64,000 nt of DNA from Nitrospira sp. GTDB taxonomy: Bacteria; Nitrospirota; Nitrospiria; Nitrospirales; Nitrospiraceae. Numbering within the stretch: the stretch's first letter is position 1; every line of letters begins with the position of its first letter. The stretch covers positions 2,713,001-2,777,000 of the forward strand of contig CP054184.1 of assembly GCA_015709715.1 (NCBI GenBank), written 5' to 3'. Position numbers and translations under genes: made by a program. The notes under the pieces are model-generated. The model was not told where the DNA came from. It saw nothing but the letters and a program-made list of their open reading frames with translations, and made no database searches. Shown here one piece after another: positions 1-64,000 of the stretch.

Positions 1-1353
1 CAGCGGTTGTTCGGGCGGACTCTGCCGGCGGATCTGATGGGCAAGTCACCCTACGATCTGTTGCATCAATCCTGCCATGACTCCGTGCGAGCACGGCTCC
101 GGCACCTGCTTGAAACGGGCAGCACGTTTCCCGAGGAGGAGGCGCAGATCGTCCGTTGCGATGGGACCGTCGTGGACGTCGGGCTCAGCGCGTCGTACTT
201 CAGGGATGAGGAGGGCGGCGGGATTTTGCTGCTGTTGCGCGACATTACCGAGCGCAAACTGGCCGAGCAGCGGGTGCGGGAAAGCGAAGAGCGCCTGCAA
301 AGCCTACTCGATGCGATGGAGGATGTCGTCTGGTCCTCAGCGTTGGACCTTTCCGCCATCTATTACATCAGTCCGTCGGCGGCGCAAATCTATGGCCGCC
401 CGGCGGAAGATTTCATCCGGCAGCCTGGTCTATGGACGGAGCTGATTCACGCGGAGGACCGCCCGTCGATCGAGCGGGCTCTGCAGGACCTCCGGACGAC
501 CGGAGAATTCGATGTGGAATATCGGGTTGGCTTGCTCAACGGAGAAACCCGCTGGGTGCATGATCGGCGGCGCATTATCAAGGACGAGGCGGGGCGGCCG
601 CTGCGGATCGACGGGATCGCCACCGACATCACGGAACGGAAGCATTTGCAGGCGCAGTTGCGGCGCACCGAGCGTGTGGCGGAATTGGGAACGGTGGCGT
701 CCGGCATGGCCCATGAGATCGGGACGCCGATGAATGTGATCCTGGGGCGAGCCGAATATCTCATGGAGCGCACGAAAGAAGAATCGGTCAAGAAGGGTCT
801 GCAGACCATCGTGAGTCAGGTGGAACGGATTACGAGAGTGATGAGTCAGCTCCTGGCCTTTGCCCGGCGCCGCCCGGTCGAACATCGGGCTCTGGATCTG
901 CGCCAGACGATCGAAGACAACTTGGAGATTTTTCAAGAGCGGCTGGCGCATAACGACATCACCGCGGAAACCGAGTTCGCGGACGACTGCCCGTTGGTGC
1001 ATGCGGACGGCGATCAGATGAGCCAGGTCTTGATCAATCTCGTGATGAACGCCATCCATGCCATGCCTACCGGCGGCCGATTACGTGTGGCCCTGGCTCC
1101 GGATCGTGGGGTGGTGAAGTTGACCGTGGCTGATACCGGACATGGCATGCCGAGGGACATCATCGCCAAGATCTTCGACCCGTTCTTTACCACCAAGGAG
1201 TTCGGCAAGGGGACCGGGCTTGGGTTGACGGTGGTCAAGGGCATCATTGAGGAGCATGGTGGAACCATTCAGGTTGAGAGCGAGCCGGACCAGGGGACCA
1301 GGTTCACGATCTGCCTCCCTCTCCATGCGGACAAGGGGGCCGTCACCTCGTAA
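1..1353 (+). CDS. PAS-PAS sensor histidine kinase (5' end outside the window)
   Basis: The frame is open from base 1, so the gene begins upstream of the window. Counting from the TTG at 7, the visible part holds the end of one PAS/PAC module (about residues 1-85), a second PAS/PAC module (about 88-215, ending in a DITERK motif), a HisKA dimerisation helix with the phospho-acceptor H236 in [10 protein letters not shown], and a HATPase_c domain with the N box ([11 protein letters not shown]), G1 (DTGHGMP) and G2 (GKGTGLGL). No membrane segment is visible, so the sensed signal is unknown and could lie in the missing part. It is followed by a receiver-only regulator and a sigma-54 activator. I infer a shared signalling chain, but the kinase ends 217 bases before the next gene and that gene has its own promoter. 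Confidence 0.93.
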
Positions 1354-1458
1354 AGTGCTGCTGTGCGGTTGTGGCGCTTCGGGGCAGACATCCTTGCTCC
1401 ACTGGGGTCTTTCTCGCCAGCCATTCTGTTGCGTACCACTCGCCTGATACCCCATTCG

Positions 1459-1471
1459 ATCGAAAATCGAT
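1459..1471. promoter_or_regulatory. 13-bp palindrome upstream of a sigma-54 promoter
   Basis: ATCGA-AAA-TCGAT lies about 45 bases upstream of the -24 element at 1514. Its position suits an activator site, but it does not resemble the CTGTCC element seen at the other sigma-54 promoters here. It could be chance. Confidence 0.3.
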
Positions 1472-1513
1472 TGTGAAATAACCGGTTTCCGCGCGCATTC
1501 ACGTGTCGGGAAG

Positions 1514-1528
1514 TGGCACATGCCTTGC
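1514..1528 (+). promoter_or_regulatory. sigma-54 (-24/-12) promoter for the response-regulator gene
   Basis: TGGCAC-ATGCC-TTGC matches the sigma-54 consensus exactly, with GG and GC ten bases apart. Transcription would start near 1540, giving a leader of about 30 bases before the ATG at 1571. This rules out the upstream in-frame start at 1520, which lies inside the promoter. The rest of the 217-base gap after the kinase gene holds no gene. Confidence 0.8.
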
Positions 1529-1570
1529 GAATGCAGCCTGTCGATGAACTGCCGTCATGAGAGGCTCAGT

Positions 1571-1975
1571 ATGGAGCAGGGGAGGCCAGCCGTCCTACTG
1601 GTCGTGGAAGATGACAAGGATATGCGTAGCCTGCTCTGCGACGAGTTGTGGGGGGAGGGATACCAACTCAGGGAGGCTGCCACCGGGGATGAAGGGTTGG
1701 CGGCAGTCATGCGAGCCGCGCCGGATCTGATCGTCACCGACCTCAAGATGCCTGCCGGCGGCTTTGACTACGTGCATCGGCTGAGGGTGTGCGCCCCGAA
1801 TTGCCCCATTATTGTCATGTCGGCCTTTGGGGATGCGCGGACCAGGCAGGAGGCGTTGAGCCATGGCGCGACCGCCTATTTCGACAAGCCGCTCCGGCTT
1901 TCCGAACTGAAGGTGACGGTGAAACAATTGCTCAAAAACATGGAGGGATCGCAGGGGAGCCGCCTCCCCCATTGA
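1571..1975 (+). CDS. single-domain response regulator (receiver only)
   Basis: A 134-residue protein made of one REC domain: acidic pocket VVEDD at about 12-15, phospho-acceptor D57 in [10 protein letters not shown], switch residues in PIIVMSAF, and the conserved Lys in FDKPL. There is no output domain, so it either relays phosphate or acts by protein contact. The start was chosen because GAGG lies about seven bases upstream and the sigma-54 promoter at 1514-1528 excludes the longer form. Flanked by the PAS kinase and a sigma-54 activator that has no receiver domain of its own. This REC could therefore be the detached input for that activator; this is inference. Confidence 0.88.
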
Positions 1976-2102
1976 CCTTGTCGGGGGCGCGATCGTCCCG
2001 CGTCGGAGTGGGTTGTTTTGCAGTCGAAATCATAGTAAAAATGGGGCCTTCGAACGATCTGAAGGGCCCTACGTGACATCCACCAGCACGAGGAGTGATG
2101 AG

Positions 2103-3497
2103 ATGGCCGGATCATCATCACAAATTCCCGCAGCTCCTCCCTTTTCCGATCCTATTCTTGCCGCTCGACTCGAAGCTCTGAAACAGCTGGCGGATGGTCT
2201 GACCGATCGTGTCGCCGTCATGGATCGAGACCTCAATGTCGTGTATGCCAACGAACAGGCATGGGGCGAGGGTGGAAGCCCCATCGCCAAGCCGGCCAAG
2301 TGCTATGAGGCCTTCGTTCAACTGGAAGATCCCTGCGGCATCTGTCCGGCCACGACGGTGTTTGAGACTCGAGAGGTGCGTACCATTTCCTGCGCCAGTT
2401 CCGGCGATGGGACGGCTTGCGGGATGCATCAGGCGTTTCCGCTGATGTCGGCCTCCGGGGAAGTGGGGTCCGTGTTGGTGCTCTTCCATAAGCGGCCTGA
2501 CAAGGAGTCCCTCTCGGCCCGCGCGATCCAGTCCTCTGGTCGGGCGCGGCCTGAGCGAACGGATGGGCGTCTTGGCGAGATCGTCGGAGCCAGCCCGGCC
2601 ATGAATCAATTGTTCGACATGATCCGCCTGGTGGCAGACAGCGTGGCGACAGTGTTGATCCATGGTGAAAGCGGGACCGGCAAGGAGTTGGTGGCGCGGA
2701 CGATCCATCAGACGAGTTACCGGCGAGACAAACCATTTGTCGTGGTGGATTGTGGAGCGCTTCCTGAAACGCTGCTGGAAAGCGAGCTGTTCGGTCACGT
2801 CAAAGGCGCGTTTACGGGCGCTGCCACCTCGAAGCCGGGCCTCTTCGAAGAGGCGGATGGGGGCACGGTGTTCTTGGACGAGATCGCCGATACCTCACCG
2901 ACCTTTCAGGCCAAACTCCTTCGGGTGTTGCAGGAAGGCGAGATCAAGCGCGTCGGGGGCACGCAACCGATCAAGATCGATGTGCGCGTCATCTCGGCGA
3001 CCAATAAGGATCTGACCGATCTGGTCCGGGCCAAGGCCTTTCGGCAAGACCTCTATTATCGGCTGGCCGTTCTTCCGGTTCATTTGCCGCCGTTACGAGA
3101 ACGGAGAGAGGACATTCCGCTCTTGGTGTCCAAGTTCGTCATGGACTCTTGCCAGAGACACCGCCAGCCCCAGCGTTCGGTCGGGGAGGAGGTGATGCGG
3201 GCCTTGACGGCCGCGCCCTGGCCGGGGAATGTCCGGGAACTGCAGCACTACATCGAACGTGCGGTCGTGACGACCACCCATGGCGAACTCACCTGTGCGG
3301 ACCTGGTGGCCATGGGAGCGTCGATGGAGAATACGGATTTTCGGACTGCGGTGCGGGACGCCACTCGCCAGGCCGAACGGGTGCGGATTCTCCAGGCGCT
3401 TCAGCAGGTATCCGGTAACCGAGTGAAGGCGGCTCGCTTGCTCAAGATCAGCCGTGCCGGCCTTTATAACAAACTGCGCGAATTAGAGATCGAGTAG
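2103..3497 (+). CDS. sigma-54-dependent transcriptional activator with cysteine-bearing PAS-like N-terminus
   Basis: A 464-residue enhancer-binding protein. Residues 25-125 look PAS-like and carry five cysteines (C67, C78, C81, C97, C106), including a CGIC pair. The AAA+ domain has Walker A GESGTGKE (from 188), the sigma-54 contact loop GAFTGA (235-240) and Walker [11 protein letters not shown] Fis-type helix-turn-helix ends the protein ([19 protein letters not shown]). No receiver domain is present, so control probably comes through the N-terminal domain. Start chosen at 2103 because AGGAG sits seven bases upstream. It lies directly upstream of a sigma-54-promoted multicopper oxidase operon and is the obvious candidate regulator. 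Many PAS domains of this type carry similar cysteines, so metal or redox sensing is only a possibility. Confidence 0.93.
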
Positions 3498-3604
3498 CCC
3501 TTCCGTCGTGCAAATTCGCCTTAGAATCCTACGTGTTGTGGCGTAGTCCTGTTCCGGCAGTTCGTCCTCGTCCTGCCCCTTATTGCCCCAAAATCAACTC
3601 CCGC

Positions 3605-3624
3605 CTGTCCAAGTAGCTGGACAG
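3605..3624. promoter_or_regulatory. candidate upstream activator site 1 (CTGTCCA-N6-TGGACAG)
   Basis: A perfect inverted repeat with seven-base arms and six-base spacer, centred about 172 bases before the -24 element at 3787. Dyad symmetry and distance fit a dimeric Fis-type HTH of a sigma-54 activator. Its left ten bases, CTGTCCAAGT, recur exactly at 14484-14493 before the SQR gene. Confidence 0.65.
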
Positions 3625-3644
3625 TGTAACTCATTGTAATTACA
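3625..3644. promoter_or_regulatory. adjacent inverted repeat TGTAA-N10-TTACA
   Basis: Starts immediately after site 1 and has five-base arms. It could be a binding site for a second regulator or simply AT-rich DNA that helps bending. No second copy was seen. Confidence 0.3.
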
Positions 3645-3670
3645 GCACCATATTTTTGACCCCTATGGGA

Positions 3671-3690
3671 CTGTCTAAGTGCATGGAAAT
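3671..3690. promoter_or_regulatory. candidate upstream activator site 2 (degenerate copy)
   Basis: CTGTCTAAGT followed by GCATGGAAAT matches site 1 at 14 of 20 positions, including nine of the first ten. It lies 66 bases downstream of site 1, on nearly the same helical face (about 6.3 turns), and about 107 bases before the -24 element. Confidence 0.5.
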
Positions 3691-3785
3691 CAGCCGTCGA
3701 AGTAGCCTCGTCCCTAGATCCCTATGCATAGTGCAACCAGCGGATTACGCAGGAGAAAATGAAAAGTTTTTCATGAGGGACAGAA

Positions 3786-3801
3786 AGGCACATGTATTGC
3801 C
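3786..3801 (+). promoter_or_regulatory. sigma-54 promoter for the multicopper oxidase operon
   Basis: GGCAC-ATGTA-TTGC matches the -24/-12 consensus except that A replaces the leading T. GG (3787-3788) and GC (3799-3800) are ten bases apart. The start site would fall near 3811-3813, leaving a leader of about 226 bases. The region between 3498 and 4038 has no credible gene: it holds the activator sites, this promoter and a structured leader. Confidence 0.72.
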
Positions 3802-3896
3802 ATTAGGTGGGACGCTGGTGAAGGTGCGGGTGATTAGGACCGGCCTCCGAATGACCTGCTCCCTCGATCTCGAGGAGAGCCTTCACCAGCCCTAAT
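3802..3896 (+). promoter_or_regulatory. structured 5' leader of the multicopper oxidase mRNA
   Basis: GCTGGTGAAGG (3814-3824) pairs perfectly with CCTTCACCAGC (3880-3890). ATTAGG/CCTAAT (3802-3807/3891-3896) extend the pairing in the DNA, and CCTCGA-TC-TCGAGG (3862-3875) forms an inner hairpin. With the predicted start at 3811-3813, the 11-bp stem would sit at the very 5' end of the transcript. I do not recognise it as a known riboswitch. It may protect the mRNA or act as a regulatory element. Confidence 0.5.
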
Positions 3897-3966
3897 TCTC
3901 TTTGGAGCGTTTCGTGGAGGGGACTAGGGGAGGCCGGAGCAGCCGGGGTCCTACCTGACGGAGGCC

Positions 3967-3987
3967 GGTCACACGACCACGTTTTTT
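3967..3987 (+). terminator. weak hairpin followed by T6 in the leader
   Basis: GGTC-ACAC-GACC (3967-3978) is followed after three bases by six T residues (3982-3987). The stem is only four base pairs, so it would be a poor terminator alone. Its place between promoter and oxidase makes an attenuator conceivable. Confidence 0.25.
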
Positions 3988-3993
3988 AACCAC

Positions 3994-4013
3994 TCCCGCG
4001 GAAGGGCGCGGGA
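3994..4013 (+). promoter_or_regulatory. hairpin just upstream of the oxidase ribosome-binding site
   Basis: TCCCGCG-GAAGGG-CGCGGGA is a perfect seven-base stem ending eight bases before the purine-rich AGGAGGGAGG (4021-4030) that precedes the ATG at 4039. It could affect ribosome access or mRNA stability. Confidence 0.4.
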
Positions 4014-4038
4014 ATTCACAAGGAGGGAGGCCGAAATT

Positions 4039-7000
4039 ATGAGGTCTTCATTGCATGGGCCAAAACGCAAACGCTGGCGTCGCGATGCGATGCTGCGTCT
4101 GCAGGCGGCGCTGCTGTCGGGCAGTTTGCTCGCGGCGCCGTGGGTGTTTGCGGCCGGACCAGGAGATCAGTCGCATAGCGGACATGCGACGCAGGTCGCC
4201 ATGCCCGGCTGGACCCAGACCCTGAAGGGTCAAACGGTGGTGGAAAACGCCATCGAGGGTCGTGCGGGAAGTGTGGAGCAGTCGGAAATGCAGCATCACC
4301 GACTGATGCAGCGCCTTGAAGACCAGGCCATTAAGGATGGGCAGGCGCAGGCGACATCCGGTGCCTTCAACACGATGTCGACCATGCACCAGTACATGGG
4401 CCAAGACGGGAGCAGCTTCCTGTTGGCGTCCGACTCGGGTAAGGGGGAGCCGGTCTTGACCAGCGGCGGGAAATGTCCGGCGGGTGTGCCGGTCAAGAAC
4501 TACGACGTGACGATGATGAACATCGAAATCACGTTGAATCGCTGGTTGGACTACTATCCCGGCTACATGTATGCCTTGACCCAGGATGTGGAGAAGGCCC
4601 GCGCCGAGGAAGCCAAGAACAAGGCGGCCCGTGAGAAAGATGGATACGATCCGGGCGCGGTGAGCACGGGATTGCAAGGCGATGTGATCCAGCCCTTGGT
4701 GCTCCGTGCAAACCAGGGCGATTGCGTCAAGATGACCCTCCGTAACCAGATGGAAGCCGAGGATGGCAGCTTGTTCATCCAGGCCTCCAGCATGGTGATC
4801 AGCGGTACGGGGAAACCTGCCACCACGACCAACCCTGAATCCATCGTAGCGCCGGGCAAGTCGCAGGAATTCGAATGGTACATCCATCCGAACATGCAGG
4901 AAGGTGTGCGGCAGTTCCATTCCTACAGCCATGACCGTGAGCTGACCGTGTTGGGTCTGTTCGGTGCGTTTATCGTCGAGCCGAAGGGATCGAAGTACAT
5001 GGAAGCGCTCGGCACCGGTCCCCAGAAGGAGACCGCGAGCGGCTGGCAGGTGAACATCGACAATGGGTCGGGGCCGGACTTCCGCGAGTTCGTGCTGTTC
5101 TATCACGAAATCGGCGATGAAGCCTTCCGTCCGTTGAACAAGAAGGGTGACTTCTTGCCGCAGCGCGATCCGCTGACCGACGCCTATCGTCCGGGCGGCC
5201 GTGCGTTGAACTATCGCAGCGAACCGTTCGGCATCGATCAGATGCACTTGCAGCACGAGTATTTCGGCTTCGAGGACGAGTCGATGGGCTACAGCTCCTA
5301 TACCTTCGGAGATGTGCCGACCACGATTCCTCGCGGCTATCTCGGCGATCCGGTCAAGTGGCGGATCGTGCACGGTGGGTCCGAAGTGTTTCACTCCCAC
5401 CATCCTCACAGCGGCACCATCCGCTGGCAGCGGAGTCCGGGCACGGAGCCCAACAACCTCTGGGCAGCGGGTCAGGATGGGCCGGTCAAGTATCCGGTCG
5501 TCCGGACCAAGTCCGACCGAGTCGACGTGGAAGTCATCGGTCCGTCCGAGGCCTTGGACCTTGAGCCGGAGTGCGGCGGCGGTGGCTGTCAGCACTTGGC
5601 CGGCGAATTCCTCTTCCATTGCCACGTGGCACACCACTATGTGGCGGGCATGTGGGGATACGGCCGCTTCTACAACACGCTCCAAGTCGGGGCCGCGCAT
5701 ACGGATACCATGCCGGACCTGCAGGAGTTGCCCGACCGTCAGGGTCGGATGAAGCTGGGCGTCAGCTCGGACAAGTTGATCGGCACCACGGTCGACTGGT
5801 TCGGGAAGACGTTCAAGATCGTCGACAAGGGTCAGAAGACCAACTGGAAATCCGATCCTGTGATCGTGAACATCAAGGATTGGGTCGAAATGTTCGTGCC
5901 GGCTCAGGGCCAACCGGGCCACACGAACGATGAAAAGGGCCAGATCTTGGCCTACGATTCCACGGTGTGGGACTGGAAGTGGGACGGCAACATCGCACGC
6001 GGTGAGCGTGAGAGCACCGCCCTGAATCCAAAGTATCCTGCCGCGGCGAAGTGGGATGACAGCACCAGACCCGCCATTCTGTTTGACCCGACCACGGGCA
6101 AAATGGCCTGGCCGCTGTTCAAGCCGCACTTCGGCAAGCGTGTGCCGTTCTCAGCCAACCACAGCGGTGCGCCATGGTTGGAGCCGATCCACCAGGATGA
6201 AAACGGTGATCGGACCTCCGAGCCGGCGAAGCCGGGCGAGCAGGGCCGTTGGAGCCTCTGCCCCGACAACGCCAACCGGAAGCATTACAACCTGCACTTC
6301 ATCCGGTTGCCCATTACCCTGGCCAAGAAGCAGGGCAAGGAGCCACCGATCGTCGACAAGGACGGCTTGATCTACGTGCTCCATGAAGAGGAGCAGTTGA
6401 CCAGGGCCAACGACGATCTGAAGTTGCCAGCGGTCATTCGCGCCAACGTGTATGACTGCGTGGACATTCTGTTGACCAGCGAGTGGGACGACGACGATTA
6501 CACCAACTTCCAGTCGTCCAAGATCAACATCCATCCGCACTTCTTCCAGTTCGACACTGGAAACTCGGATGGCGTGATTTCAGGCTTCGAGTACGAGATG
6601 TCCGTCCGGCCGTTCACCATGTGGGGCAAGAAAACCAAGCACGGTCTGCCGGCTCCGATGGTGGCGAAATTGAAGGAGGGCATCAAGGCGGGCGCCTCGT
6701 CCATCAAGATCCAGATGGCGCCGGGTGCCACGCCGTTCCATGTCAACACCGAACTGATGGTCGGCATGGATTGTTTGGAGAAGGGGCACGACACGACGGC
6801 TTCCTTGCCTCGCGACAAGAGCTGTCAGGAAGTGGCCCGTATCAAGGAGATCAAGGGTGATGTGGTCACGTTCTTCAAGCCGCTGAAGCATGCGCATCCG
6901 GCCAACGACCTCGTGTCGCCGGAATTCGTGCGTTATCGGTGGTGGGTGGACGTGGATATGGGGACCGTGTTCTGGCATGACCACGCGTTCGGCGCGACGA

Positions 7001-8979
7001 CCTGGCCGCATGGCGGGTTCGGCGTGACGATCGTGGAGCCGTACGGGTCCACCTATCATGATCCGAAGAACGGCAAGCTGGTGTACAGCGGGCCGGTCGC
7101 GGACATCCACAGCAATGAGCCGATCGGTGCCGGTGTGAGCGGCAGCTTCCGTGAGTTGATGGTCTCCATCCACGACACGGTGCCCCATACCGTCAACGTC
7201 ATCGAAGCCGGCAATCCCCCGGGACAGCCGATCGAAGTGGCGTTGGAAGCAGGCAAGACGGTGTCCTTCCAGATGCCGGACAAGATCCTGAATGCGCCGA
7301 ACAAGTACATCAACGGCGGCACGCACACGACCGGCAGCGGGTTTAACTTCCGCGCGGAGCCGTTTGCACAACGCCTGTCGAACAATCCTGATACCTCGAA
7401 GCTGTTCAGCAGCGCCATCCACGGCGACCCGGACACGCCTCTCCTGAGAGCGTATGTGGGCGACACGATGGTGTTCCGTCTGTTGCACCAGCTGATGAAC
7501 GAATCCCATGTGTGGACGATTTCCGGCCACACGTTCCTGACCGAACGCTATGCGGCGGATGCCAATCGGAAGAACTCCATCCACGTGGGGATCGCCGAGC
7601 GGTATGACCTCGTCAGCAAGGCGGGCGGATTCCAGGGGATGCCGGGCGACTACATTCACTTCAACGGACGAAGCTCGCACTTCGCCGAAGGTGGATGGGG
7701 CATCGTCCGCGTGCTGGATAAGCAAGTGGAGGATCTGAAGCCGTTGCCGAAGGGGACCAACCCGATCGGCATTCCTCCTGTGCCGAGTTCCGTGTGTCCG
7801 TCCGATGCGCCGGTGAAGAACTTCAACGTGGTGGCGTTGGATCGCCCGATGAAGCTCAACCCGAAGGCGCCGGATGCCATCGAGGTGGACTTCGAGCGGA
7901 AGATCGAAATGACCATGCCGGAAGGCAAGATCTTCGCGCTGGAGGAAGAAGCCGCGACGGTCGCAGGCAACGTGATGCCGAACCCGCTCACGCTGCGCGC
8001 GAACCTGGGCGACTGCCTCAAGGTGCATCTGAAGAACAAGATGAAGGAGAGCCGGGCCTCGTTCTTTGCGCCGGGCTTGGCCTTCGATCCGCGCGACAGC
8101 CAGGGGTTGAACGTCGGCAACAACGGCGGCGACCAGACCGTGGCTCCGGGCGAGAGCCGGACCTATACCTTCTACGCGCATCCTTCCAACAAGGAGACCA
8201 CGTCGTTGGTGTGGGACGGTGGCAACATCGTCGTCAATCCGCGCAACGGGTTGTACGGCGCGATCATCATCGGCCCGAAGGGATCGCAGTATCGTGATCC
8301 TGTGACCGGCGCCGATGTGTCTCAGAAGAACAGCTGGCGGGCGGATGTCATCGTCGACGCCAGCCTACCGGAGAACGCCGGCAAGCGGAACTACCGTGAC
8401 GTGGCCCTCTTCTTCCAAGATGAGGACAACATCATCGGCACCGCGTTCATGCCGTATGTGCAGAATGTAGCCGGTCTGACGTCGGTCAACTACCGCGCGG
8501 AACCGTATAAGTTCCGCGAGGAAGAAGGCTGCTCGCTGGGCAAGATCTTCCAGCCGTGTAAGGTGGACAAGCCTGAGGATCCTGTGACGCCGTTGATCGA
8601 GGCGCACGCGGGAGACCCAGTGCGTATCCACGTGATCGGCGCGAACAGCGAACAGAACGGCATGTTCGGAGTCGAGGGCCACGAGTGGCCGATCGAACCC
8701 TATATGCCGGGTGCCGACATGATCAGTGTGGTGGAGTACGCCGGGTCAGAGACCCTGGATGTCTTCCTCCGGGGTGGTGCGGGTGGTCCGTATCGCCAGG
8801 TGGGAGACTTCGTGTGGTCCAACCAGCGGTTGCCCTACACGCAATCCGGACAGTGGGGCTATCTGCGCGTGTTGCCGGCTGGCGACCAGCGGATTCAGCC
8901 TCTCGGGGCGGCCGGATCAGGCGCACGTCAAGCGGAAGTGCAGCCTGATGCACAGGCGATCCCGACTGCCATGAAGTAA
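4039..8979 (+). CDS. giant multidomain multicopper oxidase (1646 residues), exported
   Basis: A Sec-type signal (basic n-region, then LQAALLSGSLLAAPWVFA) is followed by repeated cupredoxin domains. The first half holds HSHHPH (H452-H457) and a complete type-1/type-3 motif HCHVAHHYVAGM with H527, C528, H529, H533 and M538 at canonical spacings. Further HxH motifs are HPH (832-834) and HDH in TVFWHDHAF (980-982). Later domains keep the fold but have a degenerate end motif without the cysteine (YIHFNGRSSHFAEGGWG). Most multicopper oxidases are 450-700 residues. This size recalls the large bacterial oxidases linked to Mn(II) oxidation (MofA of Leptothrix, and McoA/MnxG of Pseudomonas). In Pseudomonas putida GB-1 Mn oxidation depends on a sigma-54 regulator, MnxR. 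The substrate here is not established; copper or another metal or organic reductant is possible. First gene of the operon. Confidence 0.9.
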   Translation: MRSSLHGPKRKRWRRDAMLRLQAALLSGSLLAAPWVFAAGPGDQSHSGHATQVAMPGWTQTLKGQTVVENAIEGRAGSVEQSEMQHHRLMQRLEDQAIKDGQAQATSGAFNTMSTMHQYMGQDGSSFLLASDSGKGEPVLTSGGKCPAGVPVKNYDVTMMNIEITLNRWLDYYPGYMYALTQDVEKARAEEAKNKAAREKDGYDPGAVSTGLQGDVIQPLVLRANQGDCVKMTLRNQMEAEDGSLFIQASSMVISGTGKPATTTNPESIVAPGKSQEFEWYIHPNMQEGVRQFHSYSHDRELTVLGLFGAFIVEPKGSKYMEALGTGPQKETASGWQVNIDNGSGPDFREFVLFYHEIGDEAFRPLNKKGDFLPQRDPLTDAYRPGGRALNYRSEPFGIDQMHLQHEYFGFEDESMGYSSYTFGDVPTTIPRGYLGDPVKWRIVHGGSEVFHSHHPHSGTIRWQRSPGTEPNNLWAAGQDGPVKYPVVRTKSDRVDVEVIGPSEALDLEPECGGGGCQHLAGEFLFHCHVAHHYVAGMWGYGRFYNTLQVGAAHTDTMPDLQELPDRQGRMKLGVSSDKLIGTTVDWFGKTFKIVDKGQKTNWKSDPVIVNIKDWVEMFVPAQGQPGHTNDEKGQILAYDSTVWDWKWDGNIARGERESTALNPKYPAAAKWDDSTRPAILFDPTTGKMAWPLFKPHFGKRVPFSANHSGAPWLEPIHQDENGDRTSEPAKPGEQGRWSLCPDNANRKHYNLHFIRLPITLAKKQGKEPPIVDKDGLIYVLHEEEQLTRANDDLKLPAVIRANVYDCVDILLTSEWDDDDYTNFQSSKINIHPHFFQFDTGNSDGVISGFEYEMSVRPFTMWGKKTKHGLPAPMVAKLKEGIKAGASSIKIQMAPGATPFHVNTELMVGMDCLEKGHDTTASLPRDKSCQEVARIKEIKGDVVTFFKPLKHAHPANDLVSPEFVRYRWWVDVDMGTVFWHDHAFGATTWPHGGFGVTIVEPYGSTYHDPKNGKLVYSGPVADIHSNEPIGAGVSGSFRELMVSIHDTVPHTVNVIEAGNPPGQPIEVALEAGKTVSFQMPDKILNAPNKYINGGTHTTGSGFNFRAEPFAQRLSNNPDTSKLFSSAIHGDPDTPLLRAYVGDTMVFRLLHQLMNESHVWTISGHTFLTERYAADANRKNSIHVGIAERYDLVSKAGGFQGMPGDYIHFNGRSSHFAEGGWGIVRVLDKQVEDLKPLPKGTNPIGIPPVPSSVCPSDAPVKNFNVVALDRPMKLNPKAPDAIEVDFERKIEMTMPEGKIFALEEEAATVAGNVMPNPLTLRANLGDCLKVHLKNKMKESRASFFAPGLAFDPRDSQGLNVGNNGGDQTVAPGESRTYTFYAHPSNKETTSLVWDGGNIVVNPRNGLYGAIIIGPKGSQYRDPVTGADVSQKNSWRADVIVDASLPENAGKRNYRDVALFFQDEDNIIGTAFMPYVQNVAGLTSVNYRAEPYKFREEEGCSLGKIFQPCKVDKPEDPVTPLIEAHAGDPVRIHVIGANSEQNGMFGVEGHEWPIEPYMPGADMISVVEYAGSETLDVFLRGGAGGPYRQVGDFVWSNQRLPYTQSGQWGYLRVLPAGDQRIQPLGAAGSGARQAEVQPDAQAIPTAMK

Positions 8980-9004
8980 GCGGGCGAATCATGGCGTAAC
9001 TACG

Positions 9005-9041
9005 GATGGGGGGGCTGCCTGTATCATGCAGCTCCCCCATC
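9005..9041 (+). terminator. long intercistronic hairpin after the oxidase gene
   Basis: A 14-base stem (GATGGGGGGGCTGC with GCAGCTCCCCCATC, one G-T pair) closes a nine-base loop CTGTATCAT. There is no T run, so it may act as an RNA stability element or partial terminator between the oxidase and the downstream genes. Confidence 0.5.
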
Positions 9042-9068
9042 TGCGTTTCAGGCCCGGGTAGGAAAGGC

Positions 9069-9121
9069 GATTGGCTCCCTGTATCATTGATGGAGGGTGT
9101 CAATGATTTCATGGACCAATC
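9069..9121 (+). promoter_or_regulatory. nested inverted repeats upstream of the cupredoxin gene
   Basis: Outer arms GATTGG/CCAATC enclose symmetrical eight-base internal loops and inner arms ATCATTGA/TCAATGAT around a nine-base loop. It lies just before the AGGAGG at 9126-9131. The decamer CCTGTATCAT occurs both here (9078-9087) and in the preceding hairpin (9018-9027), exactly 60 bases apart. Confidence 0.4.
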
Positions 9122-9137
9122 ACAGAGGAGGCCGGAC

Positions 9138-10130
9138 GTGACATTGCGTACCATAATTGAAAGGACATCGTGCAAGAAAGAGAAGAGGGCTCGCATGGGA
9201 GGAAGGGGGCTGCTGATGGCAGCCATGGCTTGGGCGTGCTTCGCTGGTGTGCCCGCCTCGGCCTATGAAGAAGTGCCGGTGACGGACGGTGGAACCCTCA
9301 CAGGGGCCATCACCCTGGAGGGAAAGGTCCCTAAACCCAAGGGATACAACCTCGTGACGTTGCCCGATCAATTCTATTGCGGGCGGATTTCCGATGGGCA
9401 GGGCTGGCGCATCTTGCAGCCGTTCCAGGTCGGGCCGGCCGGAGAGTTTCGTGACGTGGTCGTCTATCTGGAGGGCATTGAAAAGGGGAAGCCCTTCGAG
9501 GAAGGGACCGTTCCGCAGATTGAAGCGAAAGACTGTCTCTTCCTGCCGTTTACGACAGTCGTGCGGGACGATCAATCGGTGACGGTGGTGAACATGGATC
9601 CCGTCATGCACGACATTCAAGCCTATGAAACCTCGCAGCTGGGTCCGCGGGTCTTGTTCAACGTGCCGCTGCCGATGAATCCTCAGCATCCGCGCAACTT
9701 CAAAGATCGGAGCGATGCGGCGCTGTACCACAAGCACATGGCCGGCCCGCCGATGAAGCAGTTGGTCAACCTCAGCAAGGGCCGCCGGATCTTCGTCATG
9801 CAATGCGGGTTCCACGCCTATATGGAGAGCTGGGGCGTGGCCGTCACCAATCCCTACTTTGCCAAGACCGATGAGCAGGGCCGGTTTACCATGACCAACG
9901 TGCCCCCCGGCACCTACAAGTTGGTCGTGTGGCATCCCTACGTCCGCACCGCGATCGAACAGACCGTGACGATCGGGGCGAAGGGGACGGTGGAAGCCAA
10001 TATCGTCGTGCAGGCTCCGACGGGACGGTTGTACGCGAACGAGGTGATCGACCATCCTTACGTTCGCTACAACATCCCCGAAGAAACGCAGAAAGAAATC
10101 GATCCGATGGTGCAGAAACAGGAACACTGA
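9138..10130 (+). CDS. exported cupredoxin-like protein with carboxypeptidase-regulatory-like domain
   Basis: A 330-residue protein with a long n-region and signal sequence ending in VPASA. The middle has the histidine in NMDPVMHDIQAY and a cluster MQCGFHAYMESW, which supplies the Cys, His and Met expected of a type-1 copper site. The C-terminal part (FTMTNVPPGTYKLVVWHP) is the small Ig-like carboxypeptidase-regulatory fold. GTG at 9138 was chosen because AGGAGG is six bases upstream; ATG at 9195 is an alternative. Downstream of the multicopper oxidase, so it may deliver copper or electrons to it. I do not know a named family member. Confidence 0.72.
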   Translation: MTLRTIIERTSCKKEKRARMGGRGLLMAAMAWACFAGVPASAYEEVPVTDGGTLTGAITLEGKVPKPKGYNLVTLPDQFYCGRISDGQGWRILQPFQVGPAGEFRDVVVYLEGIEKGKPFEEGTVPQIEAKDCLFLPFTTVVRDDQSVTVVNMDPVMHDIQAYETSQLGPRVLFNVPLPMNPQHPRNFKDRSDAALYHKHMAGPPMKQLVNLSKGRRIFVMQCGFHAYMESWGVAVTNPYFAKTDEQGRFTMTNVPPGTYKLVVWHPYVRTAIEQTVTIGAKGTVEANIVVQAPTGRLYANEVIDHPYVRYNIPEETQKEIDPMVQKQEH

Positions 10131-10138
10131 AGAGGACC

Positions 10139-11071
10139 ATGGCAACACTCAGTCGGGTTTCGCTGCCGGCCGTCATGGTCGGTCTGGCGACAGGGCTGCT
10201 TCTGGGTTTGGTGACGACGAGCCATGCCGACCATGAATTGCCCAAGCCGCCGCCGCTCTGGTCTCCGCTCGATGAGGCCGAGCGGTTGGCGTTGATCGAC
10301 GTGCCAGGCGGCATGGTCCAGGTGCCAGCCGGCCCATTCTTGATGGGCAGCGATCCGCGGGTCGATCGGGCGGCAGGGCCGCAGGAGCAGCCCCAGCATC
10401 AGGTGTACGTCGACGCCTTCCAGATCGATCGGTTCGAAGTCAGCAATGTGAACTATTTGCGGTATGTCCTGGCCACCGGAGCGCCATGGCCGCATTACTG
10501 GCGGGAACAGCCGTTTCCGGAAAAGATCGCGAAACATCCGGTGATCGGTGTCTCATGGCGGGAGGCTGATGCCTATTGCCGGTGGCGGGGAGCCCGTCTC
10601 CCGACCGAAGCCGAATGGGAGAAGGCCGCGCGCGGCGAGGACGGGCGCATGTTTCCCTGGGGCAATGAGCCGGCCGGTTGGATCAAGAGCAACATCGCCC
10701 ATCCGGGATCCAAACGGGGGGCGAAGTATCCGCCGCTGGCCAACGTGGACCGGTACCAGAACGGTGTGAGCCCCTATGGGGTGTACCAATTGGCCGGCAA
10801 CGTCAGCGAGTGGGTATCCGATTGGTTCGATCCGGAATATTACCGGCGTGAGGAGAATCGGAACCCCATCGGCCCGACCACGGGACAGGACAAGGTCTTT
10901 CGCGGAGGGTCATGGAATGAGGACCCCGAAGTCGCCCGCTCTGCCGGGCGCAACTCCGGAGGACTCGACCATTGGAGTTATTTGATCGGGTTTCGTTGCG
11001 CAGTGTCGGGCGAGAGCAGCCGTCAACTCTCGGCCGTTGATCCGGACCTTCTGCCGAAGGCCGATCGCTGA
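10139..11071 (+). CDS. exported SUMF1/FGE-fold protein, first copy
   Basis: 310 residues with a signal peptide ending TTSHA, then a full SUMF1 domain: VPAGPFLMGSD, VSWREADAYCRWRG, LPTEAEWEKAARG, GNVSEWVSDWF, FRGGSWNEDP and GFRCAVS. In true formylglycine-generating enzymes two cysteines follow the RGGS motif and bind copper. Here that stretch has none, so sulfatase-activating chemistry is unlikely. A binding or structural role with the neighbouring copper proteins is inferred. AGAGG lies close to the start. It is followed after 33 bases by a paralogue. Confidence 0.88.
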   Translation: MATLSRVSLPAVMVGLATGLLLGLVTTSHADHELPKPPPLWSPLDEAERLALIDVPGGMVQVPAGPFLMGSDPRVDRAAGPQEQPQHQVYVDAFQIDRFEVSNVNYLRYVLATGAPWPHYWREQPFPEKIAKHPVIGVSWREADAYCRWRGARLPTEAEWEKAARGEDGRMFPWGNEPAGWIKSNIAHPGSKRGAKYPPLANVDRYQNGVSPYGVYQLAGNVSEWVSDWFDPEYYRREENRNPIGPTTGQDKVFRGGSWNEDPEVARSAGRNSGGLDHWSYLIGFRCAVSGESSRQLSAVDPDLLPKADR

Positions 11072-11104
11072 GCGGAGACGGCAGGACTAACAAGGAGGCC
11101 GAAG

Positions 11105-12076
11105 ATGAAGAAACAGCGAGTGGGCAGGTTTCGGAAGGGCCTGCGAGTGACGCAGGCCCTGGTGATCGGAGCAGCATTATTCGCGCTGATTCCGGTCGCA
11201 CGGGCGCTGGATACGCAGGACATCATCGTCGAGTGGACGCCGGAGGGGAAGGCCCTCGCCGAGCAGCGCGCGGCCACGATGAAACCCAAGGAAGGCACGG
11301 TGTTGGTACCGGCGGGCGAATTCATCATGGGCAGCGACAAAAAGACGGATCGCTTGGCCTATCGGTCGGAATTGCCGCAACGCCGTGTGTACCTGGACGC
11401 CTACGAAATCGACCAATACGAAGTCACGAACCTCCACTATCTGAAGTACATCCTCGCGACCGGCAAATTGCCGCAGTTGGATTGGCGGTATGACGGGGGG
11501 AATTTCCAGGAGTCGATGGCCAACCATCCGATCATGCACGTCTCCTGGTACGACGCCGATAGTTACTGTCGCTGGGCCGGCAAGCGGTTGCCGACGGAAG
11601 CGGAATGGGAAAAGGCCGCCCGCGGCGACGATGGGCGGTTGAACCCCTGGGGCAACCAATCGGCCGGTTTGAGCCGTGCCAATTTCGGTCGAACCGGCCT
11701 GTCCGGTCCGGTCCGGGACCGTCCCGAACGGCTGCTGATGTATCCGCCGCTCATTTCAGTGGATAAGTATGACAACGCCGTGAGTCCCTATGGGTTGTTT
11801 CAAACGATGGGCAATGTGGCGGAGTGGGTGTCGGATTGGTACGACTTGGATTATTACAAGTCCGCTCCGGATCGAAACCCGAAAGGGCCGGAAACCGGCA
11901 GCCAGAAGGCGTTTCGGGGCGGCGGCTGGATGGACAGCACCACCACCATGCGGGTGGCCATGCGGAACGGGACCGATCCGAACACCAAGATCAATTGGAT
12001 GGGGTTCCGTTGCGCGCGTGATGTGAAAGAGGGCACGGCGAGCACCGTGTCCTACACGGGGCCGACGGGTCAATAG
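11105..12076 (+). CDS. exported SUMF1/FGE-fold protein, second copy
   Basis: 323 residues; signal peptide MKKQRVGRFRKG...FALIPVARA. It shares the SUMF1 landmarks with its neighbour: VPAGEFIMGSD, VSWYDADSYCRWAG, LPTEAEWEKAARG, GNVAEWVSDWYD, FRGGGWMDS, GFRCARD. It likewise lacks the catalytic cysteine pair after RGGG. AAGGAGG precedes the ATG. A tandem pair of non-catalytic SUMF1 proteins inside a copper-oxidase operon suggests a complex rather than sulfatase maturation. The two copies are clearly diverged, so the duplication is not recent. Confidence 0.88.
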   Translation: MKKQRVGRFRKGLRVTQALVIGAALFALIPVARALDTQDIIVEWTPEGKALAEQRAATMKPKEGTVLVPAGEFIMGSDKKTDRLAYRSELPQRRVYLDAYEIDQYEVTNLHYLKYILATGKLPQLDWRYDGGNFQESMANHPIMHVSWYDADSYCRWAGKRLPTEAEWEKAARGDDGRLNPWGNQSAGLSRANFGRTGLSGPVRDRPERLLMYPPLISVDKYDNAVSPYGLFQTMGNVAEWVSDWYDLDYYKSAPDRNPKGPETGSQKAFRGGGWMDSTTTMRVAMRNGTDPNTKINWMGFRCARDVKEGTASTVSYTGPTGQ

Positions 12077-12155
12077 GGAGGTCACCAGTCGATCATGCAT
12101 CGACTATTAGGAATGCTGATGCCTCGGGCCGGCGAGCGCGGTGCAGCAAGCCGAC

Positions 12156-12178
12156 GGGAGAGCCAGGACGGCTCTCCC
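12156..12178 (+). promoter_or_regulatory. intercistronic hairpin
   Basis: GGGAGAGCC-AGGAC-GGCTCTCCC is a perfect nine-base stem without a T run, placed between the second SUMF1 gene and the outer-membrane gene. It could set differential mRNA stability within the operon. Confidence 0.45.
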
Positions 12179-12206
12179 GCAACAACAGCCCAAGGAGGGG
12201 GGCATC

Positions 12207-12917
12207 ATGCGGAGATGGAAGAGCAGTGGGATCGGTGGAGTCGTGCGTGCGACGGTTGCGATCGTCGCGGTCCTCGGTGTCTGTGGTGCTTGGCCGGCCT
12301 CGGCTGAAGAAATCGGCAACATGGTTGCGTTCAAGGGCGGATTCATGCGGTTGAACAGCGATCGCGCCGACAACTTATTTACGGATGCCAGGAATCCGTT
12401 GGGGGCTGGTCTCAACGACAGCCAAAACGGATGGTATGTCGGCGCCTGGTTGGATCTGGCCCTCTCCAAAGACGCGTGGGGGCTGATGAATGGGACCTGG
12501 GCGGTGGGGGAGATCGGTCTGCAGTTCAATCGCATCGCGTCGAAAGTCGTGACCAACACGGGCAATCTCGGTGTCGGCACAACTCCCCCGGCGGGCTTGC
12601 AAGTTACATCAACCACACCCTCGACGCAGCAATTGACGATGGTGACAATCGACATCTCGCCCAAACTGAAGTTCATGGAGGGCAGTGCGTTTCGGCCGTG
12701 GCTCATTCCGGTGGGACTTGATATCCATGTCATCAGCCCGCCATCCAACCAAACTCAGTATTTGGATGTCGGGGTGCAATTCGGCGCCGGTTTCGAGTAT
12801 CAAGTGTGGAAGGCATTCAAGTTGGGCATGGATGCGCGGTACCACTTGACGGCCAACATGACCAATACGTCGAACAGTTACTTCCAAGTGGGGCCCTATG
12901 TCGGGATCTCGTTCTGA
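12207..12917 (+). CDS. outer-membrane beta-barrel protein
   Basis: 236 residues; signal peptide ending in AWPASA, then alternating hydrophobic/polar strands typical of a small barrel (EIGLQFNRIAS, TIDISPKLKFM, LDVGVQFGAGFEYQV, LGMDARYHLTANM) and a terminal aromatic, YVGISF. Start at 12207 follows AGGAGG; the same frame is open further upstream but without a site. Probably the outer-membrane partner of the copper-enzyme operon. The precise family is not recognised. Confidence 0.75.
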   Translation: MRRWKSSGIGGVVRATVAIVAVLGVCGAWPASAEEIGNMVAFKGGFMRLNSDRADNLFTDARNPLGAGLNDSQNGWYVGAWLDLALSKDAWGLMNGTWAVGEIGLQFNRIASKVVTNTGNLGVGTTPPAGLQVTSTTPSTQQLTMVTIDISPKLKFMEGSAFRPWLIPVGLDIHVISPPSNQTQYLDVGVQFGAGFEYQVWKAFKLGMDARYHLTANMTNTSNSYFQVGPYVGISF

Positions 12918-12957
12918 ACGGGGTTCGGCAGTCGGATCATAGGAGCAGATGGGCAAG

Positions 12958-12987
12958 ACACCGGGCGGCCTTTCCGCCGCCCGGTGT
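12958..12987 (+). terminator. strong hairpin closing the multicopper oxidase operon
   Basis: ACACCGGGCGGC-CTTTCC-GCCGCCCGGTGT is a perfect 12-base stem with a six-base loop. No T run follows, so it is terminator-like rather than a textbook intrinsic terminator. The remaining bases up to 13193 hold no gene I can support. Confidence 0.6.
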
Positions 12988-13193
12988 GACAGACGACCGG
13001 GTGCCTGCAGAGGACCTCTCAAGCCGCGCTCACCTTTTGTGAATCTTCTACAGTCTATCGATCTGGCGTCGCAGGTCACCGGTGAATCCGCACGGATCGC
13101 CGGAGCCTGCGGGAGTCGAGCGGCTAGGCGTCACTTGCCTCAGCCCCCTCCGGTCGGTCATGCTGCCTGCGGTACGTCATCAGAAAGGAGCGG

Positions 13194-13670
13194 GTGGTGT
13201 TTGTGCTGATTTGGATTCACCTGCTGTCTGCGGTGGTGTGGATCGGTGGGATGGTGTTTCTATCGGTCGTGTTGGTGCCTGTGCTCCGGCGAGGCGGCCA
13301 ATTCGCCCAGCACGCGACGCTGTTTCGCACGGTCGCCTACCGGTTTCGCGGGCTGGTCTGGGGGGCGATGGGGGTGTTGATTGTGACCGGCTTGGTGATC
13401 GCGTCAGGGCGGTCGATCGATGTCACGGCGCCGCACTTATGGCCCGCGGTGTTTGCGGCGAAATTGGGTGTCGTGGCGTTGTTGTTCGCCCTCACGCTGC
13501 TGCATGACCTTGTCGTGGGTCCGCGAGTGCGACGGGTGCTCGGCGTGAAAGAGGTCGAGCGTACAGCAGGAGACCGGCTCTTGCTCCGGTACTCCGTCTT
13601 GGTACCGCGCCTCTCGTTGCTGTTGTCGCTGGTGGTGCTGCTGCTGGCCGTGATCCTCGCCCGCACGTAG
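13194..13670 (+). CDS. CopD-like four-helix membrane protein
   Basis: 158 residues with four hydrophobic helices: WIHLLSAVVWIGGMVFL, GLVWGAMGVLIVTGLVIA, PAVFAAKLGVVALLFALTLLHDLVV and LSLLLSLVVLLLAVIL. The first-helix motif IHLLSAVVWIGGMVF and the internal His resemble the CopD/DUF4149 membrane family, some of which are linked to copper handling. GTG at 13194 or 13197 is the start; AAGGAG fits 13197 slightly better. It lies after the hairpin that ends the copper-oxidase operon, so it may be transcribed separately. Confidence 0.65.
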   Translation: MVFVLIWIHLLSAVVWIGGMVFLSVVLVPVLRRGGQFAQHATLFRTVAYRFRGLVWGAMGVLIVTGLVIASGRSIDVTAPHLWPAVFAAKLGVVALLFALTLLHDLVVGPRVRRVLGVKEVERTAGDRLLLRYSVLVPRLSLLLSLVVLLLAVILART

Positions 13671-13697
13671 CGAACCCGTCGCCGAGCCTACCGGATA

Positions 13698-14393
13698 TCA
13701 ATCTGCCGGAAGCGGGAGGGTGGTCTGGACGAGCCGCTCCGCCTGAGCCTGGCTGGTCAAGGACAGTCTGAGGACGACGCCGCAGAGGGCGAAGAGCGCC
13801 GCGGTCACCAGGAAGAACACCACCGTGAACGAGCCGGCGGTGACGGCCCAAGCTTGGGAATCGGCCCAATGGCGTTCCAGCGCCCTGACCTCTTCGTCCC
13901 GGATCTGTCCGGCGAGCTGCCGAATCGTGTTCATGGTGCCATGGTCATGATTGACGAGCACCACCGACTTGGCGACCGGAAGCCCCTCGGTCCGGCGCGC
14001 CAGGATGGCATGGTTCATCTCATCTGACCGCCGGTCGATCTGATTCTCGAGTTGAGCCACAAGGCGTCGCTGAACCAGGCTGTCCTGCGTGAGCACCCCG
14101 ATGCGTCGAAGGTGCGTTTCCAAGGTATTCAAGGCGTCTCGATAGGGAGCCAGGTAGTGCTCCGAGCCCGTGATGAGGTAGCCGCGCTGATTCGTTTCCG
14201 CGCCTGCTACCGTGCCGACCATCCGTTCGAGTTCCAGCAAGGACTGTTGCCGGTGCGACACTTCAGCCGTCGATGTCTTGAATTGCAGCAGGCTGAGGAA
14301 CGATGCGGCCACGATCGATTCCACCGCCACGAAGGCGATGATCAAACTGACGGGCAGGCCGTTGCCTGTCCCCATTCGCGATAGGAGTGACAT
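13698..14393 (-). CDS. orphan CHASE3-domain membrane protein
   Basis: 231 residues. One membrane helix (VSLIIAFVAVESIVAASFLSLL), a periplasmic CHASE3-type helical domain with the signature GAETNQRGYLITGSEHYLAPY, then a second helix (AVTAGSFTVVFFLVTAALFALCGVVL) and a tail of about 20 residues. CHASE3 normally precedes HAMP, kinase or cyclase domains; none follows here. It is divergent from the sulfide:quinone oxidoreductase gene and shares its 232-base regulatory region. It may signal through a partner kinase or be a truncated receptor. Confidence 0.75.
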   Translation of the reverse strand: MSLLSRMGTGNGLPVSLIIAFVAVESIVAASFLSLLQFKTSTAEVSHRQQSLLELERMVGTVAGAETNQRGYLITGSEHYLAPYRDALNTLETHLRRIGVLTQDSLVQRRLVAQLENQIDRRSDEMNHAILARRTEGLPVAKSVVLVNHDHGTMNTIRQLAGQIRDEEVRALERHWADSQAWAVTAGSFTVVFFLVTAALFALCGVVLRLSLTSQAQAERLVQTTLPLPAD

Positions 14394-14453
14394 GAGAATC
14401 CCCTTCCCAAGATGGTACGAGTTATACCTACTGGCCGGGCGAGCGGGAAGTCA

Positions 14454-14500
14454 TTGGACAATTACCAGTATTGTCTCGACGATCTGTCCAAGTGTTCCAT
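14454..14500. promoter_or_regulatory. candidate activator sites upstream of the SQR gene
   Basis: TTGGACA (14454-14460) and TGTCCAA (14485-14491) form an inverted pair with centres 31 bases apart, about three helical turns. The right half reads CTGTCCAAGT (14484-14493), identical to ten bases of the site at 3605. A further pair, GACAAT-N7-ATTGTC, overlaps the left half. The sites lie 60-100 bases before the -24 element. Confidence 0.55.
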
Positions 14501-14550
14501 CGCGTCACAGGTCGGCCTGTCGCTATTTCTAGTGAATCGAGTGAATCCAA

Positions 14551-14566
14551 TGGCCCATTTTCTGCT
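14551..14566 (+). promoter_or_regulatory. sigma-54 promoter for the SQR gene
   Basis: TGGCCC-ATTTT-CTGCT keeps the invariant GG (14552-14553) and GC (14564-14565) ten bases apart, with two departures from consensus. Start would be near 14577, about 50 bases before the ATG. Confidence 0.6.
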
Positions 14567-14625
14567 CTTAACAACCAAAGGGGCAAGCTGACGACGTCAA
14601 TATCGAGTTGATGAGGAGGTGAATC

Positions 14626-15873
14626 ATGGCGAGAGTGGTCATCATCGGCGCCTCGATCGGGGGGTTGCCGGCGGCCTATGAGGCCCGGGAGTTGTTGGCC
14701 CAGAAACATCAGGTGACAGTCATTTCCAATGTGGAGTCCTTCCATTTCGTGCCGTCCAATCCCTGGGTGGCGGTCGGGTGGCGTACGAGAAAAGACATCA
14801 GCTTCGCGTTGGGGCCGGTGCTGGAGAAAAAGGGCGTCGAATATATTCACGCCGTCGCCGAGCGGATCGAGCCGGAACAGAATCGGGTCATCACGTCCAA
14901 GGGCGAAGTCTCGTACGATTACCTGATCATCGCGACCGGCCCCAAACTCAACTTCGGCGCCGTGCCGGGCTTGGGACCGAGCGGCTACACCCAGTCCGTC
15001 TGTAACGTCGACCATGCGGAGCAGGCCTATGGCAGTTATCAGGCTTTTCTGAAAGATCCTGGCCCGATCGTGGTCGGGGCGGTGCAGGGGGCGTCCTGCT
15101 TCGGTCCGGCCTATGAAATGGCCTTCATCCTGGACGCGGATCTTCGGAAGCGAAAGTTACGCAAGAAGGTGCCGATCTACTTCGTGACGCCGGAGCCCTA
15201 TCTCGGCCACATGGGCCTCGCGGGTGTGGGCGCATCGCGCCGATTGATGGAGGACGAGTTCGCGGAACATTCCATCAAGCCGCTCAGCAACCAGGCCATC
15301 AAGGAGGTGCAGCCGGGGAAAATGGTCCTCGAAGGCGGCCAGGAGGTACCCTTTCGCTATTCGATGATTATTCCGCCATTCGCCGGGGTCGATGCGGTGG
15401 CCTCGACGCCGGGCCTCTGCAACCCGAAAGGATTCGTGAACATCGATGCCTATCAGGCCAATCCCAAGTACAAGAACATCTATTCGGTCGGCGTGTGTGT
15501 GGCCATTCCACCGGTAGAGCAGACGCCGATCCCGACCGGTGCGCCCAAGACCGGCTACATGATCGAGTCGATGGTGTCGGCGGCGGTGCATAACATCAAG
15601 GCCGATCTCGACAATGATCCCAAGCGTGAGACGGCCACCTGGAACGCGATTTGTTTGGCTGACATGGGAGACACCGGCGTGGCCTTCGTGGCCCTGCCGC
15701 AAATGGCGCCGCGCAATGTCACCTGGGCCAAGAAAGGGAAGTGGGTCCACCTTGCCAAGATCGCGTTGGAGAAGTATTTTCTGCGCAAGATGAAGAAGGG
15801 CGTCAGCGAGCCCTATTACGAAAAGGCGATTCTCAAGACCCTGGGCATCGCCAAGCTGGAAGCGCCCAACTAA
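14626..15873 (+). CDS. sqr: sulfide:quinone oxidoreductase-type flavoprotein
   Basis: 415 residues. The N-terminal FAD-binding motif is VVIIGASIGGLPAAYE. Three cysteines match those used for sulfide oxidation in type I SQR: C126 (SVCNVD), C158 (GASCFGPAYEM) and C343 (AICLADMGDTG). The C-terminal stretch KWVHLAKIALEKYFLRKMKKG is a basic amphipathic helix suited to peripheral membrane attachment. The enzyme would oxidise sulfide to zero-valent sulfur or polysulfide and reduce quinone. A sigma-54 promoter with upstream sites precedes it. TauE/SafE and, further away, TsdA-like and sulfite-oxidising genes support a sulfur role. Related flavoproteins with other substrates exist, but the intact cysteine triad favours SQR. 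Confidence 0.85.
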   Translation: MARVVIIGASIGGLPAAYEARELLAQKHQVTVISNVESFHFVPSNPWVAVGWRTRKDISFALGPVLEKKGVEYIHAVAERIEPEQNRVITSKGEVSYDYLIIATGPKLNFGAVPGLGPSGYTQSVCNVDHAEQAYGSYQAFLKDPGPIVVGAVQGASCFGPAYEMAFILDADLRKRKLRKKVPIYFVTPEPYLGHMGLAGVGASRRLMEDEFAEHSIKPLSNQAIKEVQPGKMVLEGGQEVPFRYSMIIPPFAGVDAVASTPGLCNPKGFVNIDAYQANPKYKNIYSVGVCVAIPPVEQTPIPTGAPKTGYMIESMVSAAVHNIKADLDNDPKRETATWNAICLADMGDTGVAFVALPQMAPRNVTWAKKGKWVHLAKIALEKYFLRKMKKGVSEPYYEKAILKTLGIAKLEAPN

Positions 15874-15911
15874 GCGCGATTGGTTACGCCGAACAGCCGA
15901 AAGGGACGGTG

Positions 15912-16337
15912 ATGCACCCACTCCATCCTATGTTCGTCCATTTTCCGGTCGCCCTGTTGTCCGCCAGTGTCCTCTTCGACCTGCTCGCGGAAAAATGGCG
16001 GCCGGAAGAGTTGCGGATTGCGAGTTTCTATACATTGCTTCTGGGGTTGGCCGGCGCCGTGGTCACGGTGGCCACGGGAGCGATGGCGGAGGAATCGGTC
16101 GAGCAGAGCGGCGTGCCCAAGCGCGTCCTTGAGATCCATGAGGCCTTGGGATTCACGACCTTCTGGATCTTCGCCGGGCTGGTAGGGGTCCGCGCGGCGA
16201 CGTGGCTGGGATGGATCAGGGACCGCCGCTTCATGCTGGTGCTCGGTTTAGTCGGGGTCGCTGTGCTGTTCGTGACCAGCTATTTCGGCGGCAGCCTGGT
16301 CTACGACTTCGGCGCCGGCGTTGCGGCTCGGCGGTAA
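15912..16337 (+). CDS. DUF2231-family membrane protein
   Basis: 141 residues with four membrane helices. It starts with HPLHPMFVHFPVALL, the usual DUF2231 opening with several histidines in and near the first helix. A second histidine region (LEIHEALGFTTFWIF) follows. AGGGA precedes the ATG at 15912. Members are thought to be small redox-associated membrane proteins, but the function is not defined. It lies 38 bases after the SQR gene and is probably cotranscribed with it. Confidence 0.8.
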   Translation: MHPLHPMFVHFPVALLSASVLFDLLAEKWRPEELRIASFYTLLLGLAGAVVTVATGAMAEESVEQSGVPKRVLEIHEALGFTTFWIFAGLVGVRAATWLGWIRDRRFMLVLGLVGVAVLFVTSYFGGSLVYDFGAGVAARR

Positions 16338-16369
16338 TATCAGGTCGACGGAGAAAGGGGCCGCAACCT

Positions 16370-16874
16370 ATGAGGCAGAAGCTCTGCATAGTCGCTGTCA
16401 GTCTGTTGGGGATGATGTTGGTGGCGGGAGGGTGACAACTCCTCAAGTCCGTCGATGCGCTGATCCGAGGCGCCGGTGATTTGCAGCCGGATCGTAGGTT
16501 TATGGAAGCGGCAGCCAGGGCGGCCGGAATGACGAGGGCGCAGGTCTGGAACTCACGAAGACGATTGCCGATCGATGGGGCGCCTACCTTGATGGAGGCT
16601 ACAATGTCATCGGGGACGCGCCGGGGACCAACTTCAATAATCAGTAGTGGTATGACGTGGGTGTCGGGCATGATGTGACGGAAGAGTTCCATCGAAGCCT
16701 GTTTTATGAGGAATATCGCGCCTGGTGAATACCGTGAACAATGCCCGTGATCTTCTGGCCATCGGGAACTACATCCTGGATGAGCATCTACACGTGACCA
16801 CGTCGTTGTTGGTCGGGCTTTCGAACGGCGCCCCTCAGTATGGACTGAGCGCGGGAGCCAGGTTTCGGTTTTAA
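16370..16874 (+). pseudogene. composite pseudogene: cytochrome c'-like head joined to barrel-protein tail
   Basis: It begins with a good site (GAAAGGGG) and a signal-like peptide, then TGA at 16433. In the same frame follows QLLKSVDALIRG...AARAAGM, matching the middle of the cytochrome c'-like genes at 36342 and 54415. At about 16530 the sequence switches to DEGAGLELTKTIADRW and continues as a close copy of the last third of the barrel gene at 37347-38294. That part has CAG-TAG-TGG (stop at 16645) where the intact gene has Q-W-W, a one-base deletion near 16722, and the same RFRF ending. It is therefore the wreck of a second cytochrome/barrel locus after internal deletion. Confidence 0.85.
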
Positions 16875-16920
16875 GCGGGATGGGGTCGGTGGTGTCAGCG
16901 CGAGACGGGCAGGGCCCTGC

Positions 16921-17712
16921 ATGATCGACCAGGTGGTCCGTGCCGTGTTCGCCGGTGTGCCGATGGGCTTGCAATTGGGGGCGACCGGGACGGGCGGCGC
17001 CATTCTCGGCGTGCCCTTGATGGTCTACATCGCGGGCATCCCCGTGCGGCAGGCGGCGGCCATGTCGCTGATGATCGTGGCGACTTCCTCGCTGCTGGGC
17101 GCCTGGGAATACGGGCGCCAGGGCTTGGTCAAGCCGAAAGCGGCGGCCGCCTTCAGTTGGACAGGCATGATCGGAGCCTGGGGAGGGGCTTTCGGCCATC
17201 GGCTCGTGCCTGACGAAGTGTTGCTGATCTGCTTCGGCCTGCTGTTGCTCCTCACGCGCACCCTCATCTCGCGTCAGCGGGCGCTCATGAACCAGACCGA
17301 ACGCCAGGACGGTTGCGCGACCCATTTCCCCCGTACCTGCTGGCTCAAAGTCGGCGGCATCGGCTTGGTGGTGGGGACGTTGAACGGCGTGTTCGGCGTC
17401 GGCGGGGGATTTCTGGTCGTTCCCGCGTTGAGCGTGGTCTTGGGGTTTCCGGCCAGGGCGGCCATCGGGACCTCACTCACCATCATTGCGCTCATTTCCA
17501 TCAGCGGCGTGATCGGCCACTTGCAGTTCGGCCGGATTGATTGGCCCTTGACGGCCTGGGTGCTGCTAGGCAGTCTCTCTGGCATGCTCGTGGGGGTGCG
17601 ATTGGGCGCGTGGCTCTCGCCGCCGACGATGAGCCGGATTACCGCCACCGTGACGATCACGATCGCCATGATCCTGATCGTCATCAATGCAGCCAAGCTG
17701 GCCGGGTTCTAG
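16921..17712 (+). CDS. TauE/SafE family membrane exporter
   Basis: 263 residues in two related halves, each with several hydrophobic helices and glycine-rich motifs: GATGTGGAILGVPLMVYIAG in the first half and GTLNGVFGVGGGFLVVPAL in the second. This is the hallmark of TauE/SafE (DUF81) proteins, proposed to move sulfite, sulfoacetate or similar anions. The ribosome site is weak. Near SQR, sulfite export is a reasonable guess but unproved. It follows a pseudogene and precedes a barrel gene by eight bases. Confidence 0.85.
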   Translation: MIDQVVRAVFAGVPMGLQLGATGTGGAILGVPLMVYIAGIPVRQAAAMSLMIVATSSLLGAWEYGRQGLVKPKAAAAFSWTGMIGAWGGAFGHRLVPDEVLLICFGLLLLLTRTLISRQRALMNQTERQDGCATHFPRTCWLKVGGIGLVVGTLNGVFGVGGGFLVVPALSVVLGFPARAAIGTSLTIIALISISGVIGHLQFGRIDWPLTAWVLLGSLSGMLVGVRLGAWLSPPTMSRITATVTITIAMILIVINAAKLAGF

Positions 17713-17720
17713 ATCACTCG

Positions 17721-18746
17721 ATGAGACCAGGGCGTCATTCTCTCCCGCATTTCGTCCTGCGTACCCTGTGCTCCTTGGGGGCCGGCTGTCTGCTTGGGAC
17801 GTGGGATGGGCCGGCTCGGGCCGAATGGTCGGCCATTGCCGAACAGAAGACCAGTTACACCACCGACGCCTTTCAGTTCTCTTCGGCCCGCCGGCTCCGG
17901 CTGACAGAAGATCCCTCGCAGCCGACCGTAGTCTCGGCCGACAAACCGGAGGATGTGATTTGGGAGCCGGCCTTGGAAGTCGTCCATGAGGCGCACACGA
18001 CGCAGGGGAAAAATGAATTCTCGGTCAAAGCACAGGGGGCCATCTATACCAACAATCCCATCTTCAACCATGCCGATTACCGTATTCAGGATCGCTTCTC
18101 GCTCGACCGCGCGACGACGGTTCTGGTGCGCTATCGATATGTGCCCAACCTCTTCCTCGGTCCCAATTTCGAGCGGCGCACCGGGGCCCGATCGATCCAG
18201 GAAGAACGTGTCAGTTCCCACCATTGGCGCGCCGAAGTTGAACGTCGCCTCACGCAGAACCTGACGGGCACCCTCGTCACCCGCTACGGTCTCCGGCGCT
18301 ACAACGACTCGTTTGCGGAGCGCGATACGAATTTTGGGACGGTCGGCCCTCGGATCGATTACCGGGCTGCGGACTGGCTGACCCTGATGGTGACCTATCT
18401 CTACGAACGGGGCCTGGCCGACGGCTATGAGCAGCCGCAGTTCGCGGACGATGTGTCGTACTATCTTCACATGGTCTCGGCCGGGCTGGAGTTCCGGCTG
18501 CACCGCGAGTGGGATCTTGGGCTGACGTACATCCATCGACGGAAGACCTTTACCAGCGGGATTGTCGGCGACACTCACGTGGATCGATTCGACGCCACGC
18601 ACCAGGGCATCGCGGAATTGCGGTATCACCTGTCCACCGCGGCGACGGCGATGCTGTCCTTTCAATACGGCAAACGGACGTCGACAAACGTCCTCAGAGA
18701 TTTCCAGGACACCATCGTCTCCATCGGCGGGCAATATCGGTTTTGA
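17721..18746 (+). CDS. outer-membrane beta-barrel protein
   Basis: 341 residues; signal peptide ending DGPARA, then many amphipathic strands (NEFSVKAQGAIYT, TTVLVRYRYVPN, RAEVERRLTQNLTGTLVTRYGL, LTLMVTYLYERG, YYLHMVSAGLEFRL, WDLGLTYIHRRK) and a C-terminal aromatic, GGQYRF, as in proteins inserted by the Bam machine. The ATG at 17721 is nine bases after the exporter stop, so the two are probably cotranscribed. No specific family recognised; its partner suggests passage of the exported anion across the outer membrane. Confidence 0.75.
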   Translation: MRPGRHSLPHFVLRTLCSLGAGCLLGTWDGPARAEWSAIAEQKTSYTTDAFQFSSARRLRLTEDPSQPTVVSADKPEDVIWEPALEVVHEAHTTQGKNEFSVKAQGAIYTNNPIFNHADYRIQDRFSLDRATTVLVRYRYVPNLFLGPNFERRTGARSIQEERVSSHHWRAEVERRLTQNLTGTLVTRYGLRRYNDSFAERDTNFGTVGPRIDYRAADWLTLMVTYLYERGLADGYEQPQFADDVSYYLHMVSAGLEFRLHREWDLGLTYIHRRKTFTSGIVGDTHVDRFDATHQGIAELRYHLSTAATAMLSFQYGKRTSTNVLRDFQDTIVSIGGQYRF

Positions 18747-18855
18747 CGCCCATTCCAGAAGGTGATAAGTCTTTGATCCGCCTGACAATCCTTGGTGTCG
18801 GCGAATCCTTTCCCTCCAGAGAGACTCCTATGGGGTGAGGAAGGAGGTGGAGAGG

Positions 18856-19044
18856 ATGAGACTCAATGATTGGCTTCGGTTGATCGCAGGGGTGTTCGTG
18901 TTGGCCTCAGTCGTGTTGGGAGCGACGGTGCATCCCTATTACCATTATTTCGCGGCATTCGTTGCGGCGAATCTGATCCAGTCGTCGTTTACCGGCTGGT
19001 GTCCGATGATGGCCCTGTTACGGAGGCTTGGTGTCCAGGAGTAA
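18856..19044 (+). CDS. DUF2892-type small membrane protein
   Basis: 62 residues forming two short helices (LIAGVFVLASVVLGATV and YFAAFVAANLIQSSF) and ending with the GWCPMMALLRRLG motif typical of DUF2892/YgaP-like membrane anchors. AAGGAGG precedes ATG 18856. Its end overlaps the start of the membrane fusion protein gene by 14 bases, so translation is probably coupled. The conserved Cys in GWCP is reminiscent of rhodanese-associated membrane tails. Confidence 0.78.
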   Translation: MRLNDWLRLIAGVFVLASVVLGATVHPYYHYFAAFVAANLIQSSFTGWCPMMALLRRLGVQE

Positions 19045-20122
19045 CGAGAGGAGCGGGAGGGCCTGGTGGGCGGCGCTGGCGCTGCTGACCCTGGCAGGTT
19101 GTGGGCAAGGGGAGGATCCGTCCCGGTCCGGGGCGGTGGCGCCGACCCTAGCGGTTCGACCCACGATCCACGCCGCGGTGGTCGAGGTGAAGGTCGGGCA
19201 AGTGCCCGTCACGGTGGAAGTGACGGGACAGGTCACGGCCCTGTACCAAGCGACCCTGGCGAGCCGCATTCAAGGCACCATCGATGAGCTCTTGGTGCGG
19301 GAAGGCAGTCCCGTGCGCAAGGGGCAGACGCTGGTCAGGTTGGACAATCGTGATCTACGGGCAGAACTGGCCCGCATGACCGCGGAACTCGACAATGCCG
19401 ATGCGCAACGAAAACGCATGGAAGACCTGTATCAGAAGGACGCTGTCTCCAAGCAGGAATGGGAGAATGCCACGCGCGGCTTCCGCGTGGCGGAGGCAGG
19501 CCGAAAGGCGGTGCTGGCTCAATTGAGTTACACCGTCGTGAAAGCTCCCTTCGATGGCGTGATCACGGACAAGAAAGTCGAAGTGGGTGAATTGGCATCG
19601 CCTGGGCAACCGTTGCTGCGGATGGAAGACCCGACGCGGCTTCGGTTGGAAGCCACGGTCGCCGAGAGCGATGTGGGGTTGGTCACGGTCGGCGCCGCCG
19701 TTCCGGTCGTCATCGATGCGCTGGGTTCCGAGCCGCTCCAAGGTACGGTGTCACAGATCCTGCCGGCCGGAGACCCGCAGACCCATACCTTTATGATGAA
19801 GGTGGAGTTGCCGAAGCAGCCGAGGGTGAAGTCCGGGATGTTCGGTCGGCTGCGGCTCGAACGGGGCGTGACCCAGACCATGGCGGTCCCGAAATCGGCT
19901 CTGATTGAGCGGGGCGAGCTGGCCGGGCTGTATGTCGTCGAGCAGGATCACGTCGCGCGCTTGCGGTGGGTCAAGTTGGGGCGTCCGTTGGAGCAGGGAG
20001 TCGAAGTCCTCTCGGGACTCAATGCCGGCGAACGGATCCTGGCCGATGCGACGAGGGGAGAGGACGGTGCCTTGGTGCAAGACGTGACGGCGGTGGCGCT
20101 GCCCACCGGAAAAACGGAATGA
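19031..20122 (+). CDS. RND efflux periplasmic adaptor (membrane fusion lipoprotein)
   Basis: 363 residues; lipoprotein signal with lipobox LAGC at about 20-23. A lipoyl-like half motif (VTALYQATLASRIQGTIDELLVREGSPVRKGQTLVRLD is split by an alpha-hairpin, about 100-160), followed by beta-barrel and membrane-proximal domains. GTG at 19031 was chosen because GGAGG lies four bases upstream. It links the inner-membrane pump encoded 21 bases downstream to an outer-membrane channel, which is not encoded next to it. Confidence 0.9.
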   Translation: MSRSNERSGRAWWAALALLTLAGCGQGEDPSRSGAVAPTLAVRPTIHAAVVEVKVGQVPVTVEVTGQVTALYQATLASRIQGTIDELLVREGSPVRKGQTLVRLDNRDLRAELARMTAELDNADAQRKRMEDLYQKDAVSKQEWENATRGFRVAEAGRKAVLAQLSYTVVKAPFDGVITDKKVEVGELASPGQPLLRMEDPTRLRLEATVAESDVGLVTVGAAVPVVIDALGSEPLQGTVSQILPAGDPQTHTFMMKVELPKQPRVKSGMFGRLRLERGVTQTMAVPKSALIERGELAGLYVVEQDHVARLRWVKLGRPLEQGVEVLSGLNAGERILADATRGEDGALVQDVTAVALPTGKTE

Positions 20123-20143
20123 GCTGCCCATGACGGTTGCCCC

Positions 20144-23100
20144 ATGACGACTCCCCGCCTCGGACCAAGCGGCCGCCTGGCTGCCCTCTTCGTCGGCAGC
20201 AAACTGACCCCCCTCATCATCATCGCCGTGCTGCTTCTGGGCCTCCTCGCCATCCTGCTGACGCCGCGCGAGGAGGAGCCGCAGATCGTCGTTCCCATGG
20301 CGGATGTCTGGTTGCCGTTTCCCGGCGCCTCCGCGAAGGTGGTCGAGGAGCAACTCACCAAACCGATCGAACGCAAGCTCTCCGAGATCAAGACCGTCGA
20401 ATACGTCTACTCCATCTCCCGCCCCGGCGGAGCCTTGATCATCGTGCGTTTCTACGTGGGCGAGCCGATGGAGCAAAGCCTGGTGGACCTCTACGACAAG
20501 TTGATGTCGAACCAGGACCTATTGCCGCCGGGCGCCCTGCCGTTTCAGGTGAAACCGCGCGACGTGAACGATGTGCCGATCGTGACGCTGACCCTGTCGA
20601 GCGCCCGCTACGACGATTTCCAGCTGCGACAGCTGGCGGATCAGGTGCTGGAAGATGCGAAGAAGGTTCCGGGCACTGCGGGAGGGTTCATCGTCGGCGG
20701 ACGCGGTCGCGAGTTGCGGGTCCAGATCGATCCCACGCGGCTCAAGGCCTACGGCCTCACGCCCTTGCGAGTGGCAGGTGTCATCCAGGGCGAGAATCTC
20801 GCCCTACCCACGGGACGCTTCGAAAGCCGGAATAAAAGTTTCCTGGTCGAAACCGGGCGGTTCATTCGATCCAAGGAGGATCTCGAAACCTTGGTCGTCG
20901 GGGTGAACGACCAGCGCCCCGTGTATCTGCGGCAGGTCGCCGCCGTGACCGATGGGCCGACCGAGGCGACGAGTTATGTATGGCATGGCGAACGAGCCGG
21001 TGCTGTGGCCTCGACCGCGACGGATGGCAGAGCCACGGCCGCGCAGGAGGTTCCCGCCGTGACGGTGGCCCTTGCCAAGCAAGCCGGTACCAATGCCGTG
21101 ACCGTCGCCCACGGCGTGATTCAAAAGGTCGAGGAGTTGAAAGGCACCGTGATTCCCGCCGACGTGCGAGTCACGGTCACGCGCGATTACGGAGAGACTG
21201 CCGACGAGAAGGCCAACGAACTGCTCTGGCACCTGTTGATCGCTGTGGTGGCGGTGGTGGTGTTTCTTGGCTTTACGCTGGGCCTGCGCCCGGCCTTCGT
21301 GGTGTCGATTGCGATCCCGCTGACCCTCGCGATGACGTTGTTCGTGTCCATGCTCATCGGCTACAGCATCAACCGTGTCACCCTGTTCGCGCTGATCTTT
21401 TCCATTGGCATCCTGGTGGACGACGCGATCGTCGTGGTGGAGAACACCTATCGGCACCTGACGCTCAGGCGGCACCCACATCGAGAAGCCTCGTTGGTCG
21501 CGGTCGATGAGGTCGGCAATCCGACCATCCTCGCCACCCTGACCGTGATTGCGGCCCTGTTGCCAATGGCCTTCGTCTCTGGGTTGATGGGCCCCTACAT
21601 GCGCCCCATCCCCGTGAATGCCTCCATCGCCATGTTCGTGTCCCTGCTCGTCGCGTTCGTCGTCATTCCCTGGTTCTGCCAGACTTGCTACCGTCCCGGC
21701 GTGACGATGCACGGCGTCGAGGGGGAGGCCTTTGAAGGCGGCCGGACCTACCGGTTGTATCAACGGCTGCTGGCGCCCGTGTTGTCCCATCCGCTGCTGG
21801 CCTATCTGGTGTTGGGCGTGATCGCCCTGTTCCTGGTGGGGTCGGTGTTCCTGTTCTACACGCGCGACGTGGTGGTCAAGATGTTGCCGTTCGACAATAA
21901 AAGCGAATTGCAGCTCGTGATCGATCTGCCCGAAGGGACCACGTTGGAGGAGACGGCCCGCGTGACGAAACGCGTGGCGGAGTATGTGCGGACGATTCCC
22001 GAGCTGCGCGATTACCAGGCCTATGTCGGCACGGCCTCGCCGTTCAATTTCAACGGGCTGGTGCGGCATTATTACCTGCGTGACCAGCCCCACGAAGCCG
22101 ACATCCAGATCAACCTCCTGGCCAAGGAGGAGCGGCAGGCGCAAAGTCACGAGATCGCCCAGCGTATTCGTCCCGCCGTGCAACAGATCGGCCGACAGTA
22201 TGGCGCCAATGTGAAGGTGGTTGAAGTGCCGCCCGGGCCGCCGGTGCAGTCGGTGTTGGTGGCGGAGATTTATGGCCCCGAGTACGAACGTCAACAGGCG
22301 ATCGCCCGCGACGTACGCCGACTGTTCGAGCAGACAGCCGGTGTCGTCGATGTGGACGATTACCTCGAAGCGGACCAGGTGAAGTATGTGTTCACCGTCG
22401 ATCGGGCCAAGGCCGCGCTGGCCGGGATTCCGTCGGAGGAAATCGTCAAGACGCTGCGACTGGCGCTCGAGGGCGCCAATGTCGGCCTCGTGCACTTGCC
22501 GAAAGAGAAACGACCGGTGCAGGTGATGTTGCGGCTGCCGATCAGCGAACGCACCGGCCTCGAACATCTCGGAGAACTCTCCTTGCGGAGCGCCGCTGGC
22601 TCGATGCTGCCGCTCTCGGAAGTGATCCGCGTCGAGCAGACGATGTTGGAGAAGGCGATCTACCACAAGAATCTCAAACCGGTCGTCTATGTAGTGGCCG
22701 ATGTCGGCATGGCAGGCCAGGAGAAGGGCGAGAGCCCGGTGTATGGCGTGCTGGGCATCGGTAAGAAACTGGAGCAGTTCACCTTGCCCGAGGGGTACAG
22801 CCTGGCGCAGCACTATGCGGTGCAGCCCTGGTCGGAGCAGCGGTTTGGCATGAAGTGGGACGGCGAGTGGCACATCACCTATGAAACGTTTCGGGACATG
22901 GGATTGGCGTTCGGGGCGGCGCTAGTCCTGATTTATCTCCTGATCGTGGCGCAGTTCCAGTCATTCCTGACGCCGGTCGTGATCATGGCGCCGATTCCGC
23001 TCACCCTCATCGGGATCCTGCCGGGCCATTGGTTGACCGGGTCGTACTTCACCGCCACGTCCATGATCGGGTTCATCGCCTTGGCCGGCATCATCGTGCG

Positions 23101-23464
23101 GAACTCCATTCTCCTGGTCGATTTCATCCAACATCAGGAGGCGGAAGGTGTGCCGCTCCTGGAGGCGGTCATCCGTGCCGGCGCCATCAGGACCAGGCCG
23201 ATTCTGCTCACGGCGGCGGCCTTGATGGTGGGTGCCTTCGTCATCATCCTCGACCCGATCTTCCAGGGCCTTGCGGTGTCTCTGCTGTTCGGAGTCGGCG
23301 CCTCGACGGTTCTCACGCTGGTGGTGATCCCGGTTCTCTACTACCAATGGATCGGCACCGGTGCGGCAGGTGAGACGGTCGAGGCCGGCCCTCCTGTCCA
23401 GTCTAGTGCCGATGTGCAGTCGGCGCCGGAGGAGCCGGGCGTCGGTGTCGTCCGCCATTCCTGA
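20144..23464 (+). CDS. RND-family efflux pump, inner-membrane permease
   Basis: 1106 residues, the usual AcrB-like length. Helix 1 follows a short cytoplasmic tail (KLTPLIIIAVLLLGLLAILL); two large periplasmic loops flank two bundles of helices. The proton-relay aspartates are present in helix 4 (FSIGILVDDAIVVVENTYRH). The second bundle ends with GFIALAGIIVRNSILLVDFIQH, the RND family signature. Paired with an adaptor lipoprotein; substrate not predictable from sequence. Its last 62 bases overlap the convergent UspA gene. Confidence 0.93.
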   Translation: MTTPRLGPSGRLAALFVGSKLTPLIIIAVLLLGLLAILLTPREEEPQIVVPMADVWLPFPGASAKVVEEQLTKPIERKLSEIKTVEYVYSISRPGGALIIVRFYVGEPMEQSLVDLYDKLMSNQDLLPPGALPFQVKPRDVNDVPIVTLTLSSARYDDFQLRQLADQVLEDAKKVPGTAGGFIVGGRGRELRVQIDPTRLKAYGLTPLRVAGVIQGENLALPTGRFESRNKSFLVETGRFIRSKEDLETLVVGVNDQRPVYLRQVAAVTDGPTEATSYVWHGERAGAVASTATDGRATAAQEVPAVTVALAKQAGTNAVTVAHGVIQKVEELKGTVIPADVRVTVTRDYGETADEKANELLWHLLIAVVAVVVFLGFTLGLRPAFVVSIAIPLTLAMTLFVSMLIGYSINRVTLFALIFSIGILVDDAIVVVENTYRHLTLRRHPHREASLVAVDEVGNPTILATLTVIAALLPMAFVSGLMGPYMRPIPVNASIAMFVSLLVAFVVIPWFCQTCYRPGVTMHGVEGEAFEGGRTYRLYQRLLAPVLSHPLLAYLVLGVIALFLVGSVFLFYTRDVVVKMLPFDNKSELQLVIDLPEGTTLEETARVTKRVAEYVRTIPELRDYQAYVGTASPFNFNGLVRHYYLRDQPHEADIQINLLAKEERQAQSHEIAQRIRPAVQQIGRQYGANVKVVEVPPGPPVQSVLVAEIYGPEYERQQAIARDVRRLFEQTAGVVDVDDYLEADQVKYVFTVDRAKAALAGIPSEEIVKTLRLALEGANVGLVHLPKEKRPVQVMLRLPISERTGLEHLGELSLRSAAGSMLPLSEVIRVEQTMLEKAIYHKNLKPVVYVVADVGMAGQEKGESPVYGVLGIGKKLEQFTLPEGYSLAQHYAVQPWSEQRFGMKWDGEWHITYETFRDMGLAFGAALVLIYLLIVAQFQSFLTPVVIMAPIPLTLIGILPGHWLTGSYFTATSMIGFIALAGIIVRNSILLVDFIQHQEAEGVPLLEAVIRAGAIRTRPILLTAAALMVGAFVIILDPIFQGLAVSLLFGVGASTVLTLVVIPVLYYQWIGTGAAGETVEAGPPVQSSADVQSAPEEPGVGVVRHS

Positions 23465-24311
23465 CTACCAGCACCGGACAGTGCGCGCCGCGAATCACCG
23501 CCTCTGCCACGCTTCCGAGTAATAGCCGTTCCATGCCACGACGACCTTGAGTCCCCATCACGATGAGCCGTGTCTTTGTGCGTGTCGCGTGGGCCAGGAT
23601 AGACTCGGCTGGATCTCCCTGCAGCAAGAGCTGCCCTCCGACCACGTCACCGGATCGGGAAGCGGAGAGGGCCCGTCGGAACTTCTCCTCGATTCGTGTC
23701 TCTGTAGAATCGGCCGCGACATGGAGGAGCAGGACCTCTGCAGGCAACAGCCTCGCTAGCTCGGTGGCGTGCCGAAGCGCCGCCTCGGATGAGGGCGAAA
23801 AATCCGTCGCCACCAGAATTCGACCCAAGTTGAGCCTTAGTGGATGGACCGCGGGATGGCCGCCGGCTGCGGCGCGGATGGTGAACACCGGGCAATGGGC
23901 CCTGCGCAGGACGGCGTCTGCGACGCTCCCCAGCTTGAGGCGATCCAGCCCCGATCGACCATGCGTCCCCATCACGATGAGGCCGGCTCGAATCTCGTCG
24001 GCAGTCTGCAGGATGGCATCTTCCGGTACCCCGGCGAGCAGTTTGTATTTGGCCGGCACCTGATTGTCGTTCGCGAAACGAATCACGCGGCCCAATTCGA
24101 GCATGGCCTTGGTCCTGAGGGGATCGAGCGAACGGCGGGTGACGGGTGTCCAGGACGTGAAACCGGGCGGCGCTTGGAGGACATGGACGACGGTGAGGCT
24201 CAGGTTCAAGACCGACGCCAGCTTGATGGCGTAGGGGACGGCTCGGGAGGCAGGTCTCGAAAAATCGACGGCCAGGAGGAGGGTGCGTGTCGTGCGCGCG
24301 GGTGTTTTCAC
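23403..24311 (-). CDS. tandem universal stress protein (UspA x2), second of pair
   Basis: 302 residues made of two Usp domains (about 8-150 and 160-290). Each ends with the ATP-binding signature G-x2-G-x9-G-S: GTHGRSGLDRLKLGS and GTQGRRGMERLLLGS. The GTG start at 24311 overlaps the stop of the upstream Usp gene as GTGA, indicating translational coupling. A longer in-frame extension is open but lies inside that gene. Its C-terminal Pro/Arg/His-rich tail overlaps the convergent RND gene by 62 bases. It probably binds ATP and acts in stress or energy limitation. Confidence 0.87.
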   Translation of the reverse strand: MKTPARTTRTLLLAVDFSRPASRAVPYAIKLASVLNLSLTVVHVLQAPPGFTSWTPVTRRSLDPLRTKAMLELGRVIRFANDNQVPAKYKLLAGVPEDAILQTADEIRAGLIVMGTHGRSGLDRLKLGSVADAVLRRAHCPVFTIRAAAGGHPAVHPLRLNLGRILVATDFSPSSEAALRHATELARLLPAEVLLLHVAADSTETRIEEKFRRALSASRSGDVVGGQLLLQGDPAESILAHATRTKTRLIVMGTQGRRGMERLLLGSVAEAVIRGAHCPVLVVRNGGRHRRPAPPAPTAHRH

Positions 24312-25186
24312 GGCGACACCACCAGGACATCGCAGGTCGATCCGGTCAGGACATGGCGGGTGACGCTGCCAAGGAGGAGTTCCTCGGCCCGCGACTGGCC
24401 CTGTTTGCCGATGACGATGAGATCCGCCGCCTGAGTCTGCGCCTGGGCAAGGATCACGGGAGAGGGATCGCCTTGTTCGACGATGCAGGCGGCGCGCTGC
24501 GCCCGGGGCAGGCATTCGGTGATCAGTCGGTCGAGACGTTCGACGGCGTCCTGGCGTTGCTCGTCGCAGTAGCGTCGGATGGCGTCGTCGGTCGCTCCGG
24601 CGATGCGCAACCTGGCTTCGAAGGGCACGCGAAACGCATGCAGGATGCTGATTAGCGCATGGGGAGCCACCAGGCCGGCCATCGCGAGCGCGGGCGCTGA
24701 ATAGGACGAGAAGTCGACGGGCACGATGACCCGTCCATAGGCTCCCTCCGGGGCACGTTTGACGACCAGGGCCGGGCGTCGGCAGATCCGCAGGAGGCGC
24801 TCGGCCGTCGTCCCGAGCACGAGATCGCGCAACGGGTTCGTGCCCCGTGCCCCGAGGACCAATAGGTCGGCCTCTTCGGCGGCAGCGCGGATGACTGCGA
24901 TAACCTGACCGGTCACGACCTCTTTCTGAGCGGTCACGCCGGTCTTGTTGCGGAGAGCGTCCGCCGCTTCCCGAAGGGTGGCGTGCGCTTCGTCAAGCAC
25001 CGATTCCTCGACGGCGGCGGATCCCCGCACCAGGTTCCGGAGATCGTCCAGCGAGGAGCTGCTGACGACGTGCAGCAGCCGGAGTGTGGCCCTCTGCTCC
25101 TGCGCGATGAGGGCGGCGCGTTCGGCGGCGGAACGGGCCTGCTCCGAAAAGTCGATTGCCGCGACGATCGAGGCCAGTGTGTTCAT
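24308..25186 (-). CDS. tandem universal stress protein (UspA x2), first of pair
   Basis: 292 residues with two Usp domains. Signatures GARGTNPLRDLVLGT and GKQGQSRAEELLLGS both fit the ATP-binding pattern. ATG 25186 is preceded on the minus strand by GGGAG at suitable distance. It overlaps the next Usp gene by four bases and follows the remains of a P-type ATPase, so the original operon was probably antiporter, cation ATPase and two Usp proteins. Confidence 0.87.
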   Translation of the reverse strand: MNTLASIVAAIDFSEQARSAAERAALIAQEQRATLRLLHVVSSSSLDDLRNLVRGSAAVEESVLDEAHATLREAADALRNKTGVTAQKEVVTGQVIAVIRAAAEEADLLVLGARGTNPLRDLVLGTTAERLLRICRRPALVVKRAPEGAYGRVIVPVDFSSYSAPALAMAGLVAPHALISILHAFRVPFEARLRIAGATDDAIRRYCDEQRQDAVERLDRLITECLPRAQRAACIVEQGDPSPVILAQAQTQAADLIVIGKQGQSRAEELLLGSVTRHVLTGSTCDVLVVSP

Positions 25187-25766
25187 GCGTGACGCTCCCG
25201 GTCGGAATGGAATGGCTGCTTGCCTGTCGGCGTTGCCGACTGTACGGCGTGGTTTTTGGTCGCCGAACGAATGATGGCCTTCTCCGTCTCTGCGATCGTA
25301 AAGACGAACAGGCCCACCAGCATCACCCGGCCCCACTCCGTCAGGCTCAAGTCGGTCGAATGAAACACGGCCTGTAACGGAGCCGTATGGACGTAGGCGA
25401 GTTGAAGCAGGGCGCAGGCGCCGATGACGATCCAAACATAGGAGTTGCCGAACAGTCCCTCCCGCGATAACACGGGGCGGAGGATATAGCGACTGTTGAG
25501 GAGATACCACATCTCCGCCATTACGACGGCACTGACGGCGATGGTGCGAGCCCGTTCGCCGGGGGCGGGAGTCGGTTGGGACCATCCTGAGCCAGCCGCC
25601 GTGCGGCTTCGTCGATCGTCAAGCCGCGGCGAGGATCGGTCTGTAGGCGCGCCACGACCTCCGCGACTTCACGGCCATGCCAATCACCAAACTCTTCAGT
25701 TGGTGACGGCTCCAACGTCGTCCTTTCGATCGTCGTTCGGTTCGGCGGATGGTTGCGTGGACCCAC
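25183..25766 (-). pseudogene. remnant of a P-type cation ATPase with a large internal deletion
   Basis: Reading the minus strand, the first part encodes the Cation_ATPase_N motif (EEFGDWHGREVAEVVARLQ, then GLTIDEAARRLAQDGPNRLPPP). The second part, in another frame from about 25570 down to 25183, encodes the last membrane helices of the same family (ARTIAVSAVVMAEMWYLLN, then SYVWIVIGACALLQLAYVHT, then WGRVMLVGLFVFTIAETEK). The phosphorylation loop, nucleotide domain and first six helices (roughly 700 residues) are absent. The junction lies near 25560-25575. The head overlaps the antiporter tail. Confidence 0.85.
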
Positions 25767-27462
25767 CCGAGGGACGCTTCGGATCTACTGAGTTGCGATA
25801 CCGTTCGGCATACTCCCGAATCCGGTCTTTCGGCACGGCGAACCAATCCAAGGTGTGGCGGATCAGCGTCACCGACGCTTCGACTTCGGGCTGGATGATC
25901 TCGGTCGCTCCCACGGCCGCCAACTTTTCGGCCTCCGTCTCACCGTGCGCGCGAGCCAGGATGCGTACGTGGGGATTCAGGCTGCGGATGCGGCGTACGG
26001 CCAACGTAGCGGGCTCGATTTCCGGCAAGGCCACAACGATGAGCGACGCATCCGCCGCTCGTGCCTGCGTCAGCAATTCGTGCTGGGAGGCATCTCCGTA
26101 CAGGCAAGGAGTGCCTCGAATCTGCAGCCGCCGAATGATATCCGGATCCCGCTCGATGACCACGTAGGGCAAGCCGAATTCCTCCAGCGCTTTTCCCAGC
26201 GCATTGCCCACCGCACCGAAGCCGCACAACACCACATGTTGCGGAGGAAGGTCTTGCTCGCCCGACCACGGCTCCGGTAGGCGGCGCTCCCGCGCAAGGC
26301 GGCGTTTGCCCAGCCAGCCGGGGACATACCGCACCAAGGCGGCGTTCAGCAGAATGGTCAGCAGTGAGGCGGCCAGCGTAGCATTGTAGACGTCGGCGCC
26401 GACGTGCCCCGCCGTTTTCGCCACCTGCACCAGGACGAACGAAAATTCCCCGATCTGGGTGAGGCCGATGCCTACGAGGATCGCAGTCGAAAACGCGTAC
26501 CCGAAAAGCCCCACTACCGTCGTCCAGATCACCAGCTTCCCCGCCATGATCAAGCCGATCATCGTGCCGAGCAGGGACAGGTTGTCGAGAATGACGTGCG
26601 GATCGATCAGGATGCCGATGGTCACGAAGAAGAGGGCGACGAACGCATCGCGCAGGGAGATCAAGCGGGCCAACGTCTCATGCCCATATTCGGAGCCACT
26701 GATGATCAGGCCGGCCAGGAACGCGCCCAACGCCAGCGACAGGCCGACCATCTGCGTGATGGCGGCGGTCCCCAGTCCGATGGCCAATGCCACGAGCAGG
26801 AAGAGTTCCCGATTCTGGGTTCTGGCTACACGCGTCAACAGGGGGGGGATCACCCTGGCCGCCAAATACCCGAAGGGGGCCAGGATCAGCAAGGCCTTCA
26901 GCAGGGCTTGGCCGATCAAGATGAGCCGTCCCGATTCGAACGTGCCGAGCGCGGGCACGAGCACGGTCATCGCCACGACGGCCAAGTCTTCGACCAGCGT
27001 AATGCCGATCATGACGCGCCCATGGCGGGAATGCAGCTCGCCGCGATCCAGCAGCAAGCGGGCCAGCACCATGGTGCTGGCCATCGAGATGGCCGCTCCG
27101 ATCACGATACTCTGCGTCACGGGCCAGCCGATCAGGCTGCCGACGCCGATGGCCAGCCCGATGGAGAGGAGAATGCCGAGGGGGCCGCCGACCAGGGCGA
27201 CCCATTTGACCCGCATCAGATCCTTGACCGAGAACTCCAACCCGATCGAGAACATCAGGAGGATGACACCGATCTCGGCAAAGAGATCGAACGTATGCAG
27301 GTCCGAAACGGAAAGGCCCGGCGTAAAGGGGCTGATGGCGATGCCGCCGAGGACGTACCCGAGCACTAGGGGCTGGCGCGCGATCCAGGCGAGGGCGCCG
27401 CCTGCGACGGCGGCCAGAAAGACGGTGGCGAGATCTCGGAAGAATAGGGGGTCCGGTTGCAC
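25696..27462 (-). CDS. CPA2 cation:proton antiporter with RCK/TrkA-N domain (KefB-like)
   Basis: 588 residues from the GTG at 27462. About 12 hydrophobic helices form a Na_H_Exchanger domain (residues 10-375; GVILLMFSIGLEFSVKDL is typical). A cytosolic Rossmann domain follows (HVVLCGFGAVGNALGKALE, then VVIERDPDIIRRLQIRG and YGDASQHELL), which gates K+ efflux in Kef-type systems by binding nucleotides or glutathione. A longer TTG start at 27564 is possible, but that sequence reads as a promoter: TTGACT, 17 bases, TATTCC on the minus strand. It leads a cluster with the broken ATPase and two Usp genes. Confidence 0.87.
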   Translation of the reverse strand: MQPDPLFFRDLATVFLAAVAGGALAWIARQPLVLGYVLGGIAISPFTPGLSVSDLHTFDLFAEIGVILLMFSIGLEFSVKDLMRVKWVALVGGPLGILLSIGLAIGVGSLIGWPVTQSIVIGAAISMASTMVLARLLLDRGELHSRHGRVMIGITLVEDLAVVAMTVLVPALGTFESGRLILIGQALLKALLILAPFGYLAARVIPPLLTRVARTQNRELFLLVALAIGLGTAAITQMVGLSLALGAFLAGLIISGSEYGHETLARLISLRDAFVALFFVTIGILIDPHVILDNLSLLGTMIGLIMAGKLVIWTTVVGLFGYAFSTAILVGIGLTQIGEFSFVLVQVAKTAGHVGADVYNATLAASLLTILLNAALVRYVPGWLGKRRLARERRLPEPWSGEQDLPPQHVVLCGFGAVGNALGKALEEFGLPYVVIERDPDIIRRLQIRGTPCLYGDASQHELLTQARAADASLIVVALPEIEPATLAVRRIRSLNPHVRILARAHGETEAEKLAAVGATEIIQPEVEASVTLIRHTLDWFAVPKDRIREYAERYRNSVDPKRPSGGSTQPSAEPNDDRKDDVGAVTN

Positions 27463-27709
27463 AAGGGTCCTGTTCTGTAAAAGTGCTGCATGCCAGCGGA
27501 AACGCCTAGAAGGATCGATACCCTGGACCAGGTGAGGAATAAAGCGCCCAGTGAGTAAAGTCAATCATTGCTTTGTGCGAGGACAGTCGTCCATTGCACC
27601 ACTTCCTTGTGGCCTTCCACCACAGATTCTTGGGGCAAGCTGTAGCAAGACACCCCGGACGGAGCACCTCTATATGGCCATGCGCGACTGATTCCGCTTC
27701 AGATGCCCA

Positions 27710-27752
27710 TTGACAACTTGCAGATACAATAGTAAGTAATTGATTACTTACT
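27710..27752 (+). promoter_or_regulatory. promoter and TetR operator of the ABC efflux operon
   Basis: TTGACA at 27710-27715 is a consensus -35. Seventeen bases on, TAAGTA is the likely -10. It is covered by a perfect palindrome at 27731-27752: AGTAAGTAAT-TG-ATTACTTACT, ten-base arms around two bases. This is the expected form and position of an operator for the TetR protein encoded 22 bases downstream. The rest of 27565-27773 holds no gene; on the minus strand it carries the antiporter promoter. Confidence 0.75.
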
Positions 27753-27773
27753 TTCTGTCTTCAGAGGAGCCAC

Positions 27774-28430
27774 ATGCCGTCTCATCCCAAACACCTTCCA
27801 GCGGATCAACGCCGAATCAGCGCGGTCCAGGCTGTGATCGCTTTAGCCGCGGTGCGGAATCCAACGGAGATTACAACTGCCGCCGTCGCCAAGCGGATGG
27901 GGCTGACTCAAGGGGCCTTGTTCAGGCACTTTCCGAGCAAAGACGCCATCTTGGAGGCAGTCATGAAATGGGTGGCGGACCGCTTGCTCGTGCGAATCGA
28001 CGCAGCCGCACAGGCTGCCTCCTCACCACTCAGCGCGTTAGAGGCCGTCTTCTTCACGCATATCGATTTTGTGGTCGAGCATCCCGGTGTCCCCCGGATG
28101 CTGATCGGTGAATTACAACGATCCGAAGACACGGTTACCAAGCGGATGGTGCGAACCTTGCTCCGTGCTTACACTGAGCGGCTGATTCGGCTCATGGAAG
28201 AAGGCAAGCAGCAGGGCCAGCTTGATCCGCATTTGGATACCGCAGCTGCTGCAACCCTGTTCGTGGGGACCATTCAGGGGTTGGTTCTGCAGTCATTGCT
28301 GACGGGAAACGTGCCACACATCCGCCGCCAAGCGCCCGATGCGTTTACCATCTATCGGCGCGGTATCGTTTCCCGCGGACAGCCAAGCGGAGCGAACGCC
28401 TCTCTCGGCGAGAACAACCACCCTGCATAG
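27774..28430 (+). CDS. TetR/AcrR-family repressor (CecR-like)
   Basis: 218 residues. N-terminal helix-turn-helix at about 25-55 (ITTAAVAKRMGLTQGALFRHFPSKDAIL), the classic TetR signature, then an all-helical ligand domain. GGAG lies upstream of the ATG. A 22-bp palindrome overlapping its promoter implies autorepression and control of the downstream genes: TolC-like channel, HlyD adaptor, two ATPases, two permeases and a DUF1207 protein. The arrangement recalls E. coli cecR-ybhGFSR. Confidence 0.9.
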   Translation: MPSHPKHLPADQRRISAVQAVIALAAVRNPTEITTAAVAKRMGLTQGALFRHFPSKDAILEAVMKWVADRLLVRIDAAAQAASSPLSALEAVFFTHIDFVVEHPGVPRMLIGELQRSEDTVTKRMVRTLLRAYTERLIRLMEEGKQQGQLDPHLDTAAAATLFVGTIQGLVLQSLLTGNVPHIRRQAPDAFTIYRRGIVSRGQPSGANASLGENNHPA

Positions 28431-28451
28431 CGCAAGAAAATGGAGCGACTG

Positions 28452-29795
28452 ATGAAGAAGCGAACATGGGGCATCGCGATAGTGGCATTTCTCTGGATGA
28501 CGTGCCTGGCGGCGGCTGCCGAGCTGTCTCCTGTGCCTCCCGAGTTGCGTCTGAGCCTTCACGACGCGATTCAGGCGGCGGTGGACAATAACGTCAACGT
28601 CCGTTTGCTGAAGGAACGGATTGCAGCGGCACAGTCCGCCGCCGATACCAGTCGTGGTGCCCTGTTGCCGAATGTCGCGGGATATATGAACGGCCGAAAC
28701 CAGACGGTCAACCTCGCCGCCTTCGGTCTGCCGGCGGATCGGCTGAGCGGGCTGGGGCTGACCCGCAGCGTCACCGATCCCTTCGAAGTCTACGATGCGC
28801 GCGCAACTTTGGTGCAGAACCTCTTCAGCATCAGCTTGATCCAACGGTGGCGAGCGGCACGGACCGGCATTGATGTCGCTCAACTCGAGGCGGAAGTCGC
28901 GAAACGCGACGTCATGGCGACGGTGGGACTCTTATACCTGGAAGCACTGCGAGGGAGTGAGGCCGTGAAGGCTCGCCAAGCCGATATCGACCTGAGTGAG
29001 CAATTGCTCAAGTTGGCACAGGACCGGAAAGCGGCCGGCGTCGCTACCGGCTTGGACGTGACGAGGGAAGAAGTGCAATTGGAGAACAATCGGCAGCGTC
29101 TCCTGATGGCGCAGAATGAGCAAGAGAGTGCCCGCCTGAACTTGATACGTGCGTTGGGAATTTCATTCGATGTGCGGCTAGTCCTGACCGATGCATTGAA
29201 GTTCGTCGAGGTTACATCACAGTCAGCCGATGTCGCGTTATCCGTGGCCCGAGAAAATCGTGCTGAGCTGAAAGCTCAGGCCCAGCGGGAAAAGTTGGCC
29301 TCGCTGAGCCTGAGCTCGATCACGAGCGAACGGATCCCCTCCTTGGCGCTCAACGGCGACTATGGGTGGATTGGGCTCAAGCCTGATGAGGGGCTGGCGA
29401 CGAGGACGATCGGGATGACGCTGTCCATTCCCATCTTCGACGGCGGCCAACGGGAAAGTCGCATATCGGAAAGCCGCAGTCGGGTGCGGCAGGAATCAAT
29501 CCGAATGAAAGACGTCTCGGATCAGGTGACCCTTGAAGTACGAAACGCCTTGCTTACGTTGGGCTCATCGACGCAGCAAGTCGCTGTGGCGCAGAAGGGC
29601 TTGGATCTATCGCTCAAGGAGCTACAGTTCGCCCGCGATCGGTTCGCGGCGGGGCTGGCCACCAATATCGAAGTGACGAATGCGCAAACTTCCGTGGCGC
29701 GCGCTCGCGACAATCTCATCGAAGCGTTGTTCCGCCTGAACGCGTCGCGCATCAATTTAGCGCGTGCCAAGGGAGAGATCGAAACGATCTTCTGA
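28452..29795 (+). CDS. TolC-family outer-membrane efflux channel
   Basis: 447 residues; signal peptide ending CLAAAA, then two OEP repeats with long coiled-coil hairpins (LQRWRAARTGIDVAQLEAEVAKRD region and the mirrored C-terminal half). The motifs DRKAAGVATGLDVTREEVQLEN and DRFAAGLATNIEVTNAQTSVAR are the paired TolC repeats. ATG at 28452 is preceded by GGAG; an ATG 12 bases upstream is also possible. It supplies the outer-membrane exit for the ABC transporter that follows. Confidence 0.9.
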   Translation: MKKRTWGIAIVAFLWMTCLAAAAELSPVPPELRLSLHDAIQAAVDNNVNVRLLKERIAAAQSAADTSRGALLPNVAGYMNGRNQTVNLAAFGLPADRLSGLGLTRSVTDPFEVYDARATLVQNLFSISLIQRWRAARTGIDVAQLEAEVAKRDVMATVGLLYLEALRGSEAVKARQADIDLSEQLLKLAQDRKAAGVATGLDVTREEVQLENNRQRLLMAQNEQESARLNLIRALGISFDVRLVLTDALKFVEVTSQSADVALSVARENRAELKAQAQREKLASLSLSSITSERIPSLALNGDYGWIGLKPDEGLATRTIGMTLSIPIFDGGQRESRISESRSRVRQESIRMKDVSDQVTLEVRNALLTLGSSTQQVAVAQKGLDLSLKELQFARDRFAAGLATNIEVTNAQTSVARARDNLIEALFRLNASRINLARAKGEIETIF

Positions 29796-29824
29796 CTCCC
29801 GAAGCTTCCTAGGAAAGAGGGGAA

Positions 29825-30925
29825 ATGGGCATAGGTACGGCGACTAGTTCCGATAAACCGATGGCTCCTCGGCCCACTGCTCAGGGTGCAGCATCTCGAA
29901 GAGGAAACCTCCGTCCGTGGAGGGGGATGATCCTTGCCGCCGGCGCCCTCCTCGTCGCCCTCGCCAGCCTCTACATGCAGTCGAAGCCTGCACCGGAATC
30001 CGAAAGGTTACGGGTGTCGGGCAATATCGAAATGACCGACGCCGAGGTCAGTTTCAAAATCCCGGGCCGCGTGGTCGAGCGTCTGGCATCGGAAGGGGAG
30101 ATGGTCGAGGCGAGACAGGTCGTTGCTCGATTGGATACCGGCGAGCTGGGGCAGGACGTTGCATTGCGCAAGGCGGAGGTCCGGGCTGCCGAAGCCGCGC
30201 TGGCCGAGCTGGAGACGGGATCCCGTCCGGAGGAGATTGCGCAAGCGGGGGCCGTCGTCAGGAAGGCGCAGGCGGACGTGTCGCGGGCCAGGGCGGATCT
30301 CATGCGGCTGAAACGGCTGTACGAGCAGGACAACGTCTCGGAACAGGAGTACGATGCGGCCAAGACGGCGGTGGCAGTGACCGAGGCCACACTCGGTGAG
30401 GCGCAGGAGCAGTTGCGTCTGGTCCGGAAAGGTCCTCGCATTGAAAAGATCGAGCGGTCGCGGGCACAGCTGCAGCAGGCCAAAGAAGCACTGGCGCTGG
30501 CCCAGACTAGGCTGGGTTATGCCACGCTGACCTCTCCGCTGACCGGGCTCGTACTCTCCCACAACATCGAACCGGGTGAGTTCGTCGCTGCCGGCACGCC
30601 GATCGTGACCGTCGGCGACCTGGCGCACGTGTGGCTGCGGGCCTACGTCGATGAAACGGACCTCGGCCGGGTGAAGGTGGGGCAAACGGCCACCGTGACG
30701 ACTGACACGTTTCCGGACAAGGCCTACGAAGGCCGCGTGTCCTTCATCGCCTCCCAGGCCGAGTTCACGCCGAAGAGCGTCCAGACCGAGAAGGAGCGGG
30801 TCAAGCTGGTCTATCGCATCAAGATCACCATCGACAATCCTCACATGGAGCTCAAGGCCGGGATGCCGGCTGATGCACAAATTCGGCTCGACGATCGTGC
30901 GGAGGAATCTGGTGGAAGCCATTAA
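29825..30925 (+). CDS. HlyD-family membrane fusion protein (YbhG-like)
   Basis: 366 residues; one N-terminal membrane helix (GMILAAGALLVALASLYMQ), a lipoyl half motif before and after a long coiled coil (about 105-215, rich in Ala, Glu, Arg), then a beta-barrel domain (VWLRAYVDETDLGRVKVGQ). AAAGAGGGG precedes the ATG. It bridges the ABC permeases to the TolC-like channel. Its last 14 bases overlap the start of the first ATPase gene. Confidence 0.9.
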   Translation: MGIGTATSSDKPMAPRPTAQGAASRRGNLRPWRGMILAAGALLVALASLYMQSKPAPESERLRVSGNIEMTDAEVSFKIPGRVVERLASEGEMVEARQVVARLDTGELGQDVALRKAEVRAAEAALAELETGSRPEEIAQAGAVVRKAQADVSRARADLMRLKRLYEQDNVSEQEYDAAKTAVAVTEATLGEAQEQLRLVRKGPRIEKIERSRAQLQQAKEALALAQTRLGYATLTSPLTGLVLSHNIEPGEFVAAGTPIVTVGDLAHVWLRAYVDETDLGRVKVGQTATVTTDTFPDKAYEGRVSFIASQAEFTPKSVQTEKERVKLVYRIKITIDNPHMELKAGMPADAQIRLDDRAEESGGSH

Positions 30926-31865
30926 GCTCGCCCATCTCACGCGATCGTTCGGCGTGGTTCGCGCGGTCGAAGATTTGAACTTCACGGTGGCAGCCGGAGA
31001 AATTTTCGGCCTCGTCGGACCGGACGGTGCCGGCAAAACCACCACGATGCGGCTCTTGACCGGCGTGATGGAGCCGACTGACGGCGACGCCTGGGTCATG
31101 GGAAAGCATGTGGTCCGGGAAGCCGAGGCGGTGAAAGACGACATCGGGTATATGAGCCAGCGATTCGGGCTCTATCCGGATCTGACGGTGGACGAAAACA
31201 TCCATTTCTACGCGGATCTGTACGGGGTTCCCACGCAAGGGCGCGAGCAGAAGATCCACGAATTGCTCTCGTTCAGTAATCTCACTCCCTTCAAGAAGCG
31301 GCAGGCCGGGCGGTTATCCGGGGGGATGAAGCAGAAGCTGGGGCTAGCCTGCGCGTTGATCCATACGCCGAAAGTCTTGTTCCTGGACGAGCCGACGAAC
31401 GGCGTCGATCCGGTCTCGCGGCGCGACTTCTGGCGGATTCTCTATTCCCTTCTCAAAGACGGCGTCACGATCTTCGTCTCTACCGCCTATCTGGACGAAG
31501 CGGAACGGTGCCATCGGGTGGCGCTGTTGCATCAGGGCCGTCTCCTGGCTTGCGACACCCCGGATCGAGTCAAAAGCCTCATGCGGGGCACGATCCTTGA
31601 GGTCCGCGTCAGCCGGGCGCGCGAGGCCGCGGCATTGCTCAAGCGGCGCATGAAAGCCGAATCGATCGGCCTCTTCGGCGATCGCATCCATGTGGTGACG
31701 ATGAACAAGGCGCAGACGGCGCACGAGGTGCCGGGCATCCTACAAAGTGAGAGATTCATGCTGCACGGAGTGCGACAGATTGAGCCCTCCCTGGAAGATG
31801 TCTTTATCTCGGTGCTGACGAGCGAGCAGGCTGTCGCTCAGCAGGAGCCGACCCATGTCCTCTGA
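30912..31865 (+). CDS. ABC-2 exporter ATPase subunit A
   Basis: 317 residues. Walker A GPDGAGKTTT (Asp in place of the common Asn), signature LSGGMKQKLGLACAL, Walker B KVLFLDEPTNGVDP, followed by a C-terminal regulatory extension. GTG 30912 was preferred to the upstream ATG because CGGAGG lies six bases before it. The H-loop histidine is replaced: STAYLDEAERC stands where ATPases usually have TH. This half may therefore be weakly active and paired with the next ATPase, as in the fused two-ATPase YbhF. Confidence 0.9.
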   Translation: MEAIKLAHLTRSFGVVRAVEDLNFTVAAGEIFGLVGPDGAGKTTTMRLLTGVMEPTDGDAWVMGKHVVREAEAVKDDIGYMSQRFGLYPDLTVDENIHFYADLYGVPTQGREQKIHELLSFSNLTPFKKRQAGRLSGGMKQKLGLACALIHTPKVLFLDEPTNGVDPVSRRDFWRILYSLLKDGVTIFVSTAYLDEAERCHRVALLHQGRLLACDTPDRVKSLMRGTILEVRVSRAREAAALLKRRMKAESIGLFGDRIHVVTMNKAQTAHEVPGILQSERFMLHGVRQIEPSLEDVFISVLTSEQAVAQQEPTHVL

Positions 31866-32832
31866 TCAGGAGCCCTCTGCGGTCGTGGTCCGCGATCTGG
31901 AAAAGCGGTTCGGCTCATTCGTCGCGGTCAACCGGATCAGCCTGGACGTCACAGCCGGAGAGATCTTCGGCTTTCTCGGACCGAACGGAGCTGGCAAGTC
32001 CACGACCATCCGCATGCTGTGCGGACTGCTCACGCCGACGGCGGGCACCGGGACCGTCGCCGGCTTCGACATCATGCGGGAGGCGGAGCGGATCAAGGCC
32101 CACATCGGCTACATGAGCCAGAAGTTCTCGCTCTACGAGGATCTGACGGTCGAGGAGAATATCGATTTTTACAGCGGCATCTACCGCATTCCAAAAGAGA
32201 AGAAGGCGGAGCGGAAAGGGTGGGTCATCGAGATGGCGGGTCTCTCGGATCATCGACACTCGCGGACCGCCGTCCTCTCGGGAGGCTGGAAGCAACGGCT
32301 CGCGTTGGGCTGTGCCATCCTGCACGAGCCGCCGATCATCTTCCTCGATGAGCCGACGTCCGGTGTGGACCCGATCAGCCGCCGGAGCTTCTGGGATCTC
32401 ATTTACGAGTTGGCCGGACGAGGCGTGACCGTCTTCGTGACGACCCACTATATGGAAGAGGCCGAGTACTGTGACCGGTTGGGATTGATCTATCGGGGCG
32501 AGTTGATCGCAGCTGGGACGCCGGAGGAGCTGAAGACGCGGTTCATGCAGGACGACATCATCGAAGTGTTGTGCGAACAACCTCAGGAGGCGATGTTTGC
32601 GCTCGGGGACGTCGGAGGAGTCAAGGAAGCGGCCTTGTTCGGCAAGGGATTGCATGTCGTCGTCGAGCGCCGGGCGGGGGACGTCATCCCTGCGATCACG
32701 GACCGGCTGGCGGAGCGGAACTTTGCAGTATCGCGGGCGGAGCGGATCGTGCCGTCGCTGGAGGACGTGTTCGTCTCGTTGATCGAGGCGCGGGACCGGC
32801 AGGAGCGGCCTCAGGCCGAGGTGACGGGATGA
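31855..32832 (+). CDS. ABC-2 exporter ATPase subunit B
   Basis: 325 residues with a full set of motifs: Walker A GPNGAGKSTT, signature LSGGWKQRLALGCAI, Walker B IIFLDEPTSGVDP and switch histidine in FVTTHYMEEAEYC. It overlaps ATPase A by 11 bases and the permease by four. Having a normal H-loop, it is probably the catalytically competent partner of a heterodimer. Confidence 0.92.
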   Translation: MSSDQEPSAVVVRDLEKRFGSFVAVNRISLDVTAGEIFGFLGPNGAGKSTTIRMLCGLLTPTAGTGTVAGFDIMREAERIKAHIGYMSQKFSLYEDLTVEENIDFYSGIYRIPKEKKAERKGWVIEMAGLSDHRHSRTAVLSGGWKQRLALGCAILHEPPIIFLDEPTSGVDPISRRSFWDLIYELAGRGVTVFVTTHYMEEAEYCDRLGLIYRGELIAAGTPEELKTRFMQDDIIEVLCEQPQEAMFALGDVGGVKEAALFGKGLHVVVERRAGDVIPAITDRLAERNFAVSRAERIVPSLEDVFVSLIEARDRQERPQAEVTG

Positions 32833-33962
32833 ATGGGCGGCGCATCTGGGCGGTCGCCCGCAAAGAGAGCATCCATATCATCCGGGACTGGCGCAGCCTC
32901 GTCATGGGGATCGCCATCCCCATCCTCTTGTTGATCCTGTTCGGCTATGCGCTGACGCTGGACGTGGACGAGGTGCCGCTCGTGGTATGGGATCAGAGCG
33001 GTACGGAAACCAGCCGGCGCTTCATCAGCCAGTTCGACGGCTCGCCCTATTTCAGCCTGCGCCGGTACGTGCAGACCTATGCGGACGTCGAGCAGGCCAT
33101 CGATGCGGGGAGTGCGCTGGTGGCGCTGATCATCCCGACCGATTTCGGTCCGGACGTCGACGCGGGACGGCTGACACGGGTGCAGGCCATCATGGACGGC
33201 AGCGACTCGAACACGGCGACGATCGTGCTCGGCTATGTGGAGACCGTGGCGCGGACCTACAACCAGGATCTGGCGATCGAACAGACGGCGCGCAAGAGCG
33301 GCCGGACCGTGACCGTTCCGCTCGACCTGCGCCCGCGCGTCTGGTTCAACGCCGACATGGAATCCAAGAACTACATCATTCCGGGGTTGATCGCAGTGAT
33401 CATGATGGTCATCGCCGCGATGTTGACCTCACTCACGGTAGCGCGGGAGTGGGAAACCGGCACGATGGAGCAGGTCATCTCGACGCCGCTGAAAGGCTCG
33501 GAATTGATTCTGGGAAAGCTGCTGCCGTATTTCGGCATCGGTCTGTTCGATGTCCTTGTGGCCGTGCTGATGGGCGAGTTTCTGTTCCGAGTGCCGCTGC
33601 GCGGCAGCGTCGCACTCCTGTTCGGCATGGCGGCCGTCTTCTTGGGCGGGGCACTCTCGCTCGGCATGTTGATCAGCATCGTGACCAAAACGCAATTGTT
33701 GGCCAGTCAACTGGCCATGGTGGTCACGTTCCTGCCGGCCTTCCTGCTCTCCGGATTCATGTACGACATCAGCAACATGCCGAACGTGGTCCAGGCCATC
33801 ACCCACGTGGTGCCGGCCCGGTATTTCGTCTCGCTGTTGAAGGGTATTTATCTGAAAGGGATCGGCCTGGAGCTCCTCGTCTTTGAGGCGATGCTGCTGG
33901 CCGGCTTCGGCCTGCTAGTGCTCTTGGTCGCCAATCTGGTCTTCGAGAAAAAGATGGTGTGA
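32829..33962 (+). CDS. ABC-2 exporter permease 1 (YbhS-like)
   Basis: 377 residues: helix 1 (LVMGIAIPILLLILFGYALTL), a large periplasmic domain (about 45-175), then five helices beginning with NYIIPGLIAVIMMVIAAMLTSL and the ABC-2 motif REWETGTMEQVISTPLKGSEL. ATG 32829 overlaps the ATPase stop as ATGA. Substrate is unknown; relatives export drugs or other amphiphiles. Confidence 0.92.
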   Translation: MNGRRIWAVARKESIHIIRDWRSLVMGIAIPILLLILFGYALTLDVDEVPLVVWDQSGTETSRRFISQFDGSPYFSLRRYVQTYADVEQAIDAGSALVALIIPTDFGPDVDAGRLTRVQAIMDGSDSNTATIVLGYVETVARTYNQDLAIEQTARKSGRTVTVPLDLRPRVWFNADMESKNYIIPGLIAVIMMVIAAMLTSLTVAREWETGTMEQVISTPLKGSELILGKLLPYFGIGLFDVLVAVLMGEFLFRVPLRGSVALLFGMAAVFLGGALSLGMLISIVTKTQLLASQLAMVVTFLPAFLLSGFMYDISNMPNVVQAITHVVPARYFVSLLKGIYLKGIGLELLVFEAMLLAGFGLLVLLVANLVFEKKMV

Positions 33963-33969
33963 GCAGACG

Positions 33970-35100
33970 ATGTTCGAACGAATCGCGCAGATGCTGACCA
34001 AGGAATTCGTCCAGATCCTTCGCGATCCACGGATGAGAACCGTCATTTTCGTGATGCCCCTCGTGCAGACGCTCGTGTTCGGCTATGCCGTCACCACGGA
34101 CGTCACCCGCATCCCGACCGCGATCTTCGATCTGGACAACAGCCGCGCCAGCCGTGAGTTGACCGCCCGGTTCACCGGCTCCGGCTATTTCGACGTGGCG
34201 GCGTACGTCGATCGCGAAGACCAAGCTCGGGACCTCGTGGATCATGGCACGGTCAAAGCGGTGCTGCAGATGAACAAAGGGTTTGGAGACGATCTCCGGG
34301 CCGGCCGGACGGCGGCGGTACAGGTCATCGTGGACGGGACGGACTCCAACACGGCAGGCATCGTGCTGAACTACGCCGGGCAAATCGCCGGCCGATTCAG
34401 CGAGACAGTGATGCAGGCACGCATCATCCGGGCCACCGGTGAGCCGGCCACCCCCGCTCGCGTGGCGGTGGAGACGCGCGCGTGGTTCAACGAGAACCTC
34501 GAAAGTCGCAACTTCTATGTCCCCGGGGTCATCGTGCTGATCGTCACGCTGGTCACGCTGATGTTGTCGAGCATGGCGGTGGTCCGCGAAAAGGAAATCG
34601 GAACGATCGAGCAGATCATGGTGACGCCGATCAAGCAAGCGGAGTTCATTCTGGGCAAGACCTTGCCCTTCGCGCTGATCGGCTTCGCCGACGTGGCGCT
34701 CGTGACCGTGATGGCCGCCTATTGGTTTGACGTGCCCTTCAGAGGCAGCCTGTGGCTCCTCATCGGAGCGACAAGCCTGTATCTGATGAGCACACTGGGC
34801 ATCGGTCTGCTGATCTCGACCATCAGCCGGACGCAACAGCAGGCGATGATGAGCGCCTTTTTCTACTACTTTCCCGCCATGCTGCTGTCCGGTTTTGTGT
34901 TCCCGATCGCCAACATGCCGGAGGTTGTGCAGTGGGTAACCTACCTCAACCCACTGCGCTATTTTCTCGTGATCATCCGTGGGATCTTTCTCAAAGGCGT
35001 GGGAGTGGAGATCCTGTGGCCGCAGATGGCGGCGCTGTTGCTTCTGGGGACCGCAACGCTGTGGCTGGCGACGAGGCGTTTCCACAAGACCACCGGGTAG
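33970..35100 (+). CDS. ABC-2 exporter permease 2 (YbhR-like)
   Basis: 376 residues with the same plan as permease 1: helix 1 (TVIFVMPLVQTLVFGYAV), periplasmic domain, then NFYVPGVIVLIVTLVTLML and REKEIGTIEQIMVTPIKQAEF. It starts seven bases after permease 1. The two would form the heterodimeric membrane core of the pump. Confidence 0.92.
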   Translation: MFERIAQMLTKEFVQILRDPRMRTVIFVMPLVQTLVFGYAVTTDVTRIPTAIFDLDNSRASRELTARFTGSGYFDVAAYVDREDQARDLVDHGTVKAVLQMNKGFGDDLRAGRTAAVQVIVDGTDSNTAGIVLNYAGQIAGRFSETVMQARIIRATGEPATPARVAVETRAWFNENLESRNFYVPGVIVLIVTLVTLMLSSMAVVREKEIGTIEQIMVTPIKQAEFILGKTLPFALIGFADVALVTVMAAYWFDVPFRGSLWLLIGATSLYLMSTLGIGLLISTISRTQQQAMMSAFFYYFPAMLLSGFVFPIANMPEVVQWVTYLNPLRYFLVIIRGIFLKGVGVEILWPQMAALLLLGTATLWLATRRFHKTTG

Positions 35101-35106
35101 GCCGAT

Positions 35107-36057
35107 ATGACGCGGTTCTGGATGACGATACTCGGGGTGATCGGTCTGACCGGCTTGCTGATGGGCGAGGTCCTGGCGGAAGACATGCAGGAGACGACGT
35201 CCGGTGCCGTGCACGACTGTCGCTACGAGCAGCACGAGGGTGGGGCGAGCAGTTCGGTCTTTCCAAGCGATGACGTGTTCCGCCCGTTGATGGCGGATCC
35301 GAAGCAGCCGCAGTTCTTCGCCACCTATCAGTCCGTTCAGCGCAGAGAGCCCACGAGTACCGTCACAGGGGTGGGGAAGTCCGTCAATGTCGGGTCGGTG
35401 GGGTTCGGCGAAAATTTTGGGTTTTACTCCAAGCGGCACGGCTGTAACGGTTGGCAGGTGGGCCTGCTGGGAGGAGTCTTTTCACAATTCAATCTGGACG
35501 CGCCGTCTTCGGACCTGATCAACGCTGATTATATCGTGGGAATTCCCCTTTCTTGGCGGCAGGGAGCATGGTCCGCGCGGGTCCGCCTCTATCATCAGAG
35601 CAGCCATGTCGGAGATGAATTTCTTCTCGAGAATCCCGGATTCAATCGGGTGAATCTTAGTTTCGAGGAAATGGAGGGGATCGTTTCCTATGAATACCGA
35701 TGGGTCCGAATGTATGTAGGGGGAGGTTACTTGATTCATCGCGAGCCGGCGCAATTGGATCGGAACCGAGTGCAGTGGGGAATGGAGCTGCGGGGGGCGA
35801 CGATTTCCTCGCCTCTCCTTGGTCGCGCGATGCCTGACCTCAGGCTCACACCGATCCTGGGGGCCGACTTCAAGGCCTTCGAAGAGCTGCGTTGGATCAT
35901 CAACCACAATATTATCGGCGGTGTCGAATGGTCCAGGCCGGGCGCAAAGCGCCGGTTTCGATTCCTTGTGAACTATTATCGCGGCTTTTATCCCTATGGG
36001 CAGTTCTTCAGCGAGAAGGTCGAGAGCGTCGGATTCGGATTCTATTTGGCTTTTTAG
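35107..36057 (+). CDS. DUF1207-family outer-membrane protein
   Basis: 316 residues; signal peptide ending GEVLA, the family opening FPSDDVFRPLMADPKQPQFFATYQ, and the central RLYHQSSHVGDEFLL motif, followed by barrel strands and a C-terminal FGFYLAF. Members are predicted outer-membrane proteins of unknown role. Starting six bases after permease 2, it is the last gene of the efflux operon and could be an accessory to export. Confidence 0.82.
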   Translation: MTRFWMTILGVIGLTGLLMGEVLAEDMQETTSGAVHDCRYEQHEGGASSSVFPSDDVFRPLMADPKQPQFFATYQSVQRREPTSTVTGVGKSVNVGSVGFGENFGFYSKRHGCNGWQVGLLGGVFSQFNLDAPSSDLINADYIVGIPLSWRQGAWSARVRLYHQSSHVGDEFLLENPGFNRVNLSFEEMEGIVSYEYRWVRMYVGGGYLIHREPAQLDRNRVQWGMELRGATISSPLLGRAMPDLRLTPILGADFKAFEELRWIINHNIIGGVEWSRPGAKRRFRFLVNYYRGFYPYGQFFSEKVESVGFGFYLAF

Positions 36058-36136
36058 GCCGCTCACAGAAGGGGCCGGCGGGTTTCGTTTGCTTGAACTC
36101 ATCTTCCTGGGGTCTACCTAAGACCGCCTCACAAGT

Positions 36137-36171
36137 CTGGACACGTTCTGCCATGACTCAGCATTGTCCAG
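36137..36171. promoter_or_regulatory. CTGGACA / TGTCCAG inverted pair before the cytochrome c'-like gene
   Basis: The arms lie at 36137-36143 and 36165-36171, centres 28 bases apart. They share the TGGACA/TGTCCA core of the candidate activator sites at 3605 and 14454. I found no GG-N10-GC element between here and the start at 36342, so a sigma-54 link is unproved. The gap 36058-36341 also has AGGAAA-N9-TTTCCT (36263-36283) and no gene. Confidence 0.35.
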
Positions 36172-36341
36172 GGCACTCCCGCAGTTCCAGCCTGCCGATC
36201 GATAGTGAAACGCCGGGCAGGCCACCGAACGGTGAATCCTTCCGGGCAGACCACACTCTTACAGGAAAGAGCGCGTGTTTCCTTGATGGTCGAACGTCGT
36301 GCGGGCAAGCAAGGAGAGTTGTACGCTTCAGGAGGTGACTG

Positions 36342-36818
36342 ATGGGCAGCAAGGGACACACACTGTGCCGGGTAATGGTTGGGCTTTGGGTCGTCACGCT
36401 GGCCATCGCCGGGTGGATGTTTGTAGCTGGGTGGACGAAACCGGGCACGGATGGGCGGCAGGAGATCGGGCTGGCGCCGGCGGAGCGGGACCAGATTCTG
36501 GCTGAAATGCGACAACTTTTCAAAGCGGTGGATGGAGTCGTCAGAGGGCTCGGCGAACCGCAACCGGATCTTAACGCGATGGAAGGAGCCGCAAGGGCCG
36601 CCGGCATGAAGGCGGCGGCAGATACTGAACCGGCCATCATGGCAAAGTTGCCGTTGCCGTTCAAACAGATGGGCATGTCAATCCATAAGGACATGGATGC
36701 CCTGGCTGATGCGATCGTGCAGAAGGAACCTCCGCAGCAGATTCTTCAGCGGTTGTCGAGCATGACGGCGCGGTGTGCGACTTGTCACGATCTCTATCGA
36801 TTTGGAGTCAACCAATAA
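36342..36818 (+). CDS. membrane-anchored cytochrome c'-like protein
   Basis: 158 residues: one N-terminal helix (VMVGLWVVTLAIAGWMFVAGW), a helical domain with AARAAGM and PLPFKQMGMSIHKDMD, and a single heme motif CATCHDLYRF near the C-terminus, as in four-helix cytochromes c'. GGAGGTG precedes the ATG. A close paralogue is at 54415 and a broken one at 16370. Possible roles are electron transfer or gas/nitric-oxide binding, as in cytochrome c'. Confidence 0.78.
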   Translation: MGSKGHTLCRVMVGLWVVTLAIAGWMFVAGWTKPGTDGRQEIGLAPAERDQILAEMRQLFKAVDGVVRGLGEPQPDLNAMEGAARAAGMKAAADTEPAIMAKLPLPFKQMGMSIHKDMDALADAIVQKEPPQQILQRLSSMTARCATCHDLYRFGVNQ

Positions 36819-36986
36819 TATTTAACGTGAACGTATGCGCGGAGAAGGTGAAGGTCCTTCGATGCACCATGACAGGACATCGAATGTGACGGTCATGGCC
36901 GGATGGGGAGCGTAACGGAGCGGGCGTGTCACCCGCTTCTGCCGTGAGTAATGTCGCTCATGGCGATGTGCGCAAGGAGGTGCCCA

Positions 36987-37271
36987 ATGAAGCTCAGAAA
37001 AATGCTTTCCATCGCGGTGGCGGTTGTGCTGTCGTTCCCGGCAGGAAATGTGATCATGGCGTCGGCGCAGGATCGCGATCGCGATCAGCTCAAAACGCAG
37101 CAACAACTTCAGGATAAGGATAAGCTGCAGACGAAAGATCAGGTGAAAGAAAAAGAGCAACTCAAGGAGCAGGAACGAATTCGTGAGCGGGCGCGGGAAC
37201 AGACTCGTACGGACCGTCCGGAGAGACCACAGCATGAGAAGGCTGAGCGGACCGAACGCGGCGGTCGTTGA
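36987..37271 (+). CDS. small exported highly charged protein
   Basis: 94 residues; signal peptide MKLRKMLSIAVAVVLSFPAG...MASA, then a region almost entirely of K, D, E, Q, R and L in a heptad-like pattern (QLQDKDKLQTKDQVKEKEQL), turning into an Arg/Glu/Pro-rich tail. Strong AAGGAGGTG site. Probably a long single helix or disordered periplasmic protein; no family recognised. The 168-base gap before it includes a hairpin AGCGGG-N7-CCCGCT and nothing else clear. Confidence 0.7.
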   Translation: MKLRKMLSIAVAVVLSFPAGNVIMASAQDRDRDQLKTQQQLQDKDKLQTKDQVKEKEQLKEQERIRERAREQTRTDRPERPQHEKAERTERGGR

Positions 37272-37346
37272 GTGCGGAGGGATATGTGACGTGGCATTGC
37301 GCGACGCCAGCCGACCAAGGGGCTCGCGCCATGAGTAGGTGCTGGA

Positions 37347-38294
37347 ATGCATTCAGCCAGCGAGGGAGCGGTCGGATTGCGATGCAGGACAGTCGGAGTG
37401 GGGAGATTATCGATCTGTGTGAGCCTGACAGCGGCCTTCTTGGGGATGGGTTTCCTTCTGCTCGGCGCAGGGATGGTTGACCGGGCGACGGCTGAGGTCG
37501 AAGGGCCCCCCAAACCAACCCCTCAATGGCGAGTCAGCACGACCGTCAATTATTCGAGCGGTTCATACGGCGCGGATTCCAGGACGAACATTCTGTATGC
37601 GCCCATGACGATCCGGCGGGTGTTTCGTGACGGAGATATCAGCCTGACGATTCCATTTGTCAGCATCTCCGGGACCGGAGCTGTTCGACTCGTGGGTGGC
37701 ATACCGACGCGAACAGACAGTGCCGCGGTCAGTCCAACGGCGGCGCTCGCCGGCGGGGCAGGAAGAGGCAAAGGGCCCGGTGCTACCCCGTTATCCAGCG
37801 CCACGACCGACAGCGGTCTTGGCGATCTGATTCTGCGTGGCCGCTATTACCTGATCGAGGAGAACGCCATCATGCCGCTTGTGGCGGTGACGGGGCGGGT
37901 CAAATTACCGACTGCGGATGCCGATCTTGGGCTCGGTACGGGCGAGTTCGATGAAGGGGCCGGGTTGGAATTGACCAAAAGCCTCGGTGACCGATGGCTC
38001 GCCTATCTTGACGGAGGCTATAACCTGATCGGCGATGCACCGGGCACGAATTTCAATAATCAGTGGTGGTATGACATCGGCATCGGCTACGACGTCACGG
38101 ACAATCTCCACATGAGTGTCTTTTATGAAGAGTATCGCGCATTGGTCAATACGGTGAACAACGCCCGTGACCTCTTAGCCCTCACGAACTACATTGTCAA
38201 CGACACCGTTCATCTGACCGGTTCGTTCCTCGTCGGACTGTCGAATGGCGCATCGAATTACGGATTGGGCGGAGGGGTCAGATTCCGGTTTTAA
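37347..38294 (+). CDS. outer-membrane barrel protein (phenol MetA-like family)
   Basis: 315 residues; signal peptide ending DRATA, then strands opening WRVSTTVNYSSGSYG, a low-complexity Gly/Ala/Ser loop (about 122-155), GLGDLILRGRYYLI, and a close GGGVRFRF. The layout resembles transporters of the MetA-pathway barrel family. The ribosome site is weak (GTAGGTG). The last third is duplicated in the pseudogene at 16531-16874. It follows the charged exported protein. Confidence 0.75.
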   Translation: MHSASEGAVGLRCRTVGVGRLSICVSLTAAFLGMGFLLLGAGMVDRATAEVEGPPKPTPQWRVSTTVNYSSGSYGADSRTNILYAPMTIRRVFRDGDISLTIPFVSISGTGAVRLVGGIPTRTDSAAVSPTAALAGGAGRGKGPGATPLSSATTDSGLGDLILRGRYYLIEENAIMPLVAVTGRVKLPTADADLGLGTGEFDEGAGLELTKSLGDRWLAYLDGGYNLIGDAPGTNFNNQWWYDIGIGYDVTDNLHMSVFYEEYRALVNTVNNARDLLALTNYIVNDTVHLTGSFLVGLSNGASNYGLGGGVRFRF

Positions 38295-38373
38295 TGGAAG
38301 GCTGCGTAGGCCACGCGACAGTCGAGCGCCGCTTCATGAACGTCGTACATTGGAGTGTCAAAGGAGGAGGACA

Positions 38374-38712
38374 ATGGAAAGTGTCAACGCGCGAGAGGCC
38401 GACCTCATCACGAATCCCCATCAGGTCAAGGCGAGTCGGTTGTACGACACGGAGCATGCTCAAGTAGTTCACATCACGTTAGAACCGGGTGAATCGCTCA
38501 AGAAGCACGTGACGCCCGTCGATGTCTTCTTCTACGTCCTGGAAGGGAGAGGGATCGTCGAGATCGGAGACGAGAGGAAAGAAGTCGGGCCGGACATGCT
38601 CATTTCCAGCCCCGCCCGCATTCCGCACAGGTGGTCCAACCAGAGCGACAAGCCGTTCCGCGTGTTGGTCGTCAAGGTTCCGCGTCCGACCGAAGCCACG
38701 AAGTTGCTTTGA
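38374..38712 (+). CDS. cupin-domain protein
   Basis: 112 residues forming a single cupin barrel: motif 1 around HITLEPGESLKKHVTPVDVFFYVLEG and motif 2 around MLISSPARIPHRWSNQSDKPF. Metal-binding residues are plausibly H45-type, Glu and the His in IPHRW, though motif 1 has fewer histidines than classical cupins. AAGGAGGAGG precedes the ATG. Function cannot be assigned beyond a small-molecule or metal-binding cupin. Confidence 0.85.
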   Translation: MESVNAREADLITNPHQVKASRLYDTEHAQVVHITLEPGESLKKHVTPVDVFFYVLEGRGIVEIGDERKEVGPDMLISSPARIPHRWSNQSDKPFRVLVVKVPRPTEATKLL

Positions 38713-39071
38713 GAGACAGGATGCGCCATTCGTGACGAGCATGCCGTGCCTCTTGGGTCAGGACGATGATGCTCGGAACATAGTCCAGACCGAGGCGTCC
38801 ATCCGGGCCGTTCAGAAATCGACGCTGTGGCCATTTGCTCTGAGATCTGCCATGCTGCCGTTCCTGATCGAGACGTTGTTCCGTTGCGATGCTTGGTGCA
38901 TCACGAAGGTCTTCTAAACAGTCCGTCGAAAATTTATACTGACGCACCAGGATTTGCGTGAGGGCGGTTGTTTCTATGGGCGTCTGCGGGCTGGTAGGCA
39001 GGATCGGCTTATGCGGTGTGTGGCGCGTCGAATGACTCATGACGGGGCGTGGGTAGCGGGAGAGAGGGCTC
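38713..39071. other. 359-base gap without a recognisable gene
   Basis: Short frames exist on both strands, but none has both a ribosome site and recognisable protein content. The AT-rich stretch around 38925-38940 may hold a promoter for the glycosyltransferase. Nothing else can be supported. Confidence 0.5.
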
Positions 39072-40784
39072 ATGCCCTCCAGCAGAGGGAGTGGTGAGGT
39101 GTTGGTTGATCGGGTGATGAACGAGGGGGAATTGGATGAACGGCATCAGTCGAATATTGCGACTCGCCGGTCTGTCGAAGTCGTGGTGCTGGCCGTGGTC
39201 AGTATTTGGGCGTTCTTCACCAATCTCACGTTTTCGTTGCTGGAAGGCAGCGAAGGCCTTTACGCGGGCATTGCAGGTGAAATGGGGCGGCGGCAGGAAT
39301 TTTTCGACCTCACGTACCAGGGCATTCCGTACTTCAACAAGCCGCCCTTCTTCTTCTGGCTGCTCAATGCGTCGACCACCCTGTGGGGCGACCATGAACT
39401 TGCCCTGCGCCTGCCCGGTTCGATCGCCGCCGTCGGTACCATTGTCCTGACCTACGTGCTGGCCTCCAGGCTCATGTCCTCGACAGCGGCCTTCTGGGCC
39501 GCCTTGACCGTGGCGACCAGCCACGTCTTTCTCTGGTACGGCCGGCGGGTGCTGTTCGATTCGACGCTGACCTTTTTCATTACGCTGGCGCTGTTCGCCT
39601 GGGCCTACGTCCAACTGCTGGGCCGCAGTTCCTGGTGGTATCTGCTGAGTTTCTTGAGCATGGCGCTCGGAGTGATGTTGAAGGAACTGCACGGGTTCTT
39701 TTTGCCGATGCTGGTCATGGTCTCCTATGCGGTCATCCAGCGGGATTGGCGGATGTTCAAGGACAAGGTGTTTTGGATCGGGTTATCCGGAGCACTGGTG
39801 ATCATGGCGGCCTACGCCGGCATGCTGGGCCAAGGGTACCAACACCATTTTCATCTCGGCGCCGCGGTCAAAGTGATTTGGAACCCCACCGCCTCCGGTC
39901 CGCCGCCGGAAGGGCACCCCTTCTATTGGTATCTGGGCATGATCTGGGCCGACTTTTTCCCCTGGTCGATCCTGCTGCCCTCCACGCTGCTGTTGTTCTG
40001 GGCCCGACGGCCCTTCCCGAACCGGTCGGTCGAGGTCCTGTCGTTGATCTGGGTCTTCGGGCTCTTGATCGCCTTCAGCCTCGCCACCATGAAACGCGAG
40101 CCCTATCTCATGCCGATGGTGCCGGGATTCGGGTTGATGGTCGGCTACTATTACCAGCATGTCTTGTCGCTGCCGGAACGGCAGACTCCCATGCCGATCT
40201 GGCTGCGGCTGTTGTTGGGAATACTGGCCCTCCTCTTTGCCGTCGGTATCGTGATCGGGCCGCTCTTGCTCAAGAAACGGTGGCTCGTGCCGCCGGATTT
40301 CGTGCCGCCGCTCTTTATCGCGGTCATCGCCGCCATGTCCGGCGTGCTGCTCTATGCGGCCATTCGCTCCCGTCTGCACCTGGCGCACTATATGGTCGGG
40401 GGCCTGGCGGTCGGGTTCATGGTGACGGTCGTGAACATCGTCTTCCCGGCGATCGACCAGGCCTTCTCGCCAAGGAAAATCACCGAGGAAATTAAACTGC
40501 TCGCCCGCGAGGGCCAACCGGCGCTGTTCCACTACATTCCCGGCTGGCCGAAAAACGAAGACGCGGTCTATTATCTCAAGCGAGATAATGTGGTGCCGGA
40601 ACTCCCCACGCCCGACGCGGTGGCCGAGGCTGCGCGCCGGCACGGCACCATCAGGGTCGTGACCGAAGAGCAACATGCCGTCACCCTGGAGAAACGAACG
40701 GATTTCGCGACGGAGCGGATTCGTGAATTTCGCCAACCGAGCCGCAAACATTTGTGGCTCCTGTCGGTGCGCAGCGGGGCTTGA
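39072..40784 (+). CDS. ArnT/PMT-like membrane glycosyltransferase (GT83 type)
   Basis: 570 residues. After a hydrophilic lead, helix 1 is followed by the conserved periplasmic loop EGSEGLYAGIAGEMGRRQEFF...GIPYFNKPPFFFWLL, the motif of lipid-linked-sugar transferases that decorate lipid A or proteins. About 12 helices in all, then a C-terminal periplasmic domain. GGGAGAGAGGG precedes ATG 39072; the ATG at 39117 is an alternative. It probably transfers a sugar from a polyprenyl phosphate donor to an envelope acceptor. Confidence 0.85.
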   Translation: MPSSRGSGEVLVDRVMNEGELDERHQSNIATRRSVEVVVLAVVSIWAFFTNLTFSLLEGSEGLYAGIAGEMGRRQEFFDLTYQGIPYFNKPPFFFWLLNASTTLWGDHELALRLPGSIAAVGTIVLTYVLASRLMSSTAAFWAALTVATSHVFLWYGRRVLFDSTLTFFITLALFAWAYVQLLGRSSWWYLLSFLSMALGVMLKELHGFFLPMLVMVSYAVIQRDWRMFKDKVFWIGLSGALVIMAAYAGMLGQGYQHHFHLGAAVKVIWNPTASGPPPEGHPFYWYLGMIWADFFPWSILLPSTLLLFWARRPFPNRSVEVLSLIWVFGLLIAFSLATMKREPYLMPMVPGFGLMVGYYYQHVLSLPERQTPMPIWLRLLLGILALLFAVGIVIGPLLLKKRWLVPPDFVPPLFIAVIAAMSGVLLYAAIRSRLHLAHYMVGGLAVGFMVTVVNIVFPAIDQAFSPRKITEEIKLLAREGQPALFHYIPGWPKNEDAVYYLKRDNVVPELPTPDAVAEAARRHGTIRVVTEEQHAVTLEKRTDFATERIREFRQPSRKHLWLLSVRSGA

Positions 40785-40849
40785 ATCGGATCGAGGGAGT
40801 CGCCGACTCCACGAAGGCCTCCCTGCGGTGTCGCCATAGGAGGGCCGTC

Positions 40850-42004
40850 ATGCACACCATCCTCGCGGTTGCACTCTTCTTCTGTGCCGTCGCCGCCACC
40901 GCCTACGCCGATGAGCCGTCACGCCGCATGCCGTTGCAGGAGCGAGCCGTGCTCCCAGCCGGTCAGGTCGTGCAGGGCGATTACTTTGCCGTAGGGCCGC
41001 ACGTCGAGATTTCCGGCCTCGTGAACGGCGATGTCTATGCCGCGGGCGGCGACGTGTTGGTGGATGGCACGGTCAACGGCGACCTGATCGTGATGGGCGG
41101 CAAGGTCGTGTTGTCCGGCACCGTGGCTCAAGACGCCCGGATTGCCGGGGGGCAGGTCACCATCAGCGGCAGCATCGGCCGGAACGCCACGGTCGGGAGC
41201 CTCGACCTGCAGGTCACCGAGCGCGCACAGGTGCAGGAGAACCTGCTGGCGGGCGGCGGCAACGTGCAGCTGGCGGGACGCGTCGGCCATGATGCGCGGA
41301 TCGGCGCCTGGCATCTCACCGTCGCGAACGAGGTGGCGCGGGACCTGGCTGTGGCGGCCGAGTCCGTGCGGCTCACGTCGAAGGCGTCCGTGGGCGGACG
41401 GCTCCGTTATTGGGGCGAGGACCCTCCCTCTATCGACGAAGGAGCGACGGTGCGTGGGCCGGTGGTGCATCGCCGGCCTCCCGAAGGTTGGAGCATCGAG
41501 CGGGCTCGTCACGGCCTCATCGGAGCACGGATCGCGGCGGAGTTCGTCAACTTCCTGGCCACGCTGATGCTCGGGCTCCTGCTCATCCGCGTCTATCCGT
41601 TGTTCACCGATCGCGTGACGGCGACGATCCGCGCCCGTCCCGGCGCCTCGCTTGGCTGGGGAGCGGTAGCCTTCGTGGGGATTCCACTCCTCGCGCTGAG
41701 CTTTCTCATTACCCTGTTCGCGCTGCCCGTGGGAATGGTGTTGTTGGCCCTGTATGGCGCGACGGTCTATCTCGCGCGGGTCTATGCCATCACCTGGCTG
41801 GGCCAGTTCCTGATCCGCCGCCGCTCCGAGATGTCTTCGCCGGCTGGCCCTTTCGTGCTCGGCCTGGTGTTGTATTCGCTGCTCTCGATGATTCCAGTCG
41901 TCGGCAAGGTCGTGACATTGCTGGCGCTGTTTCTCGGATTGGGGGCCCTGCTGATGACGAAGCGGGAACTCGTCATGGCCCTGCGGGAGCAGGGGCAGGT
42001 GTGA
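40850..42004 (+). CDS. bactofilin-like beta-helix protein with C-terminal membrane helices
   Basis: 384 residues; signal peptide ending AATAYA, then a right-handed beta-helix of short repeats (VNGDVYAAGGDVLVDGTV, NGDLIVMGGKVVLSGTV, QDARIAGGQVTISGSI) from about 40 to 200, then about four membrane helices from residue 232. The repeat resembles polymer-forming bactofilins, but the signal peptide and membrane part place it in the envelope. TAGGAGGG precedes the ATG. Three bases separate it from mlaE, so it may be part of the lipid-transport operon. Confidence 0.8.
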   Translation: MHTILAVALFFCAVAATAYADEPSRRMPLQERAVLPAGQVVQGDYFAVGPHVEISGLVNGDVYAAGGDVLVDGTVNGDLIVMGGKVVLSGTVAQDARIAGGQVTISGSIGRNATVGSLDLQVTERAQVQENLLAGGGNVQLAGRVGHDARIGAWHLTVANEVARDLAVAAESVRLTSKASVGGRLRYWGEDPPSIDEGATVRGPVVHRRPPEGWSIERARHGLIGARIAAEFVNFLATLMLGLLLIRVYPLFTDRVTATIRARPGASLGWGAVAFVGIPLLALSFLITLFALPVGMVLLALYGATVYLARVYAITWLGQFLIRRRSEMSSPAGPFVLGLVLYSLLSMIPVVGKVVTLLALFLGLGALLMTKRELVMALREQGQV

Positions 42005-42006
42005 GC

Positions 42007-43125
42007 ATGGAGGAGCGGGCGCAACAGGCCGGGGTGATCCTGGAACAGGGGACGGTGCGTTGTGAGGGAGCCTGGACCTTGCGTAGCCTGGGCCGGGTGG
42101 AGCGGGTGCTCGCCGCGACGATCTGGCCGCACGGCGGCGCCCTCCGGTTCGACACGAGCGGGATCGAGGCCTTCGATACAGGCGGCGCGGTCGTGTTGTA
42201 TCGCGCGGTGACCGATGCCAGGCGGCAGGGGTGCGACGCGACGATCGAGGGGTTGCGGTCTGATTACGAACAGCTTCTGAGCCTGGTCACATCCAACTGG
42301 AGCGCTGTCGTCACGGACGTGTCGCCGAGACTCAACGGTGCCGAGCGGCTCGACGCGGCGGTCCACCGTCTGCGCGAGAGGGGCCTTCAGGGACTCGCCT
42401 TTCTCGGGGAGAGCGCCGTCGCATTGGGGCGCCTCGTCAGGAGACCGGCCAGGTTGCGGTGGCGAACCGGTCTCCACCGCCTGCGGCTCGACGGCGTGAA
42501 CGCGCTGCCCATCACCGGTCTGCTCACGTTCTTGATCGGTGTGGTGATCGCCTATCAAGGCGCGGAACAGTTGCGGAAGTTCGGCACCAATATTTTCATC
42601 GTGGACCTGGTGGGTATTTCGCTGTTGCGCGAAATCGCCCCGCTGATCGCGGCCATTCTGATCGCCGGGCGGTCGGGCTCGGCCTATGCGGCGCAGATCG
42701 GGACCATGAAGGTGACAGAGGAGTTGGATGCGCTGAAGACGCTCGGCCTGTCGCCGATCGAGCTGCTGGTCGTGCCGCGGGTCGTGGCCCTGATCGTGAC
42801 GTTGCCGTTGTTGACCGTCTATGCCGACATCCTGGGGGTGTTCGGCGGGATGCTGATTGCGGCCAACCAGCTGAGCGTGAGCTTCACGGCCTTTCTGTCC
42901 CGCTTTGAGGAGGCCGTGGCCCTGCGGCATTTCCTGATCGGGATCGCCAAGGCGCCGTTCTTCGCCCTGATCATTGCGTTGGTGGGCTGTTATCAAGGGT
43001 TTCAGATTCGCGGCGGCGTGGACGATGTCGGGCGGCATACGACGATCAGCGTCGTGCAGAGCATTTTCCTCGTCATCATTTTCGATGCCATCTGCAGCAT
43101 TCTGTTGAACTGGTGGAACTTGTGA
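42007..43125 (+). CDS. mlaE: MlaE-type lipid ABC permease with N-terminal STAS-like domain
   Basis: 372 residues. Residues 1-120 form a STAS-like domain (FDTSGIEAFDTGGAVVLYRA), and the rest is the MlaE permease with GVVIAYQGAEQLRKFG, AGRSGSAYAAQIGTMKVTEELDAL and a final FQIRGGVDDVGRHTT. In Mla systems the STAS protein (MlaB) is usually separate; here it is fused. Next come the MlaF ATPase, an MCE protein and a lipoprotein, so the set probably moves phospholipids between the membranes. Confidence 0.92.
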   Translation: MEERAQQAGVILEQGTVRCEGAWTLRSLGRVERVLAATIWPHGGALRFDTSGIEAFDTGGAVVLYRAVTDARRQGCDATIEGLRSDYEQLLSLVTSNWSAVVTDVSPRLNGAERLDAAVHRLRERGLQGLAFLGESAVALGRLVRRPARLRWRTGLHRLRLDGVNALPITGLLTFLIGVVIAYQGAEQLRKFGTNIFIVDLVGISLLREIAPLIAAILIAGRSGSAYAAQIGTMKVTEELDALKTLGLSPIELLVVPRVVALIVTLPLLTVYADILGVFGGMLIAANQLSVSFTAFLSRFEEAVALRHFLIGIAKAPFFALIIALVGCYQGFQIRGGVDDVGRHTTISVVQSIFLVIIFDAICSILLNWWNL

Positions 43126-43157
43126 CCTTCCGAGACGGAGTGAGTGATGGAGCCTCC

Positions 43158-43985
43158 ATGACGGAGGCATCGCCGGCAGCCGCGCCGTCGCAGGCCGTGG
43201 ACTCGCCCGTGATCGAGGTGAGCCATGTGTCGACCAGATTCGGGCAGGCCGTCGTGCACGACGATGTGAACCTCATGGTCGTGCGCGGCGAGGTGTTTGC
43301 CATCGCCGGGGGGAACGGCTGCGGTAAGTCGACGCTGCTGCGGGAAATCATCGGGCTGCTGCGTCCCAGCTCCGGGACGATCCGCCTGTTCGGCCGGGAC
43401 AGCCGCGAATTGGAAGCCTCCGACGGGCGCGCGATTCATCGTCGGTTCGGGGTGATGTTTCAAGGCGGCGCCCTCTTCAGTTCCATGACGCTGGAGGACA
43501 ATGTCGCCGTGCCCCTGCGCGAACATACGCGGCTCAACGCCGCGGCCATTCGGGACATCGTGGCGTTGAAAGTTGCCCTCGTGGGGCTTCCGCAGGAGAG
43601 CAAACGGAAGTTCCCCAGCGAACTCAGCGGCGGTATGAAGCGGCGCGCGGCCCTCGCGCGGGCCATCGTGATGGATCCCGAGTTGTTGTTTCTCGACGAG
43701 CCGACGGCGGGCCTCGATCCGATGATCGCTGATGGATTCGACGAACTCTTGCTCCATCTGAAGCGGCTGCTCGGATTCACGGTGGTGATGGTGACGCATG
43801 ATTTGGATTCCTTGTGGCGAGTGGCCGATCGGGTGGCGGTGTTGGGCAACGGCAAGATTCTTGGCATCGGCACGATGGAGGAGCTGACGCATTCCGAGGA
43901 TGCCGTCGTGCGCGACTATTTCCATGGGCCGCGTGGACGGGCTGCTCGGGCGAACTACGCCGGGTCGGTCTTGCACGAGGGCTGA
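43158..43985 (+). CDS. mlaF: MlaF-type ABC ATPase
   Basis: 275 residues. Walker A GGNGCGKSTLL, Q-loop VMFQGGALFSS, signature ELSGGMKRRAALARAI, Walker B LLFLDEPTAGLDP and H-loop VMVTHDLDSL. ATG 43158 follows GGAG; an earlier GTG inside mlaE is possible. It energises the MlaE permease. Confidence 0.92.
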   Translation: MTEASPAAAPSQAVDSPVIEVSHVSTRFGQAVVHDDVNLMVVRGEVFAIAGGNGCGKSTLLREIIGLLRPSSGTIRLFGRDSRELEASDGRAIHRRFGVMFQGGALFSSMTLEDNVAVPLREHTRLNAAAIRDIVALKVALVGLPQESKRKFPSELSGGMKRRAALARAIVMDPELLFLDEPTAGLDPMIADGFDELLLHLKRLLGFTVVMVTHDLDSLWRVADRVAVLGNGKILGIGTMEELTHSEDAVVRDYFHGPRGRAARANYAGSVLHEG

Positions 43986-43994
43986 GAGGGGCCG

Positions 43995-44957
43995 ATGGAG
44001 CCGAAGGTCAACTATGTGGTCGTGGGCGCCTTCGTCGTGCTGTTGGGCGCGACGGTGCTGGGGGTCATTCTGTGGCTGGGCAAGACGGACTATCGCGGCG
44101 CGTATGACCGCTACTACGTCTATACGCGTGAGTCGGTTGCGGGGCTGAGCGTGGACTCCACCGTGAAGTATCGCGGCGTGGATGTCGGGCGGGTCAAGGA
44201 GGTCGTGCTCAACCCGGACAACTCGGAAGAGGTGCGGGTGACGCTCGACATCGTGCGGGGCACGCCCATCAAGACCGATACGCAGGCGTTGCTGGTGACA
44301 CAGGGGTTGACGGGGCTGGTGACGCTGAATCTCACCGGTGGGAGCCGCGAAGCCCCTTCGCTCGCCGCCGCGCCGGGCCTACCCTATCCGATCATCGCCA
44401 GTGCACCCTCGCTGGCCGGACGGCTGGACGGCGCGCTCTCGCAACTGTTGTCGGAGCAGGGCCTGGCGAGCCTGGTCGCGAATTTGAATGGGTTGGCTCA
44501 GAATGCCTCCTCCGCGTTGGACGAGGAAAACCGGCGGGCGTTGCGGCAGATGCTGAAGGACCTGTCCGAAGTGACGCGGTTGCTGGCGGCGCACGGCCAC
44601 GAGGTCGATCGCGGCCTGCAAAGCGCGGCGGCGGCGGCTGAACAGGCTGCGCGCCTGGCCGAGCAGATGGGCAAGCAGTTGCCGATGTTGCTGGAGCGTC
44701 TCAATAAAAGCACGGCTGCCCTCCAGGTCATGGCGGAGGAACTGGCCAAGACGAGCCGATCCGTCGGGGAGGTGGTTGGAGCCAGCAAGCCCGATCTCGA
44801 GCGATTCTCCCGCCAGACCTTGGCGGATACCGGCTTGCTGATCGGTGAATTGCGGCAACTCACCGCAACCTTGACCAGGGTGGCACAGCAGGTCGAGCGG
44901 CAACCGAACGTCCTGGTCCTCGGCCGTCCGTCGACCTCGAAGGGGCCGGGAGAATGA
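43995..44957 (+). CDS. mlaD: MlaD-type MCE-domain protein
   Basis: 320 residues: one N-terminal helix (YVVVGAFVVLLGATVLGVILWLG), an MCE domain (about 40-125, with ESVAGLSVDSTVKYRGVDVGRV), then a long helical Ala/Glu/Leu-rich tail (about 150-300) that may form a coiled tunnel. It is longer than E. coli MlaD, resembling MCE proteins with extended helices. It overlaps the next gene by four bases. Confidence 0.92.
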   Translation: MEPKVNYVVVGAFVVLLGATVLGVILWLGKTDYRGAYDRYYVYTRESVAGLSVDSTVKYRGVDVGRVKEVVLNPDNSEEVRVTLDIVRGTPIKTDTQALLVTQGLTGLVTLNLTGGSREAPSLAAAPGLPYPIIASAPSLAGRLDGALSQLLSEQGLASLVANLNGLAQNASSALDEENRRALRQMLKDLSEVTRLLAAHGHEVDRGLQSAAAAAEQAARLAEQMGKQLPMLLERLNKSTAALQVMAEELAKTSRSVGEVVGASKPDLERFSRQTLADTGLLIGELRQLTATLTRVAQQVERQPNVLVLGRPSTSKGPGE

Positions 44958-45631
44958 GGGGAGCGTCGGTGGTGAACCATTCGGTCCTGCGCGGCGCGGG
45001 CGTCTTGTTCCTGGGTCTTGTCTTGACGGCCTGTGCCTTGAGCCCTTCCACGGACGGCCCTGTCCGTACCTATGTGCTGATGGCCGACGAAGCGGCCTGG
45101 AATCTCCATGAGCGGGCGGCTCAGCCCGTCGATCATGGTGTCCTGCTCGTAGACCTTCCCCAGACGGAAGCGGGATTCGATCAGGCGCGCATGGCCTACG
45201 TGCAGCGGCCGTCGGAAGTACGGTATTACGCCACGAATCAATGGGCCGATGCGCCGGCCCGCATGCTGCAGCCCCTCCTGGTCCGTTCATTGGAAACGAC
45301 GGGACTCTGGCGCGCGGTGGTGGCCATGCCGACCACGGTGCGCGGAGACTATCGGCTGGATCTGTCCGGCCTGCTGTTGCAGCAGGAGTTTCTCGAACGA
45401 CCGAGCCGGATGCGCGTCCGTTGGCGGGCGCAGCTGGTTGACCTGAAAGAGCAGCGGGTGGTGGAGACGAGGAGTTTCGAGGCTGTGGAATCGGCCCCGA
45501 GTGAGGATGCCTACGGCGGAGTCCTGGCGGCCAATCGGGCGGTCGAGACGATGTTGCGCGCGACGGCACAATGGATGACGGCCTGTGTCGGCGGCGGAAA
45601 GAACGGAGCGGCGGAATGCGCACCTCGCTGA
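44954..45631 (+). CDS. ABC transport auxiliary lipoprotein (PqiC/DUF330-like)
   Basis: 225 residues; lipoprotein signal with lipobox LTAC, then the ABC_trans_aux fold (VLLVDLPQTEAGFDQARMAYVQRPSEVRYYATNQWADAPARML is cut here into motifs YV-RP-E-YY--N-WAD-P). The opening ATGA overlaps mlaD. Such lipoproteins dock MCE proteins to the outer membrane. It overlaps the next gene by 16 bases. Confidence 0.85.
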   Translation: MRGASVVNHSVLRGAGVLFLGLVLTACALSPSTDGPVRTYVLMADEAAWNLHERAAQPVDHGVLLVDLPQTEAGFDQARMAYVQRPSEVRYYATNQWADAPARMLQPLLVRSLETTGLWRAVVAMPTTVRGDYRLDLSGLLLQQEFLERPSRMRVRWRAQLVDLKEQRVVETRSFEAVESAPSEDAYGGVLAANRAVETMLRATAQWMTACVGGGKNGAAECAPR

Positions 45632-46092
45632 AAACCGGCCTCAGTTTCGGCCTGACGTCCGGCGTCATCACGACCTTGGGGCTGATGGTGGGGCTGCATG
45701 CGGGTACGCACTCGAAGGCCGTGGTGCTGGGCGGCATCTTGACCATCGCGGTGGCGGATGCCATGTCGGATGCGCTGGGGATTCACATCGCGGAAGAATC
45801 CAAGAACCACGGGAGCGTGGTCGAAATCTGGGAATCGACGTTGGCGGCCTTCGCGGCCAAATTTGTGATTGCGAGCACCTTCGTCGTGCCGGTCTTCCTC
45901 TTGCCGCTGGACTTGGCCGTCCTCGTCTGCCTGGGCTGGGGACTCTCGCTGCTGGCGGTGTTGAGTTACGGCTTGGCGCGGGCGCAACGGATTTCCCCGT
46001 GGAAAGTCATCGGCGAACATCTACTGATCGGATTCTGTGTCGTGGCGATCACGCATTATCTCGGCGAATGGGTGCGAGGCCGCTTTACGTGA
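45616..46092 (+). CDS. VIT1/CCC1-like membrane protein
   Basis: 158 residues with four or five helices. The opening GLTSGVITTLGLMVGLHAGT and the following GGILTIAVADAMSDALGIHIAEES resemble the first two helices of vacuolar-iron-transporter-like proteins, with conserved acidic residues near the membrane. It is shorter than fungal CCC1. ATG 45616 lies within the end of the lipoprotein gene. Fe(II)/Mn(II) transport is possible but not certain. Confidence 0.65.
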   Translation: MRTSLKTGLSFGLTSGVITTLGLMVGLHAGTHSKAVVLGGILTIAVADAMSDALGIHIAEESKNHGSVVEIWESTLAAFAAKFVIASTFVVPVFLLPLDLAVLVCLGWGLSLLAVLSYGLARAQRISPWKVIGEHLLIGFCVVAITHYLGEWVRGRFT

Positions 46093-46102
46093 CGAGGTGA
46101 AT

Positions 46103-47830
46103 GTGGACGGACGGGTCCCGCAGTCGACGGCGCAAGTGGCGTACTTCTCGATGGAGATCGGGCTCAATCCCCTGATGCCGACCTATGCCGGAGGGCTCGG
46201 GGTGCTGGCGGGGGACACGTTACGGTCCGCGGCGGATCTGGAGGTGCCCATGGTCGGGGTCACGCTGCTGCATCGGCGCGGCTACTTCTATCAGCGTCTC
46301 GATCGGACGGGGTGGCAATCGGAGGAGCCGGTGGCCTGGGCGGTGCACGATTTCGTCGACCCACTGGATCAACGGGTGTCGGTCGAGATCGAGGGGCGAA
46401 GGGTGCAGATCCGGGCGTGGCGCTACTTGGTCAAGGGCATGTCGGGCTATGCGTTGCCGGTCTATCTGCTCGACACCGATCTGCCGGAGAACAGTCCCTT
46501 CGATCGCTCCATCACGGACTCACTCTACGGCGGGGACGCCTATTACCGGCTGTGCCAGGAATTGGTGCTGGGATTCGGCGGCTTCGCGATGCTGCGGGCG
46601 TTGGGGTACGGCACGATCTTCCGGTATCACCTCAACGAAGGCCATGCGGCGCTGCTGGTGCCGGCCCTGCTGGAGGATGCGCTCGCGTCACGGCCCCACA
46701 ACGGCGAGGTGCCGCCGGATATGATCGAGAAGGTGCGGGAGCAATGCATCTTCACGACCCACACACCGGTGCCGGCGGGACACGACCAATTTTCTGCGGA
46801 ACTGGCCCATCGTGTGTTGGGGAGCCGCCGGTGCGACCTCGTCCAGGCCTGCCAGCATCAAGGCGCCTTGAATATGACCCTGCTGGCGCTACGGGGATCG
46901 CGTTACGTGAATGGAGTGGCGATGCGGCATGGTGAAGTCTCCCATTCGTTGTATCCCGGTTATCCGATCCATTCCATCACCAACGGCGTGCACGCCGTCA
47001 CCTGGGCCGCGCCCTCCTTTCAGAATCTCTATGATCGCCACTTGCCGGAATGGCGGTACGACCAGCTGTCCCTTCGGTATGCCATCAGCATTCCGGGGGC
47101 GGAGATTTGGGCCGCCCACCGCGAGGCGAAGTTGGCCCTCGTGGATGTCGTCAATCGGGAAACCAACGCCGGGTTCGATCGCGACTTCTTGACCATCGGC
47201 TTTGCGCGCCGCGCCACGGCCTACAAGCGCGGGACGTTGGTGTTTCACGACCTCGATCGGTTGCGGCGGCTGGCGAAGGAGGTCGGTCCGATCCAGTTCG
47301 TGTTTGCGGGGAAGGCGCACCCCCAGGATCAGGCCGGCAAGGAGCTGATCCGGCGCATCCACGAGGTGCGGGGACAGGTGCCGGTGGCCTATCTGCCGAA
47401 CTACGACATGGGTGTGGCCCGTCTGTTGTGCGCGGGCGTGGACGTGTGGCTGAATACGCCGCTGCCGCCGATGGAGGCGTCCGGCACCAGCGGCATGAAG
47501 GCGGCCATGAACGGCGTGCCCAGTCTGAGCGTCTTGGACGGGTGGTGGGTCGAGGGGCACATCGAGGGCGTGACGGGCTGGGCGATCGGAGCGAAGGGCG
47601 AGGCGGCCGCGGTTCAGGGGGCGGATCTGGACGCCGTCCATGCCGCGGCGCTGTATGACAGCCTGGAGCGGCGCGTGTTGCCGCTCTTCTACCGCGATCG
47701 CGAGGGGTTCATCGAGGTGATGAAACACACGATTGCGATCAACGGGGCGTTCTTCAATACGCAACGCATGGTGGGCCAGTATCTCCGCAATGCGTACCGG
47801 TTGACGGGACTCTCCGCCAATGGAGCCTAG
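46103..47830 (+). CDS. glgP: alpha-glucan (glycogen) phosphorylase, short form
   Basis: 575 residues, GT35 family. The opening VAYFSMEIGLNPLMPTYAGG, FRYHLNEGHAAL, FTTHTPVPAGHDQF and TNGVHAVTWA are typical. The PLP lysine is in the conserved EASGTSGMKAAMNG followed by LDGWW. The enzyme splits alpha-1,4-glucan with phosphate to give glucose-1-phosphate. It belongs to the short bacterial/archaeal subgroup without the N-terminal regulatory extension. The GTG at 46103 was chosen because GAGG lies five bases upstream. Confidence 0.93.
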   Translation: MDGRVPQSTAQVAYFSMEIGLNPLMPTYAGGLGVLAGDTLRSAADLEVPMVGVTLLHRRGYFYQRLDRTGWQSEEPVAWAVHDFVDPLDQRVSVEIEGRRVQIRAWRYLVKGMSGYALPVYLLDTDLPENSPFDRSITDSLYGGDAYYRLCQELVLGFGGFAMLRALGYGTIFRYHLNEGHAALLVPALLEDALASRPHNGEVPPDMIEKVREQCIFTTHTPVPAGHDQFSAELAHRVLGSRRCDLVQACQHQGALNMTLLALRGSRYVNGVAMRHGEVSHSLYPGYPIHSITNGVHAVTWAAPSFQNLYDRHLPEWRYDQLSLRYAISIPGAEIWAAHREAKLALVDVVNRETNAGFDRDFLTIGFARRATAYKRGTLVFHDLDRLRRLAKEVGPIQFVFAGKAHPQDQAGKELIRRIHEVRGQVPVAYLPNYDMGVARLLCAGVDVWLNTPLPPMEASGTSGMKAAMNGVPSLSVLDGWWVEGHIEGVTGWAIGAKGEAAAVQGADLDAVHAAALYDSLERRVLPLFYRDREGFIEVMKHTIAINGAFFNTQRMVGQYLRNAYRLTGLSANGA

Positions 47831-47834
47831 CCCC

Positions 47835-48380
47835 ATGAACCCTGAACAGGAGTGCGACCGGCTGCGGTCCGAGTACGCCCACCTGCTCACGCTCTGGACC
47901 TCGGGTGTCCGCGACTACCACACGATGTTGTCGGACTACCTCACGGCCAATTCCATCTTCGTCGCCGTCATCGGCTTGCTCGTCTCGCGCGAGTCCCTAG
48001 CCATTCCCTTTACCGTCGTCATCGTGCTCCTCAGCAGCATCGGCATCCTCATGAGCGCGCAGATGGCCATCGTGCTGGGCCGATTCTCGAGCCAGAACGC
48101 GTTGTGGGAATGGCAACTGCGGGGCATCGAGAGCTTGCCGGGCTGGCAGGAACGGAAGCCGGTGAGCATGCTCTATCGGTTACGCGAACATCGCGAAACG
48201 ATCGTGGACGACACCAATGAGCCGCGCGTCTTCGAGCCCTCCTGGGCCTTTCGGCAACACCGGCAATGGTGGGCCCACCGGGCCGTGAGTTTCCCCTGGT
48301 TCTTCGGGACCGTGTACGGGCTTTTTCTTCTCTGGGGCCTGATCCAGGTGGTGCGATCGATCATGGTGACCTTCGAATAA
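47835..48380 (+). CDS. membrane protein of unknown function
   Basis: 181 residues: soluble N-terminus (EQECDRLRSEYAHLLTLWTSGVRDYHTMLSDY is the amphipathic region), helices at about 43-60 and 62-82, a soluble loop, and a final helix FPWFFGTVYGLFLLWGLIQVV. GGAG sits before ATG 47835. I do not recognise a family. It follows the phosphorylase directly and may be cotranscribed with it. Confidence 0.7.
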   Translation: MNPEQECDRLRSEYAHLLTLWTSGVRDYHTMLSDYLTANSIFVAVIGLLVSRESLAIPFTVVIVLLSSIGILMSAQMAIVLGRFSSQNALWEWQLRGIESLPGWQERKPVSMLYRLREHRETIVDDTNEPRVFEPSWAFRQHRQWWAHRAVSFPWFFGTVYGLFLLWGLIQVVRSIMVTFE

Positions 48381-48402
48381 GCAACGGTCTCGCGCTTCGT
48401 CA

Positions 48403-48507
48403 TCAGAACAAATCGTCGGCGGTCCATCGCAGAATCGCGAAGACGGTGACGAGCAACAGCACCGTGAGTACCAACAGGGCCGGATGGAGAAACGGCATGA
48501 GCATCAT
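48403..48507 (-). CDS. 34-residue single-span membrane protein
   Basis: Minus-strand frame ATG-ATG-CTC... to TGA encodes MMLMPFLHPALLVLTVLLLV followed by TVFAILRWTADDLF. AAGGAG stands seven bases before the first ATG, an excellent site. The product is one membrane helix with an acidic end. It is divergent from the OmpR-type regulator gene, with that regulator's candidate operator (48567-48593) between them. The plan resembles the 36-residue protein at 50886: Pro-Ala, a Leu/Val helix, Trp near the end, acidic tail. Confidence 0.65.
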   Translation of the reverse strand: MMLMPFLHPALLVLTVLLLVTVFAILRWTADDLF

Positions 48508-48566
48508 AGAGCATCTCCTTTCTGCCGCTGGGGACTGTGTCCTCGCCTTCTTGATAACACACACAA

Positions 48567-48593
48567 ATGAAGCGGGGATGAAGGCTCGGTGAA
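48567..48593. promoter_or_regulatory. operator of three 11-bp-phased repeats (ATGAA, ATGAA, GTGAA)
   Basis: ATGAA at 48567, ATGAA at 48578 and GTGAA at 48589 repeat at exactly 11 bases, the spacing of OmpR/PhoB-family binding boxes. It lies between the tiny membrane protein gene and the response regulator. The inverted repeat ATGAAGGCT-N9-AGCCTTCAT (48578-48604) overlaps it. Confidence 0.6.
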
Positions 48594-48672
48594 GAAGCCT
48601 TCATGGAGCGGAAACGGTCGGCTTGTCCCTGATATGATCGGGCCTTCAGGGCCCATTCATGCGAGGCATACC

Positions 48673-49347
48673 ATGCGTATTCTGGCTATCGAAGACGACA
48701 CCGATTTGGCGCAATTCCTCCGCAAGGGATTAGAGGAAGAGCAGCATGCGGTGGAAATCGCCGCCGACGGGGAGACCGGGCTGATGCTCGCCCTGGATGA
48801 AAGCTACGATCTCCTGATCGTGGATGTGATGCTGCCCAAGCTGGATGGGCTGACGTTGTGCCGGCGTCTCCGTGAGCGGGGCAGCCGGACGCCCATTCTG
48901 CTCCTGACCGCGCGCGACACGGTCGACGACAAGGTGGCGGGGTTGGATGCCGGGGCCGACGACTATTTGACCAAGCCGTTCGCGTTCACGGAATTGGTCG
49001 CGCGCATCCGGGCGCTCCTCCGGCGAGGCGGCCCGCACGTCGGCAATCGCTTGAGGGCGAAGGATCTCGAAATGGATCCGGCCTCACGGCGGGTGTGGCG
49101 CGCCGGCAAGGAGATCACGCTGACGAGCAAAGAATTCGCCCTGCTGGAATATCTGCTGCGCAACCGCGACATCGTGCTGACCAGGACGGCGATTCTGGAG
49201 CGGGTGTGGGGGTTGAACTACGATCCGATGACCAATGTGGTGGACGTGTACATTCGGTCGCTGCGGGTCAAGATCGATCGGGATTTCTCCTCGCCCTTGA
49301 TCGCCACCGTGCGCGGCGTGGGCTATAAGCTGGAGACCGGTGAGTGA
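48673..49347 (+). CDS. OmpR/PhoB-family response regulator
   Basis: 224 residues: REC domain with acidic pair ED(8-9), phospho-acceptor D51 in LLIVDVMLPKLDG, Thr/Ser switch (LLLTARD) and Lys in LTKPF; then a winged-helix domain (LTSKEFALLEYLLRN through VDVYIRSLRVKID and TVRGVGYKLE). Similar to CusR/QseB/TctD-type regulators. Start at 48673 lies after the 11-bp repeats. The stop overlaps the kinase start as GTGA. Confidence 0.92.
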   Translation: MRILAIEDDTDLAQFLRKGLEEEQHAVEIAADGETGLMLALDESYDLLIVDVMLPKLDGLTLCRRLRERGSRTPILLLTARDTVDDKVAGLDAGADDYLTKPFAFTELVARIRALLRRGGPHVGNRLRAKDLEMDPASRRVWRAGKEITLTSKEFALLEYLLRNRDIVLTRTAILERVWGLNYDPMTNVVDVYIRSLRVKIDRDFSSPLIATVRGVGYKLETGE

Positions 49348-50762
49348 GCAGTTTCCGCACCCAATTCCGGCTCTACACGGTGGCCTTGATCGCGGCGCTG
49401 CTGGGCGGCTTCAACGTGGTGGTCTACACGGGCTTTCACAGCCTGCTGCAGCAGTACGTAGACGGCCGGTTGTTCGGGTTCGCCGACACGCTGGCCGAGC
49501 TGATCGAGCAGCGGCCCGACTTGATGAAGCGCTCGGACCACGAGATCGTCGTGCCGCGCGGTGCGCAGGTGGCCGACGAGCGCATGAAGGAGTTGCGGGA
49601 GGTCTCCCACTCGGTTCACATCCTGGCGCTCGACGGGACCGTCGTGTGGAAGGGTAGCGCCGTTCTGCCCCGCCCCTCCGTGGACGCCGCCGTGCTCGAA
49701 CGGGGCCGACGCGGCGAAGTGGTCTACGAAACGATCGAAACCGCATCCGGCGCGCCGGTTCGACAGATCTTCGTGCCCATCATGCATCAGGACGAGGTGC
49801 GGTATCTGTTGCAGGCCGAAGAGTCCCTGGTCTTTTTCCGGCGGACCCATCGCAGCCTCATGGGCCTGCTCATGCTCGGGTCCGTGGCGGTATTGGCCGC
49901 GTCCTGGTTCGGGAGCGGCTGGTTGGCCCGCAAGGTGCTCGATCCGGTCGAAACCTTGAGCCGCACCGCGGAGAGCATTTCCGAATCGGCCCTCCGCTCG
50001 CGCGTGAATTTGAATGCGCCGTTCGAGGAGTTCGAGCGGCTGGCCCAGGCCTTCAACGCGATGCTCGACCGCCTGCAGCGCGCTTCCGAAAGCCAGCGGC
50101 GGTTCACGGACTACGCCGCGCATGAGATGAAGACGCCGTTGACCGTCATGCAGGGCAACCTGGAGGTGGCCTTGCAGCGCTCGCGGTCGGCGGAGGACTA
50201 TCGCGACGTGTTGGTGTCGAATCTCGACCAAGTGCAGCGACTCATCGTGCTCACCCGCTCCCTGCTCACGCTCGCGCGCTTTGCCGGCGATCGCCCGCCG
50301 GTGGAGTTGGCGCCTCTGGCGCTGCAGCCGCTGTTGCGTGAGCTGATCGATGACTTGACGCCCGTCGCCGAGGACCGAAACCTGACCTTGGTGTTGGATG
50401 AGCAGCCGGTCAGGCCGGTGCTGGGCGACGCGGAGCGCCTGAAGCAGGTGTTCATCAATCTGCTGGACAATGCCTTGCGGTACACCGATCCCGGCGGCAC
50501 CGTCACGGTGCGCCTGAGCGGCGTTCGCGACGAGGTCCATGTGGCCGTTCACGATACCGGGCAGGGCATCGCCCGGGAACACCTCGCCTATCTGTTCGAG
50601 CCCTTTTATCGCACCGACCCGGCCCGCGCCAGGGATTCCGGCGGGCATGGCCTCGGCCTCCCCATCGTGAAGGAAATCGTGGAAGCCCACCACGGCACGA
50701 TCGCCGTGGAGAGCGAAGTGGGCAAGGGGTCGGTGTTTACGTTGACCCTGTCCGCCGCGTAG
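49344..50762 (+). CDS. EnvZ-type sensor histidine kinase
   Basis: 472 residues: helix 1 (LYTVALIAALLGGFNVVVYTGF), periplasmic sensor (about 33-172), helix 2 (LMGLLMLGSVAVLAASWF), HAMP, HisKA with H260 in FTDYAAHEMKTPLTVMQG, and HATPase_c (INLLDNALRYTDPGG, DTGQGIA, GGHGLGLPIV). The GTG start is translationally coupled to the regulator. The family includes metal and envelope-stress sensors such as CusS; the ligand here is unknown, with no Cys/His cluster in the sensor. Confidence 0.92.
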   Translation: MSSFRTQFRLYTVALIAALLGGFNVVVYTGFHSLLQQYVDGRLFGFADTLAELIEQRPDLMKRSDHEIVVPRGAQVADERMKELREVSHSVHILALDGTVVWKGSAVLPRPSVDAAVLERGRRGEVVYETIETASGAPVRQIFVPIMHQDEVRYLLQAEESLVFFRRTHRSLMGLLMLGSVAVLAASWFGSGWLARKVLDPVETLSRTAESISESALRSRVNLNAPFEEFERLAQAFNAMLDRLQRASESQRRFTDYAAHEMKTPLTVMQGNLEVALQRSRSAEDYRDVLVSNLDQVQRLIVLTRSLLTLARFAGDRPPVELAPLALQPLLRELIDDLTPVAEDRNLTLVLDEQPVRPVLGDAERLKQVFINLLDNALRYTDPGGTVTVRLSGVRDEVHVAVHDTGQGIAREHLAYLFEPFYRTDPARARDSGGHGLGLPIVKEIVEAHHGTIAVESEVGKGSVFTLTLSAA

Positions 50763-50784
50763 GCCTCTCAACATGAAGCGCTTT

Positions 50785-50811
50785 TTCATGCGCGATTCAT
50801 CGCTGGTTCAT
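50785..50811. promoter_or_regulatory. second operator: three TTCAT repeats at 11-bp spacing
   Basis: TTCAT at 50785, 50796 and 50807 is the reverse complement of the ATGAA repeat at 48567-48593, with the same exact 11-base phasing. It begins 23 bases after the kinase gene and lies 75 bases before the 36-residue membrane protein. This supports control of that gene by the adjacent regulator. Confidence 0.6.
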
Positions 50812-50885
50812 CTTGTCCGGCTACTGTGTGCCGACGAACGCATCGACCACATGGCTTCATGATCGGAGAGGGAGGAGTGGATGTG

Positions 50886-50996
50886 ATGAAGGGGTACGTC
50901 GCCATGGCGCCGGCCACGTTGCTGTTGCTGCTGGTCATTGCCGCCATGGGGGTCATAGTGTTCTGGGGCATCTCGTTGCTGGATCTGTCCGAGTAG
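50886..50996 (+). CDS. 36-residue single-span membrane protein
   Basis: Encodes MKGYVAMAPATLLLLLVIAA followed by MGVIVFWGISLLDLSE: one helix and an acidic tail. GGAGG at 50871-50875 fits GTG 50883 or ATG 50886. Downstream of the second phased operator. Its plan matches the 34-residue protein at 48403-48507, suggesting related small membrane effectors of the two-component pair. Confidence 0.62.
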   Translation: MKGYVAMAPATLLLLLVIAAMGVIVFWGISLLDLSE

Positions 50997-51002
50997 TCGG
51001 TC

Positions 51003-51158
51003 ATGGTGACGCTGTTGGCTCTGGGGGGCATCACCCTCTGTGTGTGGGGTGTCGTGCGTTGGGTGTCGCTTCTCGATCGGAAGCAGTCCGCCTTGATCGG
51101 CATTCCCCTGAGGCCTGAGCGGGAGAGCGGTGGTGACGGCGATCGCGAACGGCCCTAG
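51003..51158 (+). CDS. 51-residue small membrane protein
   Basis: One helix (VTLLALGGITLCVWGVVRWVSLL) followed by a charged tail ending in GDRERP. It starts seven bases after the 36-residue gene, with a weak site, so it may be translated by coupling. No family recognised. Confidence 0.5.
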   Translation: MVTLLALGGITLCVWGVVRWVSLLDRKQSALIGIPLRPERESGGDGDRERP

Positions 51159-51194
51159 GGCCGCGACGGGTTCGTGCGTTGGAAGGAGGTCACG

Positions 51195-52214
51195 ATGCGT
51201 GAGGGATTGGAGCCGGGAGGACGGCGGTGGTCGATCGTGTTGGCAGGAGGAGAGGGCATACGGATGCAACCGGTCATCAAGCGGTGGCTGGGCCGGAGCG
51301 TGCCCAAACAATACTGCCGATTTATCGGAACGCGGTCGTTGTTCCAGCATACCCTCGACCGCACGATGCAGGTTGCTAGTCCGGCGCGGACGGTCGTGGT
51401 GGTCGGCCGAGGACATCGGGAGGCCTGGGGACAGATCGGTGAACGGGATCCCGGGATGGTGTTGGTGCAGCCGCGCAACGTCGATACGGCGGCGGGGATT
51501 TTTCTGCCCTTGACCTACATCCGGGCGCGCGATCCGGAGGGGACGGTACTGATTGCTCCGTCCGATCATTTTGTGTATCCGGAGGAACGGTTTCTGGGCG
51601 AAGTGCTCTATGCGGTTCGGGCGGCAGAGGAGTTGACTGCGAAGGTGGTTCTGCTTGCCGCCCGCCCGAACGGACCGGAAACGGAATACGGATGGATCAA
51701 GCCCGATCGAGAGCTGATCGGTTTCGGCGCTCGCTCCGTCCTGGCGGTCAAGACATTTTTGGAGAAGCCGGAGCCGGCGTTGGCGCAGTTGGCCTATGCG
51801 TCCGGCGCCTTGTGGAATACGTTCATGATGGCGGGAAAGGTCGACACGTTTTGGAAGCTGGGCCTGCGGGTGCTGCCGAAGATGATGGCCCTCTTCGAGC
51901 GCCTGGCCGAGGTGATCGATACGCCGAAGGAGGCGGACGTGTTGCGCGCAATCTATGAACGTATGCCGACGGCGAACTTTTCACGCGATCTCCTGGCGCA
52001 TGTGCCGGGCGAAACGGCGGTGCTGGAGATGAAGAATATCTGGTGGAGCGATTGGGGAAGCCCTGAGCGCGTCCTGAACACCATCGAACGGCTCGGTCAT
52101 CAGGCCACGCCTCTCGTGGCCCATCTTCGAACGGCCGTGGCCGAACAGCAAGCGGCCTCACTGCTCGGCGCCGTTATGGCGCAGAATGAAACAGACGAGG
52201 CGCAGGTGGTCTAG
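51195..52214 (+). CDS. mannose-1-phosphate guanylyltransferase-like nucleotidyltransferase
   Basis: 339 residues. The N-terminal motif VLAGGEGIRMQPVIKRWLGRSVPKQYC is the nucleotide-binding loop of NTP transferases, in the form seen in GDP-mannose synthases (LAGGxGxR...PKQ). It then has IAPSDHFVYP and ETEYGWI/FLEKPE motifs. There is no C-terminal cupin isomerase domain as in bifunctional ManC. AAGGAGG precedes ATG 51195. It would form a nucleotide sugar for envelope glycans; exact sugar uncertain. Confidence 0.85.
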   Translation: MREGLEPGGRRWSIVLAGGEGIRMQPVIKRWLGRSVPKQYCRFIGTRSLFQHTLDRTMQVASPARTVVVVGRGHREAWGQIGERDPGMVLVQPRNVDTAAGIFLPLTYIRARDPEGTVLIAPSDHFVYPEERFLGEVLYAVRAAEELTAKVVLLAARPNGPETEYGWIKPDRELIGFGARSVLAVKTFLEKPEPALAQLAYASGALWNTFMMAGKVDTFWKLGLRVLPKMMALFERLAEVIDTPKEADVLRAIYERMPTANFSRDLLAHVPGETAVLEMKNIWWSDWGSPERVLNTIERLGHQATPLVAHLRTAVAEQQAASLLGAVMAQNETDEAQVV

Positions 52215-52246
52215 GTGCAGCGGGGTGTATTGCCTCACCCGGAGGA

Positions 52247-52278
52247 GGGCTATTGCCGCAAATGGCAACAGCCCTTTT
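52247..52278 (+). terminator. intrinsic terminator after the nucleotidyltransferase gene
   Basis: GGGCTATTGCC-GCAAAT-GGCAACAGCCC pairs at 10 of 11 positions and is followed by TTTT. Confidence 0.75.
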
Positions 52279-52354
52279 CCCTGCAACTCGGGCTGCCTGG
52301 TAGAAAATCAACATCCGGGGCGGACTTCCACTCACATTAAGGAAGCTGAAGACC

Positions 52355-52369
52355 TGGCACCTGTCTTGC
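52355..52369 (+). promoter_or_regulatory. sigma-54 promoter of the UspA-Rnk-OsmC cluster
   Basis: TGGCAC-CTGTC-TTGC is an exact consensus match. Transcription would start near 52381, 139 bases before the UspA start. No CTGTCC activator site was found between the upstream terminator and this promoter; an activator site may lie elsewhere. The rest of 52279-52519 holds no gene. Confidence 0.8.
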
Positions 52370-52519
52370 CTGAAGGGCAAGGTAACGTCAGGCGATCATC
52401 GCCGTCTCTCGTGTCACCATCACCTAAGCGCTTGGCTCCTTGATCGACCGGCTCGCTGCGGCGATTCCGGAGCGGTTTCGTGCAGGAGCGAGTCGCTCAC
52501 CCGTTCCACAGGAGCAACC

Positions 52520-53497
52520 ATGAGTACGCCACTGTTGAAGCGGATCCTGTTCGCCACAGACTTTTCCGATGATGCGTTGCGCGCGCAAGAGTATGCGATG
52601 TATCTGGCTACGGCCTGGGATGCGACTATCGACGTGCTCCATGTGATCGAGGCACCGCCGGCGTCGAGCGGTGAGACCGACAGTATCCTGGCCGTGGAGC
52701 GAGCCAGGGGCGAGGCCGGGCGTCGCCTGGAGCAGGTGCGTGACTTCATGGCGCGAAGCGGTTTGCAGGTGCTGGTGCGTCAGGTCCTGGGGAATCCGCT
52801 GGTCCAAATCGGCCTTGCCGCCAGGGAGCGCGAAGTCGACCTCGTCGTGTTGGGTGTCCAGGGTCGGACCAACCGGCTGTATGGGCTCATCGGCGCGACC
52901 GCCGAGCGGGTCGTGAAAGAAAGCCCCTGTCCGGTGTTGGCCGTGCCGGGGCTGCGGGCGGAAGTGGATAGGCCGATCGACACCACGCCCCATGTCCCGA
53001 TTCGAAACATTCTTGCACCGTTGGACTTTTCCGCTCCCTCGCTGGGTGCCGTGGAATACGCCATCCAGATTGCCAACGGGCTCGGCGCGAAAGTGATCTT
53101 GATGCATGTCCTGGAGCCGGTCTGTTACGACCTGGATTGTGGCCTTGGCGTGATCGAACAGGAGGCGCGCAAGCGAGACCATTGGAATCAACACCTCGTG
53201 GAACTGAAGGAGGTGATCACCTCGTATGGGTTACCGGCCGAGGTCGAGATTTCCGGAGGCATCCCCTCCGAGGCGATCCTGGCCGGTGTCTTGCGGCACC
53301 ATGCGGATCTCATCGTGATGGGAACCCATGGACGGCGTGCGAGCCCAGAGCGCCCATTCGGCAGCGTGGCGGAGGCGGTCTTGCGACGGGCGCATTGCCC
53401 GGTGCTGACGGTCAAGGCGCCGAAATTCGAGCCGGGCCACCGGCGGGTGGTGCCGCAGGAACTTGGTTTGGAAGACATCAGAGGAGTGGAACCATGA
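52520..53497 (+). CDS. tandem universal stress protein (UspA x2)
   Basis: 325 residues with two Usp domains: ILFATDFSDDALRAQEYAM opens the first, ILAPLDFSAPSLGAVEYAI the second. The second has a full ATP signature GTHGRRASPERPFGS; the first has GVQGRTNRLYGLIGA with Ala in place of Ser/Thr, so it may bind ATP poorly. GGAG precedes the ATG. It overlaps the rnk gene as ATGA. A sigma-54 promoter upstream ties it to the window's alternative-sigma regulation. Confidence 0.9.
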   Translation: MSTPLLKRILFATDFSDDALRAQEYAMYLATAWDATIDVLHVIEAPPASSGETDSILAVERARGEAGRRLEQVRDFMARSGLQVLVRQVLGNPLVQIGLAAREREVDLVVLGVQGRTNRLYGLIGATAERVVKESPCPVLAVPGLRAEVDRPIDTTPHVPIRNILAPLDFSAPSLGAVEYAIQIANGLGAKVILMHVLEPVCYDLDCGLGVIEQEARKRDHWNQHLVELKEVITSYGLPAEVEISGGIPSEAILAGVLRHHADLIVMGTHGRRASPERPFGSVAEAVLRRAHCPVLTVKAPKFEPGHRRVVPQELGLEDIRGVEP

Positions 53498-53910
53498 CCG
53501 TGCGTGACATCTACATTACCGAGTACGACCTGACTCGGCTCCAGGGTTTGGTGGCGGCGCGTATCCATGCCAAGAGTCGGGATCGTGAGTTGTTGGAGCA
53601 ATTGCAGCAGGAACTCGATCGCGCCCACGTCGTAACCCCGCAGGAGATTCCTCACGATATCGTGACGATGAACTCGCGGGTTCGCATCACGGACATGGAG
53701 AGCGGACAGGAGCAGACCTATACGCTGGTGTTTCCTGCCGAGTCCAATATGGCGGAGGGCAAGGTCTCGGTCTTGGCGCCGATCGGAACAGCCCTGTTGG
53801 GCTGTCGAGCCGGCGACACGGTGGATTGGCCGGTGCCGGTCGGTCTCAAAACGGTGCGTATTCGCGAGGTGCTGTACCAGCCGGAGGCGACCGGTCGGTA
53901 CGACTTATAG
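53494..53910 (+). CDS. rnk: Rnk-type GreA/GreB-family protein
   Basis: 138 residues: short N-terminal coiled region (about 10-45) and a GreA/GreB C-terminal domain (NSRVRITDMESGQEQTYTLV, then VSVLAPIGTALLGCRAGDTV). The coiled coil is much shorter than in GreA, as in Rnk, the regulator of nucleoside diphosphate kinase, which binds RNA polymerase near the secondary channel. Start overlaps the UspA stop. Confidence 0.88.
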   Translation: MTVRDIYITEYDLTRLQGLVAARIHAKSRDRELLEQLQQELDRAHVVTPQEIPHDIVTMNSRVRITDMESGQEQTYTLVFPAESNMAEGKVSVLAPIGTALLGCRAGDTVDWPVPVGLKTVRIREVLYQPEATGRYDL

Positions 53911-53966
53911 TCATTCGTCGACTCAGGCGCGGGGCTGCGCCGAATCGCGGCGATAAGGGAGGACGC

Positions 53967-54401
53967 ATGGAGGTTCGCAGTAAGGTCTACACCTATCGGA
54001 CGAAAGTGAAGTGGACGGAGCAGAAGAAGGGCACGATCACCTGTGAGGGCAAGCCCGACATTCAGGTCGCCACGCCGCCGGAATTCAAGGGGCACGAAGG
54101 CATCTGGTCACCGGAGGACCTGTACGTGGCATCGGCCAACATGTGTTTGATGACGACTTTCCTCGCCGTCGCGGAACGGGCGGGGTTGGCGTTCACAGCG
54201 TTCGAGAGCGAGGCCGAGGGGCGGCTGGAGTTGGTGGATGGTAAGTTTCAGGTCACGACCATCGTCCTGCGTCCGACGATCACCCTTGCGCCGGGGGCGG
54301 ATTCCGTCAAGGCCAAGGACCTGATCGAGAAGGCCGAGGCGAACTGTCTGATCTCCAATTCCATGAAGACCCGTGTGACGCTCGAACCGACCATCGTGTG
54401 A
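53967..54401 (+). CDS. OsmC-family peroxiredoxin-like protein
   Basis: 144 residues with the OsmC fold. Two active cysteines are in SANMCLMTTF and EANCLISNSM. Members reduce organic hydroperoxides or bind persulfides. GGGAGG precedes ATG 53967. It sits between rnk and a cytochrome c'-like gene, in a stress-type cluster. Confidence 0.88.
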   Translation: MEVRSKVYTYRTKVKWTEQKKGTITCEGKPDIQVATPPEFKGHEGIWSPEDLYVASANMCLMTTFLAVAERAGLAFTAFESEAEGRLELVDGKFQVTTIVLRPTITLAPGADSVKAKDLIEKAEANCLISNSMKTRVTLEPTIV

Positions 54402-54414
54402 TGGGGTGTGGTCG

Positions 54415-54882
54415 ATGACCTGGCGAAAACTCGGCGTGGGGGCGTTGGTGTTGTGGGGCATCACAATGGTGGCGGTCGTGGTCCTCTTCGTTCAAGGGCA
54501 GACCAGGCCGGGATTGGATCGACGGACGGAGATCGTGTTGGCCCCTGCCGAACGCGACCTGATCTTGGAAGAGATGCGACAGTTGCTCAAAGCGGTCCAT
54601 GGCGTGATCACGGCGCTGAGCAGCCCGGACCAAAACCTCAAGCCGGCGGAAGGGGCGGCCAGGGCGGCGGGCATGCAGATGTCGGCAGACGTGAGTCCCG
54701 CCGTCATGCTGAAATTGCCGTTGGCCTTCAAACAGATGGGAATGTCCATTCATAAAGACATGGACAACCTGGCCGATGCCGTCGTCCAGGGCGAGTCGTC
54801 GCCGCAGTTGCTCGCGCGGCTCTCGAGCATGACGGCCCGCTGCACCACCTGTCATGACATGTACCGCTTCGTCACCAAGTAA
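54415..54882 (+). CDS. membrane-anchored cytochrome c'-like protein, paralogue of 36342
   Basis: 155 residues: N-terminal helix (LGVGALVLWGITMVAVVVLFV), AARAAGMQMSAD, then LAFKQMGMSIHKDMDNLADA and one heme motif CTTCHDMYRF at the end. Nearly every landmark matches the protein at 36342. Located 13 bases after OsmC, so likely in the sigma-54 stress cluster. A T7 run (54904-54910) follows without a clear hairpin. Confidence 0.78.
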   Translation: MTWRKLGVGALVLWGITMVAVVVLFVQGQTRPGLDRRTEIVLAPAERDLILEEMRQLLKAVHGVITALSSPDQNLKPAEGAARAAGMQMSADVSPAVMLKLPLAFKQMGMSIHKDMDNLADAVVQGESSPQLLARLSSMTARCTTCHDMYRFVTK

Positions 54883-54961
54883 TGTGTGTGGCGCGCGAAT
54901 CCTTTTTTTCGTTCGGTACTCGAAAGAGATAGGGAGTCGATCAGAAAGAGGAGGGGCTACC

Positions 54962-55180
54962 ATGACATGCAATGTGGGAGGAATCGAGCGGCCGATTCGG
55001 ATCGTGTTGGGGGTGCTGTTGATTGGAATCGGGGCCTTTGCCGGGCTTCCGCCGGTGGGGATGGGCATCACGCTGGCGGTGGGGACGATCGCGTTGGTGA
55101 CCGGAGTGATCGGGTTCTGCCCGGCTTGGACGTTGTTCGGAATCAACACCTGCGCGACCGGCGGGGGCCGGAAACGCTAG
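54962..55180 (+). CDS. DUF2892-type small membrane protein
   Basis: 72 residues: MTCNVGGIERPIRIVLGVLL opening, two helices and the ending FCPAWTLFGINTC, all typical of DUF2892. AGGAGG precedes ATG. It has three cysteines near the membrane ends. A related protein is at 18856. Possibly a thiol or sulfur-relay accessory, by analogy with YgaP; this is inference. Confidence 0.85.
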   Translation: MTCNVGGIERPIRIVLGVLLIGIGAFAGLPPVGMGITLAVGTIALVTGVIGFCPAWTLFGINTCATGGGRKR

Positions 55181-55235
55181 GGGAGATGTCCATCATCAAG
55201 GCTGCAGCGAGCGGCCGGAAAGGGAAGGAGCGAAC

Positions 55236-55679
55236 ATGTCGACCATGCAAGCGCCGGGGGTGCCGGCTGGTGGGTTCAAGACCGTGGGCCAGATCGTGGG
55301 GACTAACCAGTTGGTGTTTCGTGCAGGCCAGAACGGATTGGCCATTGCGGTGGAGTTATTGTCGAGCCATACGTCCGGGGCTCCGGTCGTGGATGCGAAG
55401 GGAGAATTTATTGGATTCATCAGTGAATTCGATGTGCTTAAGGCCCTCCAAGCCAATAAGGAACTCAGTCAGATGACGGCCGAACAGATCATGGCGAAGG
55501 ATCGGATTGCGGTGGCAGAGGATACTTCCATCGATGAGGCAGTGAAGATGATGGAGGAGAAGCGGCTGTTGAACCTTCCTGTGAGGCGGAACGGGGGGGT
55601 GACCTATTCAGTCACGCGGCATGATCTGCTGCGGGCATGGGTCGGGCTTGGGTTGGACATCGAGAACGCCACGCCATAA
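55236..55679 (+). CDS. CBS-domain pair protein
   Basis: 147 residues with two CBS modules (about 15-75 and 82-140): ELLSSHTSGAPVVDAKGEFIGFISEFDV and MMEEKRLLNLPVRRNGGVTYSVTRHDLL. Such stand-alone pairs bind adenine nucleotides and regulate partners. GGAG precedes the ATG. The next gene encodes the Rieske protein, 18 bases on, so it could sense energy state for the bc complex. Confidence 0.9.
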   Translation: MSTMQAPGVPAGGFKTVGQIVGTNQLVFRAGQNGLAIAVELLSSHTSGAPVVDAKGEFIGFISEFDVLKALQANKELSQMTAEQIMAKDRIAVAEDTSIDEAVKMMEEKRLLNLPVRRNGGVTYSVTRHDLLRAWVGLGLDIENATP

Positions 55680-55697
55680 CGGCGCGAGAGGAGCGTT

Positions 55698-56237
55698 GTG
55701 ACGGAATCCGAACTGCCGAGCGGAGGGTTCTCGACACCCGTTGGGACCCGGAGGACTTTTTTCCATTGGGTGACGTTGGCCGCCGCGGGCTTCGTGGGGA
55801 TGGGGTTGGCGGTCCCCTTGCTGGGCTCGCTGATTTCGCCCGTCTTGAGCAGGCGTAAACGCGACTGGGTGGATGTCGGCGGGGTGGCGGAGTTGCCGCT
55901 CGGCCGCCCCACGCAGTTGGACCATGTCACGACCCTGCGCGACGGCTGGATGGAAACCAAGGCGCAAAAGGCAGTGTGGGCCGTCCGGCGTTCCGAGAAC
56001 GAGGTCCAGGTCTTTTCCCCGATCTGTACGCACCTGGGCTGCGGGTATCGGTGGGACGACGGCGCGCAAAAATTTCTCTGTCCCTGTCACGGTAGTTCAT
56101 TCGACGTCAACGGTCGGGTGACCGGCGGTCCGGCTCCGCGGCCGTTGGATGTCCTGCCGTCGAAGATCGAGGGAGGGCGGCTCTTGGTGATGTACAAAGA
56201 ATTCAAGTCCGGCCTGCCGACCAGCGTCGAGTTGTGA
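55698..56237 (+). CDS. Rieske iron-sulfur protein of a cytochrome bc-type complex
   Basis: 179 residues: N-terminal membrane anchor (FFHWVTLAAAGFVGMGLAVPLLGSLI) preceded by a twin-Arg-like RRTFFHW, and a Rieske domain with CTHLGC (C110, H112, C115) and CPCHGSSF (C128, C130, H131). It holds the 2Fe-2S cluster that takes electrons from quinol at the Qo site. GTG start with GAGAGGAG upstream. It is followed ten bases later by the cytochrome b gene. Confidence 0.95.
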   Translation: MTESELPSGGFSTPVGTRRTFFHWVTLAAAGFVGMGLAVPLLGSLISPVLSRRKRDWVDVGGVAELPLGRPTQLDHVTTLRDGWMETKAQKAVWAVRRSENEVQVFSPICTHLGCGYRWDDGAQKFLCPCHGSSFDVNGRVTGGPAPRPLDVLPSKIEGGRLLVMYKEFKSGLPTSVEL

Positions 56238-56246
56238 AGGCACCGC

Positions 56247-57572
56247 ATGGCCTCCCGCCTCTACAACTGGCTTGACAGTCGCCTGAACCTCAAGCCGGTC
56301 CAGCGCACGTTGCTCGACGAGCCCATTCCGGGCGGAGCGAGCTGGATCTACGTGTTCGGCTCCATCACTCTTTTCCTCTTCGTCCTGCAGGCCGCCACCG
56401 GGATGTTCCTCGCGGTCTACTACGCTCCGACGCCGGACCATGCGTACGACAGCGTCCGCTTCATCGAGACCGAGGTGGCGTTCGGTTGGTTCGTGCGGGG
56501 GCTCCACCATTGGGGCGCTTCAGCCATGGTGGTGGCGATCGGCCTGCACATGTTGCAGACGTTCCTCTACGGCGCCTATAAGCCCCCGCGTGAAGTCATG
56601 TGGATGGCGGGGGTGGCGCTGTTCCTCGTGGTGATGACCTTCGCCTTCACCGGGTATCTCCTGCCGTGGGATCAAACCGCCTACTGGGCGACGCAGGTCG
56701 GCATCAATATGGTCGGCACGGTGCCGCTGGTGGGGGATCTGCTGTCGCGGGTCCTGCGGGGAGGAGAGACGCTCGGCGCCCTCACGTTGTCGCGCTTTTT
56801 CGCCATCCACGTGCTGTTTTTGCCCGCGGTGATTGTTGCGGGAATCGCACTGCACCTCTTCATCCTACGGCGCGTGGGGCCGGCCGGTCCCTGGAGCGAC
56901 GACCGTGCGTCGTTGAGCAGCGAAACCTTCGCGCCGCGGCAGGTCTACATGGACGCCGTCGTGATCGCCGTCGTCTTTGCGCTCGTCGCGGGCCTGGCAT
57001 ACGGCATTCCCTTGCCGCTGACGGATAAGGCCGACCCGTCGGACACGAGTTTCGTGCCCGTGCCTGAATGGTATTTTCTCTTCTACTATGAACTGCTCAA
57101 GTACGTGCATGGACCACTCGAACCCCTCGCCACCTGGATTCTCCCGCTTTGCGTGATCCTGATCCTGTTCTTGTGGCCCTTCATCGACCGCAATCCGGTC
57201 CGGAATCCGATCCGACGGCCGGTGGCGCTGGGCAGCGGGCTGCTGTTCCTGCTGGTTGTGTTCGGGCTGTTGGGAATCTCGATCAAGAACCTCTATGCCG
57301 TCCCCAGGGCCGATCCGGCCGTGGCGCGCGGCAAGGCCGTGTATGCCCAGTTCGGTTGTGCCGGCTGTCACCGCATTCACGGCGAGGGGGGAGCCGTGGC
57401 GCCGGACCTCTCGACCGTGGGCGACACGAGGCCCGAACGCGCGTGGCACCTCAAACATTTCCGCGATCCGCAGTCCGTGGCGCCGGGATCGTTCATGCCG
57501 AAATTCCCGCTTACCGACCAACAGCTGAACGACCTCACCAGTTACATGCTGAGTTTGAAGCGGGCGACCTAG
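56247..57572 (+). CDS. cytochrome b (b6+subunit IV) fused to a C-terminal heme c domain
   Basis: 441 residues. The N-terminal part is cytochrome b with paired heme histidines in HHWGASAMVVAIGLH and FFAIHVLFLPAVIVAGIALHL. The subunit-IV-like part follows with the Qo motif PEWYFLFYYELL (the PEWY signature). After about residue 345 a cytochrome c domain carries CAGCHRIHGEG (C371, C374, H375). This fusion replaces a separate c1 or f. The complex would pass quinol electrons, including those from SQR, to soluble cytochromes such as the next gene product. Confidence 0.93.
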   Translation: MASRLYNWLDSRLNLKPVQRTLLDEPIPGGASWIYVFGSITLFLFVLQAATGMFLAVYYAPTPDHAYDSVRFIETEVAFGWFVRGLHHWGASAMVVAIGLHMLQTFLYGAYKPPREVMWMAGVALFLVVMTFAFTGYLLPWDQTAYWATQVGINMVGTVPLVGDLLSRVLRGGETLGALTLSRFFAIHVLFLPAVIVAGIALHLFILRRVGPAGPWSDDRASLSSETFAPRQVYMDAVVIAVVFALVAGLAYGIPLPLTDKADPSDTSFVPVPEWYFLFYYELLKYVHGPLEPLATWILPLCVILILFLWPFIDRNPVRNPIRRPVALGSGLLFLLVVFGLLGISIKNLYAVPRADPAVARGKAVYAQFGCAGCHRIHGEGGAVAPDLSTVGDTRPERAWHLKHFRDPQSVAPGSFMPKFPLTDQQLNDLTSYMLSLKRAT

Positions 57573-57625
57573 CGGGAGGCACAGGTCGCCGATGGAATCA
57601 GAACAGTGTTCGATGGAGGATGTCG

Positions 57626-57973
57626 ATGCAGATGAAATGGGGGGCCGGGATTGTAGCCGTCGCATTGCTTACGTTTGGGTCTTCTGTGTGGGCTGCGTCG
57701 GTAGTAGGTAGCTCGGATATGGGCAAGAAGTTGTACCTGGAGAGTTGCCAGCATTGCCATGGCGCTGCGGGGGACGGAAAGAGTGAGATGGGCGCCTATC
57801 TCACGCCGCCTCCGGCGGATCTGACCAGCGGCAAGACCCAATCGAAAGCCGATGCCGAGTTGCGGAAGGTCATCGTGGAAGGGAGGGCGGGCACGGCCAT
57901 GACCGGCTATGCCATGTACGATGAGCAGCAATTGGCCCACATCCTGGCCTACATCCGCTCGTTGAAACGGTAG
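57626..57973 (+). CDS. small periplasmic class I cytochrome c
   Basis: 115 residues; signal peptide ending SSVWA, one CQHCHGAAGDGKSEMG heme motif and a distal Met in GTAMTGYAMYDEQQL. GGAGG lies six bases before ATG 57626. A likely electron acceptor of the bc complex encoded 53 bases upstream. Confidence 0.92.
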   Translation: MQMKWGAGIVAVALLTFGSSVWAASVVGSSDMGKKLYLESCQHCHGAAGDGKSEMGAYLTPPPADLTSGKTQSKADAELRKVIVEGRAGTAMTGYAMYDEQQLAHILAYIRSLKR

Positions 57974-57988
57974 GGCGCCGGTTCTTCC

Positions 57989-58423
57989 ATGCCCGACAAG
58001 CTACATATCATCTGTCCCCACTGCGACGGCATCAATCGCGTTCCGGCTGCACGCCTCAGCGAGGGGCCCCGTTGCGGGAGTTGTCATAAGGCCCTCTTCG
58101 CCGGCCATCCCATCGGGCTCACGGAAGCGGAGTTCGATCTCCATATGACCCGCTCCGCCATCCCGCTGGTAGTGGATTTCTGGGCTTCGTGGTGCGGCCC
58201 CTGTCACGTGATGGCGCCGGCCTTCGAACAGGCGGCGAAGGCGCTGGAGCCCCGTGCGCGGCTCGCCAGGGTGAATACGGAGGAACAACCGGCCTTGGCG
58301 GCGCGGTTCGGCATCGTGAGCATTCCAACCCTCATCCTCTTCCGTGGTGGACGGGAGGTGGCTCGGCAGGCGGGCGCCGTGGGTCTGCCGGACATCGTGC
58401 GCTGGGTGCGGGCCCACAGTTAG
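57989..58423 (+). CDS. trxC: thioredoxin 2 (TrxC)
   Basis: 144 residues: N-terminal zinc ribbon (CPHCDGIN and CGSCHKAL), then a thioredoxin domain with WCGPC in DFWASWCGPCHVMAP and the cis-Pro loop VSIPTLILF. Cytoplasmic disulfide reductase, often induced by oxidative stress. It follows the cytochrome c gene by 15 bases. Confidence 0.95.
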   Translation: MPDKLHIICPHCDGINRVPAARLSEGPRCGSCHKALFAGHPIGLTEAEFDLHMTRSAIPLVVDFWASWCGPCHVMAPAFEQAAKALEPRARLARVNTEEQPALAARFGIVSIPTLILFRGGREVARQAGAVGLPDIVRWVRAHS

Positions 58424-58479
58424 GAACCTGAATCCTTTTCCAGAAAATTGGCCCATACGGGCAGATCTACCTTGCACCC

Positions 58480-58511
58480 AGACTGTAGCGCGGTGCGGCA
58501 GTCTGTCCGAG
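58480..58511. promoter_or_regulatory. candidate activator site before the TsdA-like gene
   Basis: AGACTG (58480-58485) and CAGTCT (58499-58504) form an inverted repeat with a 13-base spacer. The right arm runs into CTGTCCGAG (58503-58511), which matches the CTGTCCAAG core of the sites at 3605 and 14484 with one change. It is about 95 bases before the -24 element. Confidence 0.45.
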
Positions 58512-58601
58512 GTGGCTGTTGCCTTTGTCGCCAGCGCATGAAAAGATTTTGGTCTGATACGTAAAAACAGCCAGGGTTTGCCCACAGATGCAACAGGATG
58601 A

Positions 58602-58616
58602 TGGCACACACCTTGC
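58602..58616 (+). promoter_or_regulatory. sigma-54 promoter at the TsdA-like gene
   Basis: TGGCAC-ACACC-TTGC is an exact consensus match. The start site would be near 58628, only about three bases before ATG 58631, so the mRNA would be nearly leaderless if that start is right. Confidence 0.65.
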
Positions 58617-58630
58617 GTAAGCTTTGGTCC

Positions 58631-59476
58631 ATGCGAATCTTTCTGGCCTTTTTTCTCGTGACTGTAGCGTGGGGTGGCGGTTGCGCTGGTTCGCAGGAGC
58701 CGCACGAGGCGAGCCGAATGGAACTCCGCGACGACAAGCAACCTCCCTTGGATGCCCTGTTCAGCCACCCGTCGCCCGAGTCTATCCCCGGCGGACAGCG
58801 GGGCGAGCAGATCAGGCTCGGCTATGAGATCGTCGTTCACACCCAAGACTATGCCGCGCCCTACGTCGGTAATGCGCTGACCTGCGCCAATTGTCACTTG
58901 GACGGCGGTCTCGATCCTAACTCCGCGCCCTTCGTCGGGCTGTCGCGGGTCTATCCGGAGATGAGCCGGCGGGCCGGGCGGGTCCTCACCTTGGCCGATC
59001 GCATCAACGAATGTGTCGAGCGCGGGCTGAACGGTAAACCGATTCCGCAGGACAGCCATAAGCTGCGCGCCGTCGTCGCCTACATCGACTGGCTTTCAAA
59101 GGATGTGCCGGAGGGAAGCCGAATGGCCTGGCGAGGCATTCCCCCCATCAAGTCGACGAGGCCGCCGGATGTCGGGAACGGGGCGAAGGTCTTCACGACC
59201 CGTTGTGCGTTCTGTCACGGTGCCGATGGACGGGGCACTCACGCCGCGCCGCCTCTGTGGGGCGACCGCTCCTACAATCGCGGAGCCGAGATGGCTCGGT
59301 TGTCCGTCGCCGCCTCCTTCATTCAGGCTAATATGCCTCGCACGCGAGGCTGGGCGCTCTCGGACAATGAGGCCTACGACGTCGCCGCCTACATCAATGG
59401 ACAGCCTCGACCGGATTTCCCCGGCAAGACGACTGATTGGCCGCAGGGCGGCAAGCCGGCCGATGTGCCCTATTGA
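58631..59476 (+). CDS. tsdA: diheme cytochrome c, thiosulfate dehydrogenase (TsdA)-like
   Basis: 281 residues from ATG 58631; signal with a possible lipobox ending in GGGC. Heme motifs are CANCH (C85-H89) and CAFCH (C192-H196). Between them, RINECVERGLNGKPIP places C128 in the position of the cysteine that ligates the active-site heme in TsdA. The GLSRVYPEMSRRAGRVLTLADR stretch is also typical. TsdA couples two thiosulfates to tetrathionate or the reverse. The longer start at 58598 overlaps the promoter and has a poor ribosome site. It leads a sulfur/cytochrome gene run. Confidence 0.8.
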   Translation: MRIFLAFFLVTVAWGGGCAGSQEPHEASRMELRDDKQPPLDALFSHPSPESIPGGQRGEQIRLGYEIVVHTQDYAAPYVGNALTCANCHLDGGLDPNSAPFVGLSRVYPEMSRRAGRVLTLADRINECVERGLNGKPIPQDSHKLRAVVAYIDWLSKDVPEGSRMAWRGIPPIKSTRPPDVGNGAKVFTTRCAFCHGADGRGTHAAPPLWGDRSYNRGAEMARLSVAASFIQANMPRTRGWALSDNEAYDVAAYINGQPRPDFPGKTTDWPQGGKPADVPY

Positions 59477-59500
59477 GTGGGGGTGGGTGGAGGAGAAGAC

Positions 59501-59917
59501 ATGAAACTCAGCGTGGCCTATCAGGGCGGCACACGCTACGACATTGTGAGCGCCCGGCATAGGATCGTCACGGATCAACCGGTCGAAGACGGGGGCGCCG
59601 ACGCGGGCATGAGTCCTGTGGAGCTGTTCGTCGGTTCGGTGGCCAGCTGCGTCGGCTATTTCGTGGGCAACTTCTGCGCGCGACACGACATCTCTCGTGA
59701 AGGCCTGAAGGTGGAGGCAGAGTGGACGATGGCGGAGGGACCCCATCGAGTCGGGAGCATCCATCTTTCGATTCGGCTTCCTCATCGCATCACGCCAGAA
59801 TTGAAGGAGCGCTTGTTGAGAGTCGCCCATGCCTGTACGGTGCACCAGTCGATCGTGGTGCCGGTTCAGGTGGCGATCGAGTTGAATCCCCATGCCCAGC
59901 CGACCACTCCATCCTGA
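59501..59917 (+). CDS. OsmC-family protein, second copy
   Basis: 138 residues with OsmC cysteines in SVASCVGYFVGNFC and AHACTVHQSI. GGAGGAG precedes ATG 59501. Between the TsdA-like and sulfite dehydrogenase genes, it may handle persulfide or sulfur-transfer intermediates; that is inferred from context. Confidence 0.85.
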   Translation: MKLSVAYQGGTRYDIVSARHRIVTDQPVEDGGADAGMSPVELFVGSVASCVGYFVGNFCARHDISREGLKVEAEWTMAEGPHRVGSIHLSIRLPHRITPELKERLLRVAHACTVHQSIVVPVQVAIELNPHAQPTTPS

Positions 59918-59930
59918 CGAAGGGACACCC

Positions 59931-61112
59931 GTGACAGTGACGCGACGAGTGTTGTTTGAAAGGGTGCTGCAAGGCATCGGGACGAGTCTGGTTGCCGGCG
60001 GTATCGAACGAGCGTTCGCCGACAGCCAAGGCGCGGCGACCGGGCAGGCGAGCGGCCCGCTTACCGTTCGAGTCTCCCGGCCGTTCGACGCAGAAACGCC
60101 GGCGCGGGAATTCATGTCCCGGTTGACGCCCAATGAGCGATTTTTCGTGCGTAGCCACTTCGGGCCGCCTAGTGCGGAAGCGATCCAACCCGAGAGTTGG
60201 CGTCTGACCGTGAAGGGTCTTGTGAAGGACGAGTTGACCCTGAGCCTGCCGGAACTCAAACAGTTTGAACCGGCCACTATCACTGCCGTGTTGCAATGCA
60301 GCGGCAACGGCCGCGCGCACCATCGCCCCAAGGTTCCCGGCGTGCAATGGGAGCGGGGCGCAGTGGGAAATGCGGAATGGACCGGCGTGCGGTTGCGCGA
60401 CGTGCTGCAGCGCGCCGGCGTCAAGCCGCAGAGCCTCCATGTTCAGCTTCAAGGCGCGGATCGACCAGCCCTTCCCTCCGTGCCCCTGTTCACACGCAGT
60501 ATCCCCATTCACAAGGCCCTCCATCCCGACACCCTGTTGGCCTATGAAATGAACGGCCGGCCCTTGCCTCTGCTGCATGGTGCGCCATTGCGCGTCATCA
60601 CCCCCGGGTGGATGGCCGAGTCCTGCATGAAATGGCTGACCGAAATCACCCTGCGTGCGGATGAAACGCCTGGGTATTACATGCAACAGGCCTATCGCAT
60701 TCCGGAGACGGCTGTGCATCCCACATCGGGGCTTCCTGGGAGTGCGATGGTGCCGGTGGAGCAGATGCCGGTGAAGTCGCTCATCGCCGCGCCCGGCGAA
60801 GGGGATACGCTGAAGGTGGGGCCGGTGACGATCCAAGGGGTGGCCTGGGCTGGTGAATCGCCCGTAGCGAAGGTGGAGGTCTCCTGCGACGACGGGAAGA
60901 CCTGGGAGCCGGCTCGTTTAGTGGGTGAAGAACAACCCTATGCCTGGCGGCAATGGCAATACCTGTGGAACGCGCGCCAGGTCGGACCGACGGCCATTCT
61001 CTGCCGAGCCACGGATGCGCAGGGGATTCAACAGCCGGAGAGAAGCCCCTGGAATCCGGGCGGCTTTCTGTGGAACGGGTGGGACCGCCTGTCCGTGACG
61101 GTGGCGGCATGA
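59931..61112 (+). CDS. sorA: sulfite dehydrogenase, molybdopterin subunit (SorA-like)
   Basis: 393 residues from GTG 59931. It opens with a twin-arginine-like segment (TRRVLFERVL), as expected for a cofactor-loaded exported enzyme. The sulfite oxidase fold shows NERFFVRSHFG, the Mo-ligating C123 in LQCSGNGRAH, and a C-terminal dimerisation domain (VTIQGVAWAGESPVAKVEVS). AAGGGA precedes the start; ATG 59892 upstream overlaps the OsmC gene. It oxidises sulfite to sulfate and passes electrons to the cytochrome encoded next. Confidence 0.88.
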   Translation: MTVTRRVLFERVLQGIGTSLVAGGIERAFADSQGAATGQASGPLTVRVSRPFDAETPAREFMSRLTPNERFFVRSHFGPPSAEAIQPESWRLTVKGLVKDELTLSLPELKQFEPATITAVLQCSGNGRAHHRPKVPGVQWERGAVGNAEWTGVRLRDVLQRAGVKPQSLHVQLQGADRPALPSVPLFTRSIPIHKALHPDTLLAYEMNGRPLPLLHGAPLRVITPGWMAESCMKWLTEITLRADETPGYYMQQAYRIPETAVHPTSGLPGSAMVPVEQMPVKSLIAAPGEGDTLKVGPVTIQGVAWAGESPVAKVEVSCDDGKTWEPARLVGEEQPYAWRQWQYLWNARQVGPTAILCRATDAQGIQQPERSPWNPGGFLWNGWDRLSVTVAA

Positions 61113-61795
61113 GCATGCTGCACAATTCCTCCACCTGCGCGAACCGTACGCCTCGGGCGTTCGTTCGCTGCGGCCTCGCGGGGCGGGCTTTGTCGGCATT
61201 CTCCATCGTTCTGTTGGGTATCCTGGGGGTGGTGATGGCGACGGATGCCCAGGAAGAGGACAGACCGACGGTCGAACCGGCGCAGGCTCGCCGGGCCGCG
61301 ACGTTGATTCATGCCCGTTGTGCCGTCTGCCACACGACGGATCTGATCGTGCAGCAGCGGTTGCCGCCGGATCGATGGCAGGTCACGGTTGAGAAGATGA
61401 GGCATTGGGGCGCGGACCTGTCCAAGGAGGAAGCGGCGGCGGTCCTCCAGTTCGTGACGGCCCGGTACCACCCCGGCGCGCCGGACCACGTGCCGTCTAT
61501 CGAGGAAGAATTGGCACTGACGGCACCGGCGGAAGCACTGAGCCAGGCGAGTGATGGTCCGCTTGTCGGGGTACCGGGAAGGGGCGCCGAAGTCTTTGCG
61601 CGGAACTGCCAGGCTTGCCATGGTGAGGGCGCCATGGGCGGCGCCGGGCCCAAACTGGCGCGCAACAGAATCTTGAAGAATGAGGGGGCGTTTTGGGAAA
61701 CGGTACTCCATGGCCGGGGACCGATGCCGGCTTGGGGGGCGGTGCTCAGTCATCAAGACATCGCGGATATCCACGCCTGGCTTTCGACCAAGTAA
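61109..61795 (+). CDS. diheme cytochrome c, electron-accepting partner of the sulfite dehydrogenase
   Basis: 228 residues: N-terminal export helix (LSAFSIVLLGILGVVMA), heme motifs CAVCHTTD and CQACHGEG, the second in a class I-type domain with a Met in GPMPAWGAVLS. The first segment (VQQRLPPDRWQVTVEKM) resembles quinohemoprotein-type small cytochrome domains. Its ATGA overlaps the SorA stop, implying coupled translation and a SorAB-like complex. Confidence 0.85.
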   Translation: MSMLHNSSTCANRTPRAFVRCGLAGRALSAFSIVLLGILGVVMATDAQEEDRPTVEPAQARRAATLIHARCAVCHTTDLIVQQRLPPDRWQVTVEKMRHWGADLSKEEAAAVLQFVTARYHPGAPDHVPSIEEELALTAPAEALSQASDGPLVGVPGRGAEVFARNCQACHGEGAMGGAGPKLARNRILKNEGAFWETVLHGRGPMPAWGAVLSHQDIADIHAWLSTK

Positions 61796-61829
61796 CGTTC
61801 GCAGAGCGGGCTCTAACAAGGGGTGAATC

Positions 61830-63239
61830 ATGGTTCGACGTCGGACGGCGATGATCGGCTGTGCGCTGGTGCTTGTGGTGGGGTTGGCGTCGTTTCCGCG
61901 GCTGTTGTTCGGGAGCGACCAACATCGCGCGAAGGAGCTGATCCAGAACAACTGCGCCGGGTGCCACCGGCTGGAGGGCAAGCCTGATTCGCGATTTAAT
62001 CTCAAGGCGCCGGACCTCATCTGGGCAGGGAGCAAGTATCAACGAGCATGGCTCATCCGATGGCTGACCGGGAAAGAGGCGCCACTCTACGAAAAGGGGT
62101 ATCGATGGGATTTGGGCGAAGGGCCGATGCGGCATCCGGTCGTGATGGATGCGGAGGCCGAAGCAATCGCGGACTACTTCCAGCAACATAACAAAGATCC
62201 GCGGGTCACGGTCGGAGCTTTCGATTTGGCCAAGGTGAGCAAGTTCGATGCGACCTTCGGCGGCATGGCCTATAAGGCCCACGCGTGCCTGGGCTGCCAT
62301 CAGGTCGAGGAGAACGGCAAGGTCATCGGCGGCCCCCAGAGTGCTTCGCTGGTGACGGCAGGGCAACGGTATGACAAGGATTGGCTCTTCCGCTTCGGGC
62401 AAAACCCCCAAGACTTTACGGTCCACAATGGGGAGTTCCTGGCCGATGCCACGGAGCCACAACTGCGGGCCGTCATCGGCTACCTCATGGTGCAGGGGGT
62501 CAAGGACTTCAAGTATTACGAACCCTGGAACGCTCCGGAGTTCGGGATGGCCAGCGTGGATCGCGGCAAGGTCCTGTATAAGGAATACTGTGCGCAATGT
62601 CACGGTATGACGGGCAAGGGCGACGGGCCGGCTGCTTCAGGGCTGGAGCCGAAACCGGCCATCCATGCCAACATTCCGTTCGACAAGGTGCCGACCGACT
62701 ATCTCTACAATGTGATCAACCATGGCGGCGCGGCGATGGGCAAATCGCCGAATATGCCCTATTGGGGCTTGACCATCGGGCAGCAGGGGGTGGCGGACGT
62801 GATGGCCTATCTGCGGGCCACCTTCAAGGGCGGAGCTGAAATGGCCCAGGCGGCGGTGGGCGGCGGACCATCGGGAGTCTGTCCGCAGCCGAGAAAGACC
62901 GCCAAGGCGCCGGCGGACTTCCTGGCGAAGACCAATCCGCTCCCTGCCACGGATGCCACGATCAAGGCAGGCAAGACGCTCTTTCTGCAGACCGCTCAAC
63001 CGGTGGCCTGCGCGATGTGTCACGGCGAGCAGGGCAACGGACAGGGGTTCATGGGTGCGGCGTTGATCCCGCCGCCCAGAAACTTCACCTGCGGTTCCAT
63101 GATGAAAGACATTCCGGACGGACAATTGCTCTGGATCATCAAGAACGGCTCGCCGGGCACGGGCATGATGTCGTTTGCCGGGTTGCCTGATGATCAGGTC
63201 TGGCAGTTGATTGCCTATATCCGGAGTTTGGCGAAGTAA
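61830..63239 (+). CDS. tetraheme cytochrome c
   Basis: 469 residues; signal-like N-terminus (MIGCALVLVVGLASFPRLLFG), then four CxxCH motifs: CAGCHRLEG, CLGCHQVEE, CAQCHGMTG and CAMCHGEQG. The first half resembles membrane-complex cytochromes with paired heme domains, and each of the last two domains is class I-like. AAGGGGTGA precedes ATG. Likely electron carrier or subunit downstream of sulfite and thiosulfate oxidation. Confidence 0.88.
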   Translation: MVRRRTAMIGCALVLVVGLASFPRLLFGSDQHRAKELIQNNCAGCHRLEGKPDSRFNLKAPDLIWAGSKYQRAWLIRWLTGKEAPLYEKGYRWDLGEGPMRHPVVMDAEAEAIADYFQQHNKDPRVTVGAFDLAKVSKFDATFGGMAYKAHACLGCHQVEENGKVIGGPQSASLVTAGQRYDKDWLFRFGQNPQDFTVHNGEFLADATEPQLRAVIGYLMVQGVKDFKYYEPWNAPEFGMASVDRGKVLYKEYCAQCHGMTGKGDGPAASGLEPKPAIHANIPFDKVPTDYLYNVINHGGAAMGKSPNMPYWGLTIGQQGVADVMAYLRATFKGGAEMAQAAVGGGPSGVCPQPRKTAKAPADFLAKTNPLPATDATIKAGKTLFLQTAQPVACAMCHGEQGNGQGFMGAALIPPPRNFTCGSMMKDIPDGQLLWIIKNGSPGTGMMSFAGLPDDQVWQLIAYIRSLAK

Positions 63240-63322
63240 CCACGTGTGGTCGCCTCTCTTTCGTGAGGGCCCAGCTTGGGCGGCGGAAGAGGGACGAAAC
63301 TGGCAGGCATAAAGGAGCGATG

Positions 63323-63682
63323 ATGGCGACGTTTATTGTCTCCGGAAGTCGTGGCACGGATGATCCGACGATGGCGACCCTGCCCTTCATGGCGGCTAAG
63401 ACGGCCAAGGAGCAGGGGCATGATGTCGTCTTGTGGTTATGGAACGAGGCGGTCACGTCGGCCCGCAAGGGGTCGGCGGACCATGTCGTGGGGGTGAACC
63501 TCACGCCGCTGAAGGACTTGCTGGCAGCGGTGCAGGCGGCCGGGATTCCGATCTGGGTCTGCGGTGCCTGCGCGGTGGCGCGACAGATCGGGCAAGGTGA
63601 TTTAGTGGCGGGCGCCACGATCAAGGGCATGCCGGATTACATCAAGGCAGTGGCGGAACGCGATCGAAGCGTCGCCTTTTGA
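63323..63682 (+). CDS. DsrE/TusD-like sulfur-transfer protein
   Basis: 119 residues with the DsrE fold: opening TFIVSGSRGTDDPTMATLPFM and the conserved cysteine region IPIWVCGACAVARQ. DsrE-type proteins carry persulfide sulfur in oxidation or thiolation pathways. AAAGGAG precedes the ATGs at 63320/63323. Placed after the sulfite/thiosulfate genes, it fits cytoplasmic sulfur trafficking. Confidence 0.85.
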   Translation: MATFIVSGSRGTDDPTMATLPFMAAKTAKEQGHDVVLWLWNEAVTSARKGSADHVVGVNLTPLKDLLAAVQAAGIPIWVCGACAVARQIGQGDLVAGATIKGMPDYIKAVAERDRSVAF

Positions 63683-63716
63683 GCGGGCCGGGCGAACCGG
63701 CGGGAAGGGGCTTCGG

Positions 63717-64000
63717 ATGGCAAGCGAGAATCGAAGGACCGACAAGATACGAGCGGGTAAGGAGCACCCCGCCGAGGGTAGGCCGATGGAGATCGCGCAG
63801 GGAAACGGCCAGGTCGCCCCGGAAGACCTGGAGGCTATTCCCGTAGCCGTTCCTCAGGAAGGTGATGGGTATCGCCGCTCACGTCCGGATCGCACCGCGA
63901 ATGGGCTGACCGAGGCGGACCTGCGACGAGTCACGACGAAGCGGGGACTTCTGCAACTGCTCAAATCCAACGAGATGGACATCGAGGAGGTCAAAAAAAC
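63717..64000 (+). CDS. start of a gene cut by the window end
   Basis: The frame from ATG 63717 stays open to base 64000 (about 94 codons) with GGAAGGGG upstream. It encodes a charged, probably disordered opening, then ANGLTEADLRRVTTKRGLLQ and LLKSNEMDIEEVKK. The end could be the lead-in to a polyphosphate kinase 2 domain, but too little is visible to assign it. Confidence 0.55.
   Translation, partial: MASENRRTDKIRAGKEHPAEGRPMEIAQGNGQVAPEDLEAIPVAVPQEGDGYRRSRPDRTANGLTEADLRRVTTKRGLLQLLKSNEMDIEEVKK

Follow-up and report, generated by a model that had tools for sequence, protein, structure and literature searches.

In Pseudomonas putida GB-1, promoters of the IHF-sigma-54 type have been predicted for mnxG and mcoA, and expression is thought to require the dedicated sensors MnxS1/S2 together with the regulator MnxR (PMC11930936, main text). 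The main text of that paper contains neither 'leader' nor 'UTR', and riboswitch occurs in it only in the title of a reference. A periplasmic multicopper protein noted in Nitrospina gracilis, highly conserved in Ca. Nitrospira defluvii and similar to the Mn oxidase of Bacillus SG-1 is described in the relevant passage of the Nitrospina gracilis paper, where a role in defence against reactive oxygen was suggested for it (PMC3578206). In addition, the part of PMC9040806 that deals with such enzymes attributes two novel multicopper oxidases to Ca. Manganitrophaceae. The open-licence literature yielded no tested role for the giant MnxG-like oxidases of the Nitrospira family, and no report of either the promoter or the RNA described below.

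The window analysed here, a stretch of 64,000 nucleotides, corresponds to positions 2713001-2777000 of a Nitrospira genome of 4,156,062 bp that forms one contig. A whole-genome search located a single rpoN gene and, counting the neighbour of the oxidase gene, 30 sigma-54 activator-like matches. The features of the locus are collected in Table 1. With a probability of about 0.6, we favour the reading that the giant oxidase encoded at this locus is under the joint control of a sigma-54 cascade and of a new leader RNA that acts on translation and is perhaps a riboswitch.

Table 1. Features of the oxidase locus; coordinates are those of the window unless prefixed.
Feature	Coordinates	Strand	Basis and remarks
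NtrC-like receiver-AAA-HTH activator gene	L226:5234-6613	same direction	Pfam; just upstream of the window, followed by the kinase gene
902-aa multi-PAS histidine kinase gene	L226:6646-9354	same direction	Pfam; runs into window 1..1353
3' part of the 902-aa kinase gene	1..1353	+	ORF translation and Pfam; start lies outside the window
Second -24/-12 element TGGCACATGCCTTGC	1514..1528	+	perfect core; 5' of the response-regulator and activator genes
Single-domain response regulator	1571..1975	+	Pfam Response_reg 7e-22
Sigma-54 activator, AAA+ with GAFTGA, Fis-type HTH	2103..3497	+	Pfam Sigma54_activat 7.9e-72, HTH_8 4e-10
Dyad 1, CTGTCCA-AGTAGC-TGGACAG	3605..3624	+	probable activator site; perfect; unique in the genome; 84/91 orthologue upstream regions
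Dyad 2, CTGTCTA-AGTGCA-TGGAAAT	3671..3690	+	degenerate, 3 mismatches; 66 bases past dyad 1
-24/-12 sigma-54 element AGGCACATGTATTGC	3786..3800	+	GG-N10-GC kept in 89/91
Leader RNA, 77 nt, three-way junction	3814..3890	+	core with <=4 mismatches in 91/91; covariation; model R1
P1 helix, 11 bp	3814-3824/3880-3890	+	covariation; inverted repeats, arms 55 nt apart
P2 helix	3828-3831/3854-3857	+	covariation; core in its loop
Core loop GGACCGGCCUCC	3837-3848	+	nearly invariant
P3 helix	between P2 and P1 3' arm	+	often a GCAA-type loop
First downstream GGAGGCC copy	3929..3935	+	complement of the RNA loop
12-nt perfect complement of GACCGGCCTCCG (3838-3849)	3959..3970	+	inverted repeat I3; kept mainly in the window's clade
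Hairpin P4 (CCCGCG/CGCGGG)	3994..4013	+	before the ribosome site; clade-variable arms look complementary, by eye
Shine-Dalgarno GGAGGCC	4026..4032	+	complement of the RNA loop; 6 nt 5' of ATG
Giant multicopper oxidase, 1646 aa, MnxG-like	4039..8979	+	MnxG homology and four copper motifs
Carboxypeptidase-regulatory-like domain gene	9006..10130	+	Pfam; usually kept beside the oxidase
Two FGE-sulfatase-domain genes (FGE1, FGE2)	9929..12076	+	Pfam; often kept 3' of the oxidase

The oxidase and its sigma-54 control region

Multicopper oxidases are marked by the ligand motifs HxxHxH, HCHxxxHxxxxM, HxH and HxH. In the window's protein these motifs lie at residues 452, 527, 832 and 980 in the order L3-L4-L1-L2, and they are kept in 68 of 68 orthologue translations save for one gap (at 832) and one Gly (at 980). 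The protein is homologous to Bacillus MnxG (PDB 9bxa, E=3.2e-81) over several stretches, and the region of the L4 copper motif is aligned. It scored 104.9 bits with the NCBIfam MnxG equivalog model NF041487, so far under the cut-off of 3100 that by this test it is not MnxG itself; these comparisons indicate a distant MnxG homologue. A match to the oxidase was found in 173 of 175 family genomes; identity is about 78-97% for orthologues and about 64-73% for a paralogue. The named records with the orthologue belong to Nitrospira or to related Nitrospirota, and the Ca. Nitrospira defluvii chromosome FP929003.1 is among them. Enzymes of the FGE type can bind copper, which makes a copper link of the FGE-sulfatase-domain genes 3' of the oxidase conceivable. 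The neighbourhood also holds a gene for a CopD/DUF4149-like membrane protein (13194-13670), which falls below the Pfam CopD cut-off, and an RND efflux pair (HlyD-type and AcrB-type) within 19028-23464.

The initial annotation of the window placed a dyad, a degenerate second dyad and a -24/-12 element in that order between a sigma-54 activator gene and the oxidase gene, and this arrangement is present as described (activator 2103-3497, dyad 1, dyad 2, -24/-12, oxidase 4039-8979). In the element at 3786-3800 an A replaces the consensus T at the first position, and transcription is predicted to start at 3811-3813. In the 64-kb window the dyad pattern, with up to three mismatches allowed, gave 7 matches against 3.1 expected, a number reached by 2 of 100 shuffles, and the copy at 3605, the only perfect one, is the sole part that stands out in the window by itself. 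The generic -24/-12 consensus, with up to two mismatches, gave 11 matches against 10.9 expected, and the 3786 site was absent from these 11. As the consensus is about as frequent as chance would have it and the list does not hold the site, the 3786 element is unremarkable by itself. A chance match of the promoter parts, which these window statistics left open, was ruled out by their conservation in relatives.

For this comparison, a set of 137 orthologue loci was narrowed to 116 and finally to 92 distinct upstream regions, of which 91 were kept. The one dropped, L043, had looked like an orthologue lacking the RNA described below; this was rejected, as its anchor lay on another match, and on the same contig in G067 the covariance model places the RNA start 402 nt 5' of the oxidase. 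Upstream regions of paralogues (29) formed the comparison set. Dyad 1 and the -24/-12 element occurred at the window's spacing in 82 of the 92 orthologue regions, compared with 12 of 1840 dinucleotide-preserving shuffles, and most of the 82 matches also held a dyad 2-like copy, mostly 65-67 nt past dyad 1. The GG-N10-GC pattern was found 33-41 nt 5' of the RNA core in 89 of 91 regions (with TTGC in 85 of the 89), set at this conserved place in a TGGCAC-N5-TTGC-like context; the two regions without an intact pattern (L142 and L170) have each lost one G. A sigma-54 promoter demands rpoN in the genome and a sigma-54-type activator at the locus, and both are present.

The dyad itself, with up to three mismatches, was kept in 84 of 91 orthologue regions and occurred in 1 of 29 paralogue upstreams, and the palindrome CTGTCYA-N6-TRGACAG, with at most one mismatch, has one place in the entire genome. 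Moreover, its half-sites often change together, CTGTCCA/TGGACAG in some relatives and CTGTCTA/TAGACAG in others. Since the region is kept in orthologues and the dyad is nearly absent from paralogue upstreams, the comparison establishes a genuine sigma-54 control region that is specific to this oxidase copy. The proposal that the region belongs to the oxidase is borne out by parts and spacing that are kept across many genera and by rpoN, the adjacent activator and the MnxG homology; loss of the dyads from relatives that keep the oxidase had been named beforehand as the finding on which this proposal would fall, and with the dyad kept in 84 of 91 it survives.

The protein encoded at 2103-3497 has the attributes of a bacterial enhancer-binding protein, namely an AAA+ Sigma54_activat domain, a GAFTGA loop (read from the translation) and an HTH. 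Its N-terminal part gave no Pfam match, a receiver domain included, and the idea of a proven PAS sensor (PAS-like with CxxC) was dropped for that reason. Four cysteines of this N-terminal domain (Cys67, Cys78, Cys81 and Cys106) are kept in 38 of 38 relatives of at least 55% identity, and would suit a metal or redox sensor. A site of the 1514 type, with up to two mismatches, precedes the response-regulator gene in 46 of 57 loci, some of which are the same genome from two collections. The NtrC-like activator and the multi-PAS kinase encoded further upstream are possibly the top of a cascade. Together, the 1514 promoter in front of the activator gene and the NtrC-like activator/kinase pair suggest that the locus forms a two-tier sigma-54 cascade.

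The activator gene adjoins the oxidase gene in most loci, also in another family of the order, and this argues against the dyads at 3605-3690 being bound by one of the other sigma-54 activators of the genome instead of the neighbour. The same can be said of oxidase copies with a more distant activator, which show a different dyad (GGGGC...GCCCC). Binding by another activator is nonetheless credible as a minority view, with 30 activator-like matches in the genome, the neighbour included, and with dyads kept at loci that have no adjacent activator. Indeed, in several relatives the activator lies away from the oxidase although the sites are kept, and at L038, L039, L044, L066-L068, L090 and L097, where the promoter and/or the RNA are kept, tblastn of the fetched upstream stretches gave no activator gene. 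On balance we consider another activator improbable, and the adjacent protein is the presumed ligand of the dyads in what follows.

Leader RNA at the predicted 5' end

When the leaders were aligned, the best-conserved stretch proved to be not the promoter but 3814-3890, directly past the predicted start. A 20-nt core within it, GGACCGGCCTCCGAATGACC, is present in every one of the 91 orthologue leaders when up to four mismatches are allowed (78 match exactly), and in 0 of 29 paralogue upstreams; it lies 35-39 nt past the -12 GC wherever the -24/-12 element is present (89 regions). The initial annotation had called the control region at 3605-3801 complete. Its sigma-54 parts stand, and its completeness does not: the leader RNA at 3814-3890 was overlooked, a second sigma-54 promoter lies upstream at 1514, and 3605-3801 is thus half of the control unit.

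The predicted fold is a three-way junction (Table 1). In alignment A1, which comprises 57 of the 77 distinct element sequences, 95.1% of cells pair and 14 of 25 pairs have changed on both sides. The covariation score was 0.222, compared with 0.140 for shuffled alignments (reached in 0 of 500) and at most 0.108 for slid partners, and more than one helix covaries. RNAalifold, unaided, returned the same P1 and P2. The P3 helix is weaker (82.3% paired, with 12 G-U and 25 A-C cells), and a slip in alignment register accounts for part of this. A shorter form of the window's leader folds only moderately better than its shuffles, with z -2.3 and an equally good fold in 4 of 200.

The P1 arms are inverted repeats, as they would be if 3814-3890 were a palindrome bound by protein as DNA, 3' of the start, and no RNA at all. 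A DNA site, however, has no cause to favour G-U over A-C, and the P1 cells contain 28 G-U and 0 A-C, which points to an RNA read from the sense strand; moreover, covariation is not limited to a single helix, and 55 nt separate the two P1 arms. A DNA palindrome is the least probable of the alternatives that were weighed. Only marginally better placed is the view that nothing beyond the sigma-54 promoter and its activator sites matters, with the hairpins downstream being incidental. The promoter parts are certainly conserved, and sigma-54 activators often control neighbouring genes. Against this very unlikely reading, the RNA core (0 mismatches in 78 of 91) is better kept than the dyads, compensatory change is strong and is accompanied by the G-U bias, and the RNA persists under two different promoter spacings (see below).

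A search of the 4227 families of Rfam 15 gave nothing overlapping the element at E values up to 1, and no credible match was obtained at seven further loci that hold it. A known RNA family was discarded as an explanation, Rfam having returned unrelated weak matches only. Judged from its covarying sense-strand fold and the single gene family downstream, the element is a structured cis-regulatory RNA.

Distribution of the RNA and its tie to oxidase genes

A covariance model, R1, was built for the element and run on several sets of genomes. Of the 175 family genomes, 151 gave a match, and so did 181 of the 235 order genomes, with 27 of 37 genera and three families represented. Across a sample of 395 genomes from the phylum there were 112 with a match, all of them within two families of the same order. 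Of the 24 R1-negative family genomes, 20 were examined, and none of these 20 had an orthologue of at least 75% identity with a match starting in the first 50 residues.

Outside the main orthologue set, 33 further copies (31 distinct) were picked by hand from the R1 matches; other matches, for example extra ones in G022, G029, G011 and G154, were left out. These further copies, which are second copies in family genomes and copies in another family, had no part in building the model. In 30 of the 33, the RNA is followed by an ORF for a giant oxidase that shares about 50-78% identity with the window's and in some cases runs past the fetched stretch; the three exceptions have an oxidase remnant (L205), a fragment (L211) or none (L208). 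At L205 and L208 the RNA and the activator are present and an intact oxidase is missing, and these are probably decayed second copies. All ten P1 pairs tested among the further copies have changed on both sides, and covariation was 0.446 compared with 0.205 after shuffling, values to be read with the bias toward structure that comes from finding the copies by R1 itself.

A -24/-12 element starts 28-30 nt 5' of the RNA in 20 of the 33 further copies. The other 13 (L191, L194, L196-L204, L209 and L222) form class 2, and their oxidases are about 50-65% identical to that of the window. Most of them lack a -24/-12 element within 60 nt and were at one point considered free of sigma-54; this was abandoned, as elements of the GGAAC...TTGC type start 60-78 nt 5' of the RNA in 12 of the 13. 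In many class-2 copies a GGGGC...GCCCC dyad replaces the CTGTCCA dyad. With spacing and dyads differing by class, the RNA accompanies giant oxidases and promoters of the sigma-54 type rather than a particular promoter sequence, and in the genomes searched its link to giant oxidase genes appears near-exclusive.

The RNA loop, the ribosome-binding site and a model for control

Translational riboswitches and similar leader RNAs have a conserved, structured 5' leader with a loop complementary to the Shine-Dalgarno (SD) sequence. The SD of the oxidase gene, GGAGGCC, is the exact complement of GGCCUCC in the RNA. In 85 of the 91 orthologue leaders it precedes a start codon by 2-9 nt, whereas at other GGAGG-bearing ORFs of the same loci it was found in 34 of 201 (17%), counted in a slightly different window of 4-12 nt before the ATG. 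Over all oxidase-like ORFs, paralogues included, the figure is 87 of 157, and the exact sequence is missing before the start in many class-2 copies. The loop-SD duplex has a mean energy of -18.9 kcal/mol, compared with -11.1 kcal/mol for shuffled loops.

Between the element and the start codon, 52 of 85 leaders contain two or three GGAGGCC copies. In the window's clade one extra copy lies within the 12-nt complement at 3959-3970. A pseudoknot-free fold of the window leader pairs the loop with 3959-3970 and the SD with another partner, and did not return the proposed pairing. Since the loop hardly varies, the loop-SD pairing is without support from covariation. The extra GGAGGCC copies and alternative pairings would be the picture expected of a translational switch.

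The same conservation and covariation would equally fit an RNA that is real but bound by a protein (a CsrA-type or autogenous translational repressor), or that lends stability to the 5' end of a sigma-54 mRNA, instead of acting as a sensor for a metal or small molecule. Invariant loops also occur in protein-binding leaders, and a stabilising role would find some encouragement in class 1, where the element begins at the predicted 5' end (core 35-39 nt past the -12 GC). The class-2 RNA, in contrast, lies 60-78 nt past the start of its promoter element, so an exact 5' end is not required, and the loop-SD complementarity with the additional GGAGGCC copies points to a switch. We regard a protein-bound or stabilising RNA as unlikely, though it is the most serious competitor of joint control by a sigma-54 cascade and a translational leader RNA.

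The model of joint control would operate as follows. The activator, encoded next door or, in some relatives, elsewhere, would bind the paired dyads, which lie some 130 and 200 bp 5' of the start, and drive the sigma-54 promoter of the oxidase gene. As the activator gene has a putative sigma-54 promoter of its own, placed behind the NtrC-like activator and kinase, transcription would be governed by a two-tier cascade. The mRNA would open with the 77-nt three-way-junction RNA, whose loop GGACCGGCCUCC would pair with the SD GGAGGCC in vivo, and the RNA would keep the ribosome site shut or open by signal, in the manner of translational riboswitches. Candidates for this signal are the metal of the enzyme (copper or manganese) or the redox state. 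A bolder version, to which we give somewhat less than an even chance, is that 3814-3890 represents a new riboswitch class, so far confined to Nitrospira's order and dedicated to giant MnxG-like oxidases, that senses a copper, manganese or redox signal and uses its GGACCGGCCUCC loop to gate the ribosome site, the transcript itself being made only by the two-tier sigma-54 cascade.

Overall, the conserved sigma-54 promoter and the conserved leader RNA with its SD-matching loop indicate that the giant oxidase of nitrite-oxidising Nitrospira and their relatives is probably controlled twice. An orthologue kept at about 78-97% identity and given its own two-layer control points to a protein that is important and costly, and this control offers a direct handle on what induces it. 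The leader RNA, which we find more interesting than the promoter it follows, is a promising candidate for a translational control element of a new class: without a counterpart in Rfam, present in 181 of 235 genomes of a nitrifier order and linked to one copper enzyme, it makes a testable riboswitch candidate, and its ligand, once found, would tell the purpose of the enzyme in Nitrospira.

Among known systems, Bacillus MnxG (PDB 9bxa; NCBIfam NF041487) resembles the oxidase through the homology given above (E=3.2e-81) and differs in length, with 1227 aa compared with 1646 aa in Nitrospira. The multicopper protein of the Nitrospina gracilis paper may correspond to any of the Nitrospira paralogues, and the passage that describes it mentions neither regulation nor an RNA (PMC3578206). 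The parallel with P. putida GB-1 drawn in the initial annotation holds at the level of published predictions, as there, too, sigma-54 promoters (PmnxG and PmcoA) are predicted in front of the genes for giant multicopper oxidases that oxidise Mn (PMC11930936, main text). Nitrospira differs from GB-1 in belonging to another phylum, in an activator without a receiver-domain match and in the presence of a leader RNA. In comparison with known translational riboswitches, this RNA has no match in Rfam and is tied to the sigma-54-type transcripts of one enzyme family.

Follow-up and report, generated by a model that had tools for sequence, protein, structure and literature searches.

A putative sigma-54-driven envelope copper-oxidase operon of Nitrospira with a candidate anti-Shine-Dalgarno leader RNA

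The genus Nitrospira plays a major part in nitrification, both as a nitrite oxidiser and as a complete ammonia oxidiser. The window analysed here is a 64,000-nucleotide stretch of a Nitrospira genome that consists of a single contig of 4.16 Mb. Five ORFs that an earlier note on this DNA had named are all present, in the same order, on the + strand. The genes at the locus are the following:

7–1353, + strand: PAS histidine kinase, C-terminal part (Pfam HATPase_c, HisKA and PAS)
1520–1975 (likely start near 1568), + strand: single-domain response regulator (Pfam Response_reg)
2013–3497, + strand: sigma-54-dependent activator with an AAA+ domain and a Fis-type HTH, without a receiver domain (Pfam Sigma54_activat, E 9e-72)
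4039–8979, + strand: MnxG-type multicopper oxidase of 1646 aa (paralogue A)
9006–10130 (true start at 9138 or later), + strand: exported cupredoxin with a carboxypeptidase-regulatory-like domain
10139–11071 (the ORF opens at 9929), + strand: exported SUMF1-fold protein 1
11105–12076, + strand: exported SUMF1-fold protein 2
12141–12917 (true start near 12204–12210), + strand: predicted 8-stranded outer-membrane-type barrel
13194–13670, + strand: CopD/DUF4149-like membrane protein (DUF4149 above cut-off, CopD below cut-off)

The histidine kinase gene begins left of the window and encodes 902 aa in full. An NtrC-type sigma-54 response regulator directly precedes it in the genome, and kinase orthologues are located upstream of the oxidase at many loci. 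Three of the ORFs (SUMF1 gene 1, the barrel and the cupredoxin) were called from start codons that are too early, as judged by sequence. The CopD/DUF4149-like gene, a homologue of which is present in 14 fetched oxidase loci, is probably a neighbour and not part of the core operon.

The oxidase is matched by Pfam Cu-oxidase_3 in two stretches, and its best characterised relative is MnxG (PDB 9bxa, E 3e-81). The NCBIfam MnxG model NF041487 scores the protein at 104.9 bits, which is below the equivalog cut-off of 3100. Four motifs (HxxHxH, HCHxxxHxxxxM, HxH and HxH) supply the ligands of the type-1 and trinuclear copper centres. All twelve ligands (H452, H455, H457, H527, C528, H529, H533, M538, H832, H834, H980 and H982) are conserved in an alignment of 11 Nitrospiria oxidases with 5 distant plasmid-encoded homologues. 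In the tree, every Nitrospiria oxidase falls into a single fully supported clade; paralogue A and a second oxidase of the genome, paralogue B (MCO-B, ~66% identical to A), belong to sister clades. By homology, the enzyme is related to MnxG and not to laccases, and it is most likely a periplasmic metallo-oxidase. A grouping with laccase-like enzymes, which the earlier note had put forward as evidence against its proposal, was not observed.

The second protein of the operon is matched by Pfam CarboxypepD_reg, and its predicted fold resembles those of amicyanin, plastocyanin and a purple cupredoxin. Its type-1 ligands His, Cys, His and Met (H202, C267, H270 and M273 in full-ORF numbering) are invariant among 37 homologues. 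Both of the following proteins contain the SUMF1-fold domain PF03781 (FGE-sulfatase; E 9e-55 and 3e-56, 186.6 and 191.5 bits). In an alignment to solved formylglycine-generating enzymes, both active-site Cys positions of SUMF1 protein 2 are occupied by other residues, and inspection of the sequence indicates that protein 1 also lacks the two cysteines. Because the catalytic cysteines are missing, the pair was ruled out as true formylglycine enzymes. The AlphaFold2 model of the last protein displays 8 strands with a mean pLDDT of 71.6, and its match to the Pfam family OMP_b-brl remains below cut-off. The inventory of the earlier note, which listed a 1646-residue multicopper oxidase, a cupredoxin-like carboxypeptidase-regulatory protein, two exported SUMF1-fold proteins and a barrel, is borne out by these data; its assignment of a signal peptide to each agrees with our assessment by eye.

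Of 247 Nitrospiria genomes, 243 contain the oxidase family (176/177 of the good genomes), frequently as two copies; no member was found in the other classes of a 296-genome sample of the phylum. The frequent double copies fit the published description of 'two novel MCOs each' in Manganitrophaceae (PMC9040806). Conservation of the neighbourhood was assessed at 68 distinct A loci, with each count limited to the loci that have enough flank. In most of these orthologous loci the oxidase is followed by the same set of genes: the cupredoxin is present in 49/59 and the two SUMF1 genes in 29/34, and a sigma-54 activator lies upstream in 40/60. Judged from these sequences, the operon order exceeds chance. 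At more distant loci, a cupredoxin homologue lies beside the oxidase in 10 of 12 cases and the SUMF1 genes are variable, so that the oxidase and the cupredoxin form the core and the SUMF1 proteins and the barrel are additions. The neighbourhood search that the earlier note had advised thus returned a conserved arrangement and not the lack of conservation that it had named as counter-evidence.

This distribution bears on the function of the enzyme. A direct role in nitrite oxidation or its electron chain could be read from the position of MCO-B, which in this genome lies ~60 kb from nxrA within an extended cluster that includes SUMF1 genes, cytochromes and bd-like oxidases, and a similar link is drawn in a 2013 report (PMC3578206). 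However, NxrA was detected in 170/247 Nitrospiria genomes and, among the matches listed, in the order Nitrospirales only, whereas the oxidase is present in nearly all other sampled Nitrospiria, including lineages without a detected nitrite oxidoreductase. One single-contig genome (G110) carries both the oxidase and the leader RNA described below without an NxrA match. Therefore the oxidase is independent of nitrite oxidation, and a direct role of this kind is very unlikely. Its presence in 243/247 members of the class, with non-nitrite-oxidising lineages among them, suggests that it serves something besides nitrification, probably metal handling. On homology, the donor is most likely Mn(II), Fe(II) or Cu(I), and the relationship to MnxG leans towards Mn. 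The copper-linked neighbours (the CopD-like gene, CopC genes that adjoin two distant homologues, and a weak match to SMBP, a small metal-binding protein, downstream of a leader-bearing C-type oxidase) slightly favour copper supply or Cu(I). These neighbours and the copper proteins of the operon would also suit a role in copper homeostasis, in which the oxidase would act as a cuproxidase to detoxify Cu(I) while both the cupredoxin and the CopD-like protein would carry copper. The CopD and SMBP scores are, however, under the curated cut-offs, a Mn oxidase is the closest of the characterised relatives, and the copper-resistance oxidase model reaches 24 bits against a cut-off of 479, so that we consider a cuproxidase somewhat unlikely. 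Similarity to MnxG is also compatible with a defence against reactive oxygen that relies on Mn(III), in organisms without superoxide dismutase and catalase, which the Nitrospina genome paper argues for its multicopper protein (PMC3578206); we regard this explanation as rather unlikely.

The control region of the operon contains the following elements:

1514–1529, + strand: sigma-54-type box TGGCACATGCCTTGCG before the response-regulator gene (an equivalent box occurs in 15/19 loci)
3787–3800, + strand: predicted sigma-54 -24/-12 promoter element GGCACATGTATTGC of the GG-N10-GC type, a motif conserved across species
3814–3890, + strand: structured leader RNA of ~80 nt (55-sequence alignment; covariance-model match E 6.6e-15)
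3837–3848, + strand: invariant loop of the leader, GGACCGGCCTCC, identical in 55/55 aligned sequences
4026–4033, + strand: extended Shine-Dalgarno GGAGGCCG of oxidase A, complementary to the loop over 8 nt

The functional unit thus starts upstream of 4039, with the regulators (7–3497), the promoter (3787–3800) and the leader RNA (3814–3890). The earlier note mentioned neither the sigma-54 promoter nor the leader. The element GG-N-A-Y-N5-Y-TGC was found upstream of 64 of 66 A oxidases, compared with a mean of 2.0 (maximum 4) in shuffled sequences and with 2 on the reverse strand; at paralogue B it was found at 1 of 35 loci. It is mostly located ~200–310 nt before the oxidase start, and in one group ~370–440 nt before it. 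A consensus scan of the window alone was non-significant (21 found versus 30 expected), so that it is cross-species conservation alone that supports the box.

A conserved segment directly downstream of this promoter corresponds to the leader. Its predicted architecture comprises P1 (3814–3824 paired with 3880–3890), the P2 hairpin with the invariant loop and a small P3 hairpin. In the 55 sequences, 100% of the cells of the 11-bp P1 are paired and 7 of its pairs exhibit double changes; P3 is 94.5% paired, with double changes in 3/3 pairs, and is likewise supported by covariation. P2 and its three-pair apical helix hardly vary and are therefore without covariation support. Overall, 99.2% of the cells are paired, a fold that 0 of 500 shuffles match on any measure; slid controls reach 37–57%. 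The loop reads GGACCGGCCUCC in the transcript, and the core GG[AT]CCGGCCTCC is present in 66/66 loci that have upstream sequence. A leader peptide was also considered and dropped, as the AUG in the P2 region is, on inspection, not common to all sequences.

The covariance model detects one leader copy in the source genome and copies in 165 of the 247 Nitrospiria genomes; in the phylum-wide search, the matches listed belong to the order Nitrospirales only. The best 30 matches all precede an oxidase of the MnxG-like family, of type A or more distant types. Secondary copies, which are mostly weaker, were taken from 20 regions, one of which (L184) was too short to read. Seventeen of the remaining 19 precede an oxidase-type ORF (truncated in L192, where it is only 930 aa long), and the other two precede an oxidase remnant (L182) and, by sequence, a Crp/FNR-like gene (L181). 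Most of the ORFs at secondary copies were confirmed by copper motif and tree, the rest by N-terminal sequence only. Altogether, 47 of 49 examined copies precede an oxidase of the MnxG-like family. None of the 4227 Rfam models matched the leader at E 0.5 or 1. Given its covariation-supported fold and fixed upstream position, the leader is a candidate structured cis-regulatory RNA.

The loop is complementary to ribosome sites of both oxidases. GGAGGCC occurs near the start in 59/66 oxidase A orthologues, and the loop can pair with its own ribosome site GGAGGCC(G) over 7–8 nt at -15 to -18 kcal/mol (-17.6 kcal/mol at the locus here). The start of MCO-B, AAGGAGGCCGGTCC-ATG, allows a 12-nt pairing with the loop that leaves the AUG adjacent, and the calculated duplex is at -29.2 kcal/mol versus -14.0 kcal/mol for the 16S tail. 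MCO-B itself has neither the leader nor the sigma-54 box. Its sequence GGAGGCCGGTCC is exact in 22 of 35 MCO-B loci and has at most one mismatch in 30 of 35. The 12-mer occurs six times in the source genome, once as the loop and once directly before the MCO-B start codon. The extended 15-mer GGAGGYCRGTCCATG is present in 113/247 genomes, compared with one match of the reversed control. Where the coordinates of both the site and a same-contig oxidase are visible, 66/66 sites are located 18–108 nt before the aligned start of the oxidase. Elsewhere, some 15-mer sites lie apart from any oxidase; one is found ahead of a cytochrome c peroxidase-like gene, and several have no long ORF.

Several observations bear on how this complementarity is read. 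The leader and the 15-mer co-occur (97 genomes with both, 66 with neither, 16 with the site only and 68 with the leader only; p 3e-9 with relatedness ignored), an association that is confounded by phylogeny. No compensatory changes between the loop and the MCO-B site are visible among the aligned sequences, and since the loop never varies, no such change can prove the pairing; the MCO-B site variant GGAGGCCAGTCC introduces an A-C mismatch. GGAGGCC is also present at 45 of 191 cupredoxin and SUMF1 starts, which suggests that part of the loop match may be the ribosome-site style of the lineage. Pairing in trans is argued because the leaderless MCO-B keeps an exact 12-nt complement.

Based on these features, we propose a sigma-54-driven envelope copper-oxidase operon with an anti-Shine-Dalgarno leader RNA, and assign a probability of about 0.55 to this model as a whole. 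The genes, ligands, promoter, RNA fold, complementarity and distribution on which it is built are computed; from them we infer the transcript start, the direction of regulation, the trans action, the substrate and the roles of the partners. The two-component/sigma-54 cassette would switch on the -24/-12 promoter at 3787–3800, and the transcript would start at ~3811 and open with the three-helix RNA. The loop would act as an anti-Shine-Dalgarno, with 8 nt pairing at the ribosome site of its own operon and 12 nt at the MCO-B site. As it can pair with both, the leader most likely limits oxidase translation, in cis and possibly in trans. It may also lower MCO-B while operon A is on, so that one oxidase is tuned against the other. 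This last step, a trans base-pairing silencer and a paralogue switch kept across much of Nitrospirales, is tentative, and we place it at somewhat less than even odds. The exported oxidase would reduce O2 to water and draw the electrons from a donor in the periplasm, most likely a metal in a low oxidation state. The cupredoxin may serve as its electron or copper partner, the SUMF1-fold pair as structural or maturation proteins and the barrel as an outer-membrane anchor.

The leader itself admits two other explanations. It could be a ligand-sensing riboswitch that acts in cis only, with a metal or redox metabolite freeing or trapping the loop that masks the Shine-Dalgarno. Such an element would be in keeping with the compact fold of three helices, its location at the presumed start of the transcript, the invariant loop, the 7–8 nt match to its own Shine-Dalgarno and the tie to one gene family. 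A riboswitch is possible if on the unlikely side: it leaves the full 12-nt complement at the leaderless MCO-B start (22/35 loci) unexplained, and the leader resembles no known riboswitch by Rfam comparison. Alternatively, the shared 12-mer could be bound by a protein, either a repressor acting on RNA or a regulator that reads the same duplex DNA at both loci, and would then be no RNA-RNA seed. The same double-stranded DNA sequence is indeed present at 3837–3848 and at the MCO-B start. However, in A the 12-mer is part of the loop region of a covarying RNA fold, and in B it is continuous with the ribosome site and the AUG, placements that in both cases matter for RNA, and a protein site is clearly unlikely. 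The anti-Shine-Dalgarno leader thus remains the preferred reading.

The oxidase is not new. A multicopper protein that resembles the Mn oxidase of Bacillus and is clustered with NXR and bd-like oxidase genes was described in 2013 as conserved in both Nitrospina gracilis and Ca. Nitrospira defluvii, and that report proposes for it the Mn(III) and reactive-oxygen defence considered above (PMC3578206). This protein very probably belongs to the same family as the oxidase here, and the view of the earlier note that the combination had not been described is not wholly upheld. In the open-licence literature searched, nothing relevant was found on a Nitrospira RNA motif or on an MnxG-like oxidase with SUMF1 proteins, and a 2025 genome comparison of Nitrospirales makes no mention of multi-copper, copper oxidase, cupredoxin or formylglycine. 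A prior description of the leader RNA, of its sigma-54 promoter or of the match to the paralogue was found neither in Rfam nor in the same literature; this is the new part of the locus, and it lies upstream of the genes that the earlier note covered. The oxidase is one of the most widely kept envelope enzymes of Nitrospira, and a leader whose promoter, fold and paired targets are given exact to the base offers a direct way into its biology. If the pairing in trans is true, it would be an unusual case of an mRNA leader that adjusts a paralogous gene.

Several known systems resemble the locus. Bacillus MnxG, of the manganese oxidase MnxEFG, is of the same large multicopper type, and the ligand positions align with a homologue from Priestia that is preceded by two small genes compatible with mnxE and mnxF. 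Conversely, Bacillus MnxG has 1228 aa and the protein here 1646 aa, and the operon contains the cupredoxin, the SUMF1 pair and the barrel instead of mnxE and mnxF, of which no similar small ORFs were found within it. The earlier suggestion of an envelope complex that oxidises a metal or another reductant is supported as regards a conserved envelope copper module and not as regards the substrate. The nirK-nirV arrangement likewise places a SUMF1-fold protein after a copper enzyme, and papers mention the two genes together; NirV is SUMF1-like, whereas NirK is a small nitrite reductase of other architecture.

MnxR is a regulator of the sigma-54-activator type. In Pseudomonas putida GB-1, MnxG and McoA are under the two-component pathway MnxS1/MnxS2/MnxR, as is proposed for the oxidase here; the available part of the source describes no leader RNA there (PMC8218464). 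Leptothrix MofA is similar in size and, in the same available text, a putative metal oxidase (PMC8218464), a likeness drawn from its description and not from its sequence. The mof operon, as published in that text, carries mofB (Mip-like) and mofC (cytochrome c), and genes of neither type were found at the Nitrospira locus. The earlier note had named MofA for its size. In its accessible portion, the 2013 report does not specify the N. defluvii paralogue concerned, and it describes neither a leader RNA nor a sigma-54 promoter nor complementarity between paralogues (PMC3578206). Like the known anti-Shine-Dalgarno leaders and base-pairing small RNAs, the leader has a loop that is complementary to a ribosome site. 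It differs from them in being without an Rfam match and in that its best predicted target is the mRNA of the paralogue.

Two additional GGAGGCCGG elements are located between the structured leader RNA and the start of oxidase A (window 3929-3940 and 3960-3971). These elements could rival the ribosome site of the oxidase for pairing with the invariant leader loop, in a switch-like manner. A GGAGGTCGGTCCATG site also precedes a cytochrome c peroxidase-like gene (locus L232, genome G319), which is possibly a further candidate target of the loop. A second conserved GGAGGCCAGTCCATG site was observed in loci L230 (G055) and L231 (G129), with matching sites in G094, G123, G224 and G345; no long ORF follows this site in L230 or L231, the two loci examined.

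The copper and haem oxidases of the source genome are repeatedly adjoined by SUMF1 genes. Paralogue B, the leaderless sister of oxidase A, is preceded by a CRISPR system some kilobases upstream and followed by bd-like oxidase genes:

G000:C1 about 3354300-3358500 (locus L085, 9303-13475): Cas9-type CRISPR system with adjoining repeat array
Locus L086, 10964-18277: a pair of cytochrome bd-like oxidases enclosing two SUMF1-fold genes

Judged from the sequence, the window also contains a large putative efflux gene of the RND type, which an adaptor-like gene precedes (19028-23464).

Tandem gene arrangements were observed in some genomes, comprising cupredoxin genes (loci L006 and L037) and a tandem of leader-bearing oxidases (L183 and the preceding oxidase). 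In the operons of the more distant, C/D-type leader-bearing oxidases (loci L186-L200), the oxidase is followed on its 3´ side by a cupredoxin, a protein of ~175 aa and a small protein, which weakly matches the small metal-binding protein SMBP.
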